This document shows positions 1 to 64,000 of a stretch of DNA of 64,000 nt, piece by piece. Source of the stretch: Zingiber officinale (taxonomy: Eukaryota; Streptophyta; Magnoliopsida; Zingiberales; Zingiberaceae); contig NC_055987.1 of NCBI RefSeq assembly GCF_018446385.1, positions 9,571,705 through 9,635,704 of the forward strand, written 5' to 3'. Within the stretch, counting starts at the first letter, position 1. Each line of letters opens with the position of its first letter. Position numbers and translations under genes: made by a program. The notes beneath the pieces are model-generated. The model saw only the letters and a program-made list of their open reading frames with translations, made no database searches and was not told the origin of the DNA.

Positions 1-1010
1 AAGTGATTATAAGTGTATGTTTGACATTTTTCTATGATATAACACCCCCCTTCCCCCACAAGCATGAAAATGTATCATGAAGCAGACCTTTTGCTGTCCA
101 AGCATCTAGAAAAGTCAGAGTCTAAATATCGAATCACCTCCAAGTAGTCAGACCTCCGATACGTGAGCATGTATCCTTTTATTTTATATAAATACTGCAT
201 CACTCTTTTCATGGCTTTCCAGTATGTCAGTCCTGGGATACTTAAATATCTACCTAATATCCCCACTACGTATGCAATGTTCAAACGTGTACAAACCTAT
301 ACATATACGAGACTTTCCACAGCTGGCACATAAGGGAATTGTTGCATCTTCTTTATTTTAAGTTCTAATTATAGGCACGGCTGCAAACTGAATTTAGCAC
401 CTTTAGACATTACTGTGTGTGTCTCTAGGTGCACAATTTTACATGTCACCATATGAGTATCTTTTCAATATAGTCTTTTTATGAAAGTCTAAGAATATCT
501 CTTGAACGATCATAACATATTTATATGCCTAAGACAAAAGATACTTTACCAAATCTTCATTTCAAAATTACCTAATAGAAAAGACTTAATTTCTTGCAGC
601 AAACCTTGATTATTGCTTGCCAGCAATATATCATCCACATATAGGATAAGAATAATAAACTTGTTCCTTCTGAACTTAACATATATGCATTGATCAACAC
701 AGTTTTCCTTAAAACTAAATGAAGTAACCATCTAATTAAATTTAGGTACCATTGACATGATGTGTGTTTCAAGTCATAAATAGACTTCTTTAATCAACAT
801 ACTAGGCCATTTTAGTTCTTAGACTCAAAGTTCTCCTATTGCATGATGCATATAGACTCCTTAATGTCACCATTAAGGAATGCATTTTTTACATCCATCT
901 GATGTAGTTCTAAATTAAAATTAACTACAAGTGTCATGATTAGTCTCCTTGTAATTAATGTCCTCTTTCTGAAATAATCTCTTGGCAACAAGGCGAGCCT
1001 TATTATTATG
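1..1010 (-). mobile_element. Ty1/copia fossil: reverse transcriptase to RNase H fragment
   Basis: Read on the minus strand, this stretch encodes recognisable copia polymerase pieces. About 546-731 holds an RT segment with the YVDDILLASN core, about 800-1010 the upstream RT region, and about 75-284 the part leading to RNase H (AKRVMQYL, then a YLDSDFSRCLDSK-like segment). It is a broken fossil with several breaks and no LTR seen in the window, and it continues off the left edge. The lineage is copia; I cannot place the clade. Confidence 0.85.
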
Positions 1011-2200
1011 CCCCAAGGGTATACTTGTCTATAAGATCAAACAATACCCCTTAGTGACGATAAAGAAAATAATTGATATCAAACCAGTTAAAGCCAATAC
1101 AAAAACAATGCAATATAAAATCACTAAGATTATAAATTCAATCTTAGTATGTATGTATATGTGAACATAGTAAACCAAACAAAATAAAAGTTATACATAA
1201 CTCCAAGATTTGATGAGGAAGAATCAAATTAGACAACGAAAAAGAAAACAAACAACTAGAAAAGAGACTCAAAACATAAGTGGGACCAACAGCCAGGACC
1301 TTTCAGTGATATGATACATCCTCTACTTGCTAACCTGAAAGTTAAAGAAATAGTAAGAGGTAGTATGTACAAATGACTCAACAAGTAGATAGAAAGATAG
1401 TGTATGCATGAATTAACATGAAATGGAGTCAAAGAAAGTAGTCTCAAGTATACACAACAATAATAACCAAATAAATAAAAATAATCACATCTAAGGGTAA
1501 AACTCTACAAGTTATACTATGATATCACTAACATAATGACAAAAGTATAAACAATAAATAGCACGGATAGCAAAGACTATATAGATATCAATTAAAATAA
1601 TAACAAGATCAAGCAACTAAGTATCAATCTAAAAAAAACATAGAGTCCAAGTAAACATATAATCCATGCGTAATCAAACACTCATGAAAAGAAACTATAA
1701 AGGTCAAGGAAGAACTACTCGTCTTAACTATAGAATCATCATAATTGTCTTCGAGTCAAAGAGGTTTGCTTTAATCTCGAATCCTACACATACAAATGTG
1801 AAGCAAAACTAAGTATAGAATACTCCTAATAACCATGAATAGTATATGTGGCTAATCATTTATTTCCGCCTTTAATAGTTTCTAAATTTCTCAATCGTGA
1901 AGAAACAATTTATTAATTAATTGATTAAGGATGTTAATTAATAATTAGTTTTTCATTACCCTAACTATAATTAATTGATTAATTAATCAAACCTAATTAG
2001 AAATGGGATTCAATTCAACCTACTTGTTAACATGTTTCAAATCAATCAATGTTAGTTAATCATCAATTAATTAAATAATAATTATAATTAACTAACTAGT
2101 ATTCTTAATTTAATCAACTAACTTTCAATTAATTAATCAAATATTAATTAATTAACTAATCCTAATAAATCAAACAACTTTGATTACTTAATTATGATTA
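1011..2200. other. AT-rich stretch, no gene recognised
   Basis: AT-rich sequence with long runs built from TTAATTAATT-like motifs (about 1900-2190). The short open stretches have no recognisable protein features and look random. No LTR ends or TIRs were recognised. Confidence 0.5.
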
Positions 2201-2640
2201 CCTTAAGATTTCGACGGCACTGTGGCACGAGGGTCGGGCTCTCTAGTAGCGGTGTCAATGATGATGGCAATGACGATTACAAGGGCATGTGACAATGGCT
2301 ATCACGGGCAGTCGACACGACAACATCGCACACGATGTGTGTTTGCTCATGGTAATCAGATGCAGTTGGTGACTTTGGCTCGGAGGTGGGGAGGATAGGA
2401 AAACGTCGGTGAGGTGGCACTGTTATCAGTGTGAGGATGGCACATGCATAGGGATGGCAGAGGTCGAGCAAAGGTGGTTGCTGCTCGAGAAAGACGATGC
2501 GGAGAGGGAGGCCACTTGCCGATGTTCGGGGCTCTCGTCCCAAGGAGGAGAGAAGGAGAGGTAGGAGAGGGAAGTGGAAAAGCAACATCGGCGTTGGCTG
2601 CCCATGAGCAGCGGACTTCGCCAATTTAGACGCGTGGTGG
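2201..2640. other. GC-richer block of unknown origin
   Basis: An abrupt rise in G+C compared with the left flank. Open stretches exist on both strands (for example 2277-2708 on the minus strand) but I recognise no domain, and overlap on both strands suggests base composition rather than coding. It adjoins an LTR remnant and may belong to it. Confidence 0.35.
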
Positions 2641-4392
2641 CACCCGTCGCGTTCGTTGTCTTGATGCTTCGTGATGATGTACAGCGGAAAAGAACTCAAA
2701 GCAAACACTCACAATATTAACATGAGAATTTACTTGATATCCACCTTAAGAAGAGGTGACTAATCCAAAAATCTGACCCTCAGTCACTCATCCAAGAAGC
2801 CTTGTACAACGTTCACAATACAACAAGAAGAAAAAGGGAAGCAAATACAAGTAAAATCTTACAAGATTTACAGCATGAAGCCGAAACCCTAGCTTCTTCT
2901 TCTTGCTTGAATACACCTCTTGACTTGCTTAGAAGTGTACCATCACTCCTCTCTAAGCCTCCAAGATCAGGTGTGTGTAGGTGAGCTCGGTGGAGAAAGT
3001 TGCGTAACGTTGGGGATGAAGCTCGCGAAGAACTGCTGACGAAATCGCTCGCCAACGACTTTAACCTGTGCAACGGTCACAGGCCAATCGATCGGTTGAT
3101 CAATTGGGGAGACTGAATCGATCGACTGATTGATTCAGCCTTCTTCTGTGCTCTTGTGTCTGTGCGAGAAAACTGACCCTAATCGATTGGGGAGCCCAAT
3201 CGATCGGATGATTGATTGGGGAGCCCAATCGATTGGATGATCGATTGGGGAAGCTACTGTGCGCACGATATAAGCTCCTAATCGATCGACTGATCGATTG
3301 GGTTATCATTTGTCGCAGCGTTGTGCCCAATCGATCAGCTGATCGATTGGACTTGGTCTAATTTGATCACTTGATCAAATTGACCAACCCTAGCTTGCCT
3401 GAGTCAAGTCTAGGGCTCCCAAACCCAACATCTGGTCAACCGTGACCTGTTGGGACTCCTCATGCCTAGCATCTAGTCAACCTTGACCTGTCATGACTTC
3501 TTCACCAAGTGTTCGGTCAATCCTTTGACCCACTTAGACTTTTCTCCTCGTGCCAAGTATCCGGTTAACATTGACCCACTTGAACTTACTGCCTCATGCC
3601 AAGTGTTCGGTTCTCCATGACCTGCTTGGACTTCCACCAGATGTCCGGTCACCCTTGACCCATCTGAATTTCCTCGTGCCAAGTATCCGGTCAATCTTTT
3701 GACCTACTTGGGCTTCCCAACACCAGGTGTCCAGTCAACCTTGGCCCACCTAGATTTCCTCATGCCAAGTATCCGGTCAATTCTTTGACCTACTTGGGCT
3801 TCCCAACACCAGGTGTCCGATCAACCTTGACTCACCTGGATTTCCACGTGCCTAGCTTCACTCACCAGGTCTTTCCATCTGCCTAGCTTCACCCACTAGG
3901 GCTTTCCATCTGCCTAGCTTCACCCACTAGGACTTTCCATCTGCCTAGCTTCACTCACCAAGACTTTCACCTACCTTCACTCACTAGGATTTTCCCACTG
4001 CCCGACTTCACTCACCGGGACTTTCACCTGCCTAGCTTCACTCACTAGATCTTTCACCTAGCTTCACTCACCAGGATTTTCCAACTGCCTGCTTCACTCA
4101 CCAGGACTTTCACCTAGCTTCACTCACTAGGATTTTCAATTATCTAACCTCTAGTTAGGACTTTCCCAGTCAAGTATCCAGTCAACCATTTGACCTACTT
4201 GCCTCTTCTTCATATCTAATTGGGCAGTCTTTGACCAGAGGGGAATTGCATCAATAATCTCTCCAGTCGGATGATTACCTACCTTCACTCTTGTATTGTC
4301 ACACATCTAAACTCAAACATCAAGACTCAAGCTTGAGCCAACTCAAGCTTAGTCAACTAGGTCAACCTTGACATAGGGATATTGCACCAACA
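2641..4392 (-). mobile_element. SIRE-like copia LTR remnant, minus orientation
   Basis: The right end, ..GCACCAACA at 4392, is the reverse complement of the TGTTGGTGC start of the SIRE-like LTR at 12860, and both carry GTCAAGGTTGACC-type motifs just inside. Between lie runs also found in inverse orientation in the 12860-14927 LTR: CTTCACTCACCAGG-type repeats (3850-4150) and CCGGTCAACCTTGACC-type repeats (3400-3860), plus CCAATCGATCG-type repeats (3080-3360). No internal coding region adjoins, so it is a solo or isolated LTR. The left boundary is uncertain and I found no convincing target duplication. Confidence 0.65.
3850..4150. repeat. Minisatellite inside LTR: CTAGCTTCACTCACCAGGAC-type units
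   Basis: About ten degenerate copies of a unit of roughly 25-30 bp centred on GCTTCACTCACCAGG and ACTTTCC. The inverse complement forms a similar run at 13480-13770 inside the forward-oriented LTR, so the repeat belongs to the LTR family rather than to this locus. Confidence 0.75.
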
Positions 4393-5160
4393 CATGCAAC
4401 CCAAGACTATGATTACATACTCTTTTCATTCAGCAAAATTTGATCTAGCTAGTGTAGGAATATTATTAATACTGACAGTTACTAATTACACTAATTAGAA
4501 GAGAAAACTATCATAAACTCACAATTAATGCCAAGAACATTGAGAGATATATTTTAAGAAAATTATGCAATAAAAGAAAACATACATATGGACGGGCTCT
4601 TTATGAGATGTCAAATACAACATTACATTTTAAATTTTGAACTAAAATATAATTTGTTAGCGGTAAGTTCTATTATAGCTCAAACCTTAGTTGACCACAT
4701 AATGTGTTTTTTTAGGACTGACACATTATGCACATAATTGACACTTCATATGATCTATTTTAGTCCATAACTTACAACAACTTTAATCAGTCATGTAATA
4801 TGTCTTCCTTTGGACCAACAAATTAAGTGCATAATTCAAACAAGAAAGTTTATTCCTTAGTTGTGCGCTGTCCTTAAATATATATCTAGCATAAAAGTAA
4901 TTTTCCTTTGAGCAATTTATTTTTAGCATAAATATATGTCTATCGATACAAAATGCACTAAATTTATCTAAGGTATTTTCCTCTAGGCCAAGATAATAGT
5001 TCAATTTACTAGCACATGCATATAAATAGACTCAAAAAAATTTTAGGTGGTATGACCGTATAGAGACAATCCTCTATTGCTTGTGATTCTTCAGTGTTTT
5101 CCCAATGAAAAGCTAAGCAACGTAACGAAGGTCAAGGAGGGTTCCCTAGATCCAATATGG
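4393..5160. other. AT-rich intergenic stretch
   Basis: No gene, RNA or repeat end recognised. The short minus-strand open stretch 4783-5004 has no recognisable domain. Confidence 0.5.
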
Positions 5161-5640
5161 TCATGCTAGACAACAATGTTGTGTTGGGTACTGGAAGCAC
5201 TGACATGGCCCTGTCATATCAGCCTGTAACACAACCTGGTTGTGCCCCATTGCATGCCCATGTCTAGGTTCACATCGCCTAACACGCCTGGTTGTGCCCG
5301 TGGGCATGGCCGTGTTCGCGACCATTAGATTTTGGCACAACCTGGTTGTGCCAGTGGGCACGGTTGTGCCTGGTCATCTAGATCGTGGCACGGTCCGGCC
5401 GTGCCCTTGAGCACGACTGTGTTCGAGCATACAATTTATAGCACCGTCCGATTGTGCTCAATAGCATGGCCATGTTGCGGCCATCAAAATCTGGCACAAT
5501 TCGATCGTACCCGATGGCAAGGCCCGACCGTACCTGATGGCAAGACCCGACCGTGCCTAATGGTAAGGCTCAGTCATGCCAGATGGCACAACCATGTCAT
5601 GACGGACGAAATCTGGCATGGTCGTGGCCCGTCCCAAAAA
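5161..5640. repeat. Degenerate palindrome-rich GC repeat
   Basis: Repeated short palindromes of the form GGCACGGNCGTGCC spaced irregularly, with variants such as GGCACAACCTGGTTGTGCC and GGCACGGTCCGGCCGTGCC. G+C is much higher than in the flanks. This kind of repeat is common in untranslated parts of plant LTR elements, which is my inference for its origin. The open stretches across it are by-products of the repeat. Confidence 0.6.
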
Positions 5641-6213
5641 CCCCTAAACTCTATTTTTTCCAAACCACAAAACGCAGTTTTCTCTGAAAAATTATAGCGG
5701 TTACCATCGTTCTTCATGTTCTTCACAGAAAAATCACGCTGAAATGGGAAAATTAGGTCATTCTTCATAAAAAAAATTGCTTCTATCGGCACATGTTTTG
5801 ACATGTTTTACTTAAATCCTAGGTTTTCTTGCCTAGGATTTTTGACAAATAAACACCATTTTATACTAGCAAAACCTGATCTAGCATAAAACAATAAAAC
5901 CGATGAAAACCCTAATTGTATCGCTATATAAAATGATGAAACAACTGTGGCTCTGATACCACTAGATTAGGTTAAGTTTTTCTAAGGTCACATGAATTCT
6001 AGAACATGTATGAACTCATATAAAGAAAAACAAAACAATAAAGATCTAGTTACGTCGAATCTATAGTAGGAAAAATAAATACATAAGATAAGATGATAGA
6101 CTTGATTGTAGTGGAAAAGTTATTGTCTTTATGTGTTGTCCATGAATACGAGAATCCAGTGGAAGAAGAGGGAGTGCAAGGGGTTGGTCTTCCGGAAGAG
6201 TTAGGTTGATGAC
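5641..6213. other. Probable LTR-element debris with a reversed PBS-like motif
   Basis: GGCTCTGATACCA at 5949-5961 is the reverse complement of the copia primer-binding site (initiator tRNA-Met, TGGTATCAGAGC). This suggests a minus-oriented copia remnant around it. No LTR boundary or coding domain could be fixed. Confidence 0.4.
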
Positions 6214-6223
6214 AATATATATA

Positions 6224-6312
<89 letters not shown>
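6214..6312. repeat. (TA)n microsatellite
   Basis: About 99 bp of almost uninterrupted TA dinucleotides, with one TATC interruption near the left end. The poly-Ile/Tyr open frame across it is an artefact. Confidence 0.98.
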
Positions 6313-6314
<2 letters not shown>

Positions 6315-6537
6315 CGAGTTAGCAAGTTCTATACATATAAACCTTCGCATCCAATAACTCAAACCCTCCATATTAACTAGATCACTTAACGGATTTTATT
6401 TTTTTAATGACACAAATATGCATTCTTACAAATAACACGCAATCTACCAAATAGAGATTAAATCCAATAATAAAACCACATTTTTGATGAAATGAACCCG
6501 TACTTGAAGCACCTGGTATCGAAAGCACGTAACTATC

Positions 6538-7833
6538 TGATGCGGATATACTCATGAGGCCCAAAGGTGATAAGGGAGAAGATAGAGAGCATTTTCGTCA
6601 TTCCACATATTAAGGATTTTGAGTTTAATTACAAGGAGCACTGTTCACAGAGGGGAAAGGGGAGGGTTTTTTGGCTGCCGCCGTCACCAAGCATAGGGGA
6701 TTCTGATTCGCTGCCAGGTAGAGGCCAGCAATGCCACCGGTCGCACACGTTGCCGCTGCCGGTCACACACGTCCTCCATCGTCGCTGGTGAGCCCTTGCT
6801 CCCCTCCTCTGCTTCCCCTCTCCGCTGCCTCCTCCAGTGGCTGTCGGCGTATCTTGCCACTGCCGACGCCTCCAGCGGGCGTCGGCACCTCCTCCAACGG
6901 TCGTCGGTGCCTCCCGCCGCTGTCTCCAGCAGATGCTGATACCTCCAGTAGTCGTCGGTGCCTCCCGCCACTGCCGTCGCTGCCTCCAGCAGCTGCCGAC
7001 GCCTCCAACAGTCACCGGTGCCTCCAGCAGCTGGCGACGCCTCCAGCAGTCGCCGGTGCCTCCCGTCGCTACCGCCGCTGCCTATAGTAGTCGTCGGTGC
7101 CTCCAGCAGCTGCCGACACCGCCTCCAACGGGCGTCACCTCTAGAGATAGCCGCTACCTCCTCTAGCGGTCGCCGCCACCCTCCGGGCAACCGCCGTTTG
7201 AGTGCTCAGGTTTGTCTACTCCGGCCTCTGAGTCGAGATAATGTTCATCCTGTGAGCCAATGTGGTTCCGGCCATCGAGCCATTGTATTTCACTCTTCAT
7301 ACCACGATTATGATTGGGAGTTACTGGTATTATCTAGCTTGCGTACTGTGCACCGGCCTGCGAGCCGCTGTGGTATCTCGGCCTAGGTGCCGCTATCATA
7401 TTTCGGCCTACGTGTCACGTTTTGGATCCATGCTGCACCGAATACTCTGTTGTCACCCCTAGATCCAGCTCCTCAGTTGACTCACACTCATCTACACTGC
7501 ATGGTCACGACAACTCGATCAGCATCGCGACCAGCTCACCAATCCATCCGAAGGCGCCCCCCCAGGGCCAGGGTACGCCACTGTACTCATCTTGTATTTA
7601 GTTAGTTATTCTGCTATTATTCGGCTACTTATATATTCGTGGGACCTGCCTCAAGCATCGGGGTACCAGGGATCGGGGTAACCCGGTCGCTGGCTATAAG
7701 TTCTGTTGACCAGAGGACTTCTGACGACTTGGTCAACACAGAAGACAGCTCACCATCCAGGTCACAGAGATGCGGTCAACATTCCAGCCACATACTTTGG
7801 CAGTTCCGTCTTCTCAAATTTCCGACAGGATCA
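6538..7833 (+). repeat. 5' LTR of element B
   Basis: 1296 bp, starting TGATGCGGATATACTC and ending GACAGGATCA. It contains a GC-rich minisatellite (about 6790-7190) of GCCTCCAGCAG and CGTCGGTGCCTCCCGCCGC modules. All the long overlapping open stretches on both strands between 6629 and 7390 are by-products of this repeat. Confidence 0.88.
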
Positions 7834-8059
7834 TATTTGAAGTCGTCTGTGGGAACTTCGCCTGATCTGGAATGTGAAGATGGACGATGCCGGAAAATTC
7901 TGTCATACTCATGACCTTGGTGAGTTTCGACGAGCATATCATATTCTCCTCATTCCACAGGTATTTGGGAGTCGAGAATTGAGTCAGATCCTTTACTGGT
8001 CGACAGATCAGTTTTTCCATTATGTTTTCTCTTTCAGTCAAAGGATTTGCCATAGTTTC

Positions 8060-9365
8060 CTGATTGAAGACTCTCGTGTCGATCGGCCGGGTCTATGCTA
8101 TACTTGAGCTACAGGCTCAACGTCGAAGACTCCCGTGCCGATCGATCGGGTGTATATTATATTTAAGCCATAAGCTCAATGTCGAAGGCTCCCGTGCCAA
8201 TCGGCCGGGTGCATATTATATTTGAGTCACAGGCTCAACGTCGAAGACTCCCATGCCGATCGGTCGGGTCTATGCTATACTTGAGCCACAGGCTCAACGT
8301 CGAAGACTCCCGTACTAATCAGCCGGATGTATATTATATTTGAGCAATAGGCTCAATGTCGAAGGCTCCCTGTGCTTAGTGGTCAGGTGTATGTTATATT
8401 TAAGCCACAACCTCAACGTCGAAGACTCCCGTGCCGATCGGCCTGGTGTATATTATATTTAAGCCACTGACTCTATGTTGAAGACTCCTATGCCGATCGG
8501 TCGGGTTTACATTATATTCTTGCCACAGGCTCTATGTTGAAGACTCCTGTGCCAATCGGCCGAGTTTATATTATATTAGAGCCACAGGCTCAATGTCGAA
8601 GACTCCCGAGCTGATCGGTCGGGTTTGAGTTATATTAGAGCCACATGCTCTAGAAGTCGAGTGGCGACTATAAACTCTTGAGTTAAAGACTCCCGAGCCG
8701 ATCGGCCGGGTTTGAGTTATATTAGAGTCACGAGCTCTAGAAGTCGAGCGGCGACTATAAACCCTTGAGTCAAAGACTCCCGAGCCGATCGGCCGGGTTT
8801 GAGTTATATTAGATCTACGAGCTCTAGAAGTCGAATGATGACTATAAACCCTAGAAGTCGAGCGACGACTATAAACCCTTGAGTCAGAGACTCCCGAGCT
8901 GATCGACCAGGTTTGAGTTATATTAGAGCCATGAGTTCTAGAAGTCGAGAGGCGACTATAAACCCTAGAAGTCAAGCGGCGACTATCAACCCTTGAGTCA
9001 AAGACTCCCGTGTCGAGCGGCCGGGTTTGAGTTATATTAGAGCAACGAGCTCTAGAAGTCGAGCGACGACTATAAACCCTTGAGTCAGAGACTCCACAGT
9101 CGATCGACCGGGTTTGAGTTATATTAGAGGCACGAGCTCTAGAAGTCGAGTGACGACTATAAATCCTAGAAGTCGAGTGACGATTATAAACCCTTGAGTT
9201 AGAGACTTCCGTGCCAAGCGGTCAGGTTTAAGTTATATTAGAGCCACGAGCTCTAGAAGTCGAGCAGCGACTATAAACCCTTGAGTCAGAGACTCCCGAG
9301 CTGATCAACTGGATTTGAGTTATATTAGAGCCACGAGCTCTAGAAGTTGAGCGATGACTATAAAC
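8060..9365 (+). repeat. Two successive tandem arrays in element B (about 60 bp, then about 87 bp)
   Basis: From about 8060 to 8640, around ten copies of a 59-60-bp unit with CCGATCGGCCGGGT, TATATTATATTTGAGCC and AGGCTCAACGTCGAAGACTC. From about 8640 to 9365 the unit grows to about 87 bp (spacing 8700 to 8787) by gaining AGAAGTCGAGCGGCGACTATAAAC. The longer unit keeps the CCGATCGGCCGGGT core, so one array grew out of the other. No unique spacers. Confidence 0.88.
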
Positions 9366-9720
9366 TCTTATCTCCCTCGTTCGGGGTCGAACGGTCTTCA
9401 CTGGTCTCAGACCAGCTTATCGGATCTCATATCTCCCCCGTTCGGGGTCGAACGATCTTCACTAGTCTCGGACTAGCTTATCGGATCTCATATCTCCCCC
9501 GTTCAAGGTCGAGCGATCTTCACTGGTCTCGAACCAACTTAGCAAATTCCCTTATCTCCCTCGTTCGAAGTCAAGCAATCTCCACGAGTCACAAACCAGC
9601 TTATTAGAGCGTCCATCTCCCCCGTTCAAGGTCGAGCTATCTCCAATGATCTTGGGCAGGAGTATCTCCACTGATCTCGGACCATCTCATCGCCACTGGT
9701 CTAGGACTGAAGTATCTTCA
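9366..9720 (+). repeat. Third tandem array in element B (about 61 bp)
   Basis: About five copies, spaced 61 bp where measured (9371, 9432, 9493), with ATCTCCCCCGTTCGGGGTCG, GATCTTCACTGGTCTCGGAC and CAGCTTATCGGATCTCAT modules. The last copies are degenerate. Confidence 0.8.
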
Positions 9721-10653
9721 CTGATATCAGGCCAGGGTATCTTGCGGGTTCCATGCCCTTCGATCGCATGAGCCTCGCACCCACTCGGGACATCAACATC
9801 GTGCTTTTCGCTCTCGCGATCCTCTCCCACTCGGCATCATCCCACTCAGTACTACTCAATTGTCGGGACAACATTTTATGATCGCCCAATCGACATTCTC
9901 TAGGCCGCTCGTTCAGCATTCTCGTAGTCGTCCGACCGGTATCGCTTAGCCGTCCGTTCGGCCACACACTTAAACTACTTGGCCGAACGCTCGACATTCT
10001 CTAGATGGCCTGGTCAGAAGTTTATGATCGACTGGCCGACATTCTCCCGGACGCTTGGTCGACACTTTCGTCGTGACCCGATCTTTATCTGTTGACCGTC
10101 CGCTTAGCCATTCTCTTGTAGTTTCTGACATCCTTGTGATCGCATGGCCGACATTTTACGGTCACCCGTTCGACATTTGGCTCGCCCGGTCTCATTTTAC
10201 GATTATTCAGTTGACGTTTTTTCGGTGGCCTGCTTGGCATTCTCCCGATCCATCAGTTAGCATCTTCTCGGTCGTACACTCGGTATTGCTTGCCAAGCGT
10301 CTCTCTTATCAGTGTCCTTCCGATTGCCCAGTCGACATCCTTCTGATTTCCCGGTCGACATCCTCGCGGTCACACGCTCGGCATCCTGCGCGTCACTCGG
10401 TCGACTATCATTTTACTCGTCGTTCACTTGACGTTTTTTCGTTCACTCCGCATCAGTCCGATTATTTCTCATGGTTCACTCGACATCACTACCATCTCTC
10501 GTATGACACCATTACTATAGCAGTCGCTTGCGAGGCACTATACGATGGGTTCCGCAATGTGACTCTGATATCGAGAGTGATTCAGCTTTCACGACAGACT
10601 ATCTAGTCAGTCGGACTTGCATCTCCTTCGACTAGATTTGAAGGGGAGACTTG
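9721..10653 (+). other. 3' interior of element B, no coding domain
   Basis: GC-richer sequence with scattered TCGGCATTCTC and GGTCGACAT motifs, probably very degenerate repeat. The 183-residue open stretch at 10055-10606 has no recognisable domain. The region ends at the purine-rich tract directly before the 3' LTR. Confidence 0.5.
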
Positions 10654-11893
10654 TGATGTAGATATACTCATGAGGCCCAAAGGTGATAAGGGAAAAGATG
10701 GAGGGCATTTTTGTCATTCCACATATTAAGGGTTTTGAGTTTACAAGGAGCATTTGTTCACGGAGGGGAAAGGGGAGGGTTTTTTGGCTGCCGCCACCGC
10801 CAAGCATAGGGGATTCTAATCCACCGCCAGGTAGAGGCCAACGACGCCACCGGTCGCACATGTCGCTGCTGCTGGTCACACACCTCCTCCATCGTCGCTG
10901 GTGAGCCCTTGCTCCCCTCCTCTGCTTCCCCTCTCCGCTGCCTCCTCAAGCGGTCGCCGGCGCATCTTGCCACTGCCGACGCCTCCAGCAGGCGTCGACA
11001 CCTCCAGCGGTCGCTGGTGCCTCCCGTCGCTGCCCCAGCAGCTGTCGACGCCTCCAGTAGTCGTCGGTGCCTCCCGCCGCAGTCGCAGGTGCCTCCAGCA
11101 GCTGCTGACACCTCCAACAATCGCTGGTGCCTCCCGCCGCTACCGCCGCTGCCTTCAGCAGTCATCGGTGCCTCCAGCAGCCGCCGACACCGCCTCCAGC
11201 GACAGCCGCTGCCTCCTCTAGCGGTCGCTGTCACCCTCCGGGCAGTCGTCGTTTGAGTGCTCAGGTTTGTCTACTCTGGCCTCCGAGTCGAGATGATGTT
11301 CGGCCTATGAGCTGATGTGATTCCGGCCATCGAGCCGTTGTATTTCGCTCTTCGTACCGCTATTATGATTGGGAGTTACTGGTATTATCCGGCTTGCGTG
11401 CCGTGCACCGGCTTGCAAGCCGCTGTGGTATCCCAGCCTAGGTGCCATTATCATATTTCAGCCTACGTGTCACATTTTGGATCTATGCTGCATCGGATTC
11501 CCTATGGTCACCCCTAGATCCAGTTCCTTAACTGACTCACACTCATCTACCTTTTACGGTTGCGACGTCTCGATCAGCATCACAACCAGCTCACTGATCC
11601 ATCCGAGGGTGCCCCCCCGGAGCCAAGGTACGCCACTATACTCATCTTGTATTTAATTAGTTAGTTGTTCTGCTATTATTCGGCTGCTTATATATTCATG
11701 GGGCCCGTCTCGAACATCGGGGTACCAGGGACCGGGGCAACCCGGTCACTGGTTACAGGTACTGTTGACCAGAGGACTTATGACGACATGGTCAACACAA
11801 AAGACAACTCACCATCCGGGTCATGGAGATGTGGTCAACATTCCAACCACGTCACTCCGGTAGTTCCGTCTTCTCAGATTCCCGACAAAATCA
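10654..11893 (+). repeat. 3' LTR of element B
   Basis: 1240 bp, starting TGATGTAGATATACTC and ending ACAAAATCA, followed by the CTATC duplication. It aligns throughout with 6538-7833, including the internal minisatellite. Confidence 0.88.
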
Positions 11894-11984
11894 CTATCAT
11901 TTTATTCTAATTTGGTGTAGAAAATGAAGCTCTAGTTTATAAACATAATAATTGTTGATCCACTTTGCACCCCTTTTTGTCTTT

Positions 11985-12345
11985 CACTACAAGAAAATGC
12001 TATAATAGCGACAGATTTAGCGATCGAAATCATTTCGGTCGTTAATATAACGACCGCAATAAAGTCGGTCCCAAATTTAGGGACTGAATATAATTCGGTC
12101 GTTAACTTAACGGCCGATATAATTTCGGTCCCTAAATTAGCAACGACGAAACAACAAACTAAATTTGAAACATAAAATTAGCGATCGATTTAGAGACTGC
12201 TTTAATTTTTCGGTCTCAACCAGAGAGTCTTGTAAATTATTGCAATAGAAATTAAAACTTCGGTAGAATCGGTAGCTAATTAGCGACTGAAATTTAATTT
12301 CAGTCGCTAATTAGCTATCGATTCTAAATAGCGGTTGCTAATGTC
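11985..12345 (+). repeat. Left terminal inverted repeat and subterminal repeats of the CACTA element
   Basis: After the CACTACAAGAAAA terminus, about 350 bp of short repeats in both orientations: TTTCGGTCGTTA, AACGACCG, TTAGCGACTGAAA and similar. In En/Spm such subterminal sites bind the TNPA product; that function is family knowledge and only inferred here. Confidence 0.85.
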
Positions 12346-12571
12346 TAAAGCTTTCACCCCTTCTTTCACGAATGAATTTCAATTATTTCGTTAAATTAGG
12401 AGATCAAAATTAATTGCTGTAGCTAATTTACAAATAACGGTATTCAAATGCGTTGAATAATTAGCTATCATTATATTTATCTTTTAAAGTTTAACTTAAT
12501 TTGTTATTTAATAAGATTATTTATGGCTAATTGGTTAATAAATTGTATAGATTGAAATTAAATTTAATATC
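12346..12571 (+). other. CACTA interior left of the nested insertion
   Basis: AT-rich leader of the CACTA element ending in the first copy of the ATATC duplication (12567-12571). It resumes at 24402. Confidence 0.7.
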
Positions 12572-12859
12572 TGATCCGGTGGTCAAGGCAGGGGACCCCA
12601 TTACGAGGGGTCCACGTCACGTGGAGGTCAAAGGGCCAGGGGGGCCCGCCGGAGAAGGGCGAGCCGATCGGACTCATGAGGAAAGGGTAGGCCGATCGGC
12701 CGACCAATTAACATCTGATAGTAAAAGGTGCCCTGATTAGGGTCGGGGTTCCGACGCTCAGTTTAAACAAAGGCTAAGAGCCGAGCGGAAGGCCTAAGAG
12801 AAGGCGGGACGTGAGAGGCGCACCGCCCGACCGGCGCAGGGAATGAGGGCCGTCCGGAC
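12572..12859 (+). repeat. 5' LTR of element A, first part
   Basis: 288 bp matching 23618-23905 with few differences. It is cut at the CGGAC duplication (12855-12859) made by the copia insertion and resumes after 18701. Confidence 0.9.
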
Positions 12860-14927
12860 TGTTGGTGCAACCTTGGTCAAGGTTGACCTAGTTGACCCGA
12901 CTCGAGTTGACCTAACTCGAATTGTATTTTAATGTTTGACGAGAACAGAAGAGTTGTATTTTGATGGGAGATTGTTGGTACAACCTTAGGTCAAGGTTGA
13001 CCTGACTCGAGTTGACCTGACTCAAGTTGTATCTTGATGTTTGACAAGAACAGAAACTTGGGAGGTTGTGGGTGCAACCCTTGGTCAAGGTTGACCTGGT
13101 TGACCCGAGGTGAGTTGACTTGGCACGGAAAAGTCCAAGCAGGGAGCTTGGCACGGGAAAAGTCCAAGCAGGGAGCTTGGCACGGGAGAAAGTCCAAGTA
13201 TGGAGACTTGGCACGAAGAAGTTCAAGTATGGGAACTTGGCAAGTGGAAGTCGGAGAGGGCTCGGTAGCTCGTTCTCCGGACTATGGTCAGAGAGGGCTC
13301 GGTAGCTCGTTCTCTGGACCGGATGTGGAAGTCGGAGAGGGCTCGGTAGCTCGTTCTCCGGACTAGGTCAGAGAGGGCTTGGTAGCTCGTTCTCTAGACC
13401 GGACGAAGTCGAAGAGGGCTCGGTAGCTCGTTCTCCGGACTAGGTCAGAGAGGGCTCGGTAGCTCGTTCTCTAGATCAGGAAGGCAGATGGAAAATCCTG
13501 GTGAGTGAAGCCAGGTGAAAATCCTAGTGAGTGAAGCCAGGTGAAAGTCCTGGTGAGTGAAGCCAGGCAGATGGAAAGTCCTGGTGAGTGAAGCCAGGCA
13601 GACGGAAAAGTCCTGGTGAGTGAAGCCAGGTGAATCCTGTAAGTGAAGCCGGTGAAAACCTAGTGAGTGAAGCTAGGTGAAAGTGAAAGTCCCGTGAGTG
13701 AAGCCAGCCCTGGTGAAAGTCACAGTAAGTGAAGCCAGGAGGAAAGTCTGGTGAGTGAAGCCGGGCAAGGAAAAATCTAGATGGATCAAGGGCGATCGGA
13801 CATCCGTGTTGTGAAGGTCAAGTAGGTCAAGGGTGACCGGATACTTGCGAAGAGAAAGTCTAAGTGGGTCAAAGGATTGACCGGACACTTGGTAGGGAGT
13901 CTTAGCAGCAAGGGTGACCGGATGCTAAGCATGAGATACCAATAGATCAAGGTTGACGGATATTGGTTTGGAAGGCGTGGGACTTGGTTTGGGCAAAAAC
14001 CAGAAATGATCGATCGGTGGATCGATCGTGATATTGGTTATCGATCGATGCGGTGACCGATCGGTAACAACGATATCTCTTGTATGTTATCGATCGGTCT
14101 GCGGACCGATCAGAGGGAGAAGAAAGAGGAGGATCGGTCTGTGGACCGATCAGGAGACGATCAGAGAGTTGGGCGAGTTTTCTGTGAAGAGTGCTGATCG
14201 GTCTGGAGACCGATCAGCATAGGTTCTGATCGGTCCCCAAGACCGATCAGGGAGGCCTCGGACCGATCAGGGTGGAGCATGATCGGTTCAGGTATAGCCG
14301 TTATGAGTGACAACGGCTATCTCCGTCTTCTTCGCTGTCTTCTTTGCAGTGCAGGTTATAAAAGGAGATCAAGGGCTTCTACAGCAGGTCTTCTTCTTCT
14401 TCCTCTCCTCAGCTGCTACCTCTTGCTTCTGTAAGAGCTTGCTGTTGCTGAGCTCTTCTTAGTTGAAGCTTCGCGTGAGCTTCCTCGGCTGGGGTCTCCA
14501 ACAGTTGCTGCTGTATTTGGCCCGTGAAGTTGCTGCTTCATCAACAGCCGACGAGAAGGCAAGATTGTTTGTTTTTACATTCATATTGTTGCTTCTTCTT
14601 GTGTATTCTTGTACTCCTATTCTTGCTGGTGCAAGAAAGATTGTGGCGAGGTTTCTCCACCCAGAAAGAGTATATATATATTAGCCGGTTCTCCGGGGAC
14701 TCATCCACCGATGGATTAATAGGCTTCGTCCACCTTACGGACACGCCGAGGAGTAAGAGTATATCTCCGAACCTCGTTACATCGACGCGTGTTGAGGTTT
14801 GATTTCTCCGCTTTCGTTTCTATTATTTTTATTTTCCGCTGCGCTAACGTCAACTTGTAGAAAGAAACGAAGATTTGGGGTCGGCTATTCACACCCCCCT
14901 CTCTAGCCGCGACCATCGATCCTAACA
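12860..14927 (+). repeat. 5' LTR of the SIRE-like copia element, with internal minisatellites
   Basis: 2068 bp, TG...CA. Internal arrays: AAGTCCAAGCAGGGAGCTTGG-like units (13120-13240), GAGAGGGCTCGGTAGCTCGTT units (13250-13470), GGTGAGTGAAGCCAGG units (13490-13770), and GATCGGTCTGNGGACCGATCAG palindromes (13985-14285). The 3' part (14320-14927) includes TATAAAAGG at about 14357, a likely TATA box, and is very close to 18060-18696. Confidence 0.88.
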
Positions 14928-14929
14928 AG

Positions 14930-14941
14930 TGGTATCAGAGC
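14930..14941 (+). other. Primer-binding site (initiator tRNA-Met type)
   Basis: TGGTATCAGAGC, two bases after the LTR end. This is the standard copia primer-binding site complementary to the initiator tRNA-Met. Confidence 0.93.
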
Positions 14942-14989
14942 GAAGTCGCTCTTCATTGGATCAACACCCGGGGGAGCACGAGCTAGAGA

Positions 14990-16450
14990 ATGGAGTTATT
15001 TGGAGAAGACGTCACAATTCCACCTTTCTACGATCGCGACGACTTCGCGTTTTGGAAGGTAAGAATGAAGTACTTTCTTATGACTAACCTAGAAAATTGG
15101 AGGTGTGTGCAATTAGGTTTTACTCCTCCATTGGATAAAGAAGGAGAACTTTTGAAGAAGAAGAAGTGGACGAAGGAGCAAATCCACCAATCAACCATCA
15201 ATGATGAGGTAACGAAAATCATTGAATTTTCTTTACCTAATGATGTTTTGTGTAGGATAGGTGGATATAACGATGCCAAGGAGTTGTGGAATAACTTGGC
15301 AAAGTTCCATGAGGAGAACTCCACTTCAAGTCATGAAGAGGAGTCAAGTGAGCCAAGTAGCTCACATCATGGAGGCATGGATTTAGAGGTTGAGGGCTAC
15401 TCAACATCTAAGGAAGAAGAGGAGGAGAGTTCCTCTTCAAGATCGGAGCAAGAAGAAGAAGCTTCTATCTCCGGAAGGGATGAAGAAGAGAGCTCACATC
15501 CATCCTCAACCCTAGGTAACTCAAGCCATTTAATTTCAAATAAATTACACATAATGTGCTTTGAGTGTAGGGAATTTGGGCATTACAAGAGTAAGTGTCC
15601 AAAAGGGGTTAGGAAGACTCCACCGGCGCCAAAGGTCAAGGAAGCCGGAGTCCCGACACGCAAAGGCAAGGAGCACGTGGTGTGCTTCCAACGCAAGCGA
15701 AAGGGACACTATAGGAGTCAATGTCCGAGGGGGAGGCAACCTCACAAGGACAAGAGACCGAGCACGTCAATAGGGGGAGCTAAGGCAAACCCTAAGGTAA
15801 CATTTAAGTCTCATTCTTGCAATAAGACACATGCTAGTAGGTTTGTTACAATTGTTAATAATGATAAGAATGTTAACTTTAGGAACCAATACATGAGCTT
15901 AGGAGCCAAACATGTTAACCTAGATAAGGATAATACTAGAAATGTCAACCCTAAAATTAACCCATCTAAGGCTAAGGAAAATCTAGGTAGAAATCCTAAA
16001 TCATCTAGACATATGCCTAGGAATACCTCAAAGAAAAATGATAAATTAAAGCTTGAGGTATTAGAGAAAGAAAATCAAGTCTTGAGGTCAAGACTTGACT
16101 CTCTAGAAAAGGCTCTTGAGGATTTGACTCTAGAGTCTAGGGGTCAAAAACCCAAGTCCAAGGACAAGGAAGGTTTGGGTCACAAACCTAAGTCCCAAGT
16201 GGTCAAGCCCACTTACCATGATGTTCCATTCGATTATGGAACAAAACCTAGGACTAGGAAGACCATCACCAAGGTCACAAGGGGAGTCACCCCTAGAGTT
16301 GATCTTGATGAGTCCCAAATGACCAAGGCTTCAAAGCCTAGGAGGGTCATTAGGAGGGTTGCTAGGGAAGTCATTCCTAGTGAATATTTAGTGAACCCAA
16401 TGAGCTCAAATAGGTATTGGGTTCCTAGGAGCGTGATTTCATCACGCTAG
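14990..16450 (+). CDS. Gag-like protein of the SIRE-like copia element (fossil)
   Basis: A 486-residue open frame starting 49 bp after the PBS. Residues 10-45 (PPFYDRDDFAFWKVRMKYFL) match the gag N-terminal region of plant copia elements. Residues 110-180 are Ser/Glu-rich and acidic. A CCHC zinc knuckle (CFECREFGHYKSKC) lies at about 190-203, with a second knuckle-like segment about 40 residues on. A coiled-coil-like stretch rich in Lys, Leu and Glu is near 345-390, followed by a basic tail. In the family this protein forms the particle shell. No polymerase follows, so the element depends on others or is dead. Confidence 0.85.
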   Translation: MELFGEDVTIPPFYDRDDFAFWKVRMKYFLMTNLENWRCVQLGFTPPLDKEGELLKKKKWTKEQIHQSTINDEVTKIIEFSLPNDVLCRIGGYNDAKELWNNLAKFHEENSTSSHEEESSEPSSSHHGGMDLEVEGYSTSKEEEEESSSSRSEQEEEASISGRDEEESSHPSSTLGNSSHLISNKLHIMCFECREFGHYKSKCPKGVRKTPPAPKVKEAGVPTRKGKEHVVCFQRKRKGHYRSQCPRGRQPHKDKRPSTSIGGAKANPKVTFKSHSCNKTHASRFVTIVNNDKNVNFRNQYMSLGAKHVNLDKDNTRNVNPKINPSKAKENLGRNPKSSRHMPRNTSKKNDKLKLEVLEKENQVLRSRLDSLEKALEDLTLESRGQKPKSKDKEGLGHKPKSQVVKPTYHDVPFDYGTKPRTRKTITKVTRGVTPRVDLDESQMTKASKPRRVIRRVAREVIPSEYLVNPMSSNRYWVPRSVISSR

Positions 16451-17564
16451 ATGAGTTAGGGTGTGCCAACCTTACTTGAATAGGTAGTTAACCTAATCAT
16501 GGCAAAAGGTGGCACTTTAGGAATTTTCAAGGTGTGATCAAGCCTTGAAAATGAAATTAAGAATTATTCCTAAGGTGATTAGAATGTGCCAACTACATTT
16601 GAGGAGTTCTCTTAGGTCAGTTTAATTGGCACATAGTGATCTAAACATCCTTGGTATATGATTTTAGGTCTATTACTCTTAGGAATATAGAACCTATGGC
16701 AAAATGATCAAGATTATCAAAAATGGCAACTAAGGCTAGAATTAAGTATTTTCTATACCTTTATATGTTGTTTGCCATATATTGATCGTCATATGTCATG
16801 TCATGACATCATACTTAATTTATGATCATTTAAAATGTCATGATAATGCTTAGGTTAGTTAAATGTCATGCTTTATTTAAGTTTCATACTTTATGCCATG
16901 ACATCATGACATTGGCACATGTTTTTACTTATGATATTATATTATGCCATGTCATCATCTCTTGCAGTTATAATCAATTAAATTGGTTTAAGGACAAAAA
17001 CATAATTTGATATAGAGATCAAATTGTTGTTTAGAAAATGCATGAGAACCTAGCCTAAGACGACCTAAACCCATATCTCACATCAAAATTGACTTGGATG
17101 TGTTTGATACACCTTAGATGTGTGTGAGATATTAGGATGATGAGTTAGGATCAAGGTGCATAGTTCTTGTACCTAGATGAGCCTAATTCTAATTGGAGGA
17201 TCATAGGGAAAGCTTGTGTACAAGTCATGTACATTTAGCCCTAAGATTATGGTCCTAAATTGAAGGGTTTAAAATCATTTCAAAATTGATTTGAAAAACC
17301 TTGATGAAGCTTTTCTAGTGATAGCATTCATCATTGAGCAAGTTGATACAAAGTTGAACTAAACTTGAGCTATTTCAATGTTTTTCAAACGTTGTGTCAA
17401 GATTTAAAAATGGAAGTTATTTTCATAGAAAATTATTTTTCCGTGATAATATATGTTATGAGGATTGTATCCTCAAAATTTTACAATTTTTGAAATTTTA
17501 TGTAATTTTTGAGAGGTTTCTGAATTTCGGAAGTAGAAAAATCAGAAACTTCTGATATCAGAGT
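16451..17564 (+). other. Interior of the SIRE-like element without recognised coding domain
   Basis: AT-rich, with repeated TATGTCATGTCATGACATCAT-like words around 16790-16960 and no protease, integrase or RT motif in any frame I inspected. Confidence 0.6.
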
Positions 17565-18696
17565 TGGGGACCGGATACTTGGCACGAAGAGAAAAGTCTA
17601 AGTGGGTCAAAGGGATTGACCGGACACTTGGTAGGGAGTCTTGGCAGGTCAAGGGAGTGACCAGATGCTAAGCATGAGATACCAATAGATCAAGGTTGAC
17701 CGGATATTGGTTTGGAAAGCGTGGGACTTGGTTTGGGCAAAAAACCAAGAGCTGGATCGATCAGTGGATCGATCCAGTGATACACTGGGTTATCTGATCG
17801 GTCTGGTGACCGATCAGTAACCAAACAGTATGCTACTGTATGTTATCTGATCGGTCAGAAAGCGAACAGAAAGCAAAGAGAAAAGGAGGGGATCGGTCTG
17901 TGGACCGATCAGGAGACGATCAGAGAGTTGGGCGAGTTTTCTGTGAAGAGTGCTGATCGGTCTGGGGACCGATCAACATAGGTCCTGATCGGTCCCCAAG
18001 ACCGATCAGGGAGGCCTCGGACCGATCAGGGTGGAGCCTGATCGGTCCAGGTATAGCCGTTATGAGTGACAACGGCTATCTCCGTCTTCTTCGCTGTCTT
18101 CTTTGCAGTGCAGGTTATAAAAGGAGATCAAGGGCTTCTACAGCAGGTCTTCTTCTTCTTCCTCTCCTCAGCTGCTACCTCTTGCTTCTGTAAGAGCTTG
18201 CTGTTGCTGAGCTTTGCTTAGCTCTTCTTAGCTGAAGCTTCGCGTGAGCTTCCTCGGCTGGGGTCTCCAACAGTTGCTGCTGTATTTGGCCCGTGAAGTT
18301 GCTGCTTCATCAACAGCCGACGAGAAGGCAAGATTGTTTATTTTTACATTCATATTGTTGCTTCTTCTTGTGTATTCTTGTACTCCTATTCTTGCTGGTG
18401 CAAGAAAGATTGTGGCGAGGTTTCTCCACCCAGAAGGAGTATATATATATTAGCCGGTTCTCCGGGGACTCATCCACCGACGGATTGATAGGCTTCGTCC
18501 ACCTTACAGACACGCCGAGGAGTAGGAGTATATCTCCGAACCTCGTTACATCGACGCGTGTTGAGGTTTGATTTCTCCGCTTTCGTTTCTATTATTTTTA
18601 TTTTCCGCTGCGCTAACGTCAACTTGTAGAAAGAAACGAAGATTTGGGGTCGGCTATTCACACCCCACTCTCTAGCCGCGACCATCAATCCTAACA
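17565..18696 (+). repeat. 3' LTR portion of the SIRE-like copia element
   Basis: Matches the later part of the 5' LTR (from about 13835) almost base for base in many stretches and ends CCTAACA. It is shorter than the 5' copy. Confidence 0.85.
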
Positions 18697-19197
18697 CGGA
18701 CGACGCTCTTCGTCCAGCCGGCCGGACAGACGTCCTGGCCGGTGGTGGGTAAATAGGAACAGGAACATCTTCTGACAGCCGTCGAGTCGTATGGTTAGGC
18801 CATACTCCTAATCTGACAACGGGGTGTCCTGTTGTCCCATCGAAGGCGCGATGGGACTGTAGCAGTATGGCGTCAGGTAAGCTCTCTGACAGACACACAC
18901 CGAGGTATGGGCTGCGGACACGCACACGCCTCGGTGGGCGTGTAGGAGCTCTTCCACCGCTCTATATAAAGAGCCGCAGACTTCGTCGGAGGTACGCGAT
19001 ATACAACCTTTGGAGCTACTTTTTCCACCACCTGCTTACCTGACTTGAGCGTCGGAGGGTCGCCGCCGGGAACCCCTTCCCGGCCCGACTTCTGTGCAGG
19101 TTCGTCGGAGCTTCTTGCCACCAGTCGAAGAGCCACGACAGCAGTCGAAGAGCGCCCCGTGCCCAGCGTCCGCTGATTCAGCGTTCGGACAGGATCA
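18697..19197 (+). repeat. 5' LTR of element A, second part
   Basis: Begins with the second CGGAC copy, then 496 bp matching 23906-24401. It includes TATATAAAGAGCCGC near 18962, a likely TATA box, and GACTTGAGCGTCGGAGGGTC near 19040, a motif shared by all the Tat-like LTRs in this window. Ends GGACAGGATCA. Confidence 0.9.
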
Positions 19198-19221
19198 AAT
19201 TGGCGCCGTCTGTGGGAACGC

Positions 19222-20455
19222 TCCTGCATCCGAGCGGAAGACCGTCGAGCTCCGATGTTAAATATCGAGAGACGAGCCGGCGTCTATAAACGTCCGAGCG
19301 GAAGACCGTCGAGCTCCGACGTTAAATATCGAGAGACGAGCCGGCGTCTATAAACGTCCGAGCGGAAGACCGTCGAGCTCCGACGTTAAATATCGAGAGA
19401 CGGGCCGGCGTCTATAAACGTCCGAGCGGAAGACCGTCGAGCTCCGACGTTAAATATCGAGAGACGAGCCGGCGTCTATAAACGTCCGAGCGGAAGACCG
19501 TCGAGCTCCGACGTTAAATATCAGGGGAGCCGGCGTCTATAAACGTCCGGCGGAAGACCGCCGAGCTCCGGCGTTAAATATCGAGAGCCGCGGCGTCTAA
19601 ACGCGTCGAGCGGAAGACCGCCGAGCTCCGACGTTAAATATCGAGAGACGCCCGGCGAAAGCGTCGGCGGAAGACCGTCGAGCTCCGACGCTAAATATCA
19701 AGAGACGAGCCGCGTCTATAAACGTCCGAGCGGAAGACCGCCGAGCTCCGGCGTTAAATATCGAGAGACGAGCAGGCGTCTATAAAGCGTCGGCGGAAGA
19801 CCGTCGAGCTCGGACGTTAAATATCGAGAGAGCAGCGTCTATAAGCGTCAGTGGAAGACCATCGAGCTCCGACGTTAAATATCGAGAGACGGCCGGCGTA
19901 AGACCGTCGGCGGAAGACCGTCGAGCTCCGGCGTTAAATATCGAGAGGCGAGCCGAAAACGCCCGGCGGAAGACCGTCGAGCTCCGATGTTAAATATCGA
20001 TAGACGAGCCGGCGTCTATAAACGTCCGGCGGAAGACCGCCGAGCTCCGGCGTTAAATATCGAGGCGAGGCGTCTATAAACGCTCGGCGGAAGACCGCCG
20101 AGCTCGGCGTTAAATATCGAGAGACGAGCCGCGTCTATAAACGTCCGCGGAAGACCGCCGAGCTCAGGCGTTAAATATAGAGGCGCGGCGTCTATAAACG
20201 TCCCGGCGGAAGACCGTCGAGCTCAGGCGTTAAATATCGAGAGACGAGCGGCGTCTATAAACATCTGAGCGGAAGACCGTCGAGCTCCGGCGTTAAATAT
20301 CGACGAGCCGGCGTCTATAAACGTCCGAGTGGAAGACCGCCGAGCTCGGACGTTAAATATCGAGCCAGCCGGCGTCTATAAACGTCAAGCGGAAGACCGC
20401 CGAGCTCGGCGTTAAATAGACGAGCCGACGTCTATAAACGTCCGAGCGGCTCGCA
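19222..20455 (+). repeat. Tandem array of about twenty 64-bp units in element A
   Basis: Unit modules: GAGCGGAAGACCGTCGAGCT, CCGACGTTAAATATCGAGAG and ACGAGCCGGCGTCTATAAAC. The first four spacings are exactly 64 bp (19232, 19296, 19360, 19424). From about 19510 on, units vary and many are shortened. The array lies directly after the PBS, a position known for amplified repeats of Retand-type elements. No unique spacers. Confidence 0.95.
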
Positions 20456-20815
20456 TTGCGAAAATCTAGCGAAAACCCCTTTGAGGTAAGGCGCGAAGCA
20501 AAAGATGGTTAATCGGAATTAAAAATGCGAGCAAGTGAACGAGTGATGTTTGCGCGTCGAGCGGCTACTTAATTGCGTGGCGAAAGATGTTATTGAAGGC
20601 AGCCGGCTTGGGTCCATGTTAGAGCGTCAAGCCGAGCGGAGGAGTTTTAAAGAACACTTCACACATGACGAAAGAAAATTTTCTTCCCAAAACAAAGGTG
20701 ACAAGAACAGAAAGATGGTCTATTTACGCCAAATACTAGGCAAACAAAAGAGGTTACAGCGAAAATCAGTCTTGCCGAACGGCGAAGATACAAAAAAATG
20801 GATAAAATACACTCC

Positions 20816-21463
20816 TCATGCGTCAAAATCAAAAAGGGCATCCGGAATGGCGCCCATCACATTAGCCAGATCCTCTGGGGGGATGGTCAGCTCGGCGGGA
20901 AGGTGACCTTTAGTCTTCAAATAATCTACCGCCGCCTTAATCGCTTCTTCGAAGGTGAGGGAAATCTTGTCGGTGAACTTCTCCCCGAAGTCGTCCGAGC
21001 GGACAAATGCCTGCCTCACTTCGTCAGAACGAGCCGACTCCCCATCCTGATACTCTTTAAGCGCGGCTTGGGAAGCATCGTTGGCGGCCTGGAGATCCTT
21101 TAAATCCCCTTCAAATTTGAGTAAATCGGCCGAGCGGCCCTCCTTCTCGGTGGCCAGAAGGGCATCCAGATCCTTGATGCGTTGCTCTAGCCCTCTGATC
21201 TCCACCTTCATTCGGTCCATGTCATCGATGGCCTGGCGCTTCCGGGTGGTCGCTGTCTTGATCTCCTTATCTCGTTGTTTGATCATCGCTTCGAGCCGAA
21301 TGACCTTGCTCGCTAGATCGGAAGCTCGTTTCCGTTCGGCTTCCAGTAATTTTTTGGCCTTCTCCAGAGCGGCCGTCGACTGTCGGTTGTCCCCCGCGGC
21401 CTTGAGTTTTTTCAATTCATCCTCCAGCTTGGCCAACCGATTGCTAACGGCAATTTGCTCCAC
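20816..21463 (-). CDS. Antisense ORF of element A, coiled-coil part
   Basis: Minus-strand open stretch of 215 residues. It is rich in Lys, Glu and Leu with heptad-like spacing (LEDELKKLKAAG, LEKAKKLLEAERK), giving a long coiled coil over about residues 1-140. The final part is mixed, with FTDKISLTFEEAIKAAVDYL and an acidic end. An AG acceptor-like site lies just upstream (TTTGCTCGTAG, read on the minus strand), so it may be the last exon of the antisense gene that begins near 22958. Such coiled-coil tails accompany Transposase_28-type proteins in plant Tat elements. Function unknown. Confidence 0.6.
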   Translation of the reverse strand: MEQIAVSNRLAKLEDELKKLKAAGDNRQSTAALEKAKKLLEAERKRASDLASKVIRLEAMIKQRDKEIKTATTRKRQAIDDMDRMKVEIRGLEQRIKDLDALLATEKEGRSADLLKFEGDLKDLQAANDASQAALKEYQDGESARSDEVRQAFVRSDDFGEKFTDKISLTFEEAIKAAVDYLKTKGHLPAELTIPPEDLANVMGAIPDALFDFDA

Positions 21464-21498
21464 CCAGTTCTACGAGCAAAAGTGAACAGGTTAAAAAC

Positions 21499-22245
21499 TT
21501 AATTCAAATACACGAACAAAGAAAAAGAGCATACCCCGGTGGCCTGTTGAAGGTTGATGTCGCCGAGCTGCCCGGGAGTCATCGCTTTTATTCGGCGCCG
21601 AGCGTCCTCCCAAGCTTTTGCAAGAGGGCCCGTCAAGGTGATCTGCTGTTCGGGGACCACTGGCCGATCAACAGCAGCCATGTATTCCTCTGAGGGGAGG
21701 CGCAGGACGGTTTTAATTAAATTCGGGCCGCTCGGCTCGCCCTGAGAAGCATCGGCCTTACCGGATGGCCCACCGGTGGACGAGGAAGGAAGCTCGCCCA
21801 AACGCCTGATACGGCGCAGAGTTCTTGAAGGGCTGGACGGCGACACCTCAGAGCTTGCCCTCGGAGAGCCATGTGGGGTCGGGGTACTCTCTAGGGAAAC
21901 CGTCCCAGACAACACCGGAGCATCCGCGCCCCGCTCGGGCTGTGGCTCATCATGTGGAGTTGAGGCAGATGCAGATTCCGGTCGTCGGCGCTTCCGAGTG
22001 AGTAGCGGAACATCATCGGCCGAACGGCCTTCCACCTCGGCTTGGGTAGAAGGTTCTGTGCCGCCTGCTGCCTCGTCGTGGGAGGTAGCAGCTGCTAAGG
22101 CTTCAGGGGCATCCTGAGTCCACTCACCTAATTCGCCGGTCGGATCGGCTGGATCAAGGCCCTGCTCGGCGACCTCCTTGTTCTTCACCGCCTCAATCTG
22201 AGCGGCTTTCAATTTGAGCTTCTCGGTCGCCTTAGCGCGCCACAT
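21499..22245 (-). CDS. Antisense ORF of element A, low-complexity middle part
   Basis: Minus-strand open stretch of 248 residues, rich in Ser, Pro, Glu and Ala, with basic clusters (RKRRRP) that could act in nuclear entry (inference). Candidate splice sites sit at both ends: TTTCTGCAG before it and GGTATGC after it, read on the minus strand. No enzymatic domain recognised. Confidence 0.55.
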   Translation of the reverse strand: MWRAKATEKLKLKAAQIEAVKNKEVAEQGLDPADPTGELGEWTQDAPEALAAATSHDEAAGGTEPSTQAEVEGRSADDVPLLTRKRRRPESASASTPHDEPQPERGADAPVLSGTVSLESTPTPHGSPRASSEVSPSSPSRTLRRIRRLGELPSSSTGGPSGKADASQGEPSGPNLIKTVLRLPSEEYMAAVDRPVVPEQQITLTGPLAKAWEDARRRIKAMTPGQLGDINLQQATGVCSFSLFVYLN

Positions 22246-22385
22246 AACTTCAGCTGCAGAAACAAAGATTAAATCAATTATAACAAAAGAAAAAGGAGGG
22301 ATGAGAATCGCTTACTCATGCTGTAGGGCAGATCGGCCGGGGTAGAAGATAGGCCAAATATATACATTACTCCCGGAAGGAGCAG

Positions 22386-22958
22386 CTAGTCAATGTGATA
22401 GCGCTGACCCACCAACCGCTCGGCCGCATGAAGGTAGGCCGCATCGCCTCTGAATTTGCCGAGCTCCGGTTGCGCCGGCATCGCCGTCTGCCACTTGGTA
22501 CGAAAAGTTGGCAGCTCAGGAAAACGCACATAGAAAAAGTGCTCCTTCCAATGTTTGTTGGAGCTCGGCATACTATCAAAAAGGACGAAACCTATCCTAG
22601 ACTGGAAAATAAAGGTACCCCACTCGGCTTGCTTGGGATAAAAAAAGTAGTGAAAAATCTTAGGGTCAAGGGGAATGTTATTCAGTTTAAAAAGGACTAT
22701 CACTCCGCTCAATAGCCTAATGGAGTTAGGGACTACTTGGCCGAGCGGAATGCGAAAATAATTGCTGACTTGTAAGAAGAACTTGTGGGGTGGAAAACGC
22801 AGCCCGGCCAAAAATTGGTCTCGGAAAAAAAGAACTGTGCCGGACGGCGGTTCATGAGGCCGATCGTCCGGTGTGGCTAACACTATTTGGTGGTCGGTCG
22901 GCAGATCATAGGTTCGAGTGAGGCGCAAGGCGTCCTCCTCGTCGAACCGGCTTTCCAT
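22386..22958 (-). CDS. Antisense ORF of element A, Transposase_28-like N-terminal domain
   Basis: From the Met at 22958 the minus strand reads a domain resembling the plant 'putative gypsy type transposon' family (Pfam Transposase_28). Features are LPTDHQIVLATPDDRPHEPP, then a 'GTVLFFRDQFLAGLRFPPHKF' type block, a FRIPLGQVVPNSIRLLSG block and WGTFIFQSR. These are the usual order and spacing of that family. The open frame extends upstream to 23303 but that part looks like leader. A GTAAGC donor-like site follows near 22315. Extra antisense ORFs are documented in Tat/Retand elements; their role is unknown. The reading frame looks largely undecayed. Confidence 0.72.
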   Translation of the reverse strand: MESRFDEEDALRLTRTYDLPTDHQIVLATPDDRPHEPPSGTVLFFRDQFLAGLRFPPHKFFLQVSNYFRIPLGQVVPNSIRLLSGVIVLFKLNNIPLDPKIFHYFFYPKQAEWGTFIFQSRIGFVLFDSMPSSNKHWKEHFFYVRFPELPTFRTKWQTAMPAQPELGKFRGDAAYLHAAERLVGQRYHID

Positions 22959-23617
22959 GGTCGAATACCAAAGACCCGGAGCACCGCCGGTCGGCTGTGA
23001 GGTATTGGTTATGGTATAAGGCCAGGGATGGACGTGTGATGGAAGGGGGGAGAAATAAAAACAGGGAAAGAATGCGGGATGATGGAAGAAATAGCTAATA
23101 GAGAGAAAAAAGGAAAGGCGGCAAGGAAAAGGAATCCTTACGGGCAAAGAAGATGATCGAAGGGGGCTGTAGAGTCGTCGGAGAGCTGAAATGCAAGGTC
23201 GCCGGAAAAAAGGAACAGAGGGATGGCTGGAGACGATAAGGTCGAAATGCGGCGAAGAGCTGGGGTCGGGAGCTTTATAAGGGCGGCCGCGATCAATTTC
23301 CACCGTCCGATCCAGGTCATCGATAACGAGGTCATCATCCAGCCGTTCATTTCAAACGGCGGCTGTCCCATCGGATGTGACACCACCGCCATACCCTGAC
23401 AAGAGAAAGGTAGCCACGTGTCAGCAAGTTACGGGTTAACGCACGTGGTTGACGGAAGCTTCGGCATAAATTCCAAGGCACGGGCAAGATATAGTCGAAC
23501 GGCTGAACATCCATTAACTCGTCCGAGCGGACTAAGATATTGATCGTCACTCGATCAGATCGGCAGTCTAGTCAGTCGGACTTCGCCTCCTTCGACTAGA
23601 CTTGAAGGGGAGGCAAG

Positions 23618-24401
23618 TGATCCGGTGGTCAAGGCAGGGGACCCCATTACGAGGGGTCCACGCCACGTGGAGGTCAAAGGGCCAGGGGGGCCCGCCGAAG
23701 AAGGGCGAGCCGATCGGACTCATGAGGAAAGGGTAGGCCGATCGGCCGACCAATTAACATCTGATTGTAAAAGGTGCCCTGATTAGGGTCGGGGTTCCGA
23801 CGCTCAGTTTAAACAAAGGCTAAGAGCCGAGCGGAAGGCCTAAGAGAAGGCGGGACGTGAGAGGCACACCGCTCGGCCGGCGCAGGGAATGAGGGCCGTC
23901 CGGACGACGCTCTTCGTCCAGCCGGCCGGACAAACGTCCTGGCCGGTGGTGGGTAAATAGGAACAGGAACATCTTCTGACAGCCGTCGAGTCGTATGGTT
24001 AGGCCATACTCCTAATCTGACAACGGGGTGTCCTGTTGTCCCATCGAAGGCGCGATGGGACTGTAGCAGTATAGCGTCAGGTAAGCTCTCTGACAGACAC
24101 ACACCGAGATATGGGCTGCGGACACGCACACGCCTTGGTGGGCGTGTAGGAGCTCTTCCACCGCTCTATATAAAGAGCCGCAGACTTCGCCGAAGGTACG
24201 CGATATACAACCTTTGGAGCTACTTTTTCCACCACCTGCTTACCTGACTTGAGCGTCGGAGGGTCGCCGCTGGGAACCCCTTCCCGGCCCGACTTCTGTG
24301 CAGGTTCGACGGAGCTTCGTGCCACCAGTCGAAGAGCCACGACAGCAGTCGAAGAGCGCCCCGTGCCCAGCGTCCGTTGATTCAGCTTTCGGACAGGATC
24401 A
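23618..24401 (+). repeat. 3' LTR of element A
   Basis: 784 bp, TGATCCGGTGG...ACAGGATCA, preceded by the purine-rich tract and followed by ATATC. About 17 mismatches to the 5' LTR by eye, most of them transitions. Confidence 0.93.
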
Positions 24402-24406
24402 ATATC

Positions 24407-25992
24407 GATCTCTAATTTAACGATACAAATAAATTATTTTACTTGTTAAATTATTAAGTGAATTTCGTTAATAATGTTATTCGTAAAATAAATTAATAAA
24501 TAAATTTTGTAATTTAAGTGTGGGTATAACTTTAATTTTGTGCATTTTTAACTACTGAACTTTAAATTTAGTCACAAAATTGAGACCGAATAAAATATGC
24601 AGTCGCTATTATCTCCCCAAAAAAAACCCCGTCTCAAGCCCTAAATCCCGAACTTTTCTTCCCATCCTGTCTCCGCGCGATCCCCTTCTCCCGTCTCCGT
24701 CCGATCTCCTTCTGTCGTTGTGATCTCTCACACGTGATCACTCTCTAGCCGACGATCTCCTCCGGCGTTAGCTTTTCTCCAGCGCGGGTAAACATCTATT
24801 CCTTCACTCCTCCTCGGTGCCGCCTCCTCACCGTAAACGCTACCTCCGACCTTTCCTTGGTCGGCCCAAGCTTGGCCGGCCTGAGCTCGGCATTTTCTTG
24901 GCTGGCCTGAGCTCGGCCTTTTCTTGACATGTACATTCCTTGGCTGGCCTGAGCTCGGCCTTTTCTTGGTCGGCCTTCCTTAGCCGTAAAGATTAGTTAG
25001 GGTCTGCCTTCATGTTTTCGACATAAGAGACGGTGTAGATTGCTCGCCCTCCTCTATGTGCTACTATGCAAAGTTATGAAAATACAATAATCAGAATGCA
25101 CAAATTCTGAGTTTCTCTTATTTATGATCCTATGATGAGAACATATTTGGACTTAGACAATATATATAGCGTAAAACTGTAGTAAAACTCATTCGAGTAG
25201 AAGGTGTTGGCCCTACACTACCAACATTGGTAAAGAGCATTGCTTTGCCCATTGCAACTCTCGTATGATTTGGGTACATTTTTTTTATTGATATCCTTCG
25301 CTATATTTGTTTGTCAATTACTCAAGAGAGCCTTCATTATTCATAGATGAATAAATTGAGGAATTTTTCCCTATGTCTAGTATATAATTATCTAACTATT
25401 AATTACTTCAAGTCATTAGTGTATTTTTTCCTTACCAACTTTAACTTAATGTGGTCACTAGGCCACTAACATACTTTGCTCTTGGTTAAGGAGAATCTCT
25501 CTTGCATTGGAGAATAAACCCTTACATCAGCTTTGTTTATTCATGAAATTGCTCTCTATAATCCCAAATCTTCCCACAGTTTCAAGATAGCGTGGCAAGT
25601 AAAATACAAGTATTTGACACCCTTGACAATACCATGATTGCAATTCTATAGAGCAAAATGCTAAGTAATTTTCTATAAAAGGATGAGTCCTGTACTTGCT
25701 GTGACATCATTTTAGAATAGAAATTACTTTTTGCTTAACCAACTTCCTCTCTTTTCTTATTTCAAGTATACTGCATTGTCTGATATCTTATTTCAGGTAT
25801 GTGCATTGTCTAAATTTATGGCACATTTTTTTTTATTATTTCCTTTTTAGTGGTATTGTATTTTTAGGTATATTTCATTTAATACTAACATTGATTACTA
25901 TTAATAGAATTCTATTATGTTTTATTGATAGAATTGTTATATATCTTTATCTTTACATGTTTAAATAATATTGCAAAATTTTTTAGGCTACA
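24407..25992 (+). other. CACTA leader and probable 5' UTR/intron of the transposase gene
   Basis: Resumes the CACTA element after the ATATC duplication. A CT-rich, GC-richer stretch (24600-24850) resembles a first untranslated exon and is followed by AT-rich intron-like sequence to 25992. Repeats of TTGGCTGGCCTGAGCTCGGC occur around 24860-24980. No coding domain. Confidence 0.5.
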
Positions 25993-28900
25993 ATGTATAT
26001 AAATAAAGCTTGGATATACAATAGGTTAGAAAATGGATTTATTACCGATGAATTTTATGCTGGAGTTGAAGAGTTTGCCAACTTTGCTAAGCGTCATCCA
26101 GAATGTTTAGATGGAGACAAGTTAAAATGTCCGTGTAATCATTGCAAATGTAGAAATACAACTTTCCGTGATGAGGATACTGTGAAAGTACATATATGTA
26201 AAAAAGGATTTGTTCCTAATTATTACAACTGGTACTGTTATGGAGAACCTTATGTGTTTGAGCTAATTGGATATTCTGGTGCTTCGTCATCTGTCTCTAT
26301 TGGTCAACCAAAATTATCATTTAATGACAATACAATGCAATCAATGGTTTACGATACAATGAATGTGTTTGATCATAACAATGTTGATGAAATGCCAACA
26401 CTTGAAGTACAACATCTATATGACATGTTAAAGGCTAGTGAAAAAGAATTATGGGAAGGCATTCCTTCTAGTCATTCTCAACTATCAGCTACTGCAAAGT
26501 TGTTGAATATTAAGGCGGAACATCATTTCTCAGAAAGATGTTACGATGACATTTGTCAATTAATGTCAGAGTTGCTCCCTTTTGATAATATAATGACTGA
26601 TAGCTTCTACAATACAAAGAAATTGGTTAAATGTTTAGGTTTACCTGTTGAAAAGATAGATTGTTGTATAAATAACTGTATAATCTTTTGGAATGAAGAC
26701 AGTGAGCTAGTTGAGTGCAGAATATGTAATCACCCTCGTTATAAGCAGCATAGTCGCATATTAGGGAAGAAGATTCAAAAGTTACCATGGAAAGTAATGT
26801 ACTACTTCCCGTTAACTGCTAGATTGCAACGCTTGTATGCATCTGCCGCAACTGCAAGCCATATGAAGTAACATCATGAGCATGCACATGAAGGAGATTT
26901 AATGTGTCATCCCTCTGACTCACCTGCATGGAAACATCTTGATACAATATTTCCCTCTTTTGCAATGGAACCACGTAATGTAAGATAGAGACTTTCAGCA
27001 GATGGGTTCCAACCATTTGGTCAATCTGGACAACAATATTCATCTTGGCTAGTTATATTAACATCATATAATTTACCGTCATGGATGTGCATGAAAGATG
27101 AATTCATGTTCCTTACTGTGCTTATTCCAGGTCCAACGAATTCGAAAGATAAGATATATATTTTCTTACAACCTTTGATTGCTGAACTGAATGAATTATG
27201 GAATGTAGGGTTTGAGACTTATGATATTGCAAGTAAAAATAATTTTATCCTACATGTTGCTTTATTATCGACGATTAGTGATTTTCTAGCATAGTCAATG
27301 TTGTTAGGATAGAGCACCGCTGGTAAATTAACATGTCCACATTGCATGACAGAGTCTGATGTAATTTCATTACCTTGCAGTGGGAAGGTATCTTGGTTTG
27401 ATAATCATCGAAAATTTTTACCAGTTGAGCACCATTTCAGGTGAAATAGGAAAGATTTCATTAAGAATAAAATGGTAAGAAAACTTTCACCATCAATTAA
27501 GTCAGGTGAAGAAATCATTGAGGACATAGATAACTATGGATTTGTACAAGTAACTCAAGTTGGTTCTGATGAATTAAATAAGTACATTGTTCGGCAATGC
27601 AAGTGTGGTTGGAAAAAAAGAAGCATATTTTGGGAGTTGTCATATTGGAAGTATCTATTCATTCAACATAATTTAGATGTGATGCACGTGGAGAAGAACT
27701 TTTTTGATAATATTTTTAACACTGTGATGAATGTTATGGGCAAAACTAAAGACACAGTAAAATCACGTGAGGAACTGAAACAATTGGTTAACAGAACTGA
27801 GTTGCATCAGAATGAAACAACTGGTAAATTCCCAAAGGCTTGTTATACATTGGATAAAGAAAGTAAGCAGATATTGTGTAGTTGGTTGAAAGAAGTAAAA
27901 TTTCCTGATGGATATGCCTCGAATATGGCTCGATGTGTGGATATGAACAAATTGAAAATGTTTGGAATGAAGAGTCATGACTGTCACGTGTTCATGCAAA
28001 GACTTATTCCAATAGCTTTCCATGACTTACTTCCTAATAATGTTTGGCAAGCACTAACAGAATTGAGTCTATTTTTCAAAGATTTGACATCGAGAGTGAT
28101 TATGACATCAGAAATGCTACAACTAGAAACAGAAATACCTTTGATCCTATGTAAACTTAAGCGTATATTTCCACCCAGCTTTTTTGATTCAATGGAACAT
28201 CTACCTGTTCATTTATCATATGAGGCACGACTAGTTGGTCCTGTGCAGTATAGATGGATGTATCAATTTGAACGATTTTTAAAAAAATTAAAGAATAATG
28301 TTCATAATAAAGCAAGAGTTGAGGGGTCAATATGTAATGCTTATCTGGTTGAAGAAGCATCTTCTTTTTGCTTATATTATTTTGCTGATACTGTAAAACT
28401 ATACATCGCAAGTGTCCTTGAAATTCTTATGATTCTCAACCAAGAGATGCTATCTATTTTCAAATTTCATGGTAGGACAATGGGTGCATCTAGTAGTAGA
28501 TGGTTAAATCCAAATGAGTATCATGCAGCAAGAACATACATACTTCTGAACTGTGACGAGGTCAAACCCTACTTAAAGTGAGTTAACTTTTAATTTAGAT
28601 GCATTTATCCTTCTATGTAATATTTGTTATACCATATGCAATTTATAATTACATTCTTTAATAGATTGTACGAACAACAACTGCAACTGGAAAATTCATC
28701 AATAAGTGCAAGTGAGGTAGAGAAGAAGATAGAGACGGAATTTGCACTTTGGTTTGAAATCTATGTAAGTTAAAGAATAATTTTTTTCATAATATGTATG
28801 TTATAATCAATTTATATCATAACTATTTTTTTAGGAAAAGGATCGTAGAATTTCAAATGTGCAAGATGAAAGGATAAAGAATATTGCATCAGGACCTCTT

Positions 28901-29554
28901 CATAATATAAGAGTCTTTTCTGGGTACTATGTGAATGGCTTTAAATTCCACGTGACACAACGTGATTCACATACAATGACCTCTAATTCAGGTGTTTGTG
29001 TTAAAGGATCATCCACCAACACTAGTCCTGAATTTGATTACTATGGCATACTTGAAGAAATCATTGAGGTCGAATATCCTACTTTACCCATAAAAAAGTG
29101 TGTATTATTTAAATATTCATGGTATGATCCAACTCCAAGAACAGGTACTATAATACATGCAAATTACAATTTAGTTGGGGTGAATGCAAACAAAAGATTC
29201 AATAAATTTGAACCTTTCATATTCGCGGTGCAAGCTGACCAAGTTTTCTATCTTAAATATCCGACGAAGCGAAGAAGATCTAGTGAATGATTATCAGTTT
29301 ATCGAATCAAGCCTTGCTTGAATATAGAAATGTCGGACTCCATCACAACCCAAAACCATGATGCATTTCAGAATGAGGAAGTGGAGATACATTCAGTTGA
29401 TTTAGATATTCAATCTACTTCACAATTACTTATAGATGTAAATGTCACTTACGAGGATATAGATGATAGAGAGATGTCGAGTAGTGAGGATCTAATAGAA
29501 TCTAGCGAGGAAGAAATAGAAACGGTTAATGTTATTGATTGTAATGATGATTAG
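25993..29554 (+). pseudogene. CACTA transposase, TNP2-like (decayed)
   Basis: In family terms this is the DDE transposase that cuts the element ends. Exon 1 is 25993-28577, exon 2 28665-28764 and exon 3 from 28835; both introns have GT/AG sites and keep phase. Domains in order: Transpos_assoc-like (FITDEFYAGVEEFANFAKR, with CPCNHCKC), Transposase_21 (LPWKVMYYFPLTARLQRLYA, ADGFQPFG with a catalytic-type Asp, HNLDVMHVEKN), DUF4218 (HDCHVFMQRLIPIAFHDLLP), DUF4216 (YYVNGFKFHVTQRDS). The frame is never shifted over about 1,130 codons, but has six in-frame stops: 26869, 26986, 27292, 27310, 27442 and 29288. Several sit where the family usually has Trp or Arg. The acidic tail to 29554 is in the same frame. 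Confidence 0.9.
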
Positions 29555-29648
29555 ATATTAGGCTTGAAAACTGTTATTGTTTTGGATATGATTGCTTTCT
29601 AGATGTTCGATTGTGTATGTGTTATAATATTATTTTGTAGATATAATC

Positions 29649-31045
29649 ATGTCTAGTGCACCAGTATGTGGTCAGATTGTATTGACCATCGTTGGGGGTT
29701 GGTATGTATTTATGTTATTAGTATTTTAAATTCAACATTTCTTTATATTGAATCATGATTAATTTTATTATACAGTTTTATTCCCAATGGTCATAGTATG
29801 GCTGCATACATTTCAAAAAAAATTTAAGGAACGACAATGCATCTCTGATGTCACTTGGAGGCATGTAGAGCAAGAAATGAAAGACTTTTATTATAATGAA
29901 TTTCTGGTAAGTAATATTTTTTATATTGGACACTGAATAATATTCTTTGATACTAATTATTTTTGTATTGTTGTAGAAAAAATATACCTGTGACGCAGAA
30001 CATGAGGTGGAATTCAAAGCAACATGGAATAATTACCGCCAGAAGTTGTACAAGGATTTAATGTATAAGTGGAGAAGAAATGCAACAAAACCATCGTATA
30101 TACCAGAGGATATTGGGTTAATGGAAAAAAATTTAGACTGCAGAAACTTGGCAGCGAAAGTCAGCGACTACGCAAAACAATAGAAAAGCTGAGGTCGGTG
30201 GCACGAGTATGGGATCTTCAAAGCACACGGCTGGATCACGATCTATGGTTGAGCATGCCATTGAATTGGTATATTTACAATAACCTTTAGAAATAATTAG
30301 TGAAAGTAATTGTATTTTAATCTTTTAAATATTTTATCTGTGCAGGAAAAGACATTACACAAACCTGGTACTTGTTGTTTCGTAAAACCCACCAGAAAAA
30401 GGATGTCACATTTGTGGATTCAAAATCAAAAGCCATTGATGTAAGCATATAATCTTGTTTACCACCCAATTTTAAAAAGGATTATCTTTGTTAATTGTTT
30501 ATTAGATATTAATAACTTTTTTGCACAGGACAATATGATCGATCGTGTTGCACAGGCATCTCAGCCTGTTGTAGAGGGAGGGGACGTACCGATTTTATCA
30601 GATGAAGCTATAAATGATATTTATTATGAAGTTGTTGGCGGAAGTAAAAAAGAACGCCCTCTACGGCCTTGGCTCTTAAGCACGAGTTGCATATAATCGT
30701 GAGATGGCTCTTAGGGCCAGGCGTCGACCCAGTTCTTCATCCACTGGTATTCAAGGCTTATGCAAAGAAAATTAAGATTTGAGGGATCGGGTCACAGCAG
30801 TAGAGGCGTCAATAGATGATCGGGTCAAGCCTGCAGTAGAGCAGCCTAAGAGATTGATGAATGATCAATTCAAGGCAGTAGTAGAGCAATCTGAGCAATC
30901 AATGGATGATAGGGTTAAGGTAGCCGTTGAGCGACAAATGCGAGAATTATTTGATCACTATTTAGTAATGAGTCCTTCTGCTTTTCCAACACCGCATCAT
31001 TTTGATTCACAAGAAACTCAAGACCCAAATCATCCTGATAAATAG
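29649..31045 (+). pseudogene. CACTA second gene, TNPA-like / Transposase_24 (decayed)
   Basis: Starts MSSAPVCGQIVLTIVGG at 29649 with a donor GTATGT after about 50 bp. Later coding segments lie about 29777-29906, 29977-30270, 30347-30440 and 30529-31045, separated by introns with GT/AG signals. They match the plant Transposase_24 (Ptta/En/Spm) pattern: WRHVEQEMKDFYYNEF, WNNYRQKLYKDL, then the conserved block ending in HAIEL, and KTLHKPGT..FRKTHQKKD. The reading frame changes between segments around 30100-30250 and 30640-30780, so the copy is broken. The 3' part (30779-31045) has repeated 'DDRVKPAVEQ' units, perhaps a coiled coil. In En/Spm this product binds the subterminal repeats. Confidence 0.78.
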
Positions 31046-31850
31046 AAATTATGAGGTGTGCTGGGCTGATCTAGTAAGGATCGTAGTACTAGTGTTTTTT
31101 GACATGCCATTTACCTTTATTCCAATATAAATTTTAATTTGTGATTTTTTGTAGATTTACCATCACTCCAGCAGCAAAATGAGATGCAAAAGCGGCGTAT
31201 CGTCCATCTGAACTTCTCTGTCCTCTTCACTACCGGTAAGCTTCTATTCAAATTTTAGATCCCGTTATTAAAAAAATTCTTAAAGAGTTTTAGATTTAGA
31301 GTTAACTTGACTCATATCAAGTGTATATATATTGCAAGTAAGAGTTAAGCTCTATATATATGCAACATGTATTCCATGATTCATATTTTGTTAAACATCT
31401 CTTCCTTTGTTTGTTTTATCTATTATTTTTTGCCCATTATTATAATATTATACCCTATTTTTGTTTTAATTAATAATATATTGTATTTTATTTGATGCAG
31501 AATTGGATAAAGAAGGTTGTTATTTTATTTTTGAGCACGTTGACATGTTTATCATCCATGTCTGGATATCGTCTACTTTATTGCTTTTGTTTTGTATCAA
31601 CTGGATTTGGTTTGTATTAACTGGATTTGATTTGCATGTATCGTACACTTTATGGTTTGACATTTCTATTGTGTGTATATGTTTGTAATATTGGTTGATG
31701 TTAAAGTTTATGATAATGTTTGTGTTGTATGGTTGATTGTGAAGTTGGATGTGTTTGTATCGTGTATGATATTGGTTGTATTGTTTGTGTGATATTTTGT
31801 TGTAAATAGGATACAATGAATAAAATATAGGAGATGTTTTTTTGCAGGAT
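31046..31850 (+). other. CACTA 3' region between TNPA-like gene and subterminal repeats
   Basis: AT-rich, probably 3' UTR or a last intron (GATGCAG acceptor-like site near 31500). It includes TGTTTGTAT-type degenerate repeats (31590-31800). No domain recognised. Confidence 0.5.
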
Positions 31851-32323
31851 TAGCTACCGAAATATAAATTCAGTCGCTAATTGCAATCGGAAAAGAAATT
31901 TGACCCGACTGATAGTTAAATCGCGGTCACTAAATAGCAATCAATTTCGGTCGCTATTTAACGACCGTTATTTAAACTTCGGTCGTTATTTAACGACCGA
32001 TATTTATATTGCGGTCGTTATTTAATGACCGATGTTTATATATCGGTCGTTAAATAACGACCGCAATTTAAACCTCGGTCGTTATATTTCTGTTAAGGGA
32101 AAAAATTCTGTTGATTATTTTATGACTGGATTTATATTTTCGATCGCTAAATTTAACGACCGATTAAATTTTGGTAGCTAAATTAACTACCGAATGAATA
32201 ATTCAGTCGCTAAAACACCTTGCGATGGAAAAAATGTCAACTTTTGTTTTCCGTCGTTGATCGGTTGTTAAAGAGTATTAGCGACTGAATATTTGGTCGC
32301 TAAAGCTGATTATTTTTGTGGTG
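31850..32323 (+). repeat. Right subterminal repeats and terminal inverted repeat of the CACTA element
   Basis: Dense CGGTCGTTA and TAACGACCG motifs in both orientations, several forming perfect palindromes such as CGGTCGTTATTTAACGACCG (about 31974-32001) and CGGTCGTTAAATAACGACCG (about 32044-32063). It ends GTGGTG at 32323 and mirrors 11985-12345. Confidence 0.88.
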
Positions 32324-32620
32324 TTTAGACTTAATCAAGTTGATTTATGATCATATATATATTCATATTCAAATTTAATCTCTTTCAACAATAGAGTTAA
32401 GATTTTGGTCATTTGAATAACCTCAACACTCAACAGTGTGGTTAATTTATGAATTAACTTATTCAATATGACTCATGTATCCTAGGTTTTTCTTGAATTT
32501 TATGGGGAATCATGTAATCTAATCGTTATTAAGTTCCATTCAATTACTTTTATGTATATGCAAACATGATATATATAGTGATATACATGATGGCATTTCT
32601 GAGGTGATAAGGCTGTAAAT

Positions 32621-33131
32621 TAGGGGTGTAAATGAACCAAGCTGCTCGCGAGTTATTCGAAGCTCGATTCGATAAAAGCTCGTTTGAGCTCATTTAATGA
32701 GGCTCGTTAAGATAAACAAACCAAGCTCAAGCTTCGCAATATTCGGCTCGTTAGCTCGTGAACACGTTCGTTAAGCTCATTAAGCAACTTTTAAATAAAA
32801 AAAATTAATAATTTTGATATTGAATTTATAGATTTTACACTCTACTTATGAAAAATATAGATAAATATATTAAATTTATTTATTAGAATAAAATTATAAA
32901 TTTTAATAATAATATTACAACTTTCTCTAAATATATAATTTAATTTTAATGAATATTTAAATTTATGATTTATATTTATTAAACTTGTTTAGGCTCGACA
33001 AAAGCTCGAATAAGCTCGTGAGCCATGAATATATTCGTTAAATAAAGCTCGAGTTCGGCTCAATTATAAACGAGTCAAGCTCAAACATTCAAGAGTTCGG
33101 CTCGGCTCGGCTCGGCTCGATTACATCCCTA
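32621..33131. mobile_element. hAT-type MITE
   Basis: 511 bp with terminal inverted repeats TAGGGGTGTAAATGAACC (left) and TAGGGATGTAATCGAGCC (right, inverted), and a perfect 8-bp duplication CTGTAAAT at 32613-32620 and 33132-33139. An 8-bp duplication is the hAT signature. Both arms are packed with AGCTCG and GGCTCG words in inverse orientation, so the ends could fold back; the middle is AT-rich. No coding capacity. Confidence 0.92.
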
Positions 33132-33139
33132 CTGTAAAT

Positions 33140-33880
33140 AGATTAAAAAATTATAAATTTAGTATTAAATTTGATTAAAAAATATATTTATATTCGTTTA
33201 AAATATATAAGGCCACTTACGAGTTTAGCTTATTAATGTTCATAAATAGAATGTCAATTATTCGTGCAAAATTTAAGAATCATGCCAGTAGCTTAATTAA
33301 CTTGAAAATGATGATCTTTAATTACCATAGTTGGAGCTTGCGTGACGTTTCTTAACAACATCCATCACATGACAGTTCAAAATATGGATAGCATGAGAGA
33401 CGAAACCTTCACAAATTTTTACGTTCCATGATTGAATTGCTTCGAATTAGAGTTCTTAACGACTTAATTAACTGTGCTGACTGAGCCTAAGTAATGAATT
33501 AGTAAGTACATTACTTGCATAAGGAGAAGAAATAAATGTTACACGCGGTGCAATAATTAATTGTGCTACTGTACTGTGTTCGATGCGTGTATTTGTCAAT
33601 TGTCATGCGCGCATCATCAATGGCATCTCCTCACGCATCATGCGTGACTACCCGAACTTAACTAGTTGATGCCCTTTCGATACGTTTGACCGATAAAATA
33701 ATAACCGGCTCAGTTGAATTTTCGCGATATCGAAACATATGCGTGATTAAAAAATTGAATTCCCTTGAATGTTCAAATGTGTGAACTGTGACGGGTCCAA
33801 AGTGCACTACGCTGCAGCTACGTATTCATGAAGTCATTCCCTAATTTACATGCACTCCCTTCGGGTCTATTCCTTCACTT
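33140..33880. other. Intergenic, upstream of the NAC gene
   Basis: AT-rich sequence with no gene, RNA or repeat boundary recognised. It probably includes the distal NAC promoter. Confidence 0.5.
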
Positions 33881-33887
33881 TTGGCGC

Positions 33888-34310
33888 CACGTGCCTAATT
33901 TTGACCAATAATTTACCACATTTCAGCGCGTTCTCCGTCTCTATCCGAATCGGAACCTCCTCCCGCACGCCGCGTCCCTCGCCGCCGAGGCCACGTGTCG
34001 GGCTTGCCGACTGCCAACGCGGCAATCGAAGGATTTTCTCGTACCGTCGCCGCCCGCGCGGACTAAAATACGCGTCTATCGTAAAGTGATTACGTAATCC
34101 GTGACATCATCGATATCGGTGTCCTTTTCGGCTCCACGTTTCGTGTATTCGACGGCGGGTACCCGCGACGACTCCTTCGTCGGTCAACCAGTCAAATCCT
34201 CGTAGGCATGCACACGCGTGCGGCCTTGGAAGACCCTCTAACTGGCCTCCACGTGGACGTTGGGACGTCAAGCGACTCGTCGCCTTCAGATCCTCCTCTG
34301 CTTTTAAAAA
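33888..34310 (+). promoter_or_regulatory. Proximal promoter of the NAC gene with ABA and drought-type motifs
   Basis: Three CACGTG G-boxes (33888-33893, 33992-33997, 34250-34255), the second within GGCCACGTGTCGG, an ABRE-like context. A CCGAC DRE core lies at 34007-34011 and a W-box (GGTCAA, inverse TTGACC) at 34182-34187. A TTTTAAAA stretch near 34300 could be the TATA element, about 100 bp before the ATG. G-box plus DRE upstream of an ATAF-type NAC fits the stress response known for the family; binding here is inference. Confidence 0.55.
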
Positions 34311-34407
34311 CAGGTCGAGGCAGAGAAGAAGACGACGACGAGGAGGAAGAAGAAGAAGTACGTGAGAGCGCGAGAAGATAAGGAGAAGAGCGACTGAGAG
34401 AGGAAGA

Positions 34408-35283
34408 ATGAACGGAGCAGATCTGCCGCTTCCTCCAGGATTCCGGTTCCATCCCACTGACGAGGAGCTGGTGACGCACTACCTATGCCGGCGATCCGCC
34501 GGGCTGCCCATTTACGTTCCCATCATCGCGGAGCTGGACCTGTATAAGTACGACCCGTGGCAGCTGCCGGGGATGGCGTGGTACGGGGAGAAGGAATGGT
34601 ACTTCTTCTCGCCGCGTGACCGGAAGTATCCCAACGGGTCGCGGCCGAACCGGTCCGCCAGGTCAGGCTACTGGAAGGCGACGGGGGTCGACAAGCCGGT
34701 GGGTTCGCCGCGGCCAGTGGCGATCAAGAAGGCGCTGGTGTTCTACGCTGGGAAGGCGCCCAGGGGGATGAAGACGGATTGGATCATGCACGAGTACCGC
34801 CTCACCCATGTAGACAATTCCGCCGCCAAGAAGAGGCACTCCCTTCGGGTTCGTATATCTACGCCAATATAAAACTTTGATTGGATCGGCGGGCTAGAAA
34901 CTCAGCCGATTTGAGCGTGATTCATTATACAGTTGGACGATTCGGTGCTGTGCCGGATCTACCACAAGAAAGGGGAGGCCATTCCGGAGGGTAGGAGCTC
35001 TGCGGCGGTGGTGGAGGCGAAGCGGGAGGCTCCGGCCGCGGTGACGGCAACGGACTCGCTCTATCTGGATGCGGCGGAGTCGATGCCGCGGCTGGTGGGG
35101 GAGTATTCGAGCGGGTCGAAGCACGCGGCGGAGTTGAAGTGCGAGCGCGAGAAACAGAGCCTGCCACCGTGGAGTGAGGCGGGCTGGGAGGCAGCCCTCA
35201 CCTCCGGAACTAATTACGAGTATGGAAATCCTCTGCTGTTCCAAGACGACGACATTTTCTCGTACATGCAGAATCCCTTCTAA
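34408..35283 (+). CDS. NAC domain transcription factor, ATAF/SNAC type
   Basis: Plant-specific DNA-binding transcription factor acting in the nucleus. Exon 1 is 34408-34848 (147 codons) and exon 2 34933-35283; the 84-bp intron starts GTTCGT and ends ATACAG. The product is 263 residues. NAC subdomains are in order: [20 protein letters not shown] (about 7-25), [33 protein letters not shown] to [28 protein letters not shown] and [26 protein letters not shown] across the splice. The C-terminal part is variable and ends [14 protein letters not shown], which resembles ATAF-type tails. Closest by memory are ATAF1/SNAC1-like proteins of drought and ABA response. Only one intron is seen; many NAC genes have two. 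The start Met immediately precedes subdomain A, as usual. Confidence 0.95.
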
Positions 35284-36428
35284 TTTATCTTGATCTGCCA
35301 CGTGTGCTGCCGGCCGGAGTACGTACTACGGCGGCAATAGAGTCGGGATTGCATAAAAGATAACTAGTAGTCGTGATGAAATCGTTGACGTTGAAATAGA
35401 GAAAGATTAATTTGGTTGACTACTTCTTTATTAATTTGACTTTCAACTGGTCATAGGTCTTTCGGCATCAATGAATTGTTTTTGTGTGCGTCTGTTGGAG
35501 GAAAATAGACTGTTGTATGTTCTTATGAAACAAAAAATCAAACTATTCAAATCAACAGTGCTATGCTGGCTTGAATGATGACAACTTATACGGCATATTG
35601 ACCTTTATAATTGTTTCTTACATACTGAACTAAGTATATGGACTCAATTTATATATGACAAATGATTGCAGAACTGGATAAGCATGGATGAACGGCATGA
35701 ACCATTGAAAGTTAGATCCTCCAACTTGGCCCGGTTTAAGGCTGCAAGGAAAACTGAGGAATTATAGTGCGCACTAAACCATGTTGAACCAGTCATGTCA
35801 TCGAATCAGATTGATTAAAGATCACCACTGCCTTCCTTATATGCATCGCATGCTAATTATTTATGTAGCTTTATCTTCATTTTCACCTCTTTTAACCAGG
35901 AAATTAAGGAATTAATCCTGCAAAACAACTCCTGTGCTTAATTACAGTGAGGAAACAGAGACTGAGAGCAGCACCTTGTATGCATGCAGCATCAACTAGT
36001 GGAAGAACTGAAGATGATATATACACCCCATAATTCACTATTTTTTTCCTTTTTCTTTCACACTTTCGATCACAATGACACAGCTTTTTTTTCCTCTGTC
36101 GGTTGCATGCATGATCTTCCTTGTGCTGTATTATTTGATGGCCAATAAAGTTTTTTTGCTTCCAAGGTTGAAATTTTGTAGCTAATGGATGGCATGTTAT
36201 CAGTCTGTAGAGTTGTGCCGTCTTTTAGGACTGCAGAAGAACAGTTCAAACTTTGCCGACGCGCCCATCAACTTTATCCCATAAATATGCCACAGCTACT
36301 TTGCATAAAAGTGACGAATTACTGAATAAAAATCATTAATATCGTATCAATTAAAATTAAAAAGGCTTATTGATTTAGAGTTTAAATAATATATTTTTAA
36401 TAAAGTTAGGATAAGAGTGATTGGCTCA
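35284..36428. other. NAC 3' UTR and intergenic stretch
   Basis: 3' flank of the NAC gene, then AT-rich sequence with no recognised gene. The last bases before 36429 (GCTCA, 36424-36428) are the left target duplication of the solo LTR. Confidence 0.5.
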
Positions 36429-37495
36429 TGATACGGTACGTAAAGAAGGAGCCTGATAAAATTAGAAGATCAATAGTCAAGGGAATGTGATAGTCAAAAG
36501 TCAAGGGGACATGACAGTCAAAAGTAAAAAAAAAAATGTGATAGTCAATAGTCAAGAAGACGTGACAGTCAACAGTCAAAGAAAGGCGAGAGTCAGACCG
36601 CCTCTCGTCATCAGCCGCATAACTCCTGGTCGGTCACAAGCAGGGCAGGTCTCCAGATCTGAGATGTAAGACGAAGCCCGGACTAGTTCCTGGCCTGCTT
36701 CCGACCGATCAAATTGACCCAGCTCAGGTTTTATAGATGGTCCTGGTGCTTTTACTAAGACAACTCCCGACCGGCTCTTCAACGGTCAATTATGAAAGAT
36801 GTGTCTCTCATCATAGTCTCATATAAAAGTCGGTTGGTTCACCACAGCTCATCATCAAAGTTCAGTACTGGTAGCACATCTGAGTGATCATCCCAAGCTG
36901 GCTGTAACTGAACTTGGGCGGGACGAAAAGCACTAAGCGATAACAATGTTAGGGAATCGTAACCTCCTATCAGATAATAACTGCCATGAGCCAGGGAATA
37001 TTCCAGTGGGTTGTCACTCCCTGAGAGCAGAACTTTCCTTCCACCAATAAGAGACCTCCGTATATCCTCTCTCACCCGACAGGACCTGACACCTAACATT
37101 CTCTAACAACGGTCAGGGTCTAAAGATATACAGCGTCATATAAAAAGGGAGATCATCTTTCTTGGTCAGGTACACATACATACGCATGCACACTCGTCTT
37201 CAACAGTTTTTTTTTCCATCGTACATTGTTCTTCTAAGGAAAATGACCTAACTTGAGCGTCGGAGGACCTGCGCGGGAGACTTTTTCCTTGATTTATGGT
37301 CTCTAACGCTCCGTGTACTTATTTGAGTGTATGCAAATTTCAAGTCCTACCAGTCCTCATATTATAAACCTTGGAGTTTCACATGAGGATTCATTTTTTC
37401 CACGTGCATACATAAGGTGCATTCAAGTCGTCTCTTTGTTAATACTAATGTCATCTTTACTTACCTCCATCTGACTCATGTTTGAGACAGGATCA
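36429..37495 (+). mobile_element. Tat-like Ty3/gypsy solo LTR
   Basis: 1067 bp, TGATACGG...GAGACAGGATCA, flanked by GCTCA (36424-36428) and ACTCA (37496-37500), a 4-of-5 match. It contains TATAAAAAGGG near 37140 and AACTTGAGCGTCGGAGGACC near 37251, both shared in position and sequence with the LTRs of element A. Repeated AGTCAAAAGTCAAGG words lie in the first 150 bp. No internal region adjoins either side, so this is a solo LTR left by recombination. Confidence 0.82.
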
Positions 37496-37500
37496 ACTCA

Positions 37501-38560
37501 TATATTATTCATAATCATATCATATCAACTATATTTGTACATCGTATGAAATTTTTGTAACAATCTTAATTCATCCCTCTTAAATTTCAACTCTTCATGA
37601 TCAAGTATGCAACGAATACATATTTAAACCGTATTAATTAATTTGCCTCCCTACGTCGTCACTGAGCTCAGCGAGAGATTTAATGCAATTAAGTTAGTGA
37701 ATTAGTGGGAGAATTAGTGATCGAACTACAGTCAGTTGGTTCCACCTCAATTATGGCACCATGGATGAACTCTATGGCGTGCAAGCCACACGTGGCCTCT
37801 CGTCACAAGTCATGGGGGAAAACTCTTCGTCACAAGGCATTTTGTAGTTGTTCAAATAGCTCTTAAAGTTACAATTGTTGGAAACTTACTATTTAGTTTC
37901 CAATACGAATGGGAGAAGTGAAAGGAAGGTGCGACACATGTCTCTTTTTTTTGTCCCAATAATTTTCCATGTTATTTGAGGGGCTTTTGGCACATGCATC
38001 TTACAAGCATGTCCACGTACACCTAAAGCAGAAAATCATGTATCTCGTAATAATATAATATTATCCTTTTTAGCTAAGTTCTGGGTTTATTTGTTAGGTT
38101 AAATTTTGGTATATTTTAGCATATTTTTTCTAATATTTTATCATCTATAATAATAATAATAATTAATAATCATCCGTAATTTATTTCCTCCGTATTTATC
38201 TAATGATAGATTGACGGAGACAACAGGGAAAAACAAATCACCTTTTACCACATGTCATATGAGTTTATTTTTTTTATTACTTATGTCTTGATTATTTGTA
38301 ATAATAGTTAGTAGTCATTTATAATTTATCTTCACCGTATTTATCTAGAAATGAATTGACAGAAGTATGGATTTATTTTTCTATTCGATCGAAAAGCTTT
38401 TATAGCAGGAAGATATATTCCATATTGTAAATTTAATATTTTTATATATTTCTAATGTAAAATTTAATTATATTTTTTACCATCCTTCTCTCAAATAAAA
38501 AATTATTATTATTATTTTTATAATATGAGTTTGTCTTCAAATATTTGGTCACTCTTAACC
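37501..38560. other. AT-rich intergenic stretch
   Basis: No gene, RNA or repeat end recognised. Short TAATAATAAT runs near 38150 and 38500 are the only visible structure. Confidence 0.5.
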
Positions 38561-39280
38561 TGCTTCAGACCTCTCCTTAAGTATCTAGTTGCTATTGATC
38601 TGCTTCGGCTCTTCCATCAGGTATTCAGCCACTATTGATATATTTTGATCCTTTAAGACTTTTTTCATTGCTTAGGATTCACTCCCTATAATTTTCTTCA
38701 TGCATTCGGTTATCTCTTAACTTACTTGGACTTTTCACCACCTAACCTACTTGGACTTTTCATCATCTAAGATGGTTATCCTTTAACTTGCTTGGACTTT
38801 TTACCACCTGACTTACTTGGACTTTTCATCATCTAGAATTCACCCCTGGATTTCCACCAGTATCCGGTCACCTTTGACTTGTTTTAACTTTTCACTCAGA
38901 GTTTACTCTTCTGGGAGTCCTCACCTTCTTCATTTAAGGCCATTATTCCACTCACATAGTTCGATCTAAACCATGATTTTATACCACTTGTTAGGATCAA
39001 AAAAATTCACATATTTTCACATTAGTATGATATTGTCCACTTTGGATGAAAGCCCTCATAAATTTATTTTTTGACTCTACCTAAAAAACCTCATACTAAT
39101 AGAGATATCTTCCATCTATCTTTTTTATGTATTTTCAATATGAGATTTTGATTGTATTCCCAATACTATTAAGGTCATTTCTTGCATCAAGTATATATTA
39201 TATTCGAGAGTATTGTGAAAATGTTCATAAATTTTACAAATGTTAGCAAAACTAATTATTTCGACCAAATACCATGGATG
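38561..39280 (-). mobile_element. Copia-type LTR debris, minus orientation
   Basis: 38561-38890 has degenerate CTTGGACTTTTCACCACC and TATCCGGTCACC words like those in the SIRE-type LTR at 3400-3860. ATACCACTTGTTAGGATC at about 38975-38995 reads in reverse as an LTR end (..CCTAACA) next to a PBS remnant. The sequence to the right then looks like another LTR or TRIM, with ATTAGTATGATATTGTCCAC near 39025. Boundaries uncertain; decayed. Confidence 0.5.
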
Positions 39281-39880
39281 ATCAAGCCATCTGTCAACAA
39301 ACGGGCTGACATGCGTGCTCTTCGAAGATCGTTGGTAAGGAGGATGAGAAGACCTGAAAATCATTTTCACAAAAAGTTAGAATGGCACCAGGAAAGATCT
39401 CGGTAGGCCACTCCGATGCTCAAGTTTGGGATTGTTTAAGGTATGAAACTAGAGGAGGAAGAAGAAGTAAAAGAGAGCTTGATGGAGCCAAAGAGAGAGT
39501 CCTTGCACTTATTTTCTCTTGGATTTATATAGTTGTCAAAAGAGCATCTCCATATCAAACGTTGCATTCTTCTTCATCATCCTCGTATGAGCCAGTGAAG
39601 GGACTAGATTCGACAACCGATAGTTGTCTCTCCATTCACCAAGCACCATGTATTTAAAGTAGGGCATCTGAGAGATTAGATCTAATAACCACTTGACCAC
39701 CTCTCCATTCATCAGGTGCTACGTGTTCCAAAATATTAGCAGTCTTTGTTTGCAACTCCCAGAAAAACTAGCTCATCCATGATGTGGTTACGTTGCCTCC
39801 TTATCCACACGGCCTCACATGTTTTAAGTGAGCTAACGTATGGTGTGAGCATGATCTTAGGATGAGGAAATGAGATCGAT
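39281..39880 (-). mobile_element. Decayed Tat-like LTR, minus orientation
   Basis: CTCCGATGCTCAAGT at about 39411 is the inverse of the ACTTGAGCGTCGGAG motif found in the other Tat-like LTRs, and the flanking layout is similar. No clear ends. The open stretches 39182-39406 and 39382-39657 have no domain. Confidence 0.45.
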
Positions 39881-40269
39881 GTTGAGTGGTGGCCTTGAGG
39901 ATATACAAAGTCAAGGTCAAAGCAAGGAGAATGTCGAGATTTGAGGCCGAGACCAGGACGATGTCAGTGACTGAGGCTGAGCCTGGGCGATGTTGATAAT
40001 TGAGGTTGAGACATGCATAGAGGATGTCGAGATTTGTGGCTAAGATAGGAAGAATGTCGATGACTGAGACTGAGACTAAGACCAAGATGATGTCAGGGAC
40101 CGAGGCAGAGCCAGGGATGTCGGGATCTAAGGCAGAGATAGGGAGGATGTCAGCTACTGATCCAAGACTGAGATAATATCGGTGACTGAGACTGAGGTAT
40201 GGAGGATATCGAGATCTGGGCCCAAGACATTGATGATGTTAGTGGTTGGGATCGAGTTCGGGATGATTT
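39880..40269. repeat. Degenerate minisatellite (about 45-60 bp units)
   Basis: Repeats built from GATGTCGAGATTTGAGGC, GAGACCAGGACGATGTCAGTG and ACTGAGGCTGAG words, with strong purine bias on the plus strand. It adjoins a decayed Tat-like LTR, as the arrays of the other Tat-like elements do. Confidence 0.65.
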
Positions 40270-41876
40270 TGTTAGTATTAGTCCTTAGATCCAATTATGA
40301 AATGATTGACAAGAGATCAACTTTTGTATTATATTTCATTAATAAAAGGTAATAGTTATTATATTTACTTCAGATTTGTACGAAATGAATAAGTATAATA
40401 ATATCCTAGGGTAGTAGATTCTGCTCTACAACATATCAATTGGTTGAATTGATAGTGAGAGCTAGACTGTAGATATATATAACACTACTCTTAACTATTT
40501 ATAATCAAGCATTAATATACAAGAGAAATATTAATACGTCGAGACTAGAATGTAGATTAATTGATGACTTAATTTCACAAGTTAAGTTGACACATGGATA
40601 TATATTAGAGAATATGTATTGAATTGATCCGCCATAAAAATGTTTCATGAATTATTATATGAGTGTCATAAACATTCTCATAGTGACTATTGTTATGAAT
40701 AATCCTTAGACCTAAAGTCACTATGGTTCCATATATAAGGAGTTATGCACTTTAATATCGACAAACGTCACTTGTAACAAAGTGGACTATAAAGTCGATC
40801 ACTGGGTATACAATAAATTATATGAAGGGATGTGAGTGATGTAGATGAGATATATTTCTTCTATATGACGGAAGTGATATCTATGAGCCCTTGATTAAAG
40901 AGGACTACTAAAATATATGGTCATGCTCAAATAAGTCATGACATTGAGCTTATTTGGTTAAGTGAGTCTACTTGGAGATCAAGAAACACAAAAATTGATA
41001 AGAGGACGACATGGTATATGCCTCATTGATCAATCTAGATATCGAGAATAGAATGATCAAATTATACAATATAATAGATACAGAAAGGTTAGGTCGGATC
41101 TCGACATTCTCGTCACTTAGATAACAATGATACATTACTAGATGTCACTCATTACTTATATATCTAAAATATTATTTTAGATATATTGCCAACATTATAA
41201 GAATATAGTGGGCCACACACAAAGAATATATTGGTTTGGAGATGGATATATTTTAGTTTGACTAAAATATAATGGACTTGGACCATAAGATTGTAGGGCT
41301 AAGTCTAATCCGAATTTGACTCATTGAGTTAAACTCAAATGAATACAGATTAGACTCATTGAATTAATTGGCTAGACTCATTAGATTATTGAATTAATGA
41401 CTTATTGTGTAATGGTTAATCCAATATACTAAATCTAACCCATTAAGAAGATTAATGAAGATAATTTCATCATTAATGGAAGAAGACCAATGGAAAAACC
41501 CCCGGTATTCATTGGATGAATATGAAAAGACTCTTTTAAGTGAAATTTCTAGAGATTCTTGATTTTCTTCTTTCTCTTCTTCTTCTCTTGGCCGAGTACT
41601 AAAGTGGCTAGCACAACGAAAGTGGCTCTTCTCCAAAGGCTGAGTTTGTCTGATGAACGAAGAACATGTCCGTGTGAATATCGAAGAGGCACGACTACTC
41701 TAATCGTCTGAGATGCGACGAATCAAAGTTGCTGCCGGAATTATACTGTTCATACAATAAAGATAACTATTCTATTTGTTATAGAGTAGACTAACGAGTA
41801 TACAATATTCACTTGGATCTCCGAAGGTATCGTTTTCTTGCTGTGTATGTTATTTTTTTCATAAAAAATCCCTACA
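40270..41876 (+). mobile_element. Probable copia-type LTR (solo or truncated)
   Basis: Starts TGTTAGTATTAGTCC; the far end CCCTACA (about 41876) is followed by AATATCAGCAGCGG, a weak match to a primer-binding site. The interior has the layout of long plant copia LTRs, ending in a GC-richer R/U5-like part (41600-41760). No internal coding region follows and no target duplication was found. Confidence 0.5.
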
Positions 41877-43880
41877 AATATCAGCAGCGGAAGTCGAGAT
41901 GTAATAGCTGACTTTTTCTTAGTCAAACTTGATTGGAATGAGTGAATTAATTAAGCAAATTTGATTAGATACATAATGATAAAAGATGATTAACTCATTC
42001 CAACGTCTCCTCCAATTCATCTTTAAACCTAATATAAAAGAGATAAATTATAAGTACATATTAATATCTTCTCGACTGAGTTTGATATCCCGTGAGTCAC
42101 ATATATAACCGCCACTAATAATTATGACTTTGATTATATAAGACACATGGAACTGCAGGATTCTATCACATCAATAACAATGGCTAATGTGAGAGAGCGT
42201 ATAGATATCCTTTTTGTTTGCTCATCAACTCATGCATGAAATCACACTGCTCGACGTACGACTTAGCCAATGTGTCAAACGCATGGTAGCTCCCTGCGCA
42301 CTCAAGATGGCAAGTAAAACCCGGGACCTAATTGATCGTCCAAATTAAACGTGGTATCGGACTATCCCACGTCATTAACATAGAATTTAACTGGACTTAA
42401 ATTAGCAAGTGCATGGGAAATAATGGTCCAAATTAAGGTTTCATATTAATTATCATATATAGTGGGGCGGTATATATACGTACGTGTTGCATGCATGAAA
42501 AAAAAAATAACATTCAGTGCACTCGTCGCTGACCTCTTTACATGAGAAATATGAAATGATCATTGGCTGGCCGAGCTAAAGCTTTTATACCTATACTTTC
42601 AAAGTGGACGATGGCCATTGCTAGGGCACATTCATCTTGTCGAGGTGTCAGAAAATAGTGCACATACACTTTCAATCAATCATGCACGAGTCATCAGATT
42701 AAACAAGTATCCAACTGTCAGCAGCCGGAAAATGTGCAGTCCGGTAGACCCATTAATTTGCATATCCATCGAATTCTCGGTCGGCGAGGAGTGCAATTCA
42801 AAACAAGTGTAGGAGAGGTGGCATAAGCTAGCTGCTATATGGCATATTGTATATATATTGTGTCGGTGAAGTAGCTTAATTGTTTAGTATTTATCATTTT
42901 GACTACAACTTTACGGTTTTGTAATGTTTTATCCTTTTGATTTCGCATTTATTAATGCACGTCCCTAGCTAACGATCGATTAGATGGTGACAGGCAAGGG
43001 CAAGTGAGTTAAAGGACGTACCTATAGACATATCTAGATAGTTAATTCTGTATGTTTATGATATTAATTAATATTATCTTATGAATATTCTTGGAGGTAA
43101 GTGGTCGATCGATGTTGATGGTGATAGGCAAACCTATATAGTATGCACCGAACCTAGCAAATTATATAGAGTTGTTAGTAGCTCGATCTTGTTTTAGAAT
43201 GTAGGCAATCATGAGATCAAGCTAAGGGAGAATCTCACACATATATCCTATTGTAATAGATGAAGCTAAGGACTTAGATGAAATGCACCAATTTTTATCA
43301 AGGAGCTAGCTAGCTAGTTATTGGAATTAAGAGAGTAGTGATTTTGAAGAACGTAACTGATTTATTATCTTCCTTGCTGCTGGTTAATTAATTACTAAAA
43401 AAACTCACACATGAAGGCTACGAAATTGACTTTAATTTCAAAATTAAGGACAGTTTTAAAGAAAAATTAAGGTTGAAATGTAATAGGCTTATAATTAGTT
43501 ATGGAATCTGGTACATTTGTTTATCTTTTCTCCTTTCACTCAGATCTACTGCTATAAACATGGGACTTCACTGTTCCCTTATTCCTGCTATAGTACTGCT
43601 TCAGACGAGTTGAGCCGAAAGGATAGGATCGAGGGAAGTGTTGGATATTCTTCGTTAAGCATCGATGCCATTGAAGGCGATCTGACACGCACCTTCGATG
43701 CCGTGTATGATTCCAATTCACAATTGCCTCCCGCTTGGCCTTGGAATTAGCAGCTACATCCAACTCATAGATCCCATTGTCAGTATCAGTGTGTGAGCAC
43801 CTAACACACTGTCCTTTTCTATTCGGTCACCTTTGAAGCGAAGCGACTAGCTCTTTTGTTTGGTTTTCGCACTTCGTAAG
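41877..43880. other. AT-rich intergenic stretch
   Basis: No gene, RNA or mobile element recognised. The 77-residue open stretch at 43517-43750 has no domain and is not supported as a gene. Confidence 0.45.
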
Positions 43881-44480
43881 GTTCACTGTATCAGGTCTGC
43901 ATAGGAGGACACGGGACAACCAAGGGAGGAGAAGAATATATATACACACTGATTCTATCTAAAGGCCATGAGACGGTGGGCGGGTTTCGATAGGTGATTG
44001 TTTGACGAATAATAAGTTTTTTGAGATTCGAAGAGAATTTTTCAATGATCCTGTGCACAGTTAGACGAGTCAACAAAGTGTTAGTGACCTAAATTCGGGG
44101 TGAGAATCCATGACTAGGTCCTCCGATGCTCAAGTCAGTCTCTTCTCTTGCAAAGTGGAAGCAAAATAGTAGTGAGAAAAATACATGAAAGTAAGGTTTC
44201 AGATGCAAATGCTTGTGTTTGTGTACCTTGTCAGCGGAGAGAATTCCCCTTTTTATACCACCTCACATAACCTCTACGATCATGAGGTGGTCCCCGGTTG
44301 GTTAGAAGATGAGAGAAGTACAATCTAGACGTCGTGCAATAATCCTCTGAGAAATCTTTTTTCTACCCCAAATGTACATTCTTTGTCGTTTATGACTTGA
44401 ACCCCTAATGACATATGCGAAGGAGTATATCGCTGTAACTTATTAATGAAGAAGCTTCGAGAGAATATTTCCCGACAAGT
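43881..44480 (-). mobile_element. Decayed Tat-like LTR, minus orientation
   Basis: GTCCTCCGATGCTCAAGTCAG at about 44118 is the inverse of the CTGACTTGAGCGTCGGAGG motif of the LTRs of element A. A TATAAAAAGG-type TATA box reads on the minus strand at about 44250-44260. The outer ends are not identifiable. Tandem arrays follow immediately to the right. Confidence 0.6.
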
Positions 44481-44529
44481 TTGCCAGACTATCATTAGGT
44501 TGTCGACTACTTGTCTGCTAAATATATTT

Positions 44530-44860
44530 CGATCGATCATTAAGCTGATCGTATATTAAGAATACGTTCTGTTGAATATATCTCGATCAATCATTAAGTC
44601 GGTCGTATATTGAGAATATCTTCTGTTGAATTTATCCTGGTCGGTCATTAAGCTGGTCATATATTGAGAATACCTTTTGTTGAATTTATCTTGATCGGTC
44701 ATTAAGCCAGTCGTATATTAAAAATACCTTCTGTTGAATTTATTCTGGCTGGTCATTAAGCCGGTCGTATATTGAATATACATTCTGTTAAACACATCTT
44801 AGCTGATCATTAAGCCGGTTGTATATTGAGATTCTTAAAAGGCTAGGTACTTTTAAGCTC
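44530..44860. repeat. 54-bp tandem array
   Basis: Six copies with exactly 54-bp spacing (CATTAAG at 44538, 44592, 44646, 44700, 44754, 44808). Modules are GATCGGTCATTAAGCCGGTC, GTATATTGAGAATACC and TTCTGTTGAATTTATC. Confidence 0.95.
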
Positions 44861-44869
44861 AATCAGACT

Positions 44870-45480
44870 TTTTCCGGTCACACACAGAGGCAACCTTATG
44901 TTCGTTCAGCCTTTGCTCGGCTGATCGTATGCTAAAAGCTTTACAAGACTAAGTACCTTTAAGTTCAATCGGGCTTTGCCCGGTCGGACGCACACATGGA
45001 CTCTTATATTTGTTCAACCTTCACTCGACCGATCGTATGCTAAAAGTTTTACAAGATTGAGTACCTTTAAGCTCGATCGGGCTTTACCCGATCGAGCATA
45101 CACAGACACCCATATGTTCGCTCGACCTTCGCTCGACAGATCGTATGCTAAAAGCTTTATAAGGCTAAGTACCTTTAAGTTTAATCGGGATTTGCTTGAT
45201 CGAATGCACACAGGCACCCTTTTATTCCTTCGGCTTTCGCTCGGCTGATCGTATGCTAAAAACTTTACAAGGCTAAGTACCTTTAAGTTTGATCGGGCTT
45301 TGCCCGATCAAATGCTCATAGGCACCATTATATTCATTCGGCCTTCGCTGGGCCGATGGTATGCTAAAAGGTTTACAAGGGTGAGTACCTTTAAGCTCGA
45401 TCGGGCTTTGTCTAGTCGAGCGCACACAGACACCCTTACATTGGATCGGGTTTATAACCGATCAACCTTATCTAAGCATT
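44870..45480. repeat. 108-bp tandem array
   Basis: At least five copies with exactly 108-bp spacing (GATCGTAT or its variant at 44923, 45031, 45139, 45247, 45355). Modules are GATCGTATGCTAAAAGC, GTACCTTTAAGTTCAATCGG and GGGCTTTGCCCGGTCG. The unit is twice the length of the neighbouring 54-bp unit. Confidence 0.95.
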
Positions 45481-45915
45481 CTGCTTAAAGAATGTTCGGG
45501 CGCGTTCTCAGGATTTTGATATAGCGCAATCAATCAGTACTAGTTAATAAACATTTACCCTATCCCAATCTTAATCACCACTTCACCTTAATTTTAATAT
45601 CCTTATCATTTTTTGAATCTATCTGTCATAACCCATATCACACACGATCAATGAAGCAGTATAACTAGGAGCCATTGTTTCATTTCCCTGTAATTAATTT
45701 TCTTGGAGAATTATATTTTGTTTAGTATATGTCCTTTTAATTTTTGGCATTTATTAGAAAATGGAACTCTTACATTGACCATATTTGGCTAGTGAGCTCA
45801 AAAGTTTAATCTTATTGATCGTTTGACGAGAGAGCATTTGCCTCTCTAGTCACATACACTGAGCGGTATACATATGTACGTATAATTATTAAATTTAAAC
45901 TTCTACACATGTGGA
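45481..45915. other. Intergenic stretch left of a copia fossil
   Basis: AT-rich; nothing recognised. Confidence 0.5.
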
Positions 45916-48900
45916 CGTTAGATTATATATATTTATTTATTGTCCTTACAATTAGAGTACAACGGTAAGATATTTAGATTATTATTAAAATATTTACGGT
46001 TCATTCTCTAACTATAGTGTATTTTAAGAATTTATTCTCCAAATATGGTGCGCCACCAATGAATGCTGGGCTTCTAAGCTGGTGGTCGGTGGAAAACTTT
46101 CATAGGGTCGGGTTGGTCAATGAGACTAATTAAATTTATCATTTATATATTTATAAATTTTAGTGATTTGTGTCGTTTTTATATTTAGGATTTAGGTTTT
46201 TTAACTTAACTATATAAGATTTTACGCTCAATATTTCTAATATCAATTTTGGATTTAATAATATGACTGACTTTTTCATTTTCTTAATTTCTGTATTATA
46301 TCAGTGTGGTTCTTCTTCTCTGACCTAATTTTTCTGCCGCTTCTTGTTGTCGTTTCCTATTGCCGCTACTGTCTCCTACTACTGTTATCGATTTCGGCGT
46401 TGACATTCTTTTCTGTCGATTTTGGCACTGATACCTTGTGCTGCTAATTTCAACGCTGACGCTCTTTTTTGTTGATTTAGGCTCCGACACTCTTTTTTGT
46501 TGATTTCGGCACCAATATTTTTTTCTGCCGATTTCGGCGCTGACGCCCTGTGCTACCAATTTCAGCATCGATGCTCTTTTTTGTTGATTTAGAGACCGAT
46601 GCTTGTGTTACCAATTTCGGTATCGACATTTTTTTCTGCTAATTTTGGCACCGATGTCATGTGCTGCTAATTTCGACGCCAACATCCTTTTCTGCCTCGA
46701 ATTCTTCGTGTGACCATGGGTCGTTCTGACACCAGTATTTACGGATCATATAAATATGTATCCTTACAGTTTGGTTATTCTGAGCATTATTTGTTCTATC
46801 ATAATGCCTGGTCATATAGATATTTCATGGAAATTTGATCCGTATATGTTAGAGCAGTTTCAACAATTCCTTAGTTCACAACTCTCAGCTTCTTCTCATA
46901 TATGTTTGTCATCGTATGGTATTTCAGGTATATCTTTATCCTTATGGATTTTAGACTCTGGTACCTCCCATCATATTTCATATAATTTATCATCTTTTTT
47001 TTTTCCAGTTCATCTATATCTATTGTGACTGCTAATGGTACTTCTATATCACTAGTAGGTGTTGGTTCAATTATTACATCTTGTTTATCTTTTATTGATG
47101 TTTATTATATTTTGAGTCTTACTTTAAATCTTGTTTCTATTAGTCAATTATGTGAGTCTGGATACCTAATCTCTTTTTCTTCATCTAATTATTTTATTCA
47201 GACCCCACAATCTTAGAGGTTGATTGGGAAATGTCGTAGGTAAGAAGGACTCTAAGTTTTAGATCAACTCAAAGTATCAAAAGTTATAGCTTCAGGTGTG
47301 GATTTATCATCTTTTCATCTAAGTCATTCATCTTCTATTTTTTATTTGTGACACTCTCGTTTAGGTCATGTTTCAGCATCTAGTTTAGAATTTTTAGCTT
47401 CTACAGGAATATTAAGGTCTTTGAAAAGTTCTGATATTTCTGATTGTAGTGATTGTAAATTGGCTAAATTTTCTGTTTTACCATTTTCTAAAAGTTTTTC
47501 TTTTTCTTCTGCTCTATTTGATCTTATCCATTCTGATGTGTGGGGACTCTTTCCTTCTTAAAAAGAGGGGTCAAGGTATTATGTTTTATTTATTGATGAC
47601 TGTACTCGTTACTTTTGAATTTATCTTATGAAACACAAGTTTGATTATCTTATCATTTTTAACAACTTTAACGCTCTTGCGAAAACTCAATATTCTAGTG
47701 CCATAAAATATTTTCATTGTGATTTAGGAGGTGAATATACTTCAAATCATTTTTCACATTTACTTACTTCTGATAGTATTATTCATCAAACCTCATGTAT
47801 AGATACTCCTGAATAGAATGATGTGGTTGAATGAAAACATAGGTATCTTGTTGAAATAACCCGTTCATTTTTATTGTCTGTCAATGCTCCTAGTACCTTT
47901 TGGGGGAAAGCAATCTGTATCATTACTCATGCGATTAATAGAATTCTAACCTCACACAATTCAGGTTTGTCACCTTTTAAAAAATTGTATGGGCATGCTC
48001 TTGACTATTCCTCTTTGCATATTTTTAGTTGTACTTATTTTGTCCTTTGTCCATATGTCGAGCATAATAAGTTAGTCTCTCGGTTTGTTCTTTGTCATTT
48101 TAGGTTATGGTGTTAGCCAAAAAGGATATCGTTGCTTTGATCTTGTTAGTCAAAAATTATATGTCTCTTGTCATGTTGTGTTTCTTGAGCATATTCCATT
48201 CTTTTCTATTCTAGCTAGTTCGCAAAAACTGCATTTATCCCTTCAATACCAACACTGAGGAAGCTTCACCCACAACTCCTATCGATAGCTCAACTGAATA
48301 TGGTACTTTGGTTCCTGAGATATCCACTTCACATGCTCCTCCTTCAGTCATTACCCAATTATCTCTTAAGGTTACGAATGATCTTTCTCTCCACCATCGT
48401 CAATCCACTCGTATCGTAAGTCTACTAAACTACCATATTTAACTTATTCTTGTTATTCTCGTTCTTTTGCTTCATTTGTTGCATTTGTTCATTGTCTTTC
48501 TAAGCTTATTTCCTATAAAGAAACTGTTCATAACCTACTTTGGCAAAGTGCTATGATTGAAAAACTAACTACTTTGCATCAGACTTATACATGGAATTTG
48601 GTGTCGTAGCCACTAGGAAAACACACTATTGGTTCTCTTGGATATATAAGATCAAAACTAAATCTGATGAATCTATCAAATGATACAAAACTTATCTTGT
48701 TGCTAAAAGTTATTCTTAGGAGTATGACATGAATTATAAAGAAATATTTGCTCTTGTTGTAAAAATGACGATTGTTCGTATTCTGATTATTGTTGCTTCT
48801 ATTTGTCGATGAATAATATCTTAGATGTATGTCAAGAATGCATTTCTAAATGGTGATCTTTATAAATACATTTATATGACACCTCCTCCTGGTATTTCAT

Positions 48901-50240
48901 ACCAACCTGGTGAAGTTTGCAGGTTTCATAAAGTGCTTTATGATCTCAAACAAGCACCTCATGCTTAGTTTGAGAAGTTCTCTACAGTAATTACTTTGCT
49001 TGATTTTCATCTTATTAATCATGATTCAACATTGGTTGCCATATGTACGAGTGCAGGTCATATTCTTTTATCATTTTATATTGACGACATGATTATTGCT
49101 GATGATAATTCTGATGGAATTGCTTCCTTGAAGTTTGAGTTAGCTTGTTGTTTGGCTATGAAAGATTTGAGTATACTACGCTACTTTCTAGGCATTGAGG
49201 TTGCTTATTCCCCAAAAAGTTATCTTTTACTTCAATCAAAGTATATATCTAATCTATTTGAGTGTGCTCGTCTTACTAATAATAGAATTGTTGATACTCC
49301 TATTGAGACTAATGTTCGATATGCTCCATCTGATCGTCCACCTTTGCTAGATCCTAGTTTGTTTAGAACTATTGTTGGAAGCCTGGTTTATTTTACCGTG
49401 ACTCGTCCAGATATTGTGTATGCTGTTTATGTGGTTAGTCAATTTATCGCTGCACCAATAATTGTTCATTGGGTTATTGTTCTTCATATTCTCAGGTATC
49501 TTCAGAGCACTCAATTTCAAAACCTTTTATTTCCTTCTACTTCATATCTGGAGCTGCGTGCATATTCTGATGTTAATTGGGATGATGATCCTATGGATTA
49601 CAAATCTACAACTGGTTTCTGTGTTTTTCTTGGTGACTCCCTCATTCTTTTGAAGAGTAAAAAACAAGATGTTATTTCTAGATCTTACATAAAAACTGAG
49701 TATAATGTCATGACCTCAACTACTTGTAAGATAGTTTGGTTGCGTTCGTTGCTTACAGATATGTGTATCTCTCTTCATCAACCTACTCTGTTATATTATG
49801 ATAATCAGAGTGTTATTCGAATTGCACGTAATTCAGTTTTTCATAAGCCGACGAAACATATTAAAATTGATTATGACATTACTCGTTATCATCTTCAGAT
49901 TATTACCATCATATTATCTTTTGTTTCTTGAAATCTACAAATTGCTATATATTTACCAAGACAGATTCAACTTCATATTTTCATTTTTTTTATCTGATAA
50001 ACTTTCAATGTTTTTAGTCGTAACATCGTAAATTTAAGAGGACGTTAGATTATATATATCTATTTATTTATAATTTTTAAGATAATTTATTTTTTTTCTT
50101 TTATATTTAAGGTTTAAAATTTCTTAAGTTAATTATATAAAATTTTATATTTTATATTTCTAATATCAATTTTAATTTTAATAATATAACTATAGCTTTT
50201 AGCTTCGTCATATAAAATGACACCGGTATTCCTCCCTGTT
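45916..50240 (+). mobile_element. Broken Ty1/copia element
   Basis: Related LTR-like ends at about 45916-46290 and 50043-50240 (both with GGACGTTAGATTATATATAT, and TATTTCTAATATCAATTTT further in). Parts in order on the plus strand: a leader with a 30-bp minisatellite, a protease region (LDSGTSHHIS, about 46960), GAG-pre-integrase and integrase regions (about 47340-48120), RT (from about 48560), and RT end to RNase H (48996-49931, with FYIDDM, YFLGIEVAYS and the YSDVNWDDDP block). It is broken at about ten or more places. LTR copies have diverged strongly, so it is old. Confidence 0.88.
46380..46700 (+). repeat. Minisatellite of about 30-bp units in the copia leader
   Basis: About ten degenerate units built from TGCTGATTTCGGCGCCGACG and CTCTTTTTTGT-like modules, lying between the 5' LTR-like end and the protease region. 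Confidence 0.75.
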
Positions 50241-50649
50241 CAATCCTGTTCAATAATTCCTTCTACTCTTCTTTATTGCCCTTGTCCATAGCAAGCCAAG
50301 ACTCTTGATTTCTCCATGGCCATTCCTTGAACAAGAGATCATAATCATGATCGTCGTCAAATGGTGCTCATTCTCCAATACAATCTACCATATTTATCAT
50401 CTTATTCCTTCTCTTTTGTTGATTGGGACAACTGTCCCCCGGAGTAACACACAGACTTCCACGTACCAGCCCGCCTGTGGCCGCCCTTGCAACTATGACG
50501 TGGCTTCCACCTCCATTTCCTGCTTAAATACCGCCCCCTTCTCGCCCCTCTCCTCTCCTCTCCTCGTATCACACTGCCGCTACCCTGTTCACTCTTCCTC
50601 TCCTCTGTTCTATTACGGTTGTCTCTTTTGCTCTCTCATCGGCAGACAA
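50241..50649 (+). promoter_or_regulatory. Promoter and 5' UTR of the ABCG25-like gene
   Basis: TGACGTGGC with an ACGTGGC ABRE-type core lies at 50499-50505. TTAAATA at 50524-50530 is a likely TATA element. The CT-rich stretch after it (50535-50640) looks like a 5' UTR. An ABA-response core upstream of an ABA exporter fits the ABA induction known for ABCG25; function here is inferred. A copia fossil ends immediately to the left, so the known promoter is short. Confidence 0.5.
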
Positions 50650-53534
50650 ATGCCTTCTGATCGAGAACGTGAACCAAGTGGAGTCGACGTCGCAAGAATG
50701 GACTCTGTTCTCTCTCGTTCTTGCTTCCCTCTTACTCTCCAAGTACCACTTCTAGCTTGATTCCTCCGATTTTTAATTTGTTGTTCACTGGATCGCTGAT
50801 TAATCTTTCTAATTAATTGTCGTCATGTGTGTCCTTGTTGTTTGTAGTTTATTGATATATCGTACCGTGTCAAGCTCGATCCTCTGGCGGCCACCGGCGG
50901 CAAAGGATTCAAGTGCATGTTAACTACAGGCGGCAGCGGAGGAATCTCTGCTTCTGATGAGAAAGTTATAATTAACGGCGTGAGCGGCATGGTGTCTCCC
51001 GGCGAGTTGCTTGCTGTTCTCGGTCCCTCCGGGAGCGGAAAATCCACTCTTTTGAGCGTCCTCGCTGGACGGATGCAGGGGAAGCACTCCGGCGCGGTGC
51101 TTGTCAACGGTCGTCGGCTTGCGCGGCCGGCCCTGCGGCGGATTGGTTTCGTGGCGCAGGACGACGTGCTGTACCCGCATTTGACGGTGCGCGAGACGCT
51201 GCTCTTCTGCGCGATGCTGCGGCTCCCGCGGACGCTGGCGAAGGCCGAGAAGGCGGCGGCGGTGGAGGAGGTGTTGGCGGAGCTGGGACTGTGCAAGTGC
51301 GCCGACACGGCCGTGGGCGGGACCTTCGTGCGGGGGATCTCCGGCGGGGAGCGGAAGAGAGTCTGCATCGGGCACGAGATGCTGGTAAATCCGAGCCTGC
51401 TGGTGCTCGACGAGCCCACCTCGGGACTCGACTCCACGGCGGCCAACCGGCTGGTGGCCACCCTCTGCAGGCTGGTCAGGAAGGGGAGGACGGTGGTAAC
51501 GTCGATCCACCAACCGTCGAGCCGCGTCTACCAGATGTTCGACTCGGTGCTCCTCCTCTCCGAGGGCAATTGCTTGTACTTCGGCAAGGCCAAAGATGCC
51601 ATGGACTACTTCGCCACCGTCGGCTTTCCTCCAAATTTCCACGTCAACCCCGCCGATTTCATGCTCGATTTGGCCAACGGTTAGCACATCTTTCCACTCG
51701 ATCAGTCCTCTCTAATAATATCGCACCTTGCAATTAGTTTATTAACATGCCAACTTACATGAAAAAAATACACAAGAATATAACTAGGATGAGATAAAAT
51801 GTTCGATGCCATAGTCATAGAGGAAAGTGGAACTAACCAGTATTAGTGGAGAAAAGCAACACTACGAGAGCTGCAAGAAAAAGAGAGATGTATTATTGGG
51901 TTCACAACAAACTGACCGTCCATTCTTTCTCTATTCTATAACATATCGTCCTCATTCTCCTCTCAAATTAGGCAAGCACTCGCGCAGTCAAAGAAACAAT
52001 TGATTTCTACAGTGCTCCTAGATTCGGTCTTAATTTAGAGACTCTGCTGCATTACTTAATTGCCCCTGTTGAAAAATAGACTCTGAAGCATAAGAGAGAT
52101 GGCTCTTTGCTGCTCTATATTCTCCTACAGTGTCGCTTTGAGGGCTCTGTTTGGTTCCTCTTCTTCGCTCGATATTTTCTGTTCTTTTCGCTTTGTTTTG
52201 GTTCGATGGCTTTTGTTCGGTTCAGTGCCGGTTATCGGACACGTAGTGACGGAATAATGGGGGTCACACTAAATTGTACAGGTGTCCGGTGAACAGGAAA
52301 GCGCTTTGTGTTGGGTGTTGCTTTTCATTCTTTTTGGCTTCCCTTTTACCAGATTTGACTTGAGTTGGGTCCCGTAAATTTGACTTTGGAACAGCATGTA
52401 GCATGAGGTTCTCAATTATTTGGATTTTTTCTGCTTCCGTAAGTCAAAGTTTAGCACCTTAGTTTTTGTCGCATGGCACATTCTTTCTCCAGGGGACGGT
52501 CAAACAGAGTACCCAGGAGACGACGAAAAGTCAACAGTCAAGCAATCTCTTATCTCATCCTACGGCCAAGTGTTGGCGCCGAAAGTCAACGGAAGGTTGA
52601 CCGGCGTGACTGGAGATGCAAACCAGAGCGGTGAGCGTCTGTAAAAATAAATTTGATCAGTTCGTGAAAGATTTGCTGATTGTTTGACGTGTGTGATCGT
52701 GAAACAGGTAGAGAATTGTTCCCGGAGAAGGAGAAGAGAGACAAGAGCAGAGTCAGCTGGTTCAGCCAGTTCTCCGTCCTCTTGCGCCGGAGCCTCAAGG
52801 AGCGACGCCACGAGTCGTTTAACTCTCTCCGAGTCTTCCAGGTCATGGTGGCGGCTGTGCTCTCCGGCTCGATGTGGTGGCGCTCGAGCCTCGGGGACGT
52901 TCAGGACCGCCTCGGCCTCCTCTTCTTCGTCACCATCTTCTGGGGCGTCTTCGCCTCCTTCAACTCGGTCTTCACTTTCCCGCAGGAGCGCGCCGTCTTC
53001 CTCAAGGAACGCGCGTCGGGAATGTACAGCCTCTCCTCCTACTTCATGGCGCGCACCGCCGGCGACCTGCCCATGGAGCTCGTCCTCCCCACCGTCTTCA
53101 CCTTTATCCTGTACTGGATGGCCGGGCTGAGGACGGAGCCGGGGGCGTTCCTTCTGACGCTCGCCGTCATCCTCGGCTACGTGCTGGTGGCGCAGGGGCT
53201 GGGGCTGGCGTTGGGGGCGGCGATCATGGACGCCAAGCAGGCCTCGACGATATCGACGGTCACGATGCTGGCGTTCCTGCTGACCGGCGGCTTCTACGTG
53301 CAGCACATACCCAACTGCCTGGAGTGGATCAAGTACGTCTCCTTCACCTTCTACGGCTACAGACTCCTCATCAACATCCAGTACAGCGGCAAAGAAATGG
53401 ACTACTTCCTCGGATCGTCGACGCACTACGGAACGAGAATCGATTCCTCGGTCTGCATCGTGGCACTGGCCGTCATGCTCGTCGGGTACAGAGCCTTGGC
53501 TTACATAGCTCTCCGGCGCATCAAGGTCGGTTGA
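50650..53534 (+). CDS. ABCG25: ABCG half-transporter, ABCG25-like (abscisic acid exporter type)
   Basis: Four exons: 50650-50742, 50848-51679, 52493-52630 and 52708-53534, all with GT/AG introns in matching phase, giving 629 residues (Arabidopsis ABCG25 is 662). Domain order is nucleotide-binding first, then membrane domain. Walker A GPSGSGKST is at about 90-98, the Q-loop Gln near 135, signature ISGGERKR at 195-202, Walker B LLVLDEP at 215-221, and the switch His of IHQPSS near 252. About six membrane segments lie in 395-625, with MWW, YMQ-free SSYFMAR and GAAIMDAKQAST blocks typical of the subfamily. The N-terminal SCFPLTL and C-terminal YRALAYIALRRIK match ABCG25. That family exports ABA at the plasma membrane. 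A longer upstream frame from 50305 exists, but 50650 follows a TATA and 5' UTR-like stretch. Confidence 0.9.
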
Positions 53535-53615
53535 CGGAGAAGCAGAGCAGGGATTAATGCATCACTTGATCTAACTTTCTCTCTTCGTCGGTGCCTTTAA
53601 TCTTCTAGCTACTTC

Positions 53616-53621
53616 AATAAA
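53616..53621 (+). terminator. Candidate polyadenylation signal of the ABCG25-like gene
   Basis: AATAAA 82 bp after the stop codon, in an AT-rich context. Confidence 0.5.
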
Positions 53622-53859
53622 TTGAGAGATGCAAGTGTTAATTAATTTGTTGTTCAACGCTAACAAGCACAGATCCTAAGCCCTGCATTAAATAATAATA
53701 ATAATAAAAAACCTTGTTCATCTTGGAAAATTTTCCATGTATTTGCTCAATGTGAAAGAGCAAAACATGTCAAAGGATCTTGAATACGGCTAGTATTAGA
53801 AGCTGCCATGCCATGAATGTAAATGAAGATTAATCAGATATTAAATTAAGTTAAAATTA

Positions 53860-54960
53860 AGTTAAAGTCTAGGGGTCAATAAGACCATCTCTACCTAGTC
53901 AAGTTGACAAGCAGCCAGTCCAGTAAAAGTCGATCCGTCAATCTTCCCGATAGAGTCGACCACCAGTCATTCAGTTGACTTGCCGGTTAGTTCGATCAAA
54001 CCGACCCGCTAGTTAATCTAGCCGAGACAAAGCACCAAAGCTGATTGACCAGTCTTCTAAGGCCAACTCGCTAGAGCCGATCAACCAGTCTTCCAAGATT
54101 GATCCGGCTGAGCCAACTGCCAATCATTTAGTTGACCGGCCAATCAGTCCGGCTGAGTTTAACTGCACGTCATGTCCAGCCAAGTTAAACCGACCCGCCA
54201 CTCACGAGTGGTCCTATATCGACTTTAAGAGCTCAGCTCCCCGATCAGGTATCTAGTTCATTTATGATCGACTCTATTGATCGGACGCTCTGGCTCACCT
54301 CCACTCTCAATTGATGTCTCTCTTAGCCCCAAAATCCAGACCTTCTAGCATGTGGACATCCAGTGAGTTGTCAGAACACATGGGTGTCCAAACACATAGA
54401 GTAGTACGTATGACATAGCGTGATCTCTTCAAGATTTCTATAATACAAGATATGAGTAACATGACCCTCTGACGTCTTTGACATGATATATTTTTTAATG
54501 TGAACACGATATTTTGTCAGAAATACACCATCTACTTTGACAGATTTCACACATTACTCTTTTATGATATAAAAAATCTCACCTCTTAGGCCAAGGGAGG
54601 TTGGATGCACTCATATATTCATTACTCAACTATGGTTCATCTTCCCCACATTTTTATGTCTCTGGATATCTAACTTGAGTGTTGAAGTGAAAGGTCAGGG
54701 CAACCTAGTTTGAATTTCATTTTAATCCCATCCCTCTCTCTTCCTCTTCACAGTCTCTTCCGGCGATGGAGACAGCTCACCCTCTTCCTCGGAAGCTCCA
54801 TGACCTTGTCAATATCGAAGACATCACACTCCCTCTCTTTCTCCTGGTCATGAGAACTTGGTCAACACTATGAACACCTCACTAATAGTCCATCTCTCAC
54901 CGATTTCAGATAGATGAATAAATATCCTTCCAAGTAAATCACCCTAGGCCCTGTTGGTAG
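53860..54960. mobile_element. Decayed Tat-like LTR-element debris
   Basis: 53880-54200 holds degenerate repeats of CCAGTCATTCAGTTGACC and CCGGCTGAGCCAACTG words. AACTTGAGTGTTGAAG at about 54672 resembles the ACTTGAGCGTCGGAG motif of Tat-like LTRs, and GACAGCTCACCCTC near 54771 resembles AGACAGCTCACCATCC of the LTR of element B. Ends not identifiable; old. Confidence 0.5.
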
Positions 54961-55853
54961 AATCCCTTTTGGCCCTTTCCATCACAATCTCCATGAACTA
55001 TCATCGCCCAATCATGGAGAATAAGTTGTTATCAGCAAGGTATTTTGTTAATTTAATGTGGATTTGGAAAAAGAGACGAGGTTGCAAGGGCTAGCTCCTT
55101 TTGCACCAGCAACGAAATAATTATTCTTGTTGCTGCGTAATGTACAATGATGTCTATTGCATCATGGAGTTCATCTCCTTTATTCGCGTGACAATTCATT
55201 TATTCCCATCTCAGTATCATTTAATGGGAAGAGAGCGACCCGAAGAAAATGACTGCATCTACACGAACTGAATTATGGTAAATCTCATTGAAGGCATCTT
55301 AATTATCCTAATGGAAAAGTGTTCTGTTAATTTATTGAATCAAGATCCATCATCTCTTTTCCACATAAGATATTAAAAGAGGTTCTATAATTATGCCAAG
55401 ATCAGTCCCCAAAGCTAAGCTGATATGTTAAACATTATCTAACAAATATCTACTACGATCTCGACGTCGGTGCTAAAAGTTTGTGAAAATTGCGGATTAA
55501 AGCGATTTTGGTTGGATCCAACTCAACTTACCACTCTCCTTGAAAATTTAATTACGACATAGAGAACACAGGGATGCAGAGGATAATGTATATCTTTCAT
55601 GATGAGATAGAGGAGAATATCGACTTGATTCCTCAAGAAAATTTTGATATCAATGGAGATGAAAAGGAAAGAAGAGTAATGTTCTGAAAATTAAAGTAGA
55701 GGTTGAATTTAGAGTCTTTTGCCGTTTATTTTGACATCAAACTGTACGAGACTATTAATTTGGCAATTGATAATAGTGCGATAGACATCATGAAATCGTT
55801 TACTTCTTCAACGATTTAATCGATCACAAAGTAGACACGCCGAAGAAATAATA
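54961..55853. other. Intergenic stretch
   Basis: No gene, RNA or repeat end recognised. Probably contains the promoter of the next gene. Confidence 0.45.
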
Positions 55854-56261
55854 ATGGGAGGAGACGTGACTTTTTTAGTGGCAATTGCACCGGACGACCA
55901 CCTCCACTCGAGAGGCGAACATGGGTCGACGGTGCCGTTGTCGCTGCCGCCGGCGATAGGAAGCAGCGGCGTAGAGGGGCCGAGGAGGGTGTGCTTGATA
56001 CTGGCCCTGGTTTGTTGCTCGCCGGTGCTCGTCCCCCTCGCTGGCCTCTCCTTTCCCTTGCTCTGCATCGCCGGCCTCTGCCTCCGGGTCGGGCGGCGAT
56101 GGAGGCGCCAGATAACGCCGGGCTTCAAGGAAGGCGACGTTCCGGAGCCGATGCTGCAGGCGGCGGAAGGACGACTGCTGCACCGCTACTTGGAGGACCA
56201 ACTGCGACTGGTTTCAGATGTTCATGTAGTCGACGGCGGCGGCGACACGGCTGGAGATTAA
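55854..56261 (+). CDS. Small putative membrane protein, function unknown
   Basis: A single-exon frame of 135 residues. Residues 1-43 are polar. Residues 46-79 (VCLILALVCCSPVLVPLAGL then SFPLLCIAGLCLRV) form one long or two short hydrophobic segments with a Pro hinge, followed by the basic RRWRR cluster, which suggests the tail is cytosolic. The C-terminal 55 residues are acidic to mixed and end in Asp. The G+C content is high like the NAC and ABCG exons and unlike the AT-rich flanks, which supports real coding. The layout recalls small uncharacterised plant membrane proteins; I cannot name a family. Overlapping frames on both strands (55808-56341) are lower-quality alternatives. Confidence 0.6.
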   Translation: MGGDVTFLVAIAPDDHLHSRGEHGSTVPLSLPPAIGSSGVEGPRRVCLILALVCCSPVLVPLAGLSFPLLCIAGLCLRVGRRWRRQITPGFKEGDVPEPMLQAAEGRLLHRYLEDQLRLVSDVHVVDGGGDTAGD

Positions 56262-57000
56262 GGTCGTTTAAGCTTGCCAAACTGCCTACTTCGTCCTCTT
56301 TCTTCGTTTCCGAGGAAACGGATTGGGGCTTTAAACTGTAAAACTGTAAAATCGAATTGGGGTTTTTTCATTCAGTGTTCGAGTAACTTGTTTTTCAAAG
56401 ATAAATAGGAAAATTTTGCCCGATCTTTCTTCTATTACAAGTCCTTGTTCAACCCATCATCGTGAGTGTTCTTAATAAATCATTAAGAATATCCATACCA
56501 ATATTAAATATTTTTTTCAAATATTTACCATCTCTTTATATCATCAATTAAATATCATACTTCTCAAATATCTCAAATCATAAAATTAAATATTCCCTCC
56601 AACCAAATATTCATAGTCTTACCTGCCAAATATTTCACTCCAAAATATTTAAAATTTCACAATCAAATATTTCATCAACCAAATATTTATAGTCCCACTA
56701 TCATTTTATTAATTTACATATAATTTTATATTTAAATAAAATTAATTATACTTATTAATTTTTAATTTAATATATTTTAATCATTATTAAATATAATTAA
56801 TTTAATAATAATATTTTATTTAAATATAAGGAGACATATAATTTTTTTTAAAAAAATGGATACAATATACACGAATATAAATATTTCACATATTCAAAAT
56901 TGAAAACTGAAGTACAAAGCATATTAATGAAATATAGAATGATAAACTCTATGAATTAAAAATCATAATTAGTTAATAAAATAAATAAAAATTTATTACA
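56262..57000. other. AT-rich intergenic stretch with TATTTTTCAAATATTT-type repeats
   Basis: 3' flank of the small gene, then degenerate AAATATTTCAC and CAATCAAATATT words (56480-56700), possibly an old transposon end. No gene. Confidence 0.45.
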
Positions 57001-58190
57001 TGTTCAATCTTTTCTTCAGTTGCTCACATATTGCTAGATAGTTCTAAAATTGTTCAACTGTCATGCCTCGTATGTTTATTACAATGAGTTGATGTGCTTA
57101 GATGAGTTGGTCCACTTTCTTATTATTATTATACTTCTCCAAATGTGCTACTGACTGTTTCATAGTCTTATTCAATTCATCAATTATGCCTACTCTTTCT
57201 TTACTTTTCCTCTTTGCTATTTTTTTTGTCTAATTGGACTAGATCAGACTTCTCTATTATCCACATCAACAATTGTATTGAATTTGAAGAGTCAGTAAGC
57301 GCACTTAATGATTTTGATGTCCTTGCTTTCTTTGTAGTCCATCACTTTAAGGATTGAGGAACGTATATCGGACTATCTTTCACAATCATCCACACATGTT
57401 CATATTGGAATGTAGATTTAAAAGTACTTTTGTATTTTTCATGAGCTCACATCATCAAATCCTCGTTGCTCCATCCGCTTAGTCCATCATCGTATCATTG
57501 ATTGTAGATTTCATTATATCTATTCATGAACTTTTTCACCGAACCCAATGTGATTTTGCTTTATTCGCAGTTCTTTTTTTAGTTCCCTTATCTTGATTAG
57601 TATTATAGTATGTCACCACCCGTTTTCAAAAAAACTCACTCTTCTAGGCATTACCAACTATTGAATCTTCGCTCATGATTGTGTAGGCTACTGCAAGGAG
57701 CTTATCATCTGCTACTATCCATACTATTCACTTGCTATGATCTTCTTCTGATTCATTGTCTGTTTCAGTTGTTTGATCGAAAATAATATTGTCAAGCCCT
57801 ATTTGATATGAGAATGAAGGAAATTATGAATCGGGAATTGCATGAGATGTTTCTATATCTTTATCACTGGTACTTGCATCAATATTAGCTTTTTTTGATT
57901 CATTTGATTGAATCCCGGTAATTGAAGCAGATTAATTTCATAAGATGGAGCTTGTATGAAATATTGGTTATTCTGCCAGTATTTTCGGGGGAAATGTATA
58001 AAACGAAGCTCGAGGGTTGCTACTAAAAAATTTTTGATAACTTTAAAAATTATGATAAAATGGTGGTGGATATGAAAAATGTTAGAAATTTTGTAAGTGT
58101 TAAGCAGGAAATGAAAATGGAGGAGGTTGTAGATTGAGAAGAACTTGAGAATTTTCTCCACTTGAATTTTCATCAATATTTAGAAAATTC
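57000..58190 (-). pseudogene. NAM-associated / Harbinger-linked protein remnant
   Basis: Read on the minus strand, this region gives the pattern of plant proteins with the 'no apical meristem-associated' C-terminal domain, often carried by PIF/Harbinger-like transposons. An N-terminal part (58176-57853) has an LQLPGFNQM-like segment. Then come DDKLLAVAYTIMSEDSIVGN (about 57710-57650), a VVTYYN segment (about 57620-57600), MNRYNEIYN (about 57530-57500), EHVWMIVKDSPIYVP (about 57400-57360) and a Lys/Glu-rich tail to about 57050. The frame is interrupted by several stops (for example TAG after the SIVGNA segment) and at least one frame change. No matching DDE transposase is seen nearby. Confidence 0.65.
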
Positions 58191-58549
58191 AATAAATTCT
58201 AAAATAATGACCGGAATTTCTATCCATTTCTCTATAAATTTTGGATATGTAGTTCTTTTTTTTTTTTGTTGAAAGATAAATAAAAAAAATGAGATATAAC
58301 ATTCTAAAAATTGAATTGAATTGAACGTGGGATCAAATTAATCGTTATTATGTTTACCTTCAACATTTAACTTAAAAAAAATAAAAATAAAAAACAACTG
58401 TCGCTACAACAACAATAGGCAGGTGGGAGGGCTCACCACTCAATTTACTTTTTTATTTTATTTTATTTTTTTTCATGCCACGAAGAGTAGAAATCACCGG
58501 GCATAAAGTTATACCTGATGATTTCTAAATATTCCCATCCCTATCCATC
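58191..58549. other. AT-rich intergenic stretch
   Basis: Homopolymer-rich sequence; nothing recognised. Confidence 0.5.
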
Positions 58550-58566
58550 ACAATGGGAGATAATTG

Positions 58567-58777
58567 TCCCCTCGAATGAGTCTAGTGACTAGCGCATGAG
58601 GTGTTGCCATAATGAGGTTTGAGATTCGAATCTCGGTAAAACTGAGATAAATATCTCCCTTATGTGCTGGTCACTATTCCAAAGGCTAGTAGCCGCCTGT
58701 GATTTACCTCCTCTGTATTGACCCCTGGGACGGATTGACGGGGGCGCTAGGGACGGGCGTATTCACCTTTTGCCACA
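58567..58777 (+). mobile_element. tRNA-derived SINE
   Basis: 211 bp flanked by a 17-bp target duplication with one mismatch: ACAATGGGAGATAATTG (58550-58566) and ACAATGGGAGATAGTTG (58778-58794). The head has Pol III promoter-like boxes: an A-box-like GACTAGCGCATGAGG near 58593 and a B-box-like GAGATTCGAATCTC near 58619. The GC-rich body ends TTTTGCCACA. No protein is encoded; such elements use LINE machinery. The near-perfect duplication implies a fairly recent insertion. Confidence 0.88.
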
Positions 58778-58794
58778 ACAATGGGAGATAGTTG

Positions 58795-59164
58795 AGATGG
58801 AAGATATTTGACGAAATATTCTTTTCAAAAATCCCCTATTGTAGTTACCCTAACCAATTTCTATGTCAAAGAATCCAGAAATAAATGGTTATTTCTTCTT
58901 TGGTTCATCATAAGACTTTTCATTGGTATGAATTCGATAGACTTCATAATGCATCTAACTGAATTGAAAAGTTGGCTCTCATCTCCTACTCAAAGAACGA
59001 TCTAGTTATCCTTTCAAGTGAATAATGCAAATGTTCTAACATACGCTCATTCTAAGCATGAAGTGTAATGGTAGCTATCGTAAAACTAAATGTTTTTTTT
59101 ACACAACAATATAAAATGTATTAAATATTACAAATAAAATAGATACATTTTTACATCATCAAAA
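58795..59164. other. Intergenic stretch before the tRNA-Cys genes
   Basis: No gene recognised. The last bases TTTACATCATCAAAA are duplicated upstream of both tRNA-Cys copies and include a CAA motif, a usual start context for plant tRNA genes. Confidence 0.5.
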
Positions 59165-59236
59165 GGGTCCATAGCTCAGTGGTAGAGCAATTGACTGCAG
59201 ATCAATAGGTCACCGGTTCGAACCCGGTTGGGCCCT
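59165..59236 (+). tRNA. tRNA-Cys (GCA), copy 1
   Basis: 72 bases that fold as a standard cloverleaf. The acceptor stem GGGTCCA/TGGGCCC has one G-T wobble. D arm GCTC..GAGC; anticodon stem ATTGA/TCAAT with loop CTGCAGA (anticodon GCA); T arm ACCGG-TTCGAAC-CCGGT; discriminator T, as in tRNA-Cys. The internal A and B boxes are intact and a T run follows directly as Pol III terminator. No intron. The anticodon stem is fully paired. Confidence 0.96.
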
Positions 59237-59293
59237 TTTTAAAAAAACATTAATATTAGTTTATATTTTCTATTTTATTTTACATCATCAAAA

Positions 59294-59365
59294 GGGTCCA
59301 TAGCTCAGTGGTAGAGCAATTGACTGCAGATCAATAGGTCACCGGTTCGAACCCGGTTGGGCCCT
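59294..59365 (+). tRNA. tRNA-Cys (GCA), copy 2
   Basis: The same 72 bases as copy 1, 129 bp downstream, with duplicated upstream (ACATCATCAAAA) and downstream (T run, then TTAGTTTATATTTTCTATTTTA) flanks. A recent tandem duplication of a 129-bp unit. Both copies look functional. Confidence 0.96.
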
Positions 59366-59430
59366 TTTTAAAAAAAAAATAATATTAGTTTATATTTTCT
59401 ATTTTAGATTCTTAATTCTCATTCTCTTTA

Positions 59431-59480
59431 ATTTTCCTGGTGTAGTTGCTTATTACGTTAGTCTAACACTGAATGAAGGT
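59431..59480 (+). pseudogene. tRNA-Val(AAC) relic 1, truncated
   Basis: The 5' half and anticodon region are recognisable (TGGTGTAGTTG, GTTAGTCTAACAC); the T arm and 3' acceptor strand are lost. Confidence 0.7.
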
Positions 59481-59542
59481 ATGGTAATTGTTTTTTTAAT
59501 TTATATTTTAGAAATTAGATTCTTAATTGCTTTTTTTCATAT

Positions 59543-59621
59543 GGTTACGTGGTGTAGTTGGTTATATTACATTTGTCTGCCATACAGAAGGTCTCTAGTT
59601 CTAAGTCTGGATTTGATGCCT
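59543..59621 (+). pseudogene. tRNA-Val relic 2
   Basis: GGTTACGTGGTGTAGTTGG start and GATGCC end survive. The anticodon region has changed (TTTGTCTGCCATACAG) and the T arm is degenerate. Confidence 0.72.
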
Positions 59622-59982
59622 ATTTATCATATATTTTATTTCTTATATTAAAAAAAATTGAAATTTTGAAATGTGCATACCTTCCGCCGTCTCAGACGAT
59701 TATTCCAATTGCACTCTTTCATCTTTTACCTTATTCTTGCCATCTCAGAGTCTCAGACAATTAATTGTGGTGCATTTTTACTATATATTTTTGCCATTTC
59801 AATTTGCAAAGGCAAATTATGTAGAAGGTGAGATGTTGCCTAATTATCATAAAAAGTGATTATGTTCATTAAGGAATCAATCATGATAAATTTATATTAA
59901 TTATTAAAATTATAAAAATAATTAATATAAATTTATATTTATATTTTTGGTTTTAATTCTCATTTCTCAATCTCTTTAACAT

Positions 59983-60055
59983 GGTATTGTGGTGTAATTG
60001 ATTATCACGTTAGTCTAACACATTGAAGGTCTTTGATTCTAGTTTGGGCGATGAC
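59983..60055 (+). pseudogene. tRNA-Val(AAC) relic 3
   Basis: GTTAGTCTAACACATTGAAGG keeps the AAC anticodon; the B box is altered (GATTCTAGT), so Pol III recognition is unlikely. Confidence 0.78.
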
Positions 60056-60557
60056 AATTTATCACTTATATTTTATACTAATATTTTTTTTTTTTTAAAA
60101 AAATTGGATTTTAGAATGTGCTTCCTTTGTATATGACATACCTTCCGCCATCTCAAATAAGCGGCTGACAATTATTCCAATCATATGCACATTTATAGTA
60201 AAAATAATTATATTCATCCTTTACCTTAGCTTATTCTAGTAAGTCCATTCTTCTAACCAATTAGACATCCTTCACAAGTAAGTTATGAATCATCACAATG
60301 TTAGTGGGAAGGGAATTAATAAGAGTGCATTTTTTTTATCTCTTCATGACCATATTTTGTGTATAAGGTGAGATGTTGTCCTAATTATCATGAAAAGTGA
60401 TTTCGTTCATTTCAGGTATTCCTTACAGCTTGTTATATCAAGGAAGATAAATCATGAGGTAAATTTATATTAATTATTAAACTTTTAAAAATAATTAATA
60501 TAAATTTATATTTTATATTTTAGATTCTTAATTCCCATTTCTCATTTATTTTAACAT

Positions 60558-60631
60558 GGCGTCGTGATGTAGTTGGTTATCATATTAGTCTAACACACTG
60601 AAGGTCTCCGGTTTGAATTCTTGTGATGCCA
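60558..60631 (+). pseudogene. tRNA-Val(AAC) relic 4, best preserved
   Basis: 74 bases, full tRNA-Val length. The acceptor stem GGCGTCG/TGATGCC still pairs with two wobbles. The D stem has a paired change (A10-T25 in place of G-C), and anticodon AAC is kept in CTAACAC. The T stem TCCGG/TCTTG has two mismatches and the T loop has lost the TTCGA core (TTTGAAT). Probably not functional, but nearest to it. Confidence 0.78.
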
Positions 60632-61198
60632 ATTTACTAATATTTCTTTTAAAAAATGTTCCGTCTCAACCATTCGGCTGACAATTATTTCAATGATGCA
60701 CTCTCATAGTCAAAATAATTACCTTTATCCTTTACCTTATTCTAGTAAGTCCGTTACCTTATTCTAGTAAGTCCGTTCTTCTAACCAATTAGACAACGAA
60801 GACATTAATAAGTCATGAATCATCACAATATTAGTGGGAAGGTAATTAATATGAGTGCATTTTTGTTATTCATATTTTTGTACTTTCGACGTTCAATTTG
60901 CAAAAGGCTCTATGGGTAGAAGGTGAGATGCTACCCATTTTTGTTATCCATATTTTTGCCCTTTCGAAGTTCAATTTGCAAAAGGCTCCATGTGCACAAG
61001 GTGAGATGTTACCCTAATTATCATAAAAAGTGATTACGTTCATTTTAGGTATTCCTCACCGTTTATCTCCAGATTATATCAAGAAAGGTAAATCATGGGA
61101 TAAATTTATATTAATTATTAAAATTTTAAAAATAATTACTATGAATGTATATTTTATAGTTTAGATTCTTAAATCTAATTTCTAAATTTCTTCAAAAT

Positions 61199-61265
61199 GG
61201 TGTCGTGGTGAAGTTGGTTATCACGTTAGTCTAACACATTGATGGTTCAAGTTTGGGCGATGCTA
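61199..61265 (+). pseudogene. tRNA-Val(AAC) relic 5
   Basis: The D arm and AAC anticodon region (GTTAGTCTAACACATTG) are clear. The region between anticodon arm and T loop is shortened and the T stem is lost. Confidence 0.75.
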
Positions 61266-61728
61266 GTTTATTTCTTTTTTTTACTATTTTTTTAAATGTT
61301 TGGATTTTGTAATGTGATTCTTGTAGTAAAAATAATTACCTTCATCCATTACCTTATTCCAATAAGTCCGTTCTTCTAACCAATAAGGCATCCCGTGAAG
61401 ACATAAATAAGTCATGAATCATCATAATGTTAATGGGAAGGTAATTAATAGGAGTGCATTTTTGCTATCTCTTCATGAACATATTTTTGTCCTTTCAACG
61501 ATCAATTTGCAAAAGGCTTCATGTGTACAAGGTGAGATGTTGCCCTAATTATCGTAAAAAGTGATTACATTCATTTCAAGTATTCCTCACAGCTTGTCTC
61601 CAAGTTATATTAAGGAAGGGAAATCATGGATAAAGTTATATTAATTATTAAACTTTTAAAAATAATTAATATAAATTTATATTTTATATTTTAGACTATT
61701 AATTCTCATTTTTCATCCTTTTTAATAT

Positions 61729-61799
61729 GGTGTGTGGTGTAGTTGGTTATCACTTCAGTCTTACACACTGAAGGTCTTTGATTCGAGTATGGGATTCCA
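61729..61799 (+). pseudogene. tRNA-Val relic 6
   Basis: D arm intact (GGTGTAGTTGGTTATCAC). The anticodon region reads CAGTCTTACACACTG, so the anticodon is now TAC-like rather than AAC, with the stem still paired. The B box ATTCGAGT is nearly normal and the acceptor is shortened. Confidence 0.72.
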
Positions 61800-62339
61800 G
61801 TTTATCTCTTTTTTTTTTAATTTTTTTTAAATGTTTAGATTTTGGAATGTGCTTCCTCTCTATATGGCATACCTTCTGCTGTCTTAATCACTCGGCAAAT
61901 AATTATTCCAATCATATGCACTCTTGTAGTAAAAATAATTACCTTAATCCTTTACCTTATTCTAGTATGTTCATTCTTTTAACCAATTAGACATCCCACA
62001 AAGATGTAAACAAGTCATGAATCATCACAATGTTAGTGGGAAGGTAATTAATAGGAGTGCATTTTTGCTATCTCTTCATGACCATTTTTTTGTCCTTTCA
62101 ACCGTCAATTTACAAAAGGCTCCATGTGTACAGGATGATATGTTACCCTAATTATCATAAAAAGTGATTATGTTCATTTCAGATATTCCTCACCACTTGT
62201 CTCTAGGTTATATCAAGGAAGGTAAATCATGAGAAAAATTTATTTTTATAATTAAATATTTAAAAATAATTAATATAAATTTATATTTTATATTTTAGAT
62301 TCTTAATTCTCATATCTCATTTCTCATTCTCTTTAACAT

Positions 62340-62414
62340 TGTGTCGTGGTTTAGTTGGTTATCACATTTGTCTATAACACATTGATGGTCTCTAGTTCAA
62401 ATTTAGGTGACACT
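62340..62414 (+). pseudogene. tRNA-Val relic 7
   Basis: GTGTCGTGGTTTAGTTGG and TCTATAACACATTG are recognisable, with an extra base in the anticodon loop; the T arm is degenerate. Confidence 0.72.
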
Positions 62415-62429
62415 AGTTTATCTCTTTTT

Positions 62430-62780
62430 TTACTAATATTTTTTTTTGGGAAAAAATGTTTAGATTTTGGTATGTGCTTCCTCTATATATGGCATACCAG
62501 TTGACAATTATTCCAATCATATACACTCTCTCTTTTTTTACTAATATTTTTTTTTGGAAAAAATGTTTAGATTTTGGTATGTGGTTTCTCTATATATGGC
62601 ATACCAATTGACAATTAATCCAATCATATACACTCTTGTAGTAAAAATAATTACCTTCATCCTTTCTCTTTTTTTACTAATATATTTTTTTTGGAAAAAA
62701 ATGTTTAGATTTTGGTACGTGCTTCCTCTATATATGGCATACCAGTTGACAATTATTCTAATCATATACACTCTTATAGT
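62430..62780 (+). repeat. Local triplication inside the last unit of the tRNA-Val array
   Basis: Three copies of a block containing ACTAATATTTTTTTTTGG, ATGTTTAGATTTTGGTATGT and TATATGGCATACCAGTTGAC, anchored at 62459, 62566 and 62704 (spacing 107 and 138 bp). The open frames across it on both strands are by-products. Confidence 0.9.
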
Positions 62781-62961
62781 AAAAATAATAGTAAAAATAA
62801 TTACCTTCATCCTTAATCTTATTTAGTTAGTTTGTTCTTCTAACCAATTAGACATTCCATGAAGATATAAATAAGTCATGAATCATCACAATGTAGATGG
62901 GAAGGTAATTAATAGGAGTGTATCTTTTCTATCTCTTCATGACCATATTTTTGTCCTTTCT

Positions 62962-64000
62962 ATTAGAGCAATCATAATGGTTCGTGCGACCATGTATTTT
63001 GGTGTTTGGGCAAAGAATTTAAGTTAGGTTTACTCTCGTTATTTGATATGTGTATGTGAGTGTGCATGTTTGCAGGATACACATATGACTCAGCTTAATG
63101 GTTTCGGGTCCGGTAAAGAATGGAGCATCCGAGGGACCGTGGATAAGACAACAAGGACAAGGGCTGAGGGAAGCAACTTCGAGGTATACGCAAAGGATGC
63201 CATTGAGGATGAGTCACGAGCTTGAATGCATCCGAGGGATGAGAGCTAAAGGAAGTAGGCTTGAAGGCAAGAGGTCAAAGCTGCAAAGAAGAGTTAAGTG
63301 AGTCGTGAGGGTCTGAGTGTGAGAGAAATGTACTCCGGAAGAGAAACATTAGGCTTAGAGTTGTACCAGTCGACTGGTATAGGGGCCAGTCGACTAAGGG
63401 TGAGTATAGAGAGTTTCTGTGCCCGAACGATTGGGATCAGTCAACTGGTGTTGTCACCAGTTGATTGGTAAAGAGTCATTGGAGAGCCATTAGCCAAACA
63501 CTAGTCTATTGGTGTAAGGACCAGCCGACTGGTAATGGTAAAATAACAGGGCTGTTTCTTCCCAAACTCTATAAGATGGAGCTTGGGATGACTGGCCATG
63601 GTAATGAAATTGAATTTGGTTAAAGTCTAATTGGAGTCTCCAAGCTCTCATTGCAATTTGGGTGTTCTTGATCGAGTTGTGGCGAGGTTTCTCTACCGAC
63701 AAGAAGAATTGTTCTAGCCGGAGTTTTTGGGGACTAATCCATCGATGGATAGGGATCATCCATCTTACGGATAGTCGTGAACTAGGAGCTTAATCTCCGA
63801 ACCATGTTAAACAACATGTAGTGATTTTCTTTCTTATTCTTGTCTTTAGTTTAACTTTCTGTTTGCTTGTTCTTTCTTATTTCCTTTAGTCTTTAGCTTT
63901 CATATTTGTATTTAGTATTAGATTTCTGCTGCACAATTAACAAATACGTAGGAAAGTATCGAGATGGGGGCAATGACTATTCAACCCCGCTTCTAGCCGG
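62962..64000 (+). mobile_element. SIRE-like copia LTR, partial (runs out of the window)
   Basis: GTTGTGGCGAGGTTTCTCTACC (about 63676), GGGGACTAATCCATCGATGG (about 63730), ATCTCCGAACCATGTTA and the final CAACCCCGCTTCTAGCCG parallel 14640-14910 of the SIRE-like LTR in the same order. The earlier part carries CCAGTCGACTGG palindromes (63370-63540) where the other LTR has GATCGGTCTGNGGACCGATC. The LTR end, PBS and interior would lie beyond 64000. The start, near 62962, is approximate. Confidence 0.72.

Follow-up and report, generated by a model that had tools for sequence, protein, structure and literature searches.

An LTR element of Zingiber officinale, probably an internally deleted Retand-type retrotransposon, with a tandem array and an antisense Transposase_28 gene

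The presence of an LTR element at positions 12572-24401 was confirmed in a window of 64,000 nt from Zingiber officinale (NC_055987.1, 9,571,705-9,635,704 of the forward strand, assembly GCF_018446385.1), the whole stretch of DNA analysed, on which all coordinates are based. Taken as a whole, this element is best explained, with good confidence, as a non-autonomous, internally deleted member of the Retand type (Tat lineage, Ty3/gypsy). A gag-pol parent of the kind represented by the relatives L015 and L016 would have lost everything from just past the primer binding site (PBS) to the start of the array that follows pol, by recombination or by template switching during reverse transcription at a short shared repeat. 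The remainder would be LTR, PBS, array, an intron-bearing antisense Transposase_28 gene, polypurine tract (PPT) and LTR, presumably copied with proteins supplied by gag-pol relatives that share its LTR and PBS. A single genome offers gag-pol copies, copies lacking pol, and copies reduced to the array and the antisense gene, and this stripped form beside fuller relatives makes the purpose of the antisense gene testable. Within the family, the antisense ORFs appear as one constrained gene with predicted introns, and the octamer CCGAGCGG provides a concrete candidate for a DNA target.

Anatomy of the element and of its antisense gene

The features are listed in Table 1. The original prediction described LTRs about 2% apart, a perfect target duplication and the absence of gag-pol, all of which were borne out. 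The LTR pair (12572-12859 plus 18702-19197 against 23618-24401) differs at 17 of 784 aligned sites, with 13 transitions and 4 transversions, and the same five bases are found on both sides. Gag-pol is absent, since only about 1 kb of the internal region is left once the array and the antisense gene are set aside, and the six sense ORFs yielded no Pfam match at E 0.01. The proposed layout of LTRs, array and antisense content also stands, except that the left LTR is not continuous: it is interrupted, upstream of its TATA box, by a nested copia-type insertion of 5.8 kb, in which matches to gag and to a zinc knuckle are weak and below the cut-off. RNA folding gave unremarkable values for the PPT regions and for the array unit (z of -0.56, -1.20 and -0.10). 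A stretch on the PPT side is common to the focal element and to a second element of the window (10602-10648). The arrays of these two elements may be weakly related, as suggested by a single 22-column block with a score of 27, reached by 1 of 300 shuffles and the best of six comparisons.

Table 1. Positions of the focal element and its parts in the window
Feature	Position	Strand	Remark
Target site duplication ATATC, left copy	12567-12571
Left LTR, part one, 288 bp	12572-12859	+	97.9% to 23618-23905
Copia-type insertion within left LTR, foreign to the focal element	12860-18696	+	TGTTGG..CTAACA, duplication CGGAC
Left LTR, part two	18697-19197	+	opens with the CGGAC duplication, 18697-18701
PBS, TTGGCGCCGTCTGTGGGA	19200-19217	+
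Deletion join, leader straight into array at TCCGAGCGG	19229-19237	+
Tandem array, 64-bp unit, 20.1 copies	19229-20449	+
Antisense exon 3, coiled-coil-like (judged by eye)	20816-21469	-	stop codon at end
Antisense predicted intron 2, 65 bp	21470-21534	-	GTATGC..CGTAG, GC 0.32
Antisense exon 2, low-complexity	21535-22253	-
Antisense predicted intron 1, 62 bp	22254-22315	-	GTAAGC..TGCAG, GC 0.32
Antisense exon 1, Transposase_28 domain	22316-22958	-	in-frame TAG, 22386-22388
TATAAA, candidate antisense promoter	23274-23279	-	in 7/7 relatives covering the site
PPT	23604-23617	+
Right LTR, 784 bp	23618-24401	+
Target site duplication ATATC, right copy	24402-24406

The three minus-strand ORFs are read as a single gene, its three exons separated by two short predicted introns. 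The predicted order of a Transposase_28 domain, a low-complexity middle and a coiled-coil-like end was recovered, with a domain match above the Pfam gathering score (E 1.6e-8). The GT-AG intron sites are conserved among relatives, the only exception being an acceptor change in L014, and the antisense ATG, like the TATA motif, is kept in 7/7 relatives. The focal copy has one in-frame TAG, whose codon is open in all six other copies covering it. Because of this stop and of the interrupted 5' LTR, the focal copy is probably no longer active. Relatives of exon 1 were sought in viral contigs and GTDB genomes and none was confirmed; a PDB sequence search gave no match at E 1.

Relatives in the host genome and the recurring join

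Relatives were sought in the host genome (3.09 Gb; one genome). Three gag-pol-bearing copies have LTRs close to the focal one, with identities of 94% (L016), 90% (L015) and 87% (L012), and relatives matching the PBS probe do so at 92-100%. L015 and L016 encode gag, reverse transcriptase (RT), RNase H domains of two kinds and parts of an integrase, followed by the same array and then the antisense gene, so that the array lies between pol and that gene; the Transposase_28 antisense ORF precedes the 3' LTR in both, as in the focal copy. In L016, RVT_3 (421-540) is located between RT_RNaseH (289-386) and Integrase_H2C2 (630-680), and L015 has the same order spread over two ORFs. We take RVT_3 in these copies to be the second RNase H, aRH. 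An aRH between RH and integrase has been stated for Ogre and Retand elements (PMC6317226). The domain order in L015 and L016 and the antisense ORF agree with a Retand assignment of the family; the focal copy, which has no gag-pol, counts as no more than a non-autonomous derivative. In the gap after pol, the focal copy is nearest to L015 and L016 (82-84%, vs 72-79% in L009-L011). An autonomous partner with the same LTR had also been proposed: gag-pol relatives do exist, but none of L012, L015 and L016 is intact, and the reading of L038 and L041 covered part of each. L012 and L015 carry stops between the frames of gag-pol. No integrase core was matched in L015, where part of the pol end is also missing, and the integrase core and RT of L016 lie in different frames.

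A 37-base pattern spanning the join was searched in the host genome, with the reversed pattern as control. It occurs at 16 places, the control at none, and array letters follow at 11 of the 16, the focal one included. Reading of 501 bases at each of the ten other loci, with a further 1 kb for three, confirmed the array next to the PBS at 10/10; all three copies probed deeper showed a minus-strand match to a diverged antisense gene. The layout thus recurs, which was one of the checks proposed at the outset; of those that could be carried out, most gave the result that the original prediction called for. At the join, the leader TCCGAACGG and the array TCCGAGCGG meet at a short shared repeat, and the common join may go back to a single old event or to several deletions at this repeat. 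Further pol-less relatives carrying the antisense gene were found beside the join copies. Among the family copies, 16 could be read at both ends, in a set that covers pol-less copies other than those at the ten further join loci, and 14 of these are flanked by perfect 5-bp duplications; the remaining two are L035 (4/5 bases) and L018 (none).

Constraint on the antisense gene and comparison with known elements

Judging from substitutions among copies, the antisense protein is constrained within the family. Its dN/dS is 0.226 over 15 pairs and 0.171 over 36 pairs of pol-less copies, so the suggested test gave values (0.17-0.23) far from 1. The antisense orientation would allow the introns to survive the RNA stage, and the product, by analogy with Grande, may be a nuclear protein with a coiled coil, expressed from a promoter of its own close to the 3' LTR, that would probably act on the DNA of the elements themselves.

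The original prediction also suggested that the product may be retained for a benefit to the element or to its autonomous partner. Close antisense genes are also found in pol-bearing copies, so selection there could be the source of the constraint, and the focal gene itself carries a stop. It is a real possibility, somewhat below an even one, that pol-less copies carry the gene as a passenger, selected in gag-pol copies only and retained because deletions often end in the adjacent array and copies recombine. Five antisense genes close in sequence to that of L017, read out of 40 matches, come from a mixture of forms, two belonging to pol-bearing copies, one to a pol-less copy of the L009 type and two to other deletions into the array; the LTR tree and the antisense tree conflict; 7 of 9 pol-less genes contain stops (1-5 each), three positions being common to two or three copies; and the antisense match is missing from 7/20 pol-less copies and from the second element of the window. 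Against a mere passenger, antisense dN is about 0 in the ten closest pol-less pairs, after subtraction of the change since insertion measured on the LTRs, and the diverged gene is kept in every join copy probed deeper. A role of the antisense RNA (dsRNA, siRNA control) instead of the protein, raised as possible in PMC7264820, is quite improbable here, as the low dN/dS over about 670 codons and the conserved intron sites favour a protein. In L013 and L014 the internal deletions have other break points, as would be expected if a full-length element had simply lost gag-pol in place and its layout had no meaning for a family, but the identical PBS-array join at ten other loci largely refutes this, and it is considered very improbable.

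That Retand elements can carry an antisense Transposase_28 gene is not new, the ORF (TRP28) and tandem arrays having both been described in this lineage of Tat (Vicient 2025, PMC11963269). The focal copy resembles them in its antisense Transposase_28 ORF and in the array before the 3' LTR, a layout shared by L015 and L016. That survey began from an intact RT domain, so pol-less copies could not appear in it, and it lists antisense ORFs singly, in a text without the word "intron", whereas here they are read as exons of one gene. In Grande from maize (gene 23), RIRE2 and Silene Retand, an antisense gene is located between pol and the 3' LTR, and for Grande its own promoter and a nuclear protein have been reported (PMC7264820). 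These genes are described downstream of pol, which the focal copy lacks, and the comparison made here is one of descriptions. Dasheng is likewise non-autonomous with a putative gag-pol partner, RIRE2, in the same genome; likewise, the focal LTRs are shared with gag-pol copies and the deleted form occupies several loci. The comparison is again by description, and the part of the source available does not mention a kept antisense gene in Dasheng (PMC5473765). TR-GAG and other single-protein TR elements are also LTR elements keeping one gene, but in the available part of their description this is gag, RT-RH, RH or INT-RT, as opposed to an antisense accessory gene (PMC9784723).

A dispersed octamer

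The octamer CCGAGCGG is dispersed across the family, including gag-pol and the antisense exons, beyond the level of codon-shuffle controls; a purely codon-driven origin was ruled out by synonymous shuffles. In the rest of the window it is absent from 52.6 kb (0.28 expected), a count that concerns this window. One reading, which we consider unlikely, is that the antisense Transposase_28 protein, as a coiled-coil dimer, recognises CCGAGCGG (more generally CCGNNCGG), covers the DNA of its own elements and protects them from silencing or licenses them in some other way; a near-palindromic site would then have been sown through coding and non-coding DNA of the family and repeated in its arrays. If true, this would be a VANC-like system on LTR retrotransposons, whose pol-less forms keep just the site array and the gene of the binder. 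In VANDAL21, a motif of 8-9 bases dense over its own element, often in tandem repeats, has been described together with an element-encoded accessory protein, VANC (PMC5735166). The octamer is similarly dense, but VANDALs are DNA transposons with a mainly non-coding motif in one orientation, whereas the octamer lies in coding sequence too, antisense exons included, and on both strands of gag-pol (21 plus, 21 minus).

It is close to an even prospect that the octamer arises from a local bias of mutation, conversion or recombination and is bound by nothing. The focal and L040 deletion joins fall at the octamer or its one-base variant, only 7 exact copies occur in the 20-unit focal array, and outside the arrays 23 pol-less copies carry 192 plus and 48 minus sites, an orientation bias that also weakens the self-recognition reading. 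A bias of this kind is, however, harder to reconcile with flanks that look unrelated, with sites in all three codon frames of the antisense exons, with the even orientation in gag-pol, and with exact retention of 64-79%, against 37-43% for sites that share its CpG spacing and 50-56% for further GC-rich octamers with two CpGs, figures based on only 5-7 sites per reference. An octamer at every deletion join was rejected, as none was seen in L010, L012, L013, L014 and L037.

Octamer-like sequence is found near the join of L009. Finally, an 8-mer scan of the window (55 segments of 3168 bases, 20 shuffles each, focal-array segments excluded) found 8-mers at at least 6 spaced sites only in the focal region with an overlapping segment, in the arrays of the second element and in the repeat-rich 59-63 kb.

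The focal element and its deleted relatives

The focal element derives from a known lineage and is non-autonomous, and the explanation that best fits the findings as a whole, which we regard as very probable, is an internally deleted, non-autonomous Retand-type element with a constrained antisense gene. Its LTRs, the left one being split into two pieces by a separate insertion, show 17 differences over 784 aligned positions. This bears out the difference of about 2% given in the original prediction, and the target duplication is perfect, as also stated there. With 1.3e-8 substitutions per site and year, the 2.2% difference would place the insertion somewhat less than a million years ago. The absence of gag-pol likewise holds, since the internal region offers insufficient space for it and none of the six sense ORFs has a Pfam match at E 0.01.

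Coordinates and main characteristics of features in the window
Feature	Coordinates	Characteristics
Focal LTR element	12572-24401	784-bp LTRs; target duplication ATATC, perfect
Internal region of focal element	19198-23617	order PBS, array, minus-strand gene, PPT
64-bp tandem array of focal element	19229-20449	immediately after PBS
Nested copia-type element	12860-18696	own duplication CGGAC; ends TGTTGG..CTAACA; PBS-like TGGTATCAGAGC
Fragments similar to nested copia LTR	3416-4392	inverted orientation; LTR start included
Second gag-pol-less LTR element	6538-11893	duplication CTATC; LTR K2P 0.14
ORFs matching Transpos_assoc, DUF4218, DUF4216	25987-29287	presumably a CACTA-type element
NAM-domain (NAC-type) ORF	34366-34869	in likely host gene region 34366-35280
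Copia-type reverse transcriptase fragment	48969-49928	RVT_2, E 1.1e-15
ABC transporter with ABC2 membrane domains	50848-53531	likely host gene
Two tandem 129-bp units	59149-59406	98.4% identity; predicted tRNA-Cys gene in each
Diverged direct repeats	59868-62960	flank predicted tRNA-Val 61727-61801

A search of the genome (3.09 Gb, 211 contigs) with the focal LTR gave 7105 first-look candidates, 40 of which were scored, at 87-100% identity and, for 39 of them, across all 784 bases; these 40 included eight same-strand LTR pairs, all of which were fetched. Two relatives, L015 and L016, harbor gag, RT, RNase H, RVT_3, and integrase zinc-binding domains and a protease-like match below the cut-off, with a match to the integrase core in L016 only. 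After pol, both carry the same 64-bp array and then three antisense exons, at 89.9-94% to the focal ones. A third relative, L012, has gag-pol and only part of exon 3. L009, L010, and L011 (about 6.95 kb) combine a 5' fragment of gag with arrays and the antisense gene and lack pol, and L013 and L014 are shorter deletions. As for the autonomous partner with the same LTR for which the original prediction proposed a search, gag-pol relatives exist, but none of the three is intact. Stops lie between the gag-pol frames of L012 and L015, part of the pol end is absent from L015, and in L016 the integrase core and RT are in different frames. Both ends could be read in 16 family copies, and a perfect 5-bp duplication flanks 14 of these (L009-L014, L017, L019, L022, L025, L027, L029, L030, and L033), L035 matching at 4 of 5 bases and L018 having none; this count excludes the unreadable L023, L031, and L032 and copies without an LTR pair or with an end cut off.

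The joins bear on the origin of the deleted form. In L016 the PBS is followed by the leader TCCGAACGG, which in the focal copy continues into TCCGAGCGGAAGACC of the array. At locus L040, RT is joined to the array at a copy of the octamer CCGAGCGG that exists at position 3523 of L016, and at L037 gag is joined to the array at another place; at least three distinct deletions have therefore ended in the array. The simplest mechanism would be short-homology recombination or template switching.

The focal layout is real and recurrent, as the original prediction had allowed. Allowing up to three mismatches, a 37-base pattern across the PBS-array join has 16 matches in the genome (reversed control, 0), with array letters at its end in 11, focal included, and not in the other five. 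The 64-bp array is present at all 10 non-focal loci among those 11 (501 bases each), at 84-96% over about 255-280 bases, and the three loci covered for one further kilobase all have minus-strand matches to the antisense gene, with 33-63% amino-acid identity over short stretches of 24-190 residues and best E values for the individual loci of 2e-9 to 1e-13. A probe specific to the L009 type gave 3696 first-look candidates, with 40 scored matches at about 89-100% over 641-691 of its 691 bases. Twenty of these copies were fetched, and none matched the middle of gag, RT, integrase, or the end of pol, ignoring matches shorter than a quarter of a probe. The antisense gene is close in six, partial in one, and represented by a diverged Transposase_28 exon in six; none was found in seven.

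In PMC11963269, 97% of Retand clusters are reported to have antisense TRP28 ORFs and about half to have arrays, with TRP28 function given as unknown and DNA binding predicted; that survey selected elements by RT, so the focal layout could not appear in it. A second study reports Transposase_28 in 23% of Retand elements, with aRH between RH and integrase (PMC6317226), and a review of Grande gene 23, RIRE2, and Retand recommends looking for antisense and spliced transcripts (PMC7264820). Among the 12 of 1,025 matches listed for PF04195 and the 8 of 9,922 for Transposase_28 in the open-access literature, there was no report of a pol-less element retaining just this gene.

Structure and constraint of the antisense gene

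The antisense gene comprises three minus-strand ORFs connected via two predicted introns, 62 and 65 bases long and bounded by GT-AG (GC 0.32 versus 0.51-0.61 in the exons). Phases are compatible, and GC varies over the codon positions in the rhythm of coding sequence; alternative in-frame GT-AG joins are also present. Among the first-fetched relatives, the sites of predicted intron 2 are kept in 5/5 covering copies, those of intron 1 in 5/6 (L014 has an altered acceptor), and the ATG and TATA box in 7/7. Exon 1 encodes a Transposase_28 domain (PF04195; E 1.6e-8, 35.1 bits versus a cut-off of 26.2), and four of the six conserved residues described in PMC11963269 fit it at the published spacing, the PN pair among them serving as anchor. 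By eye, exon 3 resembles a coiled coil. The focal gene has one in-frame TAG (22386-22388), a codon that is open in all six other covering copies.

Constraint at the family level is solid. As the original prediction required of a kept product, dN/dS among copies is far from 1, with a mean of 0.226 (range 0.162-0.365) over about 670 codons in 15 pairs from six copies and 0.171 for nine pol-less copies (36 pairs); the single pair L015-L016 gives 0.310. Once post-insertion change, estimated from the LTRs, is subtracted, the ten closest pairs out of 28 have a dN near zero (-0.011 to +0.007) and a dS of 0.044-0.117. The original prediction is supported in part: against its further idea that the product is kept in the pol-less copies, this constraint need not reflect selection within them. 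The LTR and antisense trees disagree, pol-less L010 clustering with L015 and L016, and of five genes examined among 40 matches close to that of the pol-less L017, two lie in pol-bearing copies. Moreover, seven of nine pol-less antisense genes contain stops, three positions being common to two or three copies, so that either defective genes were propagated or mutation struck these sites more than once. The gag remnant of the pol-less copies looks constrained as well: dN/dS is 0.106 over shared codons (L009, L011, and L017-L036; 22 copies, 231 pairs), and 20 of the 22 have no in-frame stop in the aligned codons. The truncated Gag N-terminal ORF spans 143-144 codons in 12 of them and 32-233 in the others.

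The dispersed octamer

The most surprising result is the dispersion of CCGAGCGG, for which the statistics are strong and the mechanism is a matter of candidates. First spotted by eye and afterwards compared with all 8-mers, it has 8 copies in 20450-23617 versus 0.22 expected; in 200 shuffles, no 8-mer reached more than 5. The 52.6 kb of the window outside both gag-pol-less elements hold no copy, which says little alone because only 0.28 is expected by base composition. In the gag-pol of L016, L015, and L012, which played no part in its discovery, it is the commonest 8-mer, with 14, 13, and 15 copies, respectively, versus 0.21-0.25 expected. It also exceeds synonymous-codon shuffles, with 0/1000 for L016 pol (6 versus 0.39), L015 gag (5 versus 0.51), L012 gag (6 versus 0.36), and the pooled focal antisense exons (6 versus 0.62), and 0-46/1000 for the 12 remaining single ORFs or exons. 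Outside the arrays it is likewise the commonest CCGNNCGG at 27 of 28 loci, with a tie at the remaining one, these loci being related and some borders approximate. Its retention is 64-79%, versus 37-43% in one control set and 50-56% in another (5-7 sites per reference). The 20-unit focal array has just 7 exact copies, and some other arrays bear different dyads instead.

The even orientation in gag-pol (21 plus, 21 minus) points to DNA over RNA; the plus bias outside the arrays of 23 pol-less copies (192 plus, 48 minus) gives no such pointer. The nearest working model of a motif-plus-protein system is VANC (PMC5735166). By analogy, the antisense protein might recognise CCGAGCGG and counter silencing of its own elements or otherwise license them, a reading we consider improbable.

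Nested and neighboring elements

The copia-type insertion in the left LTR contains a gag-like ORF whose matches to copia gag and a zinc knuckle are weak and fall below cut-off. About 970 bases are missing from the 5' part of the insertion's right LTR, and the differences between its LTRs cluster at 13831-14206, with few beyond 14300. From the sequence, it looks as if its two ends may have come from different copies. In the second gag-pol-less element no antisense gene is detectable. It carries a degenerate version of the focal PBS followed by arrays, and its PPT-side stretch is about 91% like the focal one.
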